Part shown: in pieces, positions 1-64,000 of the stretch | Layout: every line of letters starts with the position of its first letter | Numbering within the stretch: the stretch's first letter is position 1 | Assembly: GCA_963971305.1 (NCBI GenBank) | Contig: OZ020307.1 | Span: forward strand, 1,129,501 to 1,193,500 | DNA from: Arcuatula senhousia | Taxonomy: Eukaryota > Mollusca > Bivalvia > Mytilida > Mytilidae | Reading direction: 5' to 3' | DNA: 64,000 bases | The notes under the pieces: model-generated | Told to the model about the DNA's origin: nothing | Seen by the model: the letters and a program-made list of their open reading frames with translations, nothing else | Databases searched by the model: none | Position numbers and translations under genes: made by a program

Positions 1-29
1 AATTTACAAAATATCGATCTACTTTCAGC

Positions 30-1843
30 ATGTCTCCAAGTTCTGCTAAGTTAGTTTTGGATAACAATAGATTCCAAAGTCTCACGAAAAGACGCAAACA
101 GAAACTGTTTTGGTATCATAAGAACAAACCCATAAAGCAAGCTGAATACAAATCCTCTAAGGAAGCTGTTAGAAAACGGATGTATCGAGAAAACAAGAAA
201 AAAAGTAGGGAAAGTGAGAGGGATAGAAAAAGGAAGTATAGGGAAAAACTTAAAAACAAAGCTGTTGTTGAAAACGGAGAAGGAGTGTTACTTAATGTTT
301 TTGGAAATAGAACAAACAAACATAGAGCCCTTAGGAAATTTAAAAAAAGCTTTGCCAACCACCCCCAAGAAACGATTAGCTACGATTTCGGCGTATTTAC
401 AAGACAAAAATCGCCAACAGTAAATAATCTCGTCAAAACAAATGTAGTTTCTTCGCCAGAAAAATTAGAAAATAAGTCCATAGAGTCGGCCGTACTGCAG
501 GACATTAAAACAGCTATCAGCACCTGCTTGAAAAGACGTTCTTCCGATGCCATGGCAACTATGAATGCTTTAATGGCATCCGTTAGCGAAGAAAGTATCA
601 CAGAAATAAAGAGCAGAAAGAGATTGGCAGAAAAACTAGGTTTACCATTAAGACGTATAAGCAGAGAAGTCGTGTTGGACCTATACGTGTAGGAAAACAA
701 GATCGGGTGCTATATCAGAAGATTTAAAATTTTGGATGAAACCCGGAATTTCTCGTCCCAACGGCAACAAGTCAGACATAAAGCGGGAAAGAATAGGACC
801 GAAAACATATTCGAGCCACATGGTACATCTACTCGAAAAAACACAAACGGAAGCATATATTGAATTTCTTTGTGAAAATCCAACCGTTAAAATGTCACAG
901 ATATCATTTGAGAATTGTAAACCCTCCTTCATAAGACAGGTTAGACAAAAGGACCGACATACCTGTTGCTGTAGATACCATGTGGAAATAAAAAGTATAT
1001 TAAAATCATGTATGGACTTTAGGAAAAAACTTTTACAATCGACAGATATTGACGTACAAATTTATGATTCTATTAGTGATGTTGTTGATGTAACATTATG
1101 TCCAAAGCAAAATGATTTTCAAGATATGTCGTGCCTGAGGAGACAATGTACTGAATGTGGTATTAAAAATTTAGAAATATTACCTGAAGAACAAGCCAAA
1201 TCTGAAAACGCTCAAAATGTTAAATGGGAAAAATTTGAAAACGTTAATATCACAGTGAAAGGGGATAAAACAGTAAAAAAGTTACTTTTAGTAAAACAAG
1301 AAACAAAGGTCGGAAAATTTGAACATTTTGCAGAGTTGCTTAAATCGTTCCCACTACACCAGCAAAGAGCAACTTGGCAAAATAAACAATTTCAATCTTT
1401 AGTTGTCAATCTCCCTATAAAAAGTTGTATTTGTGTTCATGATTTTTCGGAGAACTATCGATGCTCAAGCCTAAAAGAACTCCAAAGTGGTTATTTTCAA
1501 AAGACCGAAGTTTTTGTTCATGTGTCAATTATTCACCGCCATGGCCTTTTAGAATATGACGGAGAAGAGAGCACCGAAGATTTTCCGGAGATCGTAACGG
1601 AACACTTTAATGTTATAAGCAATGACCAGCAGCATGATCAGCATTTCGTACATGAAGCTAGAAGACAAATTTCAGAGTACTTGAAGTCTATCTCATATAA
1701 CGTAGAGACAATGCAAGAGTTCACTGATGGTTGTGCTGCTCATTACAAAAGTCGTCACTGCTTCGGAGACACTAGTAATTCATGTCGTGATTTTGGTTAC
1801 ACAACCTTCACACAAAATTTTTTTGCGACAGCGCATGCTAAAG
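30..1843 (+). pseudogene. DFSENY-type transposase-like gene, exon 1 (frameshifted)
   Basis: Two open stretches in different frames, 30-692 and about 682-1843, form one coding exon interrupted by a frameshift near 685-692. The N-terminal third is very basic (Lys/Arg/Glu-rich, residues ~18-85). The second part has Cys/His clusters (HTCCCRYH, CLRRQCTECG) and then DFSENY and DGCAAHYKSR, which I read as the first two acidic positions of an RNase H-like transposase fold seen in many invertebrate uncharacterised transposon-like proteins. The exon ends with FFATAHAKG at a good donor, AAAG|GTAAAT, at 1843. The family normally continues with a GG..KR motif, and exactly that starts the exon at 24,937. 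ATG 30 follows TTTCAGC, so an upstream untranslated exon is possible. The family name and catalytic role are inference; the frameshift and the phase-compatible splice are seen directly. Confidence 0.65.
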
Positions 1844-1885
1844 GTAAATAAACATAATAGTATACTAACTTAAATTAAATGTCAA

Positions 1886-1894
1886 CCTTTTTGT
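1886..1894. repeat. Left 9-bp target-site duplication
   Basis: CCTTTTTGT directly abuts the outer end of the left terminal inverted repeat. The same nonamer abuts the right one at 23958-23966. Confidence 0.9.
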
Positions 1895-2241
1895 ACTAAA
1901 CTCAAGCTAGCGAACAATAAGCCAGCGAACAATAACAAAAATCAAGCTAGCGAACAATAAGCTAGCGAACAATAAGAAAACGCGCGAAAATGGTAATATC
2001 TAAAAACCAAAAAATCGCAATATCGTACAATTTTTCTATACACATTTTTGCTCACCTGAACCGAAGGATCATGCGAGCATTAATCTTTGTCGTCCGTCCG
2101 TCTGTTAACTTTTTCAAACTTTAACTGCTCTGACACTAAAAGTCCAGCATGGCGTGGTTTTTTTAGTGTATGATGCGGAATTTTGACTTTTTTAAGGAAA
2201 AATATAATCGTCGTGGCTAAAAATAGACCATAGGGGTAGGT
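1895..2241 (+). repeat. Left terminal inverted repeat (347 bp)
   Basis: It starts ACTAAACTCAAGCTAGCGAA and matches the reverse complement of 23610-23957 except for two substitutions and one T-tract length difference. The outer ~75 bp contain four copies of an AAGC(T/C)AGCGAACAATAA-type motif. The inner part has CTCACCTGAACCGAAGG and CGTCCGTCCGTCTGTTAAC, also recognisable in the dispersed repeats at 27.25 kb and 49.7 kb. Confidence 0.92.
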
Positions 2242-4845
2242 AAATTGCATTTTTTGCAAATAACACAAAAACGGCCTCACATATCGAAATTCCCGCAAAC
2301 AGGTAAAAGTGGTCAGCATGCCAAGATCTATCTACCCTGAAATGTTTGAAGAAGACCCAAAAAGCCACGTAGGAATTAAGAACTGTGCTTTTTGGATTTT
2401 TTTCTTAATTTTTAACTTTATTAATTATTGTTAAAAATGTAATTGGGTCAATTTATTATAGAATTATTTCTCTTTGAAGGTAAAAGTGATTGTTTTGCTA
2501 AGTGTGGTTTACTACTGTAGTTAACACACATTGAACAGGTCGAGTCATATGTAAATTTATTTCCAAATAAGGGCACATCCATTTTGCATATTCATGTTCG
2601 ATTGTTTATTTACCTGTCGCGTTTATCCATGAATTGATTGAATTATGGGATACGATGATTGATTTATAGTACTATAAAACGTGCTGAACAGCCGTAAAGT
2701 ATTGAAAATTGTAGAGCATGAGAAGAAAATTTGAATGTATTATAAGAAACGAAAATTGCAAACATATTCTCCTCACAAAGCAAACAATCCATTGCATTTT
2801 CAGATTTCAAATTGAACGACTCTTTGATATAAAAAAAATCTTCCAAACTAGGGATGTTATGCATATTTTTAAATGACTTTACAGTTGCATAAAATAACTT
2901 GAATTTTGTAGCCGTATTATATCCATGTTTAGGAGATAACTACAAGAGACACATCAAGATATGTTATTTTTTTCTCTTTTTTATAACAAATAACAGTACA
3001 AAATACTCCATAAAAAATAGCAATACAAAATACATGCATAAAATTTGACAATAAAACGGGTAAAATTATCGTCAGTCAAAAGATTCATGATCGTCATTTG
3101 CTTAGATATTTTATTTCTTCTCGAATCAAATTGAGAAAATCGATTCGTATTCATTTTTCAGCGTATTTTATTTCTGCTTTATAAAGATTTCTTTCTGTTC
3201 AACGAGGAGGTGTTTTTATGTTTTCATCGATTATAGCAAGAAGCTGGGTTTTTGTCTTGTTTTCGTCTTGTCTCTCATTGTGTGCTAAGTATTTTTTTGT
3301 AAATTAAAGAGGAGATGGATATATACACCTCTTTTAGTGAAATTTGTAAAAAAAAGTGTCATATTATTGAGGGATAGATTTGTAAAGTCCAAATAATTTT
3401 GAGATATAGGTTTGGTTTTGTAAAATGCATGTGTATTTCTCTCGTAAGAGCTATGTATATATATAAGTTTTTTAAACGCCATATTTTATTCCATGTATTA
3501 TGAGAAATATGAAAAATATCGATCTTCTGTATTATCATGTATTACTGTGGCGGAAAGCTTTACAGACGACTGGGCAAAGATAAAACAGAACTGTCACTTT
3601 CTTGAAAGTTTTAAAATAAATTCAAAAAATGTCGAGTACAATCATGCTATCTACGTTCGAAGAAGGATAACTCTTAATCTATCTATAGGAAATACATTGC
3701 CTTTGTCACCTCTTGTTTTTACAAATGGATCAGTTTCTAATGACACATTTGGCGATATGGAAAACGCTTCTAACACAAAAATGAATCATTTTTATTCAAA
3801 ATACTTACAACAGCAATCGATTCATGAAATGCAGCATTTCAAAAACTTAAAAGTCGGTTTAAGTGGTAAAAGTGAACGAAAATAACATTGTTTTTTACTA
3901 TATGAATATTATATATTCCAATATATGGGACCTCTTTCTGATTTTGCATTCCAAAGATCAGTAGTTACTGAGAAAACTGTTACCCAAATATTTCCCCTCT
4001 CATCCGCCGCTGCACAACGCCTATCATCCGCCCACCGTTCAACATTCACCATTCAATAGTTCGAATTTTCACTAGACAAATTATCCCCACTACAAATTCC
4101 CCTGAAAATTCAAAAGACTTCACGAAGATATAATGGTAAGTTGGTCTTATCTTGAAATAGGACGGCTCTAAAAATTTGATGCATACTATGCAAATCTGCC
4201 CCCTTTTGTCAGAAATTTCTTTGCCTTTTGTTGCAAGCGGGAAGGTAAAACATTCCCATATTTTGAAATATTTAAATGCCCTCACTCCTTTTGTGTTTGG
4301 GAAAGGAGCAAGACCTTTGAAACGACATTATGTGCATATGCATATAAAGACGAACGCGACCTTTCAAAATACCATTTTTAAATTGGCAATCATATACTTA
4401 CTCAGCATTCACGGTAACTTGACTGTATATATATGTGGTATTTCCACGGATAAAACATGCATTTTCTTAAAACATTACTATTAACAACTATATATATGCA
4501 TAGGTATGTATGCGTTACGTTGTGCATAACTATACGCAAATGCTAAAAACTATGCAATCACTATAAATAAAGGCAATCTGAGCATAGAAAAGTTCAAAAA
4601 TAATATAAAGTTTAGTTTTCTTTTGTTTTATTATAAAAACTATAAAAAATCAAAGTAAAAAGAAGCAAAATGTACTTATTACTAAATTTTCATTCATAAA
4701 GTACTACGAATATACATGCATTTTTCAAAGCAGTCAACTAATTAATATTTAAATTTATGCTGACGTCAAGATTTGTACCTGACTAGACCTGTTGAAACAA
4801 TGCAGAAAAATAACCAGTAGTAGCTAACCAAATGATAAATAACAG
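2242..4845. other. Left interior of the giant element, no recognised gene
   Basis: AT-rich sequence with only short open frames. Apart from the weak ORF at 3493-3885 I see no transposase, RNA gene or repeat array. The 169-bp array begins at about 4846 with a decayed monomer. Confidence 0.6.
3493..3885 (+). CDS. Unrecognised 130-aa ORF inside the giant element
   Basis: ATG to TAA, 130 codons, in the left interior. The composition is ordinary (Asn, Ser and Lys rich, no membrane segment, no Cys/His cluster) and I recognise no motif. It is the longest frame in the interior outside the satellites and could be a remnant exon of an element-borne gene, but it could equally be chance in AT-rich DNA. 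No TATA box or splice context clearly supports it. Confidence 0.2.
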   Translation: MYYEKYEKYRSSVLSCITVAESFTDDWAKIKQNCHFLESFKINSKNVEYNHAIYVRRRITLNLSIGNTLPLSPLVFTNGSVSNDTFGDMENASNTKMNHFYSKYLQQQSIHEMQHFKNLKVGLSGKSERK

Positions 4846-7800
4846 GAAGTACCAAAATGTAGGGTCAGAAGGACGAGGGTACCGAGCTTTTACCAACAAT
4901 GAAGAAAAAATTAAGATTTACCCAGCTAGTGATTAAAGAACTGGATAGTGCTCATTCCATATGGGTACCAAGATGTAGGGGCAGACGGTCGAGGTTACCA
5001 AGCTTTGACCAACAATCAAGAAAAAAGTAAAAATTTACCCAGCAGGGGATTTAAGGGCTAGATTGTGCTAGGATAGTTCTAGCATATCCCAAAAGCTCGG
5101 TCCAAACTTTGCCGTAGGGCTCATTCCATATGAGTACCAAGATGTAGGGGCAGACGGTCGAGGGTACCCAACTTTGACCAACAATCAAGAAAAAAGTAAA
5201 AATTTACCCAGCTAGGGATTAAATGACTGGATAGTGCTAGGATAATACTAGCATACCCCAAAAGCTCGGTCCAAACTTTGCCGTAGGGAACATTCCATAG
5301 GGGTACCAAGATGTAGCGGCAGAAGGACGAGGTTCCCAACTTTGACCAACAATCAAGAAAAAAGTAAAAATTTACCCAGCTAGGGATTAAAGTATTGGAT
5401 AGTGCTAGGATAATACTAGCATATCTTAAAAGCTCGGTCAAAACTTTGCCGTAGGGCTCATTCCATAGGGGTACTAAGATGTAGGGGCTGACGGACGAGG
5501 GTACCCAACTTTGACCGATAATCAAGAAAAAAGTAAAAATTTACCCAGATAGGGATTAAAGGACTGAATAGTGCTTGGAAAGTACTAGCATATCCTTAAA
5601 GCTCGGTCCAAACTTTGCCATAGGGCTCATTCCATATGGGTACCAAGATGTAGGGGCAGACGGTCGAGGGTTCCCAACTTTGACCAACAATCAAGAAAAA
5701 AGTAAAAATTTAACCAGCAGGGGATTATACGGCTGGATAGTGCTAGGATAGTACTAGCATATCCCAAAAGCTCGGTTCAAACTTTGCCGTAGGGCTCATT
5801 CCATATGGGTACCAAGATGTAGGGGCAGACGGTCGAGGGTTCCCAACTTTGACCAACAATCAAGAAAAAAGTAAAAAATTAACCAGCTAGGGATTAAAGG
5901 ACTGGATAGTGCTAGGATAATAATAGCATATCCCAAAAGCTCGGTCCGAACTTTGCCGTAGAGAACATTCCATATTGGTACCAAAATCTAGGGGCAGACG
6001 GTCGAGGGTACCCAAATTTGACCAACAATCAAGAAACAAGTAAAAATTTACCCAGCTAGGGATTAAAAGACTAGATAGTGGTAGGATAGTACTAGCATAT
6101 CCCAAAAGCTCGGTCCAAAATTTGCTGTAGGGCTCAATCCATAGTGGTACCAAAATGTAGGGGCAGACGGACGAGGGTACACAAGTTTGACCAACTATCA
6201 AGAAAAAAGTAAAAATTTACCCAGCAGGGGATTAAAGAGCTAGATAGTGCTAGGATAGTACTAGCATATCTCAAAAGCTCGGTCGAAACTTTGCCGTAGG
6301 GCTTATTCCATAGGGGTACCAAGATGTAGGGGCAGATGGACGAGGGTACCCAAGTTTGAACAACTATCAAGAAAAAAGTAAAAAATTACCCAGCAGGGCA
6401 TTAAAGGGCTAGATAGTGCTAGGATAGTACTAGCATATCCCAAAAGCTCGGTCCAAACTTTGCCGTAGGACTCATTCCATAGGGGTACTAAGATGTAGGG
6501 GCTGACGGACGAGGGTACCCAACTTTGACCGATAATCAAGAAAAAAGTAAAAATTTACCCAGATAGGGATTAAAGGACTGAATAGTGCTTGGATAGTACT
6601 AGCATATCCTTAAAGCTTGGTCCAAACTTTGCCGTAGGGCTCATTCCATAGGGGTACCAAGATGTAGGGTCAGAAGGACGAGGTTCCCATCTTTGACCAA
6701 CATTCAAGAAAAAAGTAAAAATTAACCCAGCAGGGGATTAAACGGCTGGATAGTGCTAGGATAGTACTAGCATATCCCAAAAGCTCGGTCCAAACTTTGC
6801 CATAGGGCTCATTCCATATGGGTACCAAGATGTAGGGGCAGACGGTCGAGGGTTCCCAACTTTGACCAACAATCAAGAAAAAAGTAAAAATTTACCCAGC
6901 TAGGGATTAAAAGACTGGATAGTGCTAGGATAATACTAGCATATCCCAAAAGCTCGGTCCAAACTTTGCCGTAGGGCTCATTCCATATTGGTACCAAAAT
7001 CTTGGGGCAGACGGTCGAGGGTACGAAACTTTGACCAACAATCAAGAAACAAGTAAAAAGTTACCAAGCTAGGGATTAAAAGACTAGATAGTGGTAGGAT
7101 AGTACTAGCATATCCCAAAAGCTCGGTCCAAACTTTGCCGTAGGGCTCATTTCATAGTGGTACCAAAATGTAGGGGCAGACGGACGAGGGTAACCAAGTT
7201 TGACCAACTATCAAGAAAAAAGTAAAAATTTACCCAGCTAGGGATTAAAGGGCTAGATAGTGCTAGGATAGTACTAGCATATCCCAAAAGCTCGGTCAAA
7301 ACTTTGCCGTAGGGCTCATTCCATAGTGGTACCAAAATGTAGGGGCAGACGGACGAGGGTACCCAAGTTTGACCAACAATCAAGAAAAAAGTAAAAATTT
7401 ACCCAGATAGGGATTAAAGGACTGAATAATGCTATGATAGTACTAACATATCCTTAAAGCTTTCCCCACACTTTGCCGCAGGGCTCATTCCATAGGGGTA
7501 CCAAAATGTAGGGGCAGACGGACGAGGGTACCCAACTTTGACCAGCTATCAAGAAAAAAGTAAAAATTTACCCAGCATGGTATTAAAGGGCTAGATAGTG
7601 TTGGGATAGTACAAGCATATCCCAAAAGCTCGGTCCGAACTTTGCCGTAGAGAACATTCCATATTGGTACCAAAATCTAGGGGCAGACGGTCGAGGGTAC
7701 CCAACTTTGACCAACAATCAAGAAACAAGTAAAAATTTACCCAGCTAGGGATTAAAAGACTAGATAGTGGTAGGATAGTACTAGCATATCCCAAAAGCTC

Positions 7801-10800
7801 GGTCCAAACTTTGCCGTAGGGCTCATTCCATAGTGGTACCAAAATGTAGGGGCAGACGGACGAGGGTACCCAAGTTTGACCAACTATCAAGAAAAAAGTA
7901 AAAATTTACCCAGCAGGGGATTAAAGAGCTAGATAGTGCTAGGATAGTACTAGCATATCCCAAAAGCTCGGTCAAAACTTTGCCGTAGGGCTTATTCCAT
8001 AGGGGTACCAAGATGTAGGGGCAGATGGACGAGGGTACCCAAGTTTGACCAACTATCAAGAAAAAAGTAAAAATTTACCCAGCAGTGGATTAAAGGGCTA
8101 GATAGTGCTAGGATAGTACTAGCATATCCCAAAAGCTCGGTCCAAACTTTGCCGTAGGACTCATTCCATAGGGGTACTAAGATGTAGGGGCTGACGGACG
8201 AGGGTACCCAACTTTGACCGATAATAAAAAAAAAAGTAAAAATTTACCCAGATAGGGATTAAAGGACTGAATAGTGCTTGGATAGTACTAGCATATCCTT
8301 AAAGCTTGGTCCAAACTTTGCCGTAGGGTTCATTCCATATTGGTACCAAAATCTAGGGGCAGACGGTCGAGGGTACCAAACTTTGACCAACAATCAAGAA
8401 ACAAGTAAAAGTTTACCCAGCTAGGGATTAAAAGACTAGATAGTGGTAGGATAGTACTAGCATATCCCAAAAGCTCGGTCCAAACTTTGCTGTAGGGCTC
8501 ATTTCATAGTGGTACCAAAATGTAGGGGCAGACGGACGAGGGTAACCAAGTTTGACCAACTATCAAGAAAAAAGTAAAAATTTACCCAGCTAGGGATTAA
8601 AGGGCTAGATAGTGCTAGGATATTACTAGCATATCCTAAAAGCTCGGTCAAAACTTTGCCGTAGGGCTTATTCCATATGGGTACCAAGATGTAGGGGCAG
8701 ACGGTCGAGGGTTCCCAACTTTGACCAACAATCAAGAAACAAGTAAAAATTTACCCAGCAGGGGATTAAACGGCTGGATAGTGCTAGGATAGTACTAGCA
8801 TATCCCAAAAGCTCGGTCCAAACTTTGCCGTAGGGCTCATTCCATATGGGTAACAAGATGTAGGGGCAGACGGTCGAGGGTTCCTAACTTTGACCAACAA
8901 TCAAGAAAAAAGTAAAAATTTACCCAGCTAGGAATTAAAGGACTAGATAGTGCTAGGATAATACTAGCATATCCCAAAAGCTCGGTCCAAACTTTGCCGT
9001 AGGGCTCATTCCATAGTGGTACCAAAATGTAGGGGCAGACGGACGAGGGTACCCAAGTTTGACCAACAATCAAGAAAAAAGTAAAAATTTACCCAGATAG
9101 GGATTAAAGGACTGAATAGTGCTATGATAGTACTAGCATATCCTTAAAGCTCTCTACAAACTTTGCCGCAGGGCTCATTCCATAGGGGTACCAAAATGTA
9201 GGGGCAGACGGACGAGGGTACCCAAGTTTGACCAGCTATCAAGAAAAAAGTAAAACTTTACCCAGCATGGGATTAAAGGGCTAGATAGTGCTGGGATAGT
9301 ACAAGCATATCCCAAAAGCTCGGTCCGAACTTTGCCGTTGAGAACATTCCATATTGGTACCAAAATCTAGGGGCAGACGGTCGAGGGTACCAAACTTTGA
9401 CCAACAATCAAGAAACAAGGAAAAATTTACCCAGCTAGGGATTAAATGACTGGATAGTGCTAGGATAATACTAGCATACCCCAAAAGCTCGGTCCAAACT
9501 TTGCCGTAGGGCTCATTCCATAGGGGTACTAAGATGTAGGGGCTGACGGACGAGGGTACCCAACTTTGACCGATAATCAAGAAAAAAGTAAAAATTTACC
9601 CAGATAGGGATAAAAGGACTGAATAGTGCTTGGATAGTACTAGCATATCCTTAAAGCTTGGTCCAAACTTTGCCGTAGGGCTCATTCCATAGGGGTACCA
9701 AGATGTAGGGGCAGAAGGACGAGGGTACCCAAGTTTGACCAGCTATCAAGAAAAAAGTAAAACTTTACCCAGCATGGGATTAAAGGGCAAGATAGTGCTA
9801 GGATAGTACTAGCATATCCCAAAAGCTCGGTCAAAACTTTGCCGTAGGGCTTATTCCATAGGGGTACCAAGATGTAGGGGCAGATGGACGAGGGTACCCA
9901 AGTTTGACCAACTATCAAGAAAAAAGTAAAAATTTACCCAGCAGTGGATTAAAGGGCTAGATAGAACTAGGATAGTACTAGCATATCCCAAAAGCTCGGT
10001 CCAAACTTTGCCGTAGGACTCATTCCATAGGGGTACTAAGATGTAGGGGCTGACGGACGAGGGTACCCAACTTTGACCGATAATAAAAAAAAAGTAAAAA
10101 TTTACCCAGATAGGGATTAAAGGACTGAATAGTGCTTGGATAGTACTAGCATATCCTTAAAGCTTGGTCCAAACTTTGCCGTAGGGCTCATTCCATATGG
10201 GTACCAAGATGTAGGGGCAGACGGTCGAGGGTTCCCAACTTTGACCAACAATCAAGAAAAGAGTAAAAATTTACCCAGCTAGGGATTAAAGGACTGGATA
10301 GTGCTAGGATAATACTAGCATATCCCAAAAGCTCGGTCCAAACTTTGCCGTAGGGCTCATTCCATATTGGTACCAAAATCTAGGGGCAGACGGTCGAGGG
10401 TACCAAACTTTAACCAACAATCAAGAAACAAGTAAAAATTTACCCAGCTAGGGATTAAAAGACTAGATAGTGGTAGGATAGTACAAGCATATCCCAAAAA
10501 CTCGGTCCAAACTTTGCCGTAGGGCTCATTCCATAGTGGTACCAAAATGTAGGGGAGACGGACGAGGGTAACCAAGTTTGACCAACTATCAAGAAAAAAG
10601 TAAAAATTTACCCAGCTAGGGATTAAAGGGCTAGATAGTGCTAGGATATTACTAGCATATCCCAAAAGCTCGGTCAAAACTTTGCCGTAGGGCTTATTCC
10701 ATATGGGTACCAAGATGTAGGGGCAGACGGTCGAGGGTTCCCAACTTTGACCAACAATCAAGAAACAAGTAAAAATTTACCCAGCAGGGGATTAAACGGC

Positions 10801-10815
10801 TGGATAGTGCTAGGA
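4846..10815 (-). repeat. Satellite array A: 169-bp monomer, ~35 diverged copies
   Basis: Tandem units of 169 bp with landmarks TTTACCCAGCTAGGGATTAA, GCTCGGTCCAAACTTTGCCG and GTACCAAGATGTAGGGGC. Individual copies differ by several percent and include small deletions; the first unit lacks about 50 bp. Distinctive variants recur ten monomers apart, for example those ending near 6201, 7890 and 9580 (spacing 1689-1690 bp), so there is higher-order structure. Strand is given relative to array B, to which it is homologous as the reverse complement. Each monomer contains the short inverted repeat TGCTAG...CTAGCA. Confidence 0.93.
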
Positions 10816-13800
10816 GCTTTTGGGATATGCTAGCTCTATGCTAGCATAATCCATTCTCAAAATCCCCAGCTGGGTAAATTTTTCATTGTTCCACAATCCA
10901 TGGTCAAAGTAGGGTCCCCCTGGCCATATAACCCTTCGTCTTGCTACTGCCTATGCTTAGCCCCTACGGCAAAGTTTGGACCGAGCTTTTGGGATTTGCT
11001 AGCTCTATGCTAGCATAATCCATTCTCAAAATCCCCAGCTGGGTAAATTTTTCATTGTTCCACAATCCATGGTCAAAGTAGGGTCCCCCTGGCCATATAA
11101 CCCTTCGTCTTGCTACTGCCTATGCTTAGCCCCTACGGCAAAGTTTGGACCGAGCTTTTGGGATTTGCTAGCTCTATGCTAGCATAATCCATTCTCAAAA
11201 TCCCCAGCTGGGTAAATTTTTCATTGTTCCACAATCCATGGTCAAAGTAGGGTCCCCCTGGCCATATAACCCTTCGTCTTGCTACTGCCTATGCTTAGCC
11301 CCTACGGCAAAGTTTGGACCGAGCTTTTGGGATTTGCTAGCTCTATGCTAGCATAATCCATTCTCAAAATCCCCAGCTGGGTAAATTTTTCATTGTTCCA
11401 CAATCCATGGTCAAAGTAGGGTCCCCCTGGCCATATAACCCTTCGTCTTGCTACTGCCTATGCTTAGCCCCTACGGCAAAGTTTGGACCGAGCTTTTGGG
11501 ATTTGCTAGCTCTATGCTAGCATAATCCATTCTCAAAATCCCCAGCTGGGTAAATTTTTCATTGTTCCACAATCCATGGTCAAAGTAGGGTCCCCCTGGC
11601 CATATAACCCTTCGTCTTGCTACTGCCTATGCTTAGCCCCTACGGCAAAGTTTGGACCGAGCTTTTGGGATTTGCTAGCTCTATGCTAGCATAATCCATT
11701 CTCAAAATCCCCAGCTGGGTAAATTTTTCATTGTTCCACAATCCATGGTCAAAGTAGGGTCCCCCTGGCCATATAACCCTTCGTCTTGCTACTGCCTATG
11801 CTTAGCCCCTACGGCAAAGTTTGGACCGAGCTTTTGGGATTTGCTAGCTCTATGCTAGCATAATCCATTCTCAAAATCCCCAGCTGGGTAAATTTTTCAT
11901 TGTTCCACAATCCATGGTCAAAGTAGGGTCCCCCTGGCCATATAACCCTTCGTCTTGCTACTGCCTATGCTTAGCCCCTACGGCAAAGTTTGGACCGAGC
12001 TTTTGGGATTTGCTAGCTCTATGCTAGCATAATCCATTCTCAAAATCCCCAGCTGGGTAAATTTTTCATTGTTCCACAATCCATGGTCAAAGTAGGGTCC
12101 CCCTGGCCATATAACCCTTCGTCTTGCTACTGCCTATGCTTAGCCCCTACGGCAAAGTTTGGACCGAGCTTTTGGGATTTGCTAGCTCTATGCTAGCATA
12201 ATCCATTCTCAAAATCCCCAGCTGGGTAAATTTTTCATTGTTCCACAATCCATGGTCAAAGTAGGGTCCCCCTGGCCATATAACCCTTCGTCTTGCTACT
12301 GCCTATGCTTAGCCCCTACGGCAAAGTTTGGACCGAGCTTTTGGGATTTGCTAGCTCTATGCTAGCATAATCCATTCTCAAAATCCCCAGCTGGGTAAAT
12401 TTTTCATTGTTCCACAATCCATGGTCAAAGTAGGGTCCCCCTGGCCATATAACCCTTCGTCTTGCTACTGCCTATGCTTAGCCCCTACGGCAAAGTTTGG
12501 ACCGAGCTTTTGGGATTTGCTAGCTCTATGCTAGCATAATCCATTCTCAAAATCCCCAGCTGGGTAAATTTTTCATTGTTCCACAATCCATGGTCAAAGT
12601 AGGGTCCCCCTGGCCATATAACCCTTCGTCTTGCTACTGCCTATGCTTAGCCCCTACGGCAAAGTTTGGACCGAGCTTTTGGGATTTGCTAGCTCTATGC
12701 TAGCATAATCCATTCTCAAAATCCCCAGCTGGGTAAATTTTTCATTGTTCCACAATCCATGGTCAAAGTAGGGTCCCCCTGGCCATATAACCCTTCGTCT
12801 TGCTACTGCCTATGCTTAGCCCCTACGGCAAAGTTTGGACCGAGCTTTTGGGATTTGCTAGCTCTATGCTAGCATAATCCATTCTCAAAATCCCCAGCTG
12901 GGTAAATTTTTCATTGTTCCACAATCCATGGTCAAAGTAGGGTCCCCCTGGCCATATAACCCTTCGTCTTGCTACTGCCTATGCTTAGCCCCTACGGCAA
13001 AGTTTGGACCGAGCTTTTGGGATTTGCTAGCTCTATGCTAGCATAATCCATTCTCAAAATCCCCAGCTGGGTAAATTTTTCATTGTTCCACAATCCATGG
13101 TCAAAGTAGGGTCCCCCTGGCCATATAACCCTTCGTCTTGCTACTGCCTATGCTTAGCCCCTACGGCAAAGTTTGGACCGAGCTTTTGGGATTTGCTAGC
13201 TCTATGCTAGCATAATCCATTCTCAAAATCCCCAGCTGGGTAAATTTTTCATTGTTCCACAATCCATGGTCAAAGTAGGGTCCCCCTGGCCATATAACCC
13301 TTCGTCTTGCTACTGCCTATGCTTAGCCCCTACGGCAAAGTTTGGACCGAGCTTTTGGGATTTGCTAGCTCTATGCTAGCATAATCCATTCTCAAAATCC
13401 CCAGCTGGGTAAATTTTTCATTGTTCCACAATCCATGGTCAAAGTAGGGTCCCCCTGGCCATATAACCCTTCGTCTTGCTACTGCCTATGCTTAGCCCCT
13501 ACGGCAAAGTTTGGACCGAGCTTTTGGGATTTGCTAGCTCTATGCTAGCATAATCCATTCTCAAAATCCCCAGCTGGGTAAATTTTTCATTGTTCCACAA
13601 TCCATGGTCAAAGTAGGGTCCCCCTGGCCATATAACCCTTCGTCTTGCTACTGCCTATGCTTAGCCCCTACGGCAAAGTTTGGACCGAGCTTTTGGGATT
13701 TGCTAGCTCTATGCTAGCATAATCCATTCTCAAAATCCCCAGCTGGGTAAATTTTTCATTGTTCCACAATCCATGGTCAAAGTAGGGTCCCCCTGGCCAT

Positions 13801-16800
13801 ATAACCCTTCGTCTTGCTACTGCCTATGCTTAGCCCCTACGGCAAAGTTTGGACCGAGCTTTTGGGATTTGCTAGCTCTATGCTAGCATAATCCATTCTC
13901 AAAATCCCCAGCTGGGTAAATTTTTCATTGTTCCACAATCCATGGTCAAAGTAGGGTCCCCCTGGCCATATAACCCTTCGTCTTGCTACTGCCTATGCTT
14001 AGCCCCTACGGCAAAGTTTGGACCGAGCTTTTGGGATTTGCTAGCTCTATGCTAGCATAATCCATTCTCAAAATCCCCAGCTGGGTAAATTTTTCATTGT
14101 TCCACAATCCATGGTCAAAGTAGGGTCCCCCTGGCCATATAACCCTTCGTCTTGCTACTGCCTATGCTTAGCCCCTACGGCAAAGTTTGGACCGAGCTTT
14201 TGGGATTTGCTAGCTCTATGCTAGCATAATCCATTCTCAAAATCCCCAGCTGGGTAAATTTTTCATTGTTCCACAATCCATGGTCAAAGTAGGGTCCCCC
14301 TGGCCATATAACCCTTCGTCTTGCTACTGCCTATGCTTAGCCCCTACGGCAAAGTTTGGACCGAGCTTTTGGGATTTGCTAGCTCTATGCTAGCATAATC
14401 CATTCTCAAAATCCCCAGCTGGGTAAATTTTTCATTGTTCCACAATCCATGGTCAAAGTAGGGTCCCCCTGGCCATATAACCCTTCGTCTTGCTACTGCC
14501 TATGCTTAGCCCCTACGGCAAAGTTTGGACCGAGCTTTTGGGATTTGCTAGCTCTATGCTAGCATAATCCATTCTCAAAATCCCCAGCTGGGTAAATTTT
14601 TCATTGTTCCACAATCCATGGTCAAAGTAGGGTCCCCCTGGCCATATAACCCTTCGTCTTGCTACTGCCTATGCTTAGCCCCTACGGCAAAGTTTGGACC
14701 GAGCTTTTGGGATTTGCTAGCTCTATGCTAGCATAATCCATTCTCAAAATCCCCAGCTGGGTAAATTTTTCATTGTTCCACAATCCATGGTCAAAGTAGG
14801 GTCCCCCTGGCCATATAACCCTTCGTCTTGCTACTGCCTATGCTTAGCCCCTACGGCAAAGTTTGGACCGAGCTTTTGGGATTTGCTAGCTCTATGCTAG
14901 CATAATCCATTCTCAAAATCCCCAGCTGGGTAAATTTTTCATTGTTCCACAATCCATGGTCAAAGTAGGGTCCCCCTGGCCATATAACCCTTCGTCTTGC
15001 TACTGCCTATGCTTAGCCCCTACGGCAAAGTTTGGACCGAGCTTTTGGGATTTGCTAGCTCTATGCTAGCATAATCCATTCTCAAAATCCCCAGCTGGGT
15101 AAATTTTTCATTGTTCCACAATCCATGGTCAAAGTAGGGTCCCCCTGGCCATATAACCCTTCGTCTTGCTACTGCCTATGCTTAGCCCCTACGGCAAAGT
15201 TTGGACCGAGCTTTTGGGATTTGCTAGCTCTATGCTAGCATAATCCATTCTCAAAATCCCCAGCTGGGTAAATTTTTCATTGTTCCACAATCCATGGTCA
15301 AAGTAGGGTCCCCCTGGCCATATAACCCTTCGTCTTGCTACTGCCTATGCTTAGCCCCTACGGCAAAGTTTGGACCGAGCTTTTGGGATTTGCTAGCTCT
15401 ATGCTAGCATAATCCATTCTCAAAATCCCCAGCTGGGTAAATTTTTCATTGTTCCACAATCCATGGTCAAAGTAGGGTCCCCCTGGCCATATAACCCTTC
15501 GTCTTGCTACTGCCTATGCTTAGCCCCTACGGCAAAGTTTGGACCGAGCTTTTGGGATTTGCTAGCTCTATGCTAGCATAATCCATTCTCAAAATCCCCA
15601 GCTGGGTAAATTTTTCATTGTTCCACAATCCATGGTCAAAGTAGGGTCCCCCTGGCCATATAACCCTTCGTCTTGCTACTGCCTATGCTTAGCCCCTACG
15701 GCAAAGTTTGGACCGAGCTTTTGGGATTTGCTAGCTCTATGCTAGCATAATCCATTCTCAAAATCCCCAGCTGGGTAAATTTTTCATTGTTCCACAATCC
15801 ATGGTCAAAGTAGGGTCCCCCTGGCCATATAACCCTTCGTCTTGCTACTGCCTATGCTTAGCCCCTACGGCAAAGTTTGGACCGAGCTTTTGGGATTTGC
15901 TAGCTCTATGCTAGCATAATCCATTCTCAAAATCCCCAGCTGGGTAAATTTTTCATTGTTCCACAATCCATGGTCAAAGTAGGGTCCCCCTGGCCATATA
16001 ACCCTTCGTCTTGCTACTGCCTATGCTTAGCCCCTACGGCAAAGTTTGGACCGAGCTTTTGGGATTTGCTAGCTCTATGCTAGCATAATCCATTCTCAAA
16101 ATCCCCAGCTGGGTAAATTTTTCATTGTTCCACAATCCATGGTCAAAGTAGGGTCCCCCTGGCCATATAACCCTTCGTCTTGCTACTGCCTATGCTTAGC
16201 CCCTACGGCAAAGTTTGGACCGAGCTTTTGGGATTTGCTAGCTCTATGCTAGCATAATCCATTCTCAAAATCCCCAGCTGGGTAAATTTTTCATTGTTCC
16301 ACAATCCATGGTCAAAGTAGGGTCCCCCTGGCCATATAACCCTTCGTCTTGCTACTGCCTATGCTTAGCCCCTACGGCAAAGTTTGGACCGAGCTTTTGG
16401 GATTTGCTAGCTCTATGCTAGCATAATCCATTCTCAAAATCCCCAGCTGGGTAAATTTTTCATTGTTCCACAATCCATGGTCAAAGTAGGGTCCCCCTGG
16501 CCATATAACCCTTCGTCTTGCTACTGCCTATGCTTAGCCCCTACGGCAAAGTTTGGACCGAGCTTTTGGGATTTGCTAGCTCTATGCTAGCATAATCCAT
16601 TCTCAAAATCCCCAGCTGGGTAAATTTTTCATTGTTCCACAATCCATGGTCAAAGTAGGGTCCCCCTGGCCATATAACCCTTCGTCTTGCTACTGCCTAT
16701 GCTTAGCCCCTACGGCAAAGTTTGGACCGAGCTTTTGGGATTTGCTAGCTCTATGCTAGCATAATCCATTCTCAAAATCCCCAGCTGGGTAAATTTTTCA

Positions 16801-19800
16801 TTGTTCCACAATCCATGGTCAAAGTAGGGTCCCCCTGGCCATATAACCCTTCGTCTTGCTACTGCCTATGCTTAGCCCCTACGGCAAAGTTTGGACCGAG
16901 CTTTTGGGATTTGCTAGCTCTATGCTAGCATAATCCATTCTCAAAATCCCCAGCTGGGTAAATTTTTCATTGTTCCACAATCCATGGTCAAAGTAGGGTC
17001 CCCCTGGCCATATAACCCTTCGTCTTGCTACTGCCTATGCTTAGCCCCTACGGCAAAGTTTGGACCGAGCTTTTGGGATTTGCTAGCTCTATGCTAGCAT
17101 AATCCATTCTCAAAATCCCCAGCTGGGTAAATTTTTCATTGTTCCACAATCCATGGTCAAAGTAGGGTCCCCCTGGCCATATAACCCTTCGTCTTGCTAC
17201 TGCCTATGCTTAGCCCCTACGGCAAAGTTTGGACCGAGCTTTTGGGATTTGCTAGCTCTATGCTAGCATAATCCATTCTCAAAATCCCCAGCTGGGTAAA
17301 TTTTTCATTGTTCCACAATCCATGGTCAAAGTAGGGTCCCCCTGGCCATATAACCCTTCGTCTTGCTACTGCCTATGCTTAGCCCCTACGGCAAAGTTTG
17401 GACCGAGCTTTTGGGATTTGCTAGCTCTATGCTAGCATAATCCATTCTCAAAATCCCCAGCTGGGTAAATTTTTCATTGTTCCACAATCCATGGTCAAAG
17501 TAGGGTCCCCCTGGCCATATAACCCTTCGTCTTGCTACTGCCTATGCTTAGCCCCTACGGCAAAGTTTGGACCGAGCTTTTGGGATTTGCTAGCTCTATG
17601 CTAGCATAATCCATTCTCAAAATCCCCAGCTGGGTAAATTTTTCATTGTTCCACAATCCATGGTCAAAGTAGGGTCCCCCTGGCCATATAACCCTTCGTC
17701 TTGCTACTGCCTATGCTTAGCCCCTACGGCAAAGTTTGGACCGAGCTTTTGGGATTTGCTAGCTCTATGCTAGCATAATCCATTCTCAAAATCCCCAGCT
17801 GGGTAAATTTTTCATTGTTCCACAATCCATGGTCAAAGTAGGGTCCCCCTGGCCATATAACCCTTCGTCTTGCTACTGCCTATGCTTAGCCCCTACGGCA
17901 AAGTTTGGACCGAGCTTTTGGGATTTGCTAGCTCTATGCTAGCATAATCCATTCTCAAAATCCCCAGCTGGGTAAATTTTTCATTGTTCCACAATCCATG
18001 GTCAAAGTAGGGTCCCCCTGGCCATATAACCCTTCGTCTTGCTACTGCCTATGCTTAGCCCCTACGGCAAAGTTTGGACCGAGCTTTTGGGATTTGCTAG
18101 CTCTATGCTAGCATAATCCATTCTCAAAATCCCCAGCTGGGTAAATTTTTCATTGTTCCACAATCCATGGTCAAAGTAGGGTCCCCCTGGCCATATAACC
18201 CTTCGTCTTGCTACTGCCTATGCTTAGCCCCTACGGCAAAGTTTGGACCGAGCTTTTGGGATTTGCTAGCTCTATGCTAGCATAATCCATTCTCAAAATC
18301 CCCAGCTGGGTAAATTTTTCATTGTTCCACAATCCATGGTCAAAGTAGGGTCCCCCTGGCCATATAACCCTTCGTCTTGCTACTGCCTATGCTTAGCCCC
18401 TACGGCAAAGTTTGGACCGAGCTTTTGGGATTTGCTAGCTCTATGCTAGCATAATCCATTCTCAAAATCCCCAGCTGGGTAAATTTTTCATTGTTCCACA
18501 ATCCATGGTCAAAGTAGGGTCCCCCTGGCCATATAACCCTTCGTCTTGCTACTGCCTATGCTTAGCCCCTACGGCAAAGTTTGGACCGAGCTTTTGGGAT
18601 TTGCTAGCTCTATGCTAGCATAATCCATTCTCAAAATCCCCAGCTGGGTAAATTTTTCATTGTTCCACAATCCATGGTCAAAGTAGGGTCCCCCTGGCCA
18701 TATAACCCTTCGTCTTGCTACTGCCTATGCTTAGCCCCTACGGCAAAGTTTGGACCGAGCTTTTGGGATTTGCTAGCTCTATGCTAGCATAATCCATTCT
18801 CAAAATCCCCAGCTGGGTAAATTTTTCATTGTTCCACAATCCATGGTCAAAGTAGGGTCCCCCTGGCCATATAACCCTTCGTCTTGCTACTGCCTATGCT
18901 TAGCCCCTACGGCAAAGTTTGGACCGAGCTTTTGGGATTTGCTAGCTCTATGCTAGCATAATCCATTCTCAAAATCCCCAGCTGGGTAAATTTTTCATTG
19001 TTCCACAATCCATGGTCAAAGTAGGGTCCCCCTGGCCATATAACCCTTCGTCTTGCTACTGCCTATGCTTAGCCCCTACGGCAAAGTTTGGACCGAGCTT
19101 TTGGGATTTGCTAGCTCTATGCTAGCATAATCCATTCTCAAAATCCCCAGCTGGGTAAATTTTTCATTGTTCCACAATCCATGGTCAAAGTAGGGTCCCC
19201 CTGGCCATATAACCCTTCGTCTTGCTACTGCCTATGCTTAGCCCCTACGGCAAAGTTTGGACCGAGCTTTTGGGATTTGCTAGCTCTATGCTAGCATAAT
19301 CCATTCTCAAAATCCCCAGCTGGGTAAATTTTTCATTGTTCCACAATCCATGGTCAAAGTAGGGTCCCCCTGGCCATATAACCCTTCGTCTTGCTACTGC
19401 CTATGCTTAGCCCCTACGGCAAAGTTTGGACCGAGCTTTTGGGATTTGCTAGCTCTATGCTAGCATAATCCATTCTCAAAATCCCCAGCTGGGTAAATTT
19501 TTCATTGTTCCACAATCCATGGTCAAAGTAGGGTCCCCCTGGCCATATAACCCTTCGTCTTGCTACTGCCTATGCTTAGCCCCTACGGCAAAGTTTGGAC
19601 CGAGCTTTTGGGATTTGCTAGCTCTATGCTAGCATAATCCATTCTCAAAATCCCCAGCTGGGTAAATTTTTCATTGTTCCACAATCCATGGTCAAAGTAG
19701 GGTCCCCCTGGCCATATAACCCTTCGTCTTGCTACTGCCTATGCTTAGCCCCTACGGCAAAGTTTGGACCGAGCTTTTGGGATTTGCTAGCTCTATGCTA

Positions 19801-22489
19801 GCATAATCCATTCTCAAAATCCCCAGCTGGGTAAATTTTTCATTGTTCCACAATCCATGGTCAAAGTAGGGTCCCCCTGGCCATATAACCCTTCGTCTTG
19901 CTACTGCCTATGCTTAGCCCCTACGGCAAAGTTTGGACCGAGCTTTTGGGATTTGCTAGCTCTATGCTAGCATAATCCATTCTCAAAATCCCCAGCTGGG
20001 TAAATTTTTCATTGTTCCACAATCCATGGTCAAAGTAGGGTCCCCCTGGCCATATAACCCTTCGTCTTGCTACTGCCTATGCTTAGCCCCTACGGCAAAG
20101 TTTGGACCGAGCTTTTGGGATTTGCTAGCTCTATGCTAGCATAATCCATTCTCAAAATCCCCAGCTGGGTAAATTTTTCATTGTTCCACAATCCATGGTC
20201 AAAGTAGGGTCCCCCTGGCCATATAACCCTTCGTCTTGCTACTGCCTATGCTTAGCCCCTACGGCAAAGTTTGGACCGAGCTTTTGGGATTTGCTAGCTC
20301 TATGCTAGCATAATCCATTCTCAAAATCCCCAGCTGGGTAAATTTTTCATTGTTCCACAATCCATGGTCAAAGTAGGGTCCCCCTGGCCATATAACCCTT
20401 CGTCTTGCTACTGCCTATGCTTAGCCCCTACGGCAAAGTTTGGACCGAGCTTTTGGGATTTGCTAGCTCTATGCTAGCATAATCCATTCTCAAAATCCCC
20501 AGCTGGGTAAATTTTTCATTGTTCCACAATCCATGGTCAAAGTAGGGTCCCCCTGGCCATATAACCCTTCGTCTTGCTACTGCCTATGCTTAGCCCCTAC
20601 GGCAAAGTTTGGACCGAGCTTTTGGGATTTGCTAGCTCTATGCTAGCATAATCCATTCTCAAAATCCCCAGCTGGGTAAATTTTTCATTGTTCCACAATC
20701 CATGGTCAAAGTAGGGTCCCCCTGGCCATATAACCCTTCGTCTTGCTACTGCCTATGCTTAGCCCCTACGGCAAAGTTTGGACCGAGCTTTTGGGATTTG
20801 CTAGCTCTATGCTAGCATAATCCATTCTCAAAATCCCCAGCTGGGTAAATTTTTCATTGTTCCACAATCCATGGTCAAAGTAGGGTCCCCCTGGCCATAT
20901 AACCCTTCGTCTTGCTACTGCCTATGCTTAGCCCCTACGGCAAAGTTTGGACCGAGCTTTTGGGATTTGCTAGCTCTATGCTAGCATAATCCATTCTCAA
21001 AATCCCCAGCTGGGTAAATTTTTCATTGTTCCACAATCCATGGTCAAAGTAGGGTCCCCCTGGCCATATAACCCTTCGTCTTGCTACTGCCTATGCTTAG
21101 CCCCTACGGCAAAGTTTGGACCGAGCTTTTGGGATTTGCTAGCTCTATGCTAGCATAATCCATTCTCAAAATCCCCAGCTGGGTAAATTTTTCATTGTTC
21201 CACAATCCATGGTCAAAGTAGGGTCCCCCTGGCCATATAACCCTTCGTCTTGCTACTGCCTATGCTTAGCCCCTACGGCAAAGTTTGGACCGAGCTTTTG
21301 GGATTTGCTAGCTCTATGCTAGCATAATCCATTCTCAAAATCCCCAGCTGGGTAAATTTTTCATTGTTCCACAATCCATGGTCAAAGTAGGGTCCCCCTG
21401 GCCATATAACCCTTCGTCTTGCTACTGCCTATGCTTAGCCCCTACGGCAAAGTTTGGACCGAGCTTTTGGGATTTGCTAGCTCTATGCTAGCATAATCCA
21501 TTCTCAAAATCCCCAGCTGGGTAAATTTTTCATTGTTCCACAATCCATGGTCAAAGTAGGGTCCCCCTGGCCATATAACCCTTCGTCTTGCTACTGCCTA
21601 TGCTTAGCCCCTACGGCAAAGTTTGGACCGAGCTTTTGGGATTTGCTAGCTCTATGCTAGCATAATCCATTCTCAAAATCCCCAGCTGGGTAAATTTTTC
21701 ATTGTTCCACAATCCATGGTCAAAGTAGGGTCCCCCTGGCCATATAACCCTTCGTCTTGCTACTGCCTATGCTTAGCCCCTACGGCAAAGTTTGGACCGA
21801 GCTTTTGGGATTTGCTAGCTCTATGCTAGCATAATCCATTCTCAAAATCCCCAGCTGGGTAAATTTTTCATTGTTCCACAATCCATGGTCAAAGTAGGGT
21901 CCCCCTGGCCATATAACCCTTCGTCTTGCTACTGCCTATGCTTAGCCCCTACGGCAAAGTTTGGACCGAGCTTTTGGGATTTGCTAGCTCTATGCTAGCA
22001 TAATCCATTCTCAAAATCCCCAGCTGGGTAAATTTTTCATTGTTCCACAATCCATGGTCAAAGTAGGGTCCCCCTGGCCATATAACCCTTCGTCTTGCTA
22101 CTGCCTATGCTTAGCCCCTACGGCAAAGTTTGGACCGAGCTTTTGGGATTTGCTAGCTCTATGCTAGCATAATCCATTCTCAAAATCCCCAGCTGGGTAA
22201 ATTTTTCATTGTTCCACAATCCATGGTCAAAGTAGGGTCCCCCTGGCCATATAACCCTTCGTCTTGCTACTGCCTATGCTTAGCCCCTACGGCAAAGTTT
22301 GGACCGAGCTTTTGGGATTTGCTAGCTCTATGCTAGCATAATCCATTCTCAAAATCCCCAGCTGGGTAAATTTTTCATTGTTCCACAATCCATGGTCAAA
22401 GTAGGGTCCCCCTGGCCATATAACCCTTCGTCTTGCTACTGCCTATGCTTAGCCCCTACGGCAAAGTTTGGACCGAGCTTTTGGGATTT
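10816..22489 (+). repeat. Satellite array B: 169-bp monomer, ~69 near-identical copies
   Basis: Uninterrupted 169-bp units (e.g. CCGAGCTTTT at 10981 and 11150) with no difference that I noticed between copies, except the first monomer, which has GGATATGCTAG instead of GGATTTGCTAG. The unit shares CAGCTGGGTAAATTTTT, GGTCAAAGT and CTACGGCAAAGTTTGGACC with the reverse complement of array A but differs over much of the rest, roughly two-thirds identical by eye. It contains a perfect hairpin, TGCTAGC-TCTAT-GCTAGCA. The homogeneity implies very recent amplification or gene conversion, or an assembly effect. Confidence 0.95.
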
Positions 22490-23609
22490 TCTTTTATATT
22501 TGACTTTTCACGCATTGAAAAAAGTCCCCTTAAGATGTTGATAGTTTTGAAGAAAAAATATTTATAAGTCTAAAATAAATATGTTTATTTTGCATTTGCA
22601 CTTTTTCATTTATTCAATTTCAAGGGATGCGTTGGATATCTTGATTTACTGTTTTACTTTTTTAGAACTTTTTTTGAGGATGCCGACCCGGAAGTTAAAC
22701 ATGTTGACCCTTGTGTATGACATAGATATTTGTTTCAATCATTTTCTATGCAAGTTTTCTAACTTTTTATTTGCTATATATTTCCGATGCATTTAAACGG
22801 TAAAATAGGGACGATCATTTATGTTTATATACCATAATTTACCATTTCTTTTGAAATCCTGTACTAAGTCAGGACCATTTTGATCTTCAATTTCTCTGGT
22901 ATATCTTTCTTTTTTTTGTCTTTTCAATTCTTGGACATTTGAGATTGGATCTCCAAGTTAGTTATCTTGTTATTACCTTTATTTTTCATATGGTAATAAA
23001 TTGTTTCTTAAAAAAAACCACCTCAAAAAGTAGTACGGACTGACATAGGTAATTACATGCAAACCCCCGTCCGAACATGTATTCGATAAAAAATTAGTAA
23101 AAATTACTATCCTCGGGGAAGGGAGAGGGTTACTTTTCGTATATTTGAATTCGAAAATTAAATACCTTTTAATATCCCCCCCAAAAAAAACCTTATCCCA
23201 TAATTGACGCTGAAAACTGAAGATAAAGATTGGTATCGTGTATTCATTTCAAGTACAAATACTCAAAAATGGTTATTCAATCAACAAAAATTTTTAAAGA
23301 TGTATGTACAGTATATAAGAAAAGTTTAAAAAATAAATCAATATATAATTATGTTTCTTTATTCTTTCTTAAACTGCGATAAAATGGTTGGTCTTGTCAT
23401 ACAATTAGGAAGTAAATATTCTTAACCTTATTATATCATTAGTTTTTTCCCCAACTAATCACATCAACCTGAAAATGCCGGCTATTCCAGCGGCATGTAT
23501 CATCGCCTTCCACACGTACTAGTATATAGAAAGTCCCCCCCCCTTTTTCCGAGTCAATGTCTAAAAATCCTTGATCAAAAAACAAATATAATATGTCAAA
23601 ATGGTCAAA
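22490..23609. other. Right interior of the giant element, no recognised gene
   Basis: AT-rich sequence between array B and the right inverted repeat. Only short frames occur, none with a recognisable product. Confidence 0.6.
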
Positions 23610-23957
23610 ACCTACCTCTATGGTCTATTTTTAGCCACGACGATTATATTTTTCCTTAAAAAAGTCAAAATTCCGCATCATACACTAAAAAAAACCACGC
23701 CATGCTGGACTTTTAGTGTCAGAGCAGTTAAAGTTTGAAAAAGTTAACAGACGGACGGACGACAAAGATTAATGCTCGCATGACCCTTCGGTTCAGGTGA
23801 GCAAAAATGTGTATAGAAAAATTGTACGATATTGCGATTTTTTGGTTTTTAGATATTACCATTTTCGCGCGTTTTCTTATTGTTCGCTAGCTTATTGTTC
23901 GCTAGCTTGATTTTTGTTATTGTTCGCTGGCTTATTGTTCGCTAGCTTGAGTTTAGT
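23610..23957 (-). repeat. Right terminal inverted repeat (348 bp)
   Basis: Reverse complement of 1895-2241 at about 99% identity, ending ...CTTGAGTTTAGT. Sequence similarity stops abruptly at 23609/2242. Confidence 0.92.
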
Positions 23958-23966
23958 CCTTTTTGT
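23958..23966. repeat. Right 9-bp target-site duplication
   Basis: CCTTTTTGT, identical to 1886-1894, immediately outside the right inverted repeat. Confidence 0.9.
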
Positions 23967-23975
23967 CGCACTTAA

Positions 23976-24530
23976 GGGGGCTCGAGGGTCTAAATTTCTA
24001 ATTATAGATTTTTCTGAAATTTTGCACATTTGTAGTCATTTGTGTATGGATCAAAAATATGCAATAAAAAATGGGGGTCACCGTTCATTTAAGCCCGCTA
24101 TTGAGTTTCTTAAAATAGGCTAAAAACCATCTATTTTATATAGAATATATAGGGAAAATGATAATTTAAAGCTTAAAAATGAAATAGAAAAAAATCTAAA
24201 CAGCAGAATTTCTTCAAATTTGCATAGAATGTGTGTTTTAATGCATTCTTCAAATTGAATCGATAAAAATTTGGGATCACCGTACAAATAAAAAATGAAA
24301 TTAAAAAAACTGTTGAAATTTTGGCATTTTTCACACAAAATATAAAGAAAATGGGCATTTCAATGTAAAACATGACATACAGAAAGAAGTGAACAATAGA
24401 ATTTCTTTCAATTTGGACAGAAGCTGTGATGTATAATGAAATCAGTGACGATGCTACATACATTGGATGGATTGACCGATACAATACCGATGCGCAAAAA
24501 ATATGCGCAAATTTAGACCCGCGAGCCTCC
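23976..24530. mobile_element. TTAA-flanked MITE (555 bp)
   Basis: TTAA at 23972-23975 and 24531-24534 flank inverted ends GGGGGCTCGAGGGTCTAAAT and, on the other strand, GGAGGCTCGCGGGTCTAAAT. TTAA duplications suggest a piggyBac- or Kolobok-like origin. There is no coding capacity. It starts 9 bp past the giant element's right duplication. Interior phrases (GGGTCAC(T/C)GTTCATTTAAG) recur near 35,340, so the family is repeated in this genome. Confidence 0.7.
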
Positions 24531-24534
24531 TTAA

Positions 24535-24936
24535 AGGTTTTTTTTTTTTGGTAGGAAATTCTATCCTTTAAGCTTCGTTTATATTTCATTTATAGTTCAA
24601 AACAGATTTTTCGGAAACCATACTTCAGTAGTTAGATCTTCATGAAACGACGCACCTTCATATTTCTGACAAAAAAAATGAGACATCTCTGACTCCTTGA
24701 TGTAATGCTTGATTTTAATTTTCATTCAAAATATCAAATGTCACACTAATAATCGCAACAACAACGAAAAATAATAACACTTTAAATGTGCAAATTATGG
24801 TAAGTGCTTCGATGAGTTTCAAGAAATTTTGCAAATCTTGTTTAGTGGAAAAAAAGTAAATAAAAATAATGCATTTTATTTTCTTCCGTCGACGGTTTTG
24901 TATACTTGTCCAGGCTTGATAAAAATATCTTTTCAG
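24535..24936. other. Remaining intron sequence
   Basis: AT-rich intron tail between the MITE and the acceptor at 24936. Nothing else is recognised. Confidence 0.6.
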
Positions 24937-25704
24937 GTCCTCATGATGCTGCAGGGGGTCTCCTAAAAAGACAAGCAGACATCGCTGTGTTGAGAGGACG
25001 GGCTTCTATTCAAAACACGTCTGACCTTTTCGAGTTTGCCACAACAAATCTTACCAATACCAAAGCGCATTGCAGACGACGGTTATTCCGCTATGTCGAC
25101 ACCATTCCCAGAGAAAACAATTTACGTTTTGTATAAGATCAGTACATCAGGTTATTGCTACAGCTGGAAATAGTGACTCAATATCAATACGGGAACTTTC
25201 ATGTTTCTCCTGTGATAAATGTGCGAGTGGGATTTTTGGAGAATGCGAAAACCAACTTAAAACTGGGAACTTTACGGAAGAGAAAATTGTACGTGAGGAT
25301 TCAAACCAGTCAGAAGTTTTAGTTGACGATTTAGAAAACGATGGTGCTCAGAGTGTTTATCGGGTTTAGTTACTAAAGGGCAGATCATAGCCGTTTTAGC
25401 AGACGATGAAAACAGCGAGTATTTTTTGCTTAAAGTTGCGAAAGAAAATTTTACGCTGAACAAGCAAAGGTCTGATTCATGGGGCGCCTGTCTGCCAGCC
25501 GGAACTGAAGTTATAAGTGGCTTGTATTACGATAAACATAATTCAAATCCATTGGTTTTTAAACTGGTTCCGAAAAAAATTGCAAATGTTCCGGCTCAGT
25601 CTGTAGTGTATATCTGTTCGGAATTGAATGCCACAACCACTATCAATCTGAATGAAGATGTTCATCTAAATATCATACAATGCCTTAATGAAATGTGTTC
25701 TTAG
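24937..25704 (+). pseudogene. DFSENY-type transposase-like gene, exon 2 (two frameshifts)
   Basis: Starts at acceptor TTTTCAG|G and continues exon 1 with PHDAAGGLLKRQAD, the family's expected GG..KR block. Frame 1 stops at 25136. A second frame continues from about 25125 with RSVHQVIATA and SCFSCDKC (a paired-Cys motif typical of this family's C-terminus) until 25369. A third frame from about 25364 runs through ILE/VAL-rich sequence to TAG at 25704. The two frame changes, plus the one in exon 1, make this a decayed copy unless they are sequencing errors. No polyadenylation signal was identified with certainty. Confidence 0.6.
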
Positions 25705-27248
25705 TCCATAGTAAAATTATTGAAACCTATTATCACACCTAAAACATCAAAGATTATTGACAGCAAAGCAGAAAATCGTGCATGCCATCCCAGCCTCTTT
25801 CATGAAGGGGAAAACAATATCATCCCCGAAATAATTTCTAGAAACATGCCAACTTGAAAGTCATCTAGTGTAATACTGAGGGTGACGCGAAGCTTTAAAC
25901 GAGTGTTCCAATAAATATCAAACTAACATTTCTAAAATCCGTGATAGGTAGCGTTGCTGGTGGAGTTTTAATTCCAGTGGCGGATCCAGAGGGGGTTTTC
26001 GGGGGTCGGAACCCCCCCTTTCCTCCGAAGTTTTTATTTTTTTGTGTAGATTCTCAGCAAAATTTGGTCTGGAACCCCCCCCCCCCCTTTTTGGCCCACA
26101 GAACCAAGTATGTGGAACCCCCCTTTCGAAAATTTTTTGATCTGCCCCTGAATTCCCTGCGGTAAGCCCGCTCCAACATCAACACTATTATGTTGACGAA
26201 CACATCAATTCTATGAATTTCAATTTTAAAACCTTAAGATTTTTCCTACCCCAGAAATGGCAGACATAAGTTGATTTTTAAATCTATTTCAATTGATTGC
26301 AACACTATCAATGTGGTGGATAAGAATAATGATGTAACACAGAAGAAAACGTAAAGGAACTGCTTGGTCAACAAACGTTGGCAGAGTGCAGTTTGTTGTG
26401 TCTTGTTTCTTATAGCGGATGTGTTGTCTTCCATTAAATGCACACTCAGTCAATTTTCTTTGCTTCTATTTGTCTATAGAGCTAACAGTAACAGATCGAG
26501 TTAAAGTTTCGTGACTGGAGAAAACTGGGTGCATTTATTCGGCAAAAAAAATAAATAAAGGATTTCGAGGCTTTCTTCTAGGAGAAACTATATCTAGTCT
26601 AGGGTATGTGAATCGAACATTTCTGAAGTGATGAAAGTTTATAGGTAAGCTTCAAGTTTATTGCATTCTGTGCCAATTTTCTTTTCTTTTTTTTTAAATC
26701 GGATCCTTGGATTATAAGAAAATTCCATGAATACAAGCTAATGTAAACGTAAACTAATATTGCAATAAGACAGTGTTTCAAATGTCTTGTTCAATTTCAG
26801 GTTAAAAAAAACATCTGTGTGGTAATAAACCCTTTTATCTTTTCGAAGGCGCCGTAATCTCACTTTTAAAAATCTTTACGAATTCAGCTAGAACAAGAGT
26901 ATTATAGTTCTACATACATGACATAACGCTTCAGTGGCTCAAAGAAAATGCAACGTTTCTCGCCGTATGCATATTTGAGCGCTAGAACAAGATACAAGAT
27001 AGTTTATTTAAACCAATTAAAGGTCCCCAGTACTGAGCTACAAAATTACAACAAGTAAGAAAAAAAATTATGATTTGTGATAATTATATATATGCTTCCA
27101 ATATATCAAATAAATCAAAAAGGGGAAAATAAATGTAGAAAAGTAAATATTTGGAGTATCACGTTGGAGCCCACTGTGTAAAGAAGAAGAGGACAGGGAG
27201 ACAGAACAAGATTCAATTCATGATATAGTGCAATGGTCACAATTAATA
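25705..27248. other. Intergenic region, no gene recognised
   Basis: AT-rich sequence with scattered short frames. The only structure I could define is the small inverted-end repeat at 25978-26152. Confidence 0.5.
25978..26152. repeat. Short repeat with GGCRGATC ends
   Basis: Begins TGGCGGATCCAGAG and ends TTTTTGATCTGCCCCTG, so the ends are inverted copies of GGC(A/G)GATC. Long G and C runs lie inside. A related copy with the same ends is at 40406-40570. Confidence 0.45.
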
Positions 27249-28526
27249 AGCTCACCTGGACCAAAAATCCATGTGAGCTATTGCCATCACTAGGCGTCCG
27301 TCGTCGTCTGTCGTCCGTTAACAATTTTCAAAAATCTTCTCCTCTGAAACTATTGAACAGAATTTAATGAAACTTGGTATGTATGATCCTTAGGGTGTCC
27401 TGCAACAAACTTGTATTTCGATTTCTTATCCGTCAAAAAATATGACCACTGTTACTAAAAATAGACCAAGGGGGTAATACTACTGTTTTGGCTTGTAAAT
27501 AAAAAATGTATAAGAGATAGATGAAATCTGATGCCACCCTACTGCTTCAGCATCAAAACTTCTACAAAAGTCTCCATTTGGTCGAAGTTCTGTTGTCAGA
27601 TGATCCCTTATATGGGTTACAGCCCCTTAAAGGTTAAAAATAGCGTTTTTCATGTTTTTGGCTCATAAAATGAAAACTATTGCAGATAGAGAAAAGCTGC
27701 TCCTTGCTTAAATGTTCAGCTCATTTAGCTCTACAAAAGTCTCCATAGGGTTGAAGTTGTCAGATGACCCGTTATAGGGGTTACAGTCCCTTAGAAGCGA
27801 AAAATAGTATTTTGGCCTGTAGAATGAAAACTATCGCAGATAGAGAAAAGCTGGTGCTTGCTTAAATGTTCAGCTCATTTAGCTCTATAAAAGTCTCTAT
27901 AGGGTCGAAGTTGTCAGATGACCACTTACAGGGTTACAGCCTCTAAATGAACATGTTTTCATGTTTTTTGGCTTATATAATGAAAACTAATAAAAGCAGA
28001 TTAAAATTGGTGGCTCGCTTAAATGTTCATTTCATTCAGTTCTTAACAAAAGTCTCTATAGAGTCAACTTGAATTGTTCAGATAGCCCTTAAAATAACAT
28101 TTTGCACGTTTTTTGGGCCTATGGAATGAAAACTATTGCTGAAAGAGAAAAGCTGTTGCTTGCTTAAATGTTCAGTTCATTAAGCTCTACAAAAGTCGTC
28201 ATAAGGTCGAAATTGTCAGATGACCCCTTATAGGGATTACAGCCCGTAAATGAACATGTTTTCATGTTTTTGGCTTATATAATGAAAACTAATAAAAGCA
28301 GATAAAAATTGGTGGCTCGCTTAAATGTTCATTTCATTCAGCTAAAGTCTCTATAGAGTCAAAGTGTTCAGATAGCCCTTAAAATAACATTTTGCACGTT
28401 TTTGGCCTATGGAATGAAAACTGTTGCTGAAAGAGAAAAGCTGTTGCTTGCTTAAATGTTCAGCTTATTTAGCTCTACATAGGGTTGACATCAAGACCAG
28501 GTGAGCGATTCAGGCTCATAGGAGCC
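27249..28526 (+). repeat. Dispersed repeat R1 with internal tandem units
   Basis: Head AGCTCACCTGGACC...CGTCCGTTAACAATTTTCAA, then several imperfect 150-200 bp units with TTAAATGTTCAGCTCATTTA and GTCAGATGACCC, then tail GGTGAGCGATTCAGGCTC..GGAGCC. An inverted copy occupies 48,597-49,787 and partial copies are at 35,628 and 39,062. The head resembles the inner part of the giant element's inverted repeat. Confidence 0.75.
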
Positions 28527-29396
28527 TTTTCTTTTATTTACAAATTATTAATCATAAAGTGTAATAAAAAAAATCTTTAAAATTCTACCGAAAATATAAA
28601 ACCTTGGATAGTGTTTGGTCAAGGGTTTAACTTGGCTTTATAACATTTGTTTTTGAGCAGAGCTCTATGTAGTTATATAGCTATCTGACTTTCGCGTTTT
28701 TTTTCCGTCTAGACAGGGTAAATCGGTCAGGCAATATTCCTACCAGAGGATCCATTATAGAATGTTCATCGTGTATAATCATTGTTTCAATGATTTAAAT
28801 GTTATATAGGTTGTCTTAACTAAGAGGTACATCTTTATACCCCTATAATAAATACAAAATAAATGTGGACTACATTTCGCATATCGATACACTAAAGTTG
28901 ATGTACACTTCAGCGTTGCTGACCTTTTACCTTTAATTTAATCAATACGTCATATATATTTATATTCAAGTGGGTTGAGCCAAATTACGGATTTCATAAC
29001 AAATGTTTAAGTGGGCGGAGCAAACGAACAAAGTTTGCTGAAAAACAGATCGTTCTTTCTTTTAGTGCTTACATTTAGCTCTGCTTTTAAACGCTTTAGC
29101 GCTTTGATTTCAAGACGGAATTCAGTCAACTGACTTAAACCAAACTTCTTTAGTTTGCTGCAAATCACTCGCTAGCGATATGGTTTCTTATAACTAAGAT
29201 TAAGGAGATTAAATATAATATTTGTTCATCGTTATTAAATATGTCTTTGAATAATTATTTGATAAGGCTAAAGCGGATTAAGCCATATTCAGACACGCCC
29301 CTTATTGTGCTTCAAAAGCGCAGTCCTGACTGAAGCGAAATCATTGTCAGGAAAGTGTTTGCATGTTTACCTTTGATGCTGAATCTGAATTCTAAA
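28527..29396 (+). promoter_or_regulatory. Upstream region and presumed promoter of the phospho-lyase gene
   Basis: Intergenic sequence before the first coding exon. I see no clear TATA box. GC-containing stretches such as GTGGGCGGAGC (~29010) and CACGCCCC (~29295) are possible GC-box-like sites. The assignment rests on position. Confidence 0.35.
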
Positions 29397-45314
<15,918 letters not shown>

Positions 45315-45440
45315 ACAGACAGGATAATTTATACTACTGTGGTCTCAGTATTGTTCATGAGGTTTCAATTTTCATGGGGTTTTTTGGTGCAGACCCATGA
45401 AATTTGGTTCCATAAGTAAAGGAAATACATTGCTACCCAC

Positions 45441-45446
45441 AATAAA
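45441..45446 (+). terminator. Candidate polyadenylation signal of the phospho-lyase gene
   Basis: AATAAA about 130 bp after the stop codon. A more distal AATAAA lies near 50,518, so the true 3' end is undetermined. Confidence 0.4.
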
Positions 45447-45699
45447 CTATCCACAGTACTTGTCAAGTATTATTACTTTATACTCTTAAAGTGAACTTGT
45501 TCAATGCAAATTGTTTATGTTAATGATTGTTGATGATAGCTTTATCTTGGTTGTACTGGTTTTCATTTTTCATTGCTTTTAGTCATTTTTTTAGTGTTCA
45601 TATTATCTTGTCCTCAATTTATAAATTGACCAGGTGTTTTTACATGCATAATTTAAATATGAATCTTCATTGTTGAGTGAAAAAAAGATTAAGTTGTAC

Positions 45700-46768
45700 A
45701 TCTTGTTAGAATTTTAGTGGAAAGAGATTTAGTTGATGTACAGCTTGTTAGCATTTTAGTGGAAAGAGATTTAGTTGATGTACAACTTGTTAAAATTTTA
45801 GTAGAAAGAGATTTAGTTTATGTTTATGTACAACTTGTTAAAATTTTAGTGGAAAGAGATTTAGCTGATGTAAAATTTGTTAAAATTTTAGTGGAAAGAG
45901 ATTTAGTATATGTACAACTTGTTTTGAATTTATTAGAAAGAGATTTAGTTGATGTACAACTTGTTAAAATTTTAGTGGAAAGAGATTTAGTTGATGTACA
46001 ACTTGTTTTAAGTTTATTGGAAAGAGATTTAGTTGATGTACAACTTGTTAGAATTTTAGTGGAAAGAGATTTAGATGTACATTTGTACAACTTGTTAAAA
46101 TTTTAATGGAAAGAGATTTAGCTGAATTTTAGTGTGAAGAGATTTAGTTGATGTACAACTTGTTAAAATTTTATTGAAAAGAGATTTAATTGATGTACAA
46201 CTTGTTAGAATTTTAGTGGAAAGAGATTTAGTTGATGTACAACTTGTTAAAATTTTAGTGGAAAGAGATTTAGTTGATGTACAACTTGTTTTAAGTTTAT
46301 TGGAAAGAGATTTAGTTGATGTACAACTTGTTAGAATTTTAGTGGAAAGAGATTTAGTTGATGTACAACTTGTTTTAAGTTTATTGAAAAGAGATTTAGT
46401 TGATGTAGAACTTGTTAAAATTTTATTGAAAAGAGATTTAGTTGATGTACAACTTGTTAAAATTTTAGTGGAAAGAGATTTAGTTGATGTACAACTTGTT
46501 TTAAGTTTATTGGAAAGAGATTTAGTTGATGTACAACTTGTTAGAATTTTAGTGGAAAGAGATTTAGATGTACATTTGTACAACTTGTTAAAATTTAAAT
46601 GGAAAGAGATTTAGCTGAATTTTAGTGTGAAGAGATTTAGTTGATGTACAACTTGTTAAAATTTTATTGAAAAGAGATTCAGTTGATGTACAACTTGTTA
46701 AAATTTTATTGAAAAGAGATTTAATTGATGTACAACTTGTTAGAATTTTAGTTGAAAGAGATTTAGTT
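45700..46768 (+). repeat. 42-bp minisatellite, ~25 copies
   Basis: Core unit AGAGATTTAGTTGATGTACA followed by ACTTGTTAAAATTTTAGTGG. Because 42 is a multiple of three, long frames appear on both strands; I do not regard them as genes. A block with GATTTAGATGTACATTTGTA recurs at 46071 and 46561, showing a ~490-bp second-order duplication. Confidence 0.93.
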
Positions 46769-46784
46769 AATCAACATAAAGGAT

Positions 46785-47290
46785 AAGAATAAGAATAAGA
46801 ATTTTTATTAGCTAATCAAGAACCCACGAAGGGCATAATGTAACAAACAGTTAAATGATTGGACAAATGACATGAAAAAAACAACAACAATAAAAAATCA
46901 ATGAGACACAGGATCATGGCCATTGAAGTACCATGTACACATTGTAATATATCTAACATTAGAAAAAAAAGAGTAGAGTATAAACATGGACCATAATACA
47001 ATTAGTGTGTTAACATTTAGTAACTTATTATTATTTCTTTTGTTTCCATTCAGATCTTTTCTCAAAACATTCAAGAATAAAATTGCCTAAATAATTTAAT
47101 GCTTCTAGGTTCTCATTAGTAAATAGCCAGAAATACTTAAGCTCTGGGGATAATGATTGGAAATTATCACAGCATTTATTTATTTTGTCAAAAAATATGC
47201 TACACTCCTGTTTTTATAAAGGACATGTTACTATAAAATGTGATTCATTTTCAACCGCATGTATGTTGTTTTAAAGCTCTTGTTACTATT
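46785..47290 (-). pseudogene. LINE ORF2 3' fragment
   Basis: On the minus strand a frame reads VENESHFIVTCPL, shifts frame, then DKINKCCDNFQSLSPE and FWLFTNENLEALNYL, ending at a stop near 47,035. This is the C-terminal tail common in LINE ORF2 proteins (EN..HF...CPLY...). The 3' end is a short hexamer run, TTCTTATTCTTATTC, at 46,785-46,802, as in LINEs ending in microsatellites. Truncated and broken. Confidence 0.65.
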
Positions 47291-47465
47291 TGTTTTAATT
47301 GAAATTTTTATGAATGCATTATAATCAAATTGATTAGATCTATTATGATAACGGTTTTAAAATTGTCAAAGGTTCAGTCCTTGATTTTAACAAAAAGCAG
47401 TTTTTATCCAACACATTTACAAGAGTAGATAGATAAATAGACTGTTAAATTAAAATTGTTGCTTA

Positions 47466-47500
47466 ATTATATATATATATATATATTTTTTTTTTTTTCA
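47466..47500. repeat. TA and T microsatellite
   Basis: (TA)n followed by a run of T. Confidence 0.85.
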
Positions 47501-47531
47501 AAAAGTATACTCTTTTTATTTATTTATTTAA

Positions 47532-47907
47532 GGATGGTCACTCCTGAACTTTTTTTTATCAAAGATTTTATGATTTGTGGTGGAAATGATAGATAATGGT
47601 CTACTTTATCAAATAACATAAAGAAAATGATAGATCAGTGTGCTAATTTCCAAGATATATGACGTCAAAAATTTGGCGGGAAATTAGACTCCTCTAGATT
47701 TTACATAACTTTACCATTGTGACGTAATTGGCCTTAAAAACCATAAAGTTGTATCAAGAATTTCAAGAAATCTTACACAGTTGTTTTTTAGGTCTATATA
47801 ATCAGAGAATGTCACAAAAAGTAGGGGTCAGTGTACAAAAAAATTCTTCAGAAATTATAGGTAAAGTCTAGAGGAGTTCCAAAGTTAGACTGAAATTCTG
47901 ACCATCC
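47532..47907. mobile_element. TTAA-flanked MITE (376 bp)
   Basis: Ends GGATGGTCA and, inverted, TGACCATCC, flanked by TTAA (47528-47531 and 47908-47911). Noncoding. Confidence 0.65.
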
Positions 47908-47911
47908 TTAA

Positions 47912-48596
47912 GCATTCTTGATTTTGAAAGTTGTTTATTTGTACAAGATGTGTATTATTTTCTTGTTATAGTGAAATTATTTCTCTTCACATTCTACAAA
48001 GCTTTAACACAAATTTTCAAGATGTTAAAAAAATTATTTACTGTGCATTTTGCTTTTAACCTATCCAATCTTTCCATTAACAAGGCTTAGTATATTTACA
48101 GCTTGGGTTGTCCCTCCAGCTGTGATTTAGCTTTACACTTATGTTCTAGTCATTTTACAAATTCATTTTTTTTACACAAAACTATTTTATTTTTATCAAG
48201 TCAGATGAGATCTCAATTTTATATTTTAGAAAGTTATTACCACACTGATAATGATAATTTGATTTTTAATGCATGATAATTTATATCTTGGTGAAGGGAA
48301 TTGTGAATTTTAATATTTAGTTATTTAACTGATGATTTTACAATTTGACACGAATGAGGGCTTTTAAATGATGGAATTATAAAATATTACAAATTAATGT
48401 TATTTTAAATGTTATTTGATCATATAAAAGCACAGTATTATAGTGGTGTTCTTTTGGTTGAGGTGTATTGTATGTCTTAAGTTCATAGAGAATTATTCTT
48501 TGTTAAATGCATTTATTTGTTGTCTTCCTATGAAGAAATTTGTATTTTTTGTTTGTTTGCCAAATTAGTTATGATCTCGCATTTTATTACTAAACA
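47912..48596. other. Intergenic, nothing recognised
   Basis: AT-rich sequence without definable features. Confidence 0.6.
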
Positions 48597-49787
48597 AGAG
48601 GCTCCCAGGAGCCTGAATCGCTCACCTGGTCTTGATGTTGACCCTATACTTTTGTAGAGCTAAATGAGCTGAACATTTAAGCAAGCAACAGCTTTTCTCT
48701 ACCTGCAATAGTTTTCATTCTATAGGCCAAAAACACTATTTTTCACCTATAAGGGGCCATAACCCCTATAAGGAGTCATCTGACAACTTCGACCCTATGA
48801 AGACTTTTGTAGAGCTAAATGAGCTGAACATTTAAGCAACCAACAGCTAATCTCTATCTGCAATAGTTTTCATTCTGTAGGCCAAAAACATGAAAAATGG
48901 CTATTTTTCAGGGGCCGTAACCCCTATAAGGGATCATCTGACAACTTCAACCCTATGGGGAATTTCGTAAAGCTAAATGAGCTGAACATTTAAGCAAGCA
49001 ACAGCTAATCTCTATGTGCAATAGTTTTCATTCTGTAGGCCAAAAACATGAAAAAATGCCATTTTTCAGGGGCCGTAACCCCTGTAAGGGGTTTTCTGAC
49101 AACTTCGATCCTATGGAGACTTTCGTAGAGCTAAATGAGCTAAACATTTAAGCAAGCAACAGCTAATCTCTATCTGCAATAGTTTTCATTCTGTAGGCCA
49201 AAAACATGAAAAATGGCTATTTTTCAACTTTAAGGGGCCATAACCCCTATAAGGGGTCATCTGACAACTTCGACCCTATGGAGACTTTTGTAGAGTTAAA
49301 TGAGCTGAACATTTAAGCAAGCAACAGCTAATCTCTATCTGCAATAGTTTTCATTCTGTAGGCCAAAAACATGAAAAAATGCTATTTTTCACCTTTAAGG
49401 GGCCGTAACCCCTATAAGGGGTCATCTGACAACTTTGACCAAATGGAGACTTTTGTAGAGCTTTTGATGCTGAATCAGTAGCTTGGCCTCAGATTTCCTC
49501 TATCTCTTATACTTTTTGATTTATAAGCCAAAAACAGTAGTCTGACCCCCCTAGTCTATTTTTAGTAACGGCGGCCATGTTTTTTAACGGATTAAAAATC
49601 AAAACACAAGTTTGGTGCAGGACACCCTAAGGATCATTCATACCAAGTTTGATTAAATTCTGTTTGGTAGTTTCAGAGGAGAAGATTTTTGAAAAATTGT
49701 TAACAGACGACGACGACGACGACAGACGACGACGACGGACGCCAAGTGATGGTAATAGCTCACATGGACCTTCGGTCCAGGTGAGCT
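48597..49787 (-). repeat. Dispersed repeat R1, inverted copy
   Basis: Starts GGCTCCCAGGAGCCTGAATC and ends at the hairpin GGACCTTCGGTCC then AGGTGAGCTA. About five internal units of 150-185 bp carry GAGCTGAACATTTAAGCAAG. It is the reverse complement of the family at 27,249. A (GAC)n run lies near 49,710. Confidence 0.8.
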
Positions 49788-52164
49788 AAAAAATCTCATT
49801 ACATTTTCTACATAATCCCTGAATTCCATTTTTATTTTTCCAAAATCCTATGTTTTCACATTTGTTAAGGTTGTACAATATGATGTGTTGTATCTTCAGT
49901 TCTATCTTCCTCTTGAAAAACCATGTAGTTTTGGAGTTATGGAGATTTTTTTTGTTATAGGCTAAGCTTTAAAATTCATAGTATTGTATGATAGCATTAT
50001 GTATGCTAAAAGCTTTAATATTTCTCATGTTAGCTGGCTGTATGTGACTGAATGTTGGTCATACAGGAATGTTCTTCCCTTTAGGTCATACTTCCAATGA
50101 TTTCTTGCCTCTTTTAAAAACATTTAGTTAAAGTGTCTATTGTGATGTTAATGTGTGAATTAGAGTTATTAGTGGGGATTTGTGTTTCAATAAGAAACTG
50201 TTTTCTTAAAAAAAGCTTCTTTTATAGAGGTGTATTCAAAAATATAGTTATATTAACTCTATCATCGTTATATTAACTTTTTCATAAGACATCATATTGA
50301 TGAATTTTTGCATTCCACTGAATTAAGCTTTAACGGTAGCTTTTTGCACAAAATGTCATACACACAATTGTTTTTGCTTGTAATGGTAGCACGATATATA
50401 TTTACTTTGTAAAGGTTAACCTAATGTTCAGAGGCATTGTTTTACAAACATAAGATGTATATTCTTGTGAATTGGTTTTAAAATGTTGATCAATTGTAAC
50501 ATTTTAGCTGTATAGCAAATAAAGCCAGCTGTGATTTGATTTTCTTGTGTTTTGTCTAAGTTTTTTCAGAACTAGCAGATGAATATTCCTGAAATCCAAG
50601 TAGCAAAGACCTATGTAGACAGCTATTTTAATAATAACCTCTAAAAAAAACATGTAGATTTTCTTCCACTCTGAGAGACCTATTGGTTTTGTCCTGTCTG
50701 TCTTTCTGTCAAAGAGTAATTCTACTTTACTCCTCTGAATTTTTTTAAACTTGGTATGTAGCTAATACCAGTACGTCACATGTAGTTGTGCATATTACTA
50801 GGAAATTTTTATTCACAAATTTTGTGGGAGTAATGCAATAGAAAATAATTAGATGTGGAATAAGTGTACACAACACAGCCCACAATCTAGCGGCAATTCA
50901 GAAAAACCACAATGTACAACCGCCAGCAGCCTTCAACGAGGCCATTAGGCACTGCTAGGGGTTCTGCTATTGGCCCATGGTCTAAATAAAATACATATGA
51001 TTCATATCCAGTCCTGAAATAGTCAGTAATGGTCCTTTGAACTTCAGAAAATCTTCATTAACAATAGGTTTCCACTAAACTCCACTGAAACAACTCTACC
51101 AAATTTTATAGAACTAGGTATGTAGAAGAACACCATATGTTTAAGGGAGTTACAGACCTTTGATCATAGAATTAGTTTGTATACTGGGGGGGATATTTAT
51201 TTGCTAAAATATTCACTATGTTAAGCATGTATTCACTATGTTAAGCACATATTCACTATGTTAAGCACGTATTCACTATGTTAAGCACGTATTCACTATG
51301 TTAAGCAGGTCTCTTAAAGAAGGGAATCACAAAGATAGTATTTTCTTTACCTCCTTGAATGTTGGGGGGGGGTTAAATATCCGAAGGGGGCAATCAGTGT
51401 GTCTGTGTGCCTGTCCGTTGACACATTAGAATACCCATCTTAAATTCACAACTCCTATTTCACTTCTAAATGGCTGTCCAGAATAGTTTCCAGAACATAT
51501 CTTTTGAACCATGGATTGTATTTCATGAAACTTGTTTGATGGGTAAGGATGAAGTGTATGGAATTTGGGGGTCAAAAGTCAAGGTCACAGGTTAAAAGCT
51601 TAAAAATCTTTGTGTGAGATTGGTCTACAAAGCATATTACTTCTGAAGACCTTGATAAAATTTCATTAAAATTTTACATATTAAAGCTTATTGGGTAAGG
51701 ATGAAGCCTGTTGATAAAGTAAAATACCTTTGATGGACAACAATGTAATTTAGTATTTAACATTTAATTACAAATGTTTAAAATTCTTAACAAATTAAAT
51801 AAATATAAAAATATGGCACACATCACAATGTATAAATAAAATCACTAGTTAAAAAATGTTCTTGCATAATAATACTCCTATGGTCCAACTTAAATTATTC
51901 CACATGTTGAAGCTTTGCTTTTTTTAGAGGAGGATAATGTGAAACTGTTCACACAGAATTATGTTGAATAGTTAAATGCTTTATCATAATCCTTTTTATC
52001 AGTTTTTCATTTTAAATATACAATAAAAAGCACATTTGAAAATGCTTGAACACAACAAATTGCTGCCTTACATAGAAACATATTTTTCATTAGCTCCTTA
52101 AATCACTTTTCAAAAAGGCTGGGAAAGCTCCCTTTCCAAGACATTGATAAGCTCTAGTAAATTG
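49788..52164. other. Intergenic region with minor repeats
   Basis: No gene recognised. It contains a short dispersed repeat at 50858-50945 (TGGAATAAGTGTACACAACA), an AATAAA at about 50518 and the 20-bp tandem repeat listed below. Confidence 0.55.
51211..51310 (+). repeat. 20-bp tandem repeat, 5 copies
   Basis: ATTCACTATGTTAAGCAYRT starts at 51211, 51231, 51251, 51271 and 51291. Confidence 0.9.
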
Positions 52165-53735
52165 TCATCTGCTCCTTTTATTCCTGTGGTGTTTATCAAT
52201 CTTGGCTGTCTGACAACACTTAATAAAGCTGTTTCTATGCTTTAGAATACATTTATACTGTGCAATTTTGTCTGATATAAAGCCTAATTGTTTCTCCTCT
52301 TGTTGAATTTTCAGGCTTTCTTTGGCTAATTTGATAAATGGTCTAGCACTACAACTTTTCAAAGATGAAGCTCTTCCTAAGGTACAGCAAATATGCTTCT
52401 GTGTCTTGGAGTCTGAAAGTAAATTTGCATAACGTAATATTAAACATTTCAAGAAAGAGTCTCTTTTCAACAATCGCGAGAGAGATGTATTACACTACTA
52501 ACACCGCAGTTCAAACTGAAAATGATTTCTTTTGTGGCCATATACATAATTTCATTGCAGTAACGCATTAGTCAATATTTTTCTACTGGCTAATAGTGTA
52601 AACCAGTTATTTTTGTCAATTAGTGAGAAACGAAAGCATATCTTTAAACAAAACCTTTAAAATGTGACAAAGCTTCTGTAAAAGTGTATAATTAAAATCC
52701 GTGAGAAACAACTCATGCATCATTTAAAGGAATGATTTTTTTAAGTTAGTAAAAAACTGCCAAACTTGGAGTGTTCTTGTCATTAAACACATTGATTTTG
52801 TCAAAAACCTGAAGCATCAAACATTATATAGGAAATTTCTGTAAAAACAAAAATAAAATTGCATTTGCCATGTATTTTGTCTCCTTTTATAAAATACTTT
52901 CAGAAGTTGTATTTAGTCCAAATCCACCCTCTTGGGGGGGGGGGAGGGGGGTGGAGAGAGGTTGGCTACAGATCTACATGAATGGCTGAGGGTTTTATCA
53001 GAAAGGTAAACAATATCCACTTCTATCTTTTCGGGTTCGTTTCCATTGGATAATGTGAAATCAACTATCAAGTACAAGTAACCAACCAGATATATAATGT
53101 ACACACACAAAAATAAAATACTAGTATCCTACCTTCTACATCAGTTACAGTTTGTCCCCCGTCGCTTTGCATATTATAATCCCCATATCTATGTTCCACC
53201 CTTCCCTCATCAGCATCCTCGGTATCCTCAAACCACTGGTACATCCAAACCTTACCGTGACTAGAGAGATGGTGTGGTAACTTGTCTAAAAGAAATACAT
53301 GTTAATATAGAAAACTATTGCTTTGTTTGGTTTTAATAGACATTTAGATATTAATTTGGAAAAAAAAACCAAAAAATAATATTTTTTTCCAAATTATGAA
53401 TCAAATGAATCCCACAGAAAACTTTTTTCTTCTCGAGTTATAACTTCATAACTTCTTAATATCTATTTTTATTTATTTTACATGTAACAAATGCAATATT
53501 TATTCTACAATTTAGGGACATGTCTAAATTAAAGCTACTGCATTTGACACTTAAAATGCAAAAAATAACAAATTAATACTTACTTCGAGAAATATTTTCA
53601 TTTCTTTTATTGCTTGGTCTGCTAGCTTTCGCGAAGTTCAAAAGAATTAAACTCAAAAGAGAAACAACTATACTAGTAGTATAGATGTGGTAATCAAGTC
53701 TTATTTCTCGGGCCGAGCAGGGCCGAGCAGCCCCT
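52165..53735 (-). CDS. Unrecognised minus-strand gene, at least three exons
   Basis: Exons read on the minus strand: about 53735-53584 (start unresolved), 53285-53133 and 52376-52165 (TGA). Splice sites are CGAA|GTAAGT, TTTTAG|AC, GAAG|GTAGGA and CCTTAG|GA. Both introns interrupt a codon after its first base, and the 153-bp middle exon is open in only the compatible frame, which supports reality. The upstream part is hydrophobic (SIVVSLLSLILLNF), suggesting a signal peptide or membrane anchor. The middle exon is acidic (YQWFEDTEDADEGRVEHRYG), and the last exon is basic and helical, ending HHRNKRSR. No in-frame ATG is visible before an upstream stop, so a further 5' exon or sequence error is likely. 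I do not recognise the family. The promoter at 53739-53883 points this way. Confidence 0.5.
52931..52955. repeat. Poly-G tract
   Basis: A G-run interrupted by one A, in an intron of the minus-strand gene. G-quadruplex formation is possible on the plus strand. Confidence 0.7.
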
Positions 53736-53738
53736 CTG

Positions 53739-53883
53739 TGACGTCATATCCACTTCCGGTTCCGCCATCTTGCTTCCGGTTCCGCCATCTTGCTTCCGGG
53801 TCCGCCATCTTGCTTCCGGTCCGCCATGTTGCTTCCGGTGACGCCACATCCGGTTTTTCAAGTCTTAAAGTTTCCCGCCAAAA
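53739..53883 (-). promoter_or_regulatory. CRE + five ETS / four YY1-like + E2F promoter
   Basis: TGACGTCA (CRE) at 53739-53746. CTTCCGG (ETS/GABP) at 53753, 53773, 53793, 53813 and 53832, alternating with CCGCCATCTTG or a one-base variant (YY1 on the minus strand) at 53762, 53782, 53802 and 53821, a 20-bp tandem repeat. TTTCCCGCCAAAA (E2F-like) at 53871-53883. The minus-strand orientation of the YY1 motifs suits the minus-strand gene. It may be bidirectional and also serve the leader of the viral polymerase gene. Confidence 0.65.
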
Positions 53884-54160
53884 AGGTTTACGCGGGAAGT
53901 ATGTTCGGAACAACACCCCTTGCGGAATCGGACTTAACCGTAGAGTGTGGGGTGGAGTGGACTCGTCCGTGCAAGGGTTGGAACCGTCCGCATAACAAGT
54001 TATGTATTGCTTAGTGACGCCAATGAGAAGCGCTCCCTGTAGTTCGAACGAACCAATGGATGTCGAGCGCCGTCATTTGTGAGATGGTTTGAAGCTTGAA
54101 TAGGAGAGTCACTTTACGACTAGTTTTCTAAGCGTAAGGACGTATTTGCTTTTGTGCAAG
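53884..54160 (+). other. Possible leader exon of the polymerase transcript
   Basis: GC-richer sequence ending at a strong donor GCAAG|GTAAGC (GT at 54161). Contains CCAATGAGAAG at 54020, the same phrase as in the CCAAT array at 61,947-62,045, and a second CCAAT at 54052. The transcription start is unknown; the exon call is inference. Confidence 0.35.
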
Positions 54161-54204
54161 GTAAGCCCTTAATATTTCTTGTACATGTATGATGTGTTCA
54201 AGAT

Positions 54205-54745
54205 ACATGTAGTGGAAAAACCTTATATGCTGAAGAATTCTGAACTACATGTATTTTATATTAGGCCCAATACGTCTTATATGTTTTGGCGGGAAGGGTA
54301 CATGCATTGGTAAAACCTTATATGCTGAAGAATTCTGGACTACATGTGTTTTGTATTAGACCCAATACGTCTTTTATGTTTTGGCGGGAAGGGTACATGT
54401 ATTTTGTATTAGACCCTATGCGTCTTATATGTTTTGGCGGGAAGGGTACATGTATTTTGCATTAGGCCCCAATATGTCTTATTTCAAAAAGTTTTGGCGG
54501 GAAGGTTACATGTATTATGTATTAAGCCTAATAGGTCTTGAATACATGGTAAAGATTTGGCGGGAAAGGTACATGTATTTTGTATGAAGTCCAAAAATTT
54601 CTTATATGTTTTGGCGGGAAGGGAACATGTATTATGTATTAAGCCTAATATGTCTTGAATACATAGGAATGGTAAAATTTTGGCGGGAAGGGTACATGTA
54701 TTTTGTATAAAGCCCAATGTTTCTTATATGTTTTGGCGGGGATAG
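54205..54745 (+). promoter_or_regulatory. Tandem array of eight E2F-like sites
   Basis: TTTTGGCGGGAA or a close variant starts at 54284, 54379, 54432, 54492, 54556, 54609, 54678 and 54731 (the last degenerate), mostly followed by GGGTACATGTATT. Units are 53-95 bp and imperfect. The core matches the E2F consensus (TTTSSCGC/GGCGGGAA). The array lies between the possible leader exon and polB, so it could be an intronic enhancer or a second promoter. The open frame across it is a repeat artefact. Confidence 0.75.
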
Positions 54746-55019
54746 TACGTGTATGCTATGTCTATTAGTAAAATCCGTGGTTTATTTTGAACTATTGTTT
54801 GTAGAAATGTTTATTGATTTGTCATTCCCCTTAGATAACACCTGTCACTTCGAACAAAGAAGTGTTATCACGCGTTACGATTATGTAAAGTCAATCTAAT
54901 AGTAAAATCAATAATAGCGAAGACCAAGTTTATCCCTTGGCTTGTACATGTATATTTTAGATTTCGAATACTATAATGTATTCGCCGGTGGTTAAAGTGA
55001 CCTTTTGGACGAATTAAGA

Positions 55020-55700
55020 AACTTTTTCACGATGTTGTATCCACCATTCTAGACCATATTATTTTATAATGCAAGTCTGTATTTTAAATACTTTGATATT
55101 AAACTTGGTTAGTAGCTTAAATATTTATTTGAAATTAAAAAATAATATCTTTCTTTAACAGGTATAATCACAAGGTTGAAGATTTTGACTGATAATTTCA
55201 TCATCTTCTATTCTCGTACTCAAGGTAATTATTTTTAACAATTGATTTTGAAATACTTTACAGTTAAGCCTATGACGTGATCTGACAGCTGCACATATTT
55301 TTGCAAAGATCCATTGTCAATCATTAAAAGCTTTTGTTGTCCGTTTTTTTGAATTTAATGATAGCGTATTGATTTTCGATGTGTAAAATTTTAAATGATT
55401 TCCTTAAATGCTAATTTATCGACAGAACAAAAGTTATGCACACCAGCGCAGACTTTTTAACGAGTTGTTTTCTCGATGTTGTTTTTATCCAACATGCAAG
55501 ACCGTATATATTTATTATTTTACTATGAAATTCTGTATTTTAAACAGTTTGATATTAACACGCTAAACAAGTACATATTTGCAAGACATATTACCTAAGA
55601 TCGTCCTTCTTTTTCAGGTGTAAATTTAGATTGAAGATTTTCTGGTTAATAATACCACATTCGTTGAGATAATGTAATTATTTTCGCTTTAATACAATTG
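55020..55700 (+). repeat. Diverged ~450-bp tandem duplication with paired candidate leader exons
   Basis: 55024-55260 and about 55468-55700 share phrases in order: CACGATGTTG/CTCGATGTTG, CTGTATTTTAAA, TTTGATATTAA, TTGAAGATTTT. Each copy has an acceptor and a short exon-like piece: TTTAACAG|GTATAATC with donor CAAG|GTAATT (55162-55224), and TTTTTCAG|GTGTAAAT (from 55618). The latter copy's donor has decayed (ATAATGTAATT). Confidence 0.45.
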
Positions 55701-56130
55701 AACTCAGATCACATGATCAGACATATACGATTTTTGTCGTAGCGGAAATTTATAAAGCTTTTTTTTTTGTCGTTTAATATGAAACAGTAATGATAGCGGA
55801 ATTTTCCTTGTTATGTACAAACTTAAATGTTATTTTTTATTAAAATGAAACACTTACTCGCGACTGAATGTAAAGACAAAACAATTACAGTTTCATAAAC
55901 ATTTCAACAAACCATAGCGTTATGAATTTAAATTCCCGACAAATATTCCTACATTTGTTTTTAAAACTGAATACGTGACCAGACAGGTGTGTTTAAGAAA
56001 AATCAATACACACATTACAGCGATTCACCTTTTTCAATCGATTGTTCACAGCTGAGTAATCTCAATATAAACACAGACATTTAAATAGCTTCTGTGCCAT
56101 TTTAACATAAAATATATTTTTTTTTTTTTG

Positions 56131-56134
56131 CAGA
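56131..56134 (+). promoter_or_regulatory. Splice acceptor immediately before polB start
   Basis: A long T tract then GCAG|A directly before the ATG, so the start codon would lie one base into the exon. This supports a spliced 5' leader. Confidence 0.6.
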
Positions 56135-59100
56135 ATGGCCTTTATTTGCGATGTTTGTGGCAAGAGCTTCACCGAAAAAAGAAACATGACTCGTCACCGT
56201 AAAACCCACACGGGTGCAACGCACAACTGCTCAGTCTGTGGAAAAGGATTCACGGATCGTTCTACCATGAAACGTCACGAGAAGACCCATGGGGACAGGT
56301 CGAAATATACCTGTCCTTACTGTGACCATCAGATAGAGCGCCAAGACCACTTTAGAGCTCATGTGGCCAACCACGAGCGGCGCATGAGGGAACAAGTCCG
56401 TCTTACCTCACCTCAGCCTGGACCCAGCAGGGCGAGGTCCCGCTCGCCAGTCCGTCGTCCGTCTTCTCCTGCCTTACCTTCGTCTCCTCAGCCTGGACCC
56501 AGCAGGGCAAGATCCCGCTCTCCCATCCGCCGTTCGTCTTCTCCTGCTTCGTCTCCCGATGTACTTCCTGAGGACCCTGAAACCCGTACCTTGTACCTAC
56601 GCCACTGGAGAGATATACGTACCAGGGAAAATATCGAAAACCCGATTCAAGACCGTTACAACTTTACCCTTTATGGCCTACAGCAATCTTCCCTTAGAGA
56701 TATGGCCCATTATATTTTCCAACAACAAACAACAGCCTTCAAGATCAACCTGTCTTTTGGATTCATGCTTCGCCATGTCGAAACTGGGGAACTTCGTTAT
56801 TTCCACTCCAGTTACAACAACCATCGGTTCTTCGAAGCTCCACATCTAATTCAGAACGAAGAAGACCTGGGGCATTTTTTACAAGAGTTGGTTCGCCAAG
56901 ACCTTGTGGAATTCATTAGACAACAGCGGGAAGATACCAAATGGACCGTCCATCTTCTGACCAACGTGACATTTTATGTCAACAAGTTGACGGACCACCC
57001 CATTGGAGCCGCTGTCTACCTTCCCGATTACGTTGCTAACAACCAAGGTCTCAACAACATGATAGGTGGCTCCAATGGTACTTTCGACGATAACCTTTGC
57101 TTTTTCCGTTGTCTGGCAGTCCACAGAGGAGCTCCTGTTAGGACCCCCGAAAATTCAACCAGAGCATATTTCCATGAATACCTTCAACATGTTGGCCTGT
57201 CTTCTGATAAATTCAACGGCGTCTACCTAGATGACTTACCTCTATTAGAACATCTATTCCACCTCAATGTTTTTGTCTACGAGCTCAAACAAGACGAAGA
57301 AGGTCATGTCCACGCCGAACTCTATCGACGATCTCCATTTAAATACGACAACACCATGAATGTAAACATCTGTATGAATCACCTGAGCTATATAAACAAC
57401 ATGGACAAATACAGTAAGAGTTTTAAATGCCGTCACTGCGATAAACTCTGGAAATCAGCATGGTTGCTCCATCGCCACGAAAGAACCTGTACCGGCGGTA
57501 CCAAATTCAATTATCCCGGCGGTGTATACCATACCAACCAAACCGTTTTTGAAGAATTGGGAGACGAAGGTATTGACGTCCCGAGCCATCTACAGTTCTA
57601 CCCATATAGAGCCACCTATGACATTGAAGCCATGCTGATTCCAACTGACAAGGAACGCTCAGCCAAACTAGAATGGACCAGTTCCCATGTTCCAGCAAGC
57701 GTGTCCGTCTGTTCCAACGTTCCCGGATTTCAAGAGCCCCGATGTTTCGTCTCTGAGGGAAACACCAATGACATGGTAGACCAGTTTTTTGCCTATTTAA
57801 CTGAAATAAGCGATAATGCTTTTAATCGTTTATGTCCCCTATACAATGCTGTCTTTGCTGCCATAAAAGAAAAAGTTAACCGTGACTTAGAGGACGTCTC
57901 TGAAGAAGAAAAGAAAGAAGCCAGGAAGTCCCACTATCTAACGAAATTACGGGACCGACTCGAGCGCTATCTTCAGGAACTCCCCGTCGTTGGATTTAAT
58001 TCGGGAAAATACGATTTAAATGCCATGAAGATAGACTTTTTTACCCGACTCATCCGCCACAAGATCTTGTACACAGTCAAAAAGAATAATAATTTCATGG
58101 TCGTCAAAACTGAAAAGCTCAAATTTCTAGATATCATCAACTACCTCGCTCCAGGCTTTTCCTATGCAAAATTTCTGAAGGCTTACGATTGTACAGAGGA
58201 AAAAGGTCATTTCCCGTATGAATGGATGGACTCCTTAGAAAAGCTTAACCACACTGAACTTCCTCCTCATGATGCCTTCTTTTCAACGCTTAGAAATTCC
58301 AACATTAGCGACGAGGAATACACATATTGTCTTAACATTTTTAAAGAGAAGAAGATGACCACCATGGAGGACTTTCTAGTTTGGTATAATAATAAAGATG
58401 TCGAGCCCATGTTGGAGGCCATCGAGAAGATGTTTCTCTTTTATAAAGAGAGAAACATAGATATGTTTAAGGACGGAATAAGCGTACCTGGACTTACGTC
58501 CAAATACATGTTTCAAGACCTGCACAGCTATTTTACGTTGGTTGATGAACAGCACAAAGATGTACATGATTTACTAAAAAGTAATATCGTCGGTGGACCC
58601 TCCATTGTCTTTCATCGCTACGCCGAGAAAGATGTCACAACAATCCGTCCTAATGATTACGATAACCCCAAACCCTGCAAGAAGATAATTGGATTTGACG
58701 CCAATGCCTTGTACCTGTGGTCCATCATGCAGGACATGCCTACCGGCCACTTTTCAATACGTAAAGCTGAGACCGATTTTCAACGCCAAACACCGAAAAG
58801 GTATCAGAATATGGCTATTGAATGGTTGGAATGGGAGGCTTCTGACTCTGGACGTCGGATACGACACCAGGGAAACAATAAGGAAAAATGTATAGGGATA
58901 GATCGCCTACCAGTCGATGGCTTCTGTGCAGAGACAAACACAGTCTATGAATTCCAGGGATGTATTTGGCATGGTCACCAATGTATATTAACAGAAAACC
59001 ACCACGGTGTCAACCCAGTCAACAGAAAACCGTATCATGATCTTCTGGCAAAAACCAAAGCTAAAAAAGAAAAAATAATAGAATTAGGATACAATTTTGT

Positions 59101-60373
59101 AGAGATATGGGAATGTGAATGGAGGGAAGAAATCAAAGGTAACAAGAAACTTAAAGAATTTATAAAGTCGAAACAACGCCCCTGTGATTGGATGAAAACC
59201 ATGACGGAAGAGCAGATCATAGACGCCGTTCTTAGCGACAGACTATTTGGAGCCCTGGAGGTGGACATTCACGTTCCCGATCACCTAAAACCACAATTTT
59301 CTGAGATGCCACCCATCTTCAAAAATACCAATATATCCATAGACGACATCGGAGACCATATGCGTCAATATGCCCTTGCCAATGATGTAATGAACCAACC
59401 CCGAAAAAGCCTAATAGGGAGCATGTTCGGAGAAAAAATTATGATTATAACGCCACTTTTAAAATGGTACCTGGCCCACGGACTCGTCATCAGCAAAATT
59501 TATGCCGTTTTGGAATACACTCCGTCCAAATGTTTTGAAAAGATGGGAGATATCGTCAGCGATGCCAGAAGAGCCGGAGACGTCGACCCACACCAGCAAA
59601 TCATAGGTGACACGATGAAACTTGTGGGTAACAGTATGTACGGAAAATCATGCACCAATCTTGAAAAGCACACCGACATGGTGTATTGTCGAGAGAAAGA
59701 GGTCGGACAATATCTTCGTGATCCGTTTTTCCGTTCCTGTAACCAACTTGACTCTGACACTTTTGAGATTGAGATGGCAAAAAAGGCTTTAAATTTGAAT
59801 TTGCCACTTCAGATCGGGTGTTTTGTTTACCAGTACGCCAAACTCCGGATGTTACAGTTTTACTTTGATTGCATGGATAAATACATAGATCGCCGGGATT
59901 TCCAGTACTGTTCTATGGACACGGATTCTGCGTACATGGCACTGTCTGCCAGTACGTTAGAAGACGTCATCAAGCCGGAGATGAGAGAAGAATTCCAACG
60001 TCAAAAACATCTATGGTTTCCAAGGGACGATACCACCGAGCATGCTGTATATGACAAAAGAACACCGGGGCTCTTCAAAGTAGAATACGAAGGCGACGGA
60101 ATAATTGCCCTTTGCAGCAAGACCTACTACTGTTTTGGCCATGAAAATAAATTTAGTTGCAAAGGGATCAATAAAAAATTAAATAACATCACGAAAGATA
60201 CATATATGGATGTCCTGCTATCCAAAAAGTCCGGGTCAGGTACCAATCGCGGTTTCCGGTCCGTGGACAATCAAGTCTACACTTACCTGCAGGAACGGGC
60301 CGGATTCTCGTATTTCTATCCAAAAAGAAAAGTCTTGGCGGATGGCGTCTCTACTGTGCCATTGGACATTTAA
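56135..60373 (+). CDS. polB: Protein-primed family B DNA polymerase with zinc fingers
   Basis: 1412 aa. Three C2H2 fingers (C5/C8/H21/H25; C32/C35/H48/H52; C60/C63/H76/H80) precede a Ser/Arg/Pro-rich linker that holds a 25-residue duplicated block. DDNLCFFRC (318-326) resembles the cysteine box of OTU proteases. A further finger is at 432-452 (last ligand Cys). Exonuclease motifs: YDIEAM (495-500), GFNSGKYDLN (620-629) and YNNKD (751-755). Polymerase motifs: A, GFDANALY (853-860); B, KLVGNSMYG (1162-1170); C, MDTDS (1261-1265); and KTY (1329-1331). VDGF..ETNTVYEFQGCIWHGH (927-948) resembles a Vsr/PD-(D/E)XK nuclease insert. All catalytic motifs are intact. ATG 56135 follows TTTTTTGCAG|A, so the gene is probably expressed from a spliced leader. 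Role: replication of a linear double-stranded genome from a terminal protein. The OTU and nuclease readings are inference. Confidence 0.93.
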   Translation: MAFICDVCGKSFTEKRNMTRHRKTHTGATHNCSVCGKGFTDRSTMKRHEKTHGDRSKYTCPYCDHQIERQDHFRAHVANHERRMREQVRLTSPQPGPSRARSRSPVRRPSSPALPSSPQPGPSRARSRSPIRRSSSPASSPDVLPEDPETRTLYLRHWRDIRTRENIENPIQDRYNFTLYGLQQSSLRDMAHYIFQQQTTAFKINLSFGFMLRHVETGELRYFHSSYNNHRFFEAPHLIQNEEDLGHFLQELVRQDLVEFIRQQREDTKWTVHLLTNVTFYVNKLTDHPIGAAVYLPDYVANNQGLNNMIGGSNGTFDDNLCFFRCLAVHRGAPVRTPENSTRAYFHEYLQHVGLSSDKFNGVYLDDLPLLEHLFHLNVFVYELKQDEEGHVHAELYRRSPFKYDNTMNVNICMNHLSYINNMDKYSKSFKCRHCDKLWKSAWLLHRHERTCTGGTKFNYPGGVYHTNQTVFEELGDEGIDVPSHLQFYPYRATYDIEAMLIPTDKERSAKLEWTSSHVPASVSVCSNVPGFQEPRCFVSEGNTNDMVDQFFAYLTEISDNAFNRLCPLYNAVFAAIKEKVNRDLEDVSEEEKKEARKSHYLTKLRDRLERYLQELPVVGFNSGKYDLNAMKIDFFTRLIRHKILYTVKKNNNFMVVKTEKLKFLDIINYLAPGFSYAKFLKAYDCTEEKGHFPYEWMDSLEKLNHTELPPHDAFFSTLRNSNISDEEYTYCLNIFKEKKMTTMEDFLVWYNNKDVEPMLEAIEKMFLFYKERNIDMFKDGISVPGLTSKYMFQDLHSYFTLVDEQHKDVHDLLKSNIVGGPSIVFHRYAEKDVTTIRPNDYDNPKPCKKIIGFDANALYLWSIMQDMPTGHFSIRKAETDFQRQTPKRYQNMAIEWLEWEASDSGRRIRHQGNNKEKCIGIDRLPVDGFCAETNTVYEFQGCIWHGHQCILTENHHGVNPVNRKPYHDLLAKTKAKKEKIIELGYNFVEIWECEWREEIKGNKKLKEFIKSKQRPCDWMKTMTEEQIIDAVLSDRLFGALEVDIHVPDHLKPQFSEMPPIFKNTNISIDDIGDHMRQYALANDVMNQPRKSLIGSMFGEKIMIITPLLKWYLAHGLVISKIYAVLEYTPSKCFEKMGDIVSDARRAGDVDPHQQIIGDTMKLVGNSMYGKSCTNLEKHTDMVYCREKEVGQYLRDPFFRSCNQLDSDTFEIEMAKKALNLNLPLQIGCFVYQYAKLRMLQFYFDCMDKYIDRRDFQYCSMDTDSAYMALSASTLEDVIKPEMREEFQRQKHLWFPRDDTTEHAVYDKRTPGLFKVEYEGDGIIALCSKTYYCFGHENKFSCKGINKKLNNITKDTYMDVLLSKKSGSGTNRGFRSVDNQVYTYLQERAGFSYFYPKRKVLADGVSTVPLDI

Positions 60374-60895
60374 ATATTTGCTGTTCGATCTATTTGTAGT
60401 TTTTGAGATTTTCATATTTTTAATATTTCCCTTTGATAACAATTTGAATCTGTATAGAATTGATGTGAACGTTTTAAAATATATATTCCTTTCTATATTA
60501 GTTCTAAGTTAAAGATCTAAAGTTGTCTTTTTGAAACTTATTGTAAAGAAAGCTACTTTTTGTCAATACTTTTAATTGGTATGTGTTCTATTGTTTTAGA
60601 ATTTTTTTTTTTTTTTTGTAATAGATTTTTCTTATAGTAGTTCTTAGTTTAAGTAAATAGATTAACTTTTTCTTTGTCTTAAGAGTTCTATTTTTGAGCT
60701 TGTGAGTGTTATAATCTGTATTGATATTTGTAAATAACTCAAAACATTGTGAATTTTGCTAGTAAATAATGATATTTGTATATTAGTTTGTTTGTAAATA
60801 ATGATATTTTTTGTACATATAAACGCTGTGAACTGAAACTCTTTGTTTTTTTTTTATGTCGTTGTCAGACCTTCACAAGGCAATAAAACAAACCT
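60374..60895 (+). other. AT-rich 3' untranslated region of polB
   Basis: T-rich noncoding sequence with a repeated TAAATAATGATATTT phrase. AATAAA at 60882-60887 is the candidate polyadenylation signal. Confidence 0.5.
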
Positions 60896-61165
60896 CATCA
60901 GAAAACACTCTAGTCAATAGTACAAAGGATCACCAAATACAAAACTAAAGAAACATCAGAAAACGCTCTAGCCATTAAGAAAGTTACATAATAAAACAAT
61001 GTCTGCAAGCACACAAGAAACATCAGAAAACGTTCTAGCCAAAAGTACAAAAGATCCTCGCAAGTGAAAACTAAAGAAACATCAGAAAACGCTCTAGCCA
61101 ATAGTACAAAAAAATCACAGAGTACAAAACTAAAGAAACACCAGAAAACGTTCTAGCCAAAAGTT
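60896..61165. repeat. Five ~59-bp tandem repeats upstream of the accessory genes
   Basis: CATCAGAAAACGYTCTAGCC-type units start at 60896, 60954, 61021, 61080 and 61139 (spacing 58, 67, 59, 59). The position between polB's 3' end and the next promoter suggests an enhancer-like role; no known factor site is clearly matched. Confidence 0.8.
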
Positions 61166-61190
61166 AACATGGGTCGCGATAAACCCACTA

Positions 61191-61242
61191 GTCACGTGAC
61201 ACACAGGTTTTTAACCTCTGCTCGAATCGTACTGGACCAGTT
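61191..61242 (+). promoter_or_regulatory. Promoter of the BH-like ORF
   Basis: Palindromic E-box GTCACGTGAC at 61191-61200, weak TATA-like TTTTTAA at ~61208 and initiator-like CCAGTT (A at 61239) about 31 bp downstream, 22 bp before the ATG. Confidence 0.45.
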
Positions 61243-61260
61243 ACCCCCTCTGCATCCCAG

Positions 61261-61482
61261 ATGGATGTACAAAACTACACTCGAATAGCATCCACATTTT
61301 TTAACGATGGAATAATCAACAAGGGTCGGGTCATAGTTTTATTTTGCTTGACCAAAATTGTTGCACAACGCTACCCTCACCAAAAGGTTCATGTATGGAG
61401 TATATTTGAGAAAGTGATAGAAGGCTTAGGGTACGATACATATCTACAAAAAGCACGCATTGAAGCGTTAAAACCTATATAA
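61261..61482 (+). CDS. 73-aa protein with Bcl-2-like BH1/BH2 motifs
   Basis: FFNDGIINKGRVIVLF (13-28) resembles the BH1 signature of Bcl-2 proteins (F.DG..NWGR...), with Lys in place of the usual Trp. W46 and GLGYDTY (55-61) resemble BH2 (W...GGW..F). At 73 aa it is only about half a Bcl-2 fold; BH4 and BH3 would be missing unless an upstream exon is spliced to the CCCCTCTGCATCCCAG acceptor-like sequence just before the ATG. By analogy with viral Bcl-2 homologues it could block host cell death, but that is inference from two short motifs. Its stop codon lies inside the TATA box of the next gene. Confidence 0.5.
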   Translation: MDVQNYTRIASTFFNDGIINKGRVIVLFCLTKIVAQRYPHQKVHVWSIFEKVIEGLGYDTYLQKARIEALKPI

Positions 61483-61512
61483 AACGAGCAATCTCTTGCC
61501 TTCTGGATCAGT
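61476..61512 (+). promoter_or_regulatory. TATA + TCAGTT promoter overlapping the preceding stop
   Basis: TATATAAAA at 61476-61484 includes the TAA stop (61480-61482). TCAGTT with A at 61510 is 32-34 bp downstream. The ATG is at 61526. Confidence 0.7.
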
Positions 61513-61525
61513 TATAAGAAGTACC

Positions 61526-61969
61526 ATGGACCGTACACACGTCAGTATTAGATCTAGTGCTAGTTCCATCTATAGAAACTACGACTTTCATCTAGATATT
61601 ATAAAATTAATTGGGGTTGTTATACTCCTATCACTCATGATAGCTACGCTAGCTCTCTTGGGGCAGGTCCAAGAATGTAATGATACAACAGACTGTATAC
61701 GAATGACACCTATTGAACCAACGATGAATCAAAGCTCGTGTACTTACTCTCAACAGTTTCCGTTGACACAGAATTATTTTCTAACGGTTTGTACCTATCA
61801 GGGAGAAGTAAGAGTCGATGTCAGAAAATTTATAGCCGAACAACCGACCATCTTGGGATACTTTTTAAACACGGCGCAATGGAACACACTTCTCACACTC
61901 GTACCCCGAATCGAACAATCAATCACCGAAGCAAAGAGGGAAGCAACCAATGAGAAGACAGGAAAATAG
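61526..61969 (+). CDS. Membrane-anchored PC4-like protein
   Basis: 147 aa from ATG 61526, 16 bp after the initiator. A basic/polar N-terminus is followed by one hydrophobic segment (about 25-46, LIGVVILLSLMIATLALLG), then a Cys-bearing spacer (C51, C57, C72, C89) and GEVRVDVRKF...PTILGYFLNTAQWNTLL (93-123). The latter follows the pattern of the PC4/p15 single-strand-DNA-binding fold (..VDIR.......G..L...QW..L). The downstream gene has two clearer copies of the same domain. With a single internal anchor the domain should lie outside the cytoplasm (type II), odd for a nucleic-acid binder, so it may have a structural or envelope role. The last residues (ATNEKTGK) are encoded by the first unit of the CCAAT array. 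Confidence 0.65.
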   Translation: MDRTHVSIRSSASSIYRNYDFHLDIIKLIGVVILLSLMIATLALLGQVQECNDTTDCIRMTPIEPTMNQSSCTYSQQFPLTQNYFLTVCTYQGEVRVDVRKFIAEQPTILGYFLNTAQWNTLLTLVPRIEQSITEAKREATNEKTGK

Positions 61970-62098
61970 ACCAATGAAACGGCAGCGTTCGACCAATGAG
62001 AAGACAAGAAAACGGACCAATGAGAAGACCAGAAAACGGACCAATCACAGCCTGGAGTAGCGTTTAAATAGGAATAGCTCTACAGGACCGGCTTCATT
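61947..62098 (+). promoter_or_regulatory. Five-CCAAT array with TATA-like box and initiator
   Basis: CCAAT starts at 61947, 61971, 61993, 62017 and 62041 (spacing 24, 22, 24, 24), four of the five in RRCCAATSR contexts that fit NF-Y. TTTAAATA at ~62063-62070 and TTCATTTG with A at 62096 lie about 32 bp apart. The first CCAAT lies inside the upstream coding sequence. Confidence 0.7.
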
Positions 62099-62121
62099 TG
62101 AAAGAAACACTTCCACAAAGA

Positions 62122-62613
62122 ATGGCCGAAAACGATATTGTTCAGAAAGCGGCTGAAATGACTGGGGTTTTACCAAACACGAAACGTTTTGTTAGAGACT
62201 TAGGAGATGATATCTTTGCTGAACTTACAGAATGGAAAGGAACTACACGAGTTGACATCCGCTTCTGGAAAGACGGACACGTCCCTACCAAAGACGGTGT
62301 TAGTTTACAGTTGGAACAATGGAAAGCCTTGTGTGATTTATCTGATGTGATCGATGGTCTGTTTACCAAAATCAAGCAAAAGGAAACCGTACATTGGAGA
62401 TGTCATATTGGAAACGACATTTACGTGACTATGGAAGATCCACAACTTTATGTAGACATTAAAACCTTTTGGATTCCAGAAAATGAATGGCGATATACAC
62501 CGACCAAGAGAGGTGCCAGGCTAAGCCGACAACAGTGGACCGAATTGAAGAAAACCATGTCAATGATCGAAGAATTAGAACCAGACATTAAAGACATTGT
62601 GCCTATGTATTGA
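62122..62613 (+). CDS. Tandem PC4-like (p15) domain protein
   Basis: 163 aa from ATG 62122, 26 bp after the initiator. Two PC4-type units: residues ~23-80 (FVRDLGDDIFAELTEW, VDIRFW, TKDGVSLQLEQWKAL) and ~92-155 (CHIGNDIYVTME, YVDIKTFW, TPTKRGARLSRQQWTEL). Cellular PC4 carries one such domain, dimerises and binds single-stranded or melted DNA, acting in transcription and replication. A covalent tandem could mimic the dimer. In this viral setting a single-strand-binding or late-transcription factor role is likely but inferred. Spacing to the ATPase gene is 136 bp with its own promoter. AATAAA at 62636 ends the transcript. Confidence 0.75.
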   Translation: MAENDIVQKAAEMTGVLPNTKRFVRDLGDDIFAELTEWKGTTRVDIRFWKDGHVPTKDGVSLQLEQWKALCDLSDVIDGLFTKIKQKETVHWRCHIGNDIYVTMEDPQLYVDIKTFWIPENEWRYTPTKRGARLSRQQWTELKKTMSMIEELEPDIKDIVPMY

Positions 62614-62635
62614 TGTTGTGTATAGATTATATATA

Positions 62636-62641
62636 AATAAA
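62636..62641 (+). terminator. Polyadenylation signal after the tandem PC4 gene
   Basis: AATAAA 23 bp past the TGA stop, in an AT-rich context. Confidence 0.6.
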
Positions 62642-62688
62642 TGATGTAAAATGATCTCTTTTGTATTTGATAAATGTTAAGATAACCC

Positions 62689-62724
62689 TATAAAACATCG
62701 AAACAACACAAAAAACCATCAGTT
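62689..62724 (+). promoter_or_regulatory. TATA + TCAGTT promoter of the ATPase gene
   Basis: TATAAAA at 62689-62695 and TCAGTT with A at 62721 (32 bp). The ATG follows 29 bp later. Confidence 0.75.
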
Positions 62725-62749
62725 GTCCTTCGAACCCCGAAGAAACAAC

Positions 62750-63017
62750 ATGTCCTATACATGCACATTGTGTAAAAAATCTTACGTGTGGAAGACAGAC
62801 TTAATACGGCACGAGAACGCAAAACACCGAAACATGATTCAACAAGAAACAAATTCTAAAAAACAGCAGCAGTTGTCATACCCTCATATACTGGAGCAGC
62901 AGCAGCAGCAGCTATTGTCATACCCTCAGATACTGGAGCAGCAGCAGCAATTGTCATACCCTCAGATACTGGAGCAGCAGCAGCAGCAGCAGCAGCAATT
63001 GTCATACCCTCAGATAC

Positions 63018-63048
<31 letters not shown>

Positions 63049-63766
63049 ATTGTCATACCCTCTGGGACAGCAGAAAACAAACGAACCTTACTTTATTTAC
63101 CCAACCAGCGATCCCTTTGCGTTTCATGTTCCTGACGGTCAACGCCAAGATCATTTCATGCCATGGGCTCATCCATTTACTAGCGTCATCGCAGGACCTA
63201 CCGGAAGTGGAAAATCAGTCTTTGTTAGAAGATTCATTGACACTATACAACATATGATGCTGCCTCAGCCCGATCGAATATGGTGGTCGTACGACATACA
63301 CCAGCCTCTATATTCAGGAATGATCAACGTTGAATTTATCCAAGGGCTACCTGATATTGAGACCCTGAATCCCGAAGAGAAACATCTCATCGTCATCGAC
63401 GACCAGATGGACAACGTCACGCAAGCCATAGCAGACCTGTTTACCAAATACAGTCACCATAGATCTATCAGTATCATGCTGATCGTACAGAACCTGTTTA
63501 ATAAAAACAAACATCACAGAACTATCAGTCTGAATACCCATTACATGGTCGTTTTCAAGAACCCCAGAGACACATCTCAGATCATGGCCATGGCACGTCA
63601 AATGTTTCCAGGAAGAACAAAGTACTTTTTGGAGGCCTATCAAGCTGCAGTTAGAAGACCTCATGGATACATGTTGATCGATATGAAACAGGATACCCCG
63701 GAAATCTTACGTTTGAGAACCGACATTTTTCCCGGGGAAGAGCAAAAGGCAATGGCGGATCTATAA
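62750..63766 (+). CDS. FtsK/HerA-type genome packaging ATPase with zinc finger and polyQ
   Basis: 338 aa from ATG 62750, the first ATG after the predicted transcription start. An N-terminal C2H2 finger (C5/C8/H21/H26) is followed by a low-complexity stretch (~38-112) of Gln runs separated by LSYPQILE or a close variant, then the ATPase domain: DPFAFHVPDG, Walker A AGPTGSGKS (148-156), Walker B HLIVIDDQM (212-220), IMLIVQNLFNKNKHHRTISL and HYMVVFKNPRD. This is the A32-like packaging ATPase pattern of Polinton and adintovirus elements; it would drive genome DNA into preformed capsids. The finger and CAG-encoded Gln runs are unusual additions. The stop codon lies inside the next gene's TATA box. 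Confidence 0.9.
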
Positions 63767-63796
63767 AAAGAGGACGTACTTTGCGATTTCAGTCAG
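63762..63796 (+). promoter_or_regulatory. TATA + TCAGTCAGT promoter overlapping the ATPase stop
   Basis: TATAAAAA at 63762-63769 contains the TAA stop (63764-63766). TCAGTCAGT has A at 63791, 29 bp downstream. The ATG is at 63824. Confidence 0.75.
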
Positions 63797-63823
63797 TCGA
63801 GAGACAGATGTCGACGGAGTAAC

Positions 63824-64000
63824 ATGGTTTCTCCTCGTCTGAAAAAACACGCCACGGATATAGTGTACCTACAAAAAGCCAAACCCTGTGCTAAAAAATT
63901 TCTCATTGAGAAAGCCGACAGATCTTTAGTAGAGTGCCTGTGTGAAGTAGCCGATAACATCTTGAGAGGAAACGTGCCCTTAACATCGGAACAAAAGACC
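63824..64000 (+). CDS. Small basic protein, probable viral core protein (partial)
   Basis: Open from ATG 63824 through the window end (59 codons, 3' end missing). Lys-rich with pattern VYLQKAKPCAKKFLI...ADRSLVECLCEVADNIL.GNVPL. I associate this pattern with the short proteins that follow the ATPase in Polinton/adintovirus-like elements and usually end in a Lys-rich stretch and a glycine-rich hydrophobic tail, reminiscent of adenoviral core protein X. The tail cannot be seen here. A 4-codon upstream ATG frame (63808) precedes it. The assignment is inference from family pattern and gene order. Confidence 0.5.
   Translation, partial: MVSPRLKKHATDIVYLQKAKPCAKKFLIEKADRSLVECLCEVADNILRGNVPLTSEQKT

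Follow-up and report, generated by a model that had tools for sequence, protein, structure and literature searches.

Large Mutator/foldback-like elements probably carry opposed satellite arrays through the genome of Arcuatula senhousia

RESULTS AND DISCUSSION

A 22-kb element with two satellite arrays lies between two coding exons

Analysis of a 64,000-nucleotide stretch of contig OZ020307.1 of Arcuatula senhousia (here called the window) revealed an element of 22,063 bp at positions 1895 to 23957 that sits within one gene, between two of its coding exons. The upstream coding exon (736 to 1843, + strand) extends from an in-frame ATG, which is not an established exon start, to a GT donor after ...HAKG, and the next coding exon (24937 to 25070, + strand, 25070 not being an established exon end) begins with PHDAAGGLLKRQAD after an AG acceptor, with the reading frame carried on at both sides of the element.

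The element is bordered by a 9-bp target-site duplication, CCTTTTTGT, at positions 1886 to 1894 and 23958 to 23966 of the + strand. These are the only + strand matches of the 9-mer in the window, the - strand holds none, and the chance of a 9-bp match exactly at both edges is about 4^-9. The left terminal inverted repeat (TIR; 1895 to 2241, + strand, 347 bp) starts with ACTAAACTCAAGC and differs from the right TIR (23610 to 23957, - strand, 348 bp) at 3 of 348 aligned columns. Each TIR harbors 5.2 copies of a 15-bp subrepeat, AAGCTAGCGAACAAT (about five copies at 1904 to 1976 on the left; copies at 23876 to 23948 on the right).

Between the TIRs, the first 294 bp of a left spacer (2242 to 2535, + strand), common to other copies, are separated from its last 56 bp (4792 to 4847, + strand) by a nested insertion of 2,256 bp (2536 to 4791, no strand assigned) with CAGGTC...GACCTG ends and TTGAA on each side. 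Satellite array A follows (4848 to 10813, + strand; ~35 copies of 169 bp) and then, in inverted orientation, array B (10814 to 22489, - strand; 69 copies of 169 bp). A right spacer of ~1.1 kb (22490 to 23609, + strand), also common to other copies, leads to the right TIR. Together, the arrays comprise ~17.6 kb; the window sequence is free of Ns, array lengths here and below are given as assembled, and gaps in or beside some copies of the family make such lengths approximate. An initial annotation of the window had described inverted repeats of ~348 bp at ~99% identity, a perfect target duplication, and two internal satellite arrays of ~17.6 kb, all of which we could confirm.

The element belongs to a dispersed family

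A search of the 1.04-Gb assembly with the 27-bp TIR end yielded 270 matches at up to 2 mismatches (133 forward and 137 reverse), and the reversed pattern used as a control gave none. Exact 9-bp duplications were found at 25 of the 29 convergent TIR pairs examined, with 25 different 9-mers; these 25 elements span 4.8 to 44.7 kb (median, 22 kb). In the other four pairs, 7, 4, 3, and 3 of 9 bases match, one of these pairs lying beside Ns. Probes near the middle of the larger pairs hit the same satellite in 10 of 12 cases, and in the remaining two elements it was detected by 7/10 and 3/10 additional probes, on the sides of nested LINE and Polinton DNA. Thus, the search for other TIR-pair loci proposed in the initial annotation did reveal further pairs around 169-bp arrays.

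The plan TIR-spacer-A-inversion-B-spacer-TIR could be followed end to end in the window, in L011/L012, and in L013; L014, L023, and L025 show it with damage or mixed monomers. Array lengths vary widely among elements, e.g., from 1 to 3 up to 69 B boxes. Counting yielded at least 6,333 satellite boxes, which is a lower bound because 169 of 806 boxes collected from 21 sources at up to 6 mismatches have more than 2 mismatches. Ends diverging after base 27 were matched by a dedicated pattern at five places.

Some copies depart from the common layout. At C4:32350978 a truncated form repeats at 1,934-bp spacing, and L020 comprises two copies 6.8 kb apart with the same left flank. Gaps occur as an N run at C11 ~19.763 Mb, as 100 Ns in L017, and as Ns after C2:36553219. 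Beside the array at C1:31.96 Mb, no TIR was found at the single place probed, which was extrapolated from the last exact box. Joined flanks used as a query gave no empty site among the 40 of 638 candidates scored; they matched the right flank in the window itself and a dispersed repeat that starts ~5 bp to the right of the duplication. In viral contigs, neither a TIR pattern nor a satellite pattern (one of each) found a match, and the reading frame across array A had no protein match among 48 candidates, both collections being ill-suited to the question of these sequences in other species.

Arrays A and B differ in diversity

Arrays A and B consist of the same satellite, oriented oppositely and ~71 to 77% alike. 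In the window, the A copies show a mean pairwise identity of about 88%, and 68 of the 69 complete B copies are identical, the first differing at one base. We compared 768 monomers across elements, each bounded by two recognisable boxes 150 to 190 bp apart, so that decayed monomers are under-counted. The identity of A monomers is 0.872 to 0.907 within elements (19 groups) and 0.871 to 0.909 between elements, which indicates that A diversity was not made anew in each copy; exchange of monomers among elements could also account for this equality. B arrays reach an identity of at least 0.994 within 10 of 12 groups. Different elements mostly retain little of a common A-monomer order (the longest shared run has a median of 2 in 105 pairs versus a shuffled mean of about 1.2), suggesting that A arrays turn over or that elements exchange monomers. 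Divergence of left ends and divergence of right ends were not significantly correlated in seven elements (Mantel r = 0.40, p = 0.13).

The A and B consensus sequences are close to identical over about 35 columns. A conserved satellite box under constraint was considered and rejected, as A diversity is no lower at columns where A equals B (p = 0.67; 539 monomers).

Class membership and search for a transposase

In foldback elements such as Tetris, very long TIRs contain a tandem array; in the present element, the TIRs make up ~3% of the 22 kb, and the arrays lie interior to them and opposed to each other. Helentrons and HINEs are not known to have a TIR with a 9-bp duplication, and the elements described here have full-length TIRs and 9-bp duplications. 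Helentrons and HINEs are characterized, in the available part of the source, by subterminal repeats and a 3' palindrome (PMC7492417). For MULEs, the sections available give target-site duplications of 8 to 11 bp and TIRs of 14 to 500 bp, often of hundreds of base pairs (PMC6446971), into which the duplications of exactly 9 bp in 25/29 pairs and the TIRs of 347/348 bp fall. Composite TIRs with internal subrepeats, here the 15-bp motif at 5.2 copies per TIR, are described for foldback elements (PMC3169594, in part). The ends are therefore consistent with the foldback/MULE-like assignment of the initial annotation and may indicate a Mutator/foldback affinity of the family; a MULE-type DDE transposase in an element with these ends was not found in the searches below.

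Genome profile scans gave 132 matches to PF10551 (150 of 284 candidates scored) and 114 to PF20700 (114 of 637 candidates scored), and none of the matches listed lay, by eye, inside the 29 pairs. The nearest among them, in a tandem unit with PF20700, lies ~12 kb beyond the end of the pair at C2:75.51-75.53 Mb. Six transposase stretches of 3.5 to 4.7 kb each were inspected as candidate autonomous partners and rejected, all being without such a TIR: the PF20700 units L102 (near the C2 pair) and L104 (on C7), and L128 to L131 around four PF10551 matches. None of the five places with diverged ends was near a transposase match among those listed. In one element, decayed DNA between the arrays contains a weak Ulp1/C48 reading frame that does not reach its cut-off (E = 0.0088).

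Comparison with known systems

No sequence-resolved case of such an element was found in the open papers searched, the closest being the foldback element Tetris of Drosophila virilis. In the parts of that report available, Tetris is, like the family described here, non-autonomous with long TIRs and no transposase found, has 8- to 10-bp target duplications, and carries satellite-like repeats in kilobase-size arrays, which fibre-FISH resolved as long stretches with a TIR domain on either side (PMC4079207). Its ~220-bp repeats are, in contrast, part of the TIRs, and no more than three structurally complete copies that have duplications are described there, compared to 25 units of up to 44.7 kb with exact duplications here (PMC4079207). 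The Mutator/foldback family Tm1 of root-knot nematodes shares 9-bp duplications and composite TIRs with a repeated motif (~14 bp; 15 bp here), but its copies measure about 1 to 3 kb, a transposase-bearing member is known, and satellite cargo is not mentioned in the sections available (PMC3169594).

Non-autonomous Helentrons of the Pacific oyster, Cg_HINE, likewise come from a bivalve and contain ~165-bp satellite-like arrays, in exceptional cases two in succession; they are not TIR elements with 9-bp duplications, and their arrays average 3.62 monomers with a reported maximum of 29.3, versus ~35 plus 69 here (PMC7492417, in part). Rehavkus, which is Mutator-related, has 9-bp duplications, TIRs of 26 to 400 bp, and a minisatellite before the 3' TIR, in place of the two inverted 169-bp arrays; it is described, in the text available, with a PHD-finger transposase in arthropods and annelids (PMC6446971), whereas the searches here yielded no coding element bearing the ends of the present family. 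TCAST transposon-like elements of Tribolium also hold satellite sequence inside an inverted-repeat element but, as far as described in the accessible text, span at most 1,181 bp with about one monomer plus a piece and a 3-bp duplication (PMC3411249).

A sister insertion carries the same load

A second insertion was pieced together from contigs C220 and C11, which we infer to be one insertion. It has different flanks and a different duplication (TAGTGCCTC instead of CCTTTTTGT), and the window matches the 1.5-kb C220 flank only once (96 bp, 71%), well away from where the element is inserted. Both copies contain the same nested insert, which was seen only in the window and C220 (L015) among the fetched copies with the left spacer read, and their 2,606-bp left interior is 99.9% identical. 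Gaps excluded, the left ends differ by 1 substitution over ~630 bp, and the right ends by none over ~1.46 kb; the B arrays are 99.5% alike, and 19 of the first 20 A monomers occur in the same order. New flanks and a new duplication combined with the same nested insert and near-identical ends indicate that the element moved together with its load, and the shared A order indicates that both copies descend from one that took a long A array along when it moved.

Origin and spread of the arrays

Judging from the assembled ends, duplications, shared anatomy, and the sister insertion with its nested passenger, we consider it very likely that a non-autonomous Mutator/foldback-like transposon family spreads satellite arrays as part of itself and that array B expands afterwards. 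Its members would be large DNA transposons with ~348-bp composite TIRs, the ends of which would be recognised by a transposase supplied in trans. The whole unit, opposed arrays included, would be mobilised, presumably by cut-and-paste, and inserted at a staggered cut to give the 9-bp duplication. Array A would be older and diverse, passed on with the element and subject to slow reshuffling; array B would be young, re-expanded and homogenised within element lineages, possibly by unequal exchange or replication-based expansion. The proposal of the initial annotation that satellite DNA can spread as cargo of a giant element is thereby supported by 25 duplication-bearing units, the satellite inside them, and a sister insertion with the same load. 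Against this explanation count the lack of a transposase with these ends in the searches made, the lack of an empty site among the candidates scored, the four pairs without exact duplication, the largely lost A order, the uncorrelated left and right divergence, and the C1:31.96 Mb array without a TIR at the one place probed.

Alternatively, short-array elements might transpose and long arrays grow in place, size then reflecting local expansion rather than cargo. The wide range of array lengths, the near identity of B arrays within an element, and an A order mostly not common to different elements would fit such growth, as would the suggestion of the Tetris authors, in the part of the report available, that larger arrays may disrupt transposition (PMC4079207); for array B, local growth overlaps with the explanation we prefer. 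Growth from few monomers would not, however, give A arrays as diverse within as between elements, and the window and C220/C11 copies share their first A monomers in order along with near-identical ends, so that we regard this alternative as rather unlikely. The truncated repeats at C4:32350978 and the two L020 copies with one left flank would suit TIR ends inserted around pre-existing arrays or loci copied by segmental duplication. Yet each of 25 among the 29 pairs is bordered by a 9-bp duplication of its own, and the C220 flank is nearly absent from the window, which makes such an origin very improbable. Misjoining of arrays and TIRs during assembly, to which the gaps in or beside arrays and the 68 identical B copies (a possible cover for false expansion or collapse) might point, is scarcely credible, as the window is free of Ns and misjoins would not yield matched duplications at 25 loci; artefacts could still alter array lengths.

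How satellite DNA reaches many chromosome sites is an old question, and transposition as preferred here implies that it can apparently be moved around the genome in large ready-made blocks. In the reports cited, as far as available, Cg_HINE and TCAST carry short arrays, and large arrays are suspected to disrupt transposition of Tetris (PMC7492417, PMC3411249, PMC4079207); in contrast, units here reach 44.7 kb, with satellite at most places probed and exact insertion signatures at 25 loci. More tentatively, and with rather less than even confidence, the opposed arrays might be, rather than passengers, a working, heritable part of a transposon able to move tens of kilobases of satellite intact and regenerating B in each lineage. 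If true, dispersed satellite DNA in gene-bearing regions, with a potential to form heterochromatin, would arise directly from such elements.

In this family, individual copies allow array inheritance to be told apart from array growth and from insertion age. The closest pair has 1 substitution in ~2.1 kb of ends, yet differs by ~14 A monomers, indicating that array length changes much faster than sequence.

Structure of the element and its family plan

The element in the window comprises 22,063 bp (1895-23957) and is bordered by a direct repeat, the target duplication CCTTTTTGT, at positions 1886-1894 and 23958-23966. Its terminal inverted repeats (TIRs) of 347 and 348 bp show 3 differences in 348 aligned columns and enclose a left spacer, array A, array B, and a right spacer. 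Array A (4848-10813) consists of about 35 copies of a 169-bp monomer with ~88% mutual identity, while array B (10814-22489) harbors 69 complete 169-bp copies, 68 of which are identical. Both contain the same satellite in opposite orientation and are 71 to 77% alike. Furthermore, the left spacer carries a nested insertion of 2,256 bp with the ends CAGGTC...GACCTG and TTGAA at either side.

The same plan (TIR, 294- plus 56-bp spacer, A, inversion, B, ~1.1-kb spacer, TIR) is complete in the window and in the fetched genomic stretches L011/L012 and L013. It is also followed, with damage, in L014 (where the B monomers are mixed), L023 (where a TIR is damaged), and L025 (with a single B monomer box and interrupted spacers). 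Among the exceptions, L030 is short, with A alone and a cut TIR, L018 is truncated by a contig end, and L020 showed neither B-type monomers nor a right spacer within the stretch read. In the other fetched stretches, portions of the plan are visible. The sequence at the A/B inversion differs between copies and, thus, the junction has been remodelled.

Distribution across the assembly

With the left end as query, the 1.04-Gb assembly gave 40 scored matches at 97 to 100% identity from 1,030 initial candidates. At ≤2 mismatches, the outermost 27 bp of the TIR were counted 133 times in forward and 137 times in reverse orientation (reversed control, 0). From 100 places listed among these 270 matches, all 100 exact, pairs were formed wherever a - end came less than 50 kb after a + end, giving 28 pairs, and one more with an inexact end was added from a fetched locus. 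An exact 9-bp duplication borders 25 of these 29 pairs, with 25 distinct 9-mers; the remaining four match at 7, 4, 3, and 3 of 9 positions, and one of them adjoins Ns. The smallest duplication-bearing pair measures 4.8 kb and the largest 44.7 kb, with a median of 22.06 kb and 15 pairs at ≥20 kb; all 29 pairs sum to 615 kb. Same-strand variant TIR ends, differing in the base at position 28, lie 43.6 kb apart on contig C8 (34171202 and 34214786). At C4:32350900-32353000, a truncated element (TIR plus 3.4 B monomers) repeats every ~1,934 bp, with three consecutive TIR ends.

Probes near the middle of larger pairs, two of which lack a duplication, hit satellite in 10 of 12 cases. The other two fell into nested DNA (a Polinton DNA-polymerase fragment and a LINE), and further probes in these two elements detected satellite in 7/10 (C10) and 3/10 (C7). 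The satellite arrays belong to the plan of the family. Genome-wide, the monomer box occurs 6,333 times at ≤2 mismatches (control, 0), corresponding to at least ~1.07 Mb. Seven arrays were met without a TIR query, and five of them (C220, C456, C1481, C6:22.50 Mb, and C1:58.26 Mb) share their contig with a family TIR end that faces the array; at C1:31.96 Mb, the TIR was absent at the single place probed, and the seventh array is on C846.

Histories of the two arrays

Identity of A monomers within arrays (0.872 to 0.907; 19 groups) is not above that between elements (0.871 to 0.909), and the A array of every element spans the full diversity of the family. Exchange of monomers between elements could produce this equality; inheritance of long arrays explains it. 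The longest shared run of A monomers had a median of 2 over 105 element pairs (shuffled mean, ~1.2) and reached 8 between the window and C220. Since monomer order is mostly unshared between elements, A arrays turn over. B monomers are ≥0.994 identical within 10 of 12 groups and 0.979 to 1.000 identical between elements, L014 and L020 omitted, which is consistent with recent expansion from a single young variant.

A sister insertion

On contig C220 lies the left half of an element that shares the nested insertion; the left interior of this half (2,606 bp) is 99.9% identical to that of the window copy, whereas its flank is unrelated and carries the 9-mer TAGTGCCTC. A right half at 19,777,814 on C11 has TAGTGCCTC on its outer side, a right spacer 99.5% identical to that of the window copy including gaps, and a B array that borders an assembly gap on its far side. 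In a search with the C220 flank, in which 40 of 7,916 candidates were scored, C220 itself gave the sole full match. We infer that both halves are one insertion. Compared to the window copy and excluding gaps, it shows 1 substitution over ~630 bp of left end, while ~1.46 kb of right end is free of substitutions. Of the 20 leading A monomers, 19 have their best match in collinear order between window and C220, and the B arrays are 99.5% alike. Accordingly, the loaded element (satellite plus nested insertion) has moved recently, yet A comprises ~35 copies in the window and ~49 in the sister; array length has therefore changed faster than sequence.

Mechanism and comparison with known systems

As read from the assembly, the family demonstrably has precise ends, 9-bp duplications, a single anatomy, and a sister insertion. 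A transposase would act on its TIRs in trans, the 15-bp TIR motifs could be its binding sites, and B may have expanded locally through unequal exchange, slippage, or circles. Among the matches listed for two Mutator-type Pfam families (PF10551 and PF20700), none lies inside the 29 pairs, and the family TIR was absent from six transposase stretches inspected. Mutator-type transposase genes (PF20700) form tandem arrays with ~3.8- to 4.4-kb spacing at C7:17.087-17.260 Mb (contig C7 has at least 42 matches), with further arrays at C6:13.13, C9:42.42, C9:21.71, C10:49.81, and C2:75.54 Mb and on C928, C1093, and C1651. Two fetched tandem units were both without a TIR of the satellite-element kind. 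The C2 array starts ~12 kb outside an element of the satellite-carrying family.

The family ends resemble those of the Mutator/foldback families Tm1 (PMC3169594) and Tetris (PMC4079207), and the 9-bp duplication falls within the 8 to 11 bp of MULEs (PMC6446971). The same source describes Rehavkus likewise with 9-bp duplications and a minisatellite beside one TIR. For Tetris, fiber-FISH revealed two TIR domains flanking long arrays, and the authors considered that large arrays may disrupt transposition (PMC4079207). Bivalve Helentrons have a similar monomer size but short arrays, the longest reported there with 29.3 copies (PMC7492417). The family may be termed Mutator-like by resemblance of its ends, not by transposase. 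Its two opposed interior arrays and 25 exact sequence-level insertion signatures, with units up to 44.7 kb, set it apart; searches of open-licence papers showed no comparable case, which does not prove absence.

Genomic setting

On its 68.8-Mb contig, the window element is flanked by two coding exons of one gene (736-1843 and 24937 onward), a member of a bivalve gene family. The reading frame halts at a GT donor following HAKG (1844) and restarts at 24937 past an AG acceptor. Among 70 homologues, the best named relatives are from Mytilus and rank below the top six matches; three of five relatives inspected end ≤11 residues past HAKG, and one continues HAKGPQDAAGG. The host is thus probably a bivalve. 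The first exon gave no Pfam match, and we take the motif pattern of the gene to be reminiscent of a transposase. On the right side, a dispersed repeat starts ~5 bp beyond the element's duplication.

A second long inverted-repeat pair (27325-27589 and 49431-49695; 86%, 21.8 kb apart), adjoined by short tandem arrays of 154 to 158 bp (27656-27941 and 48648-49462), is possibly another, older inverted-repeat element. Short open frames at 40580-42595 resemble exons of a putative aminotransferase-like gene, and an open frame of 1,412 amino acids with neighboring frames at 56135-63766 looks like a Polinton/Maverick.
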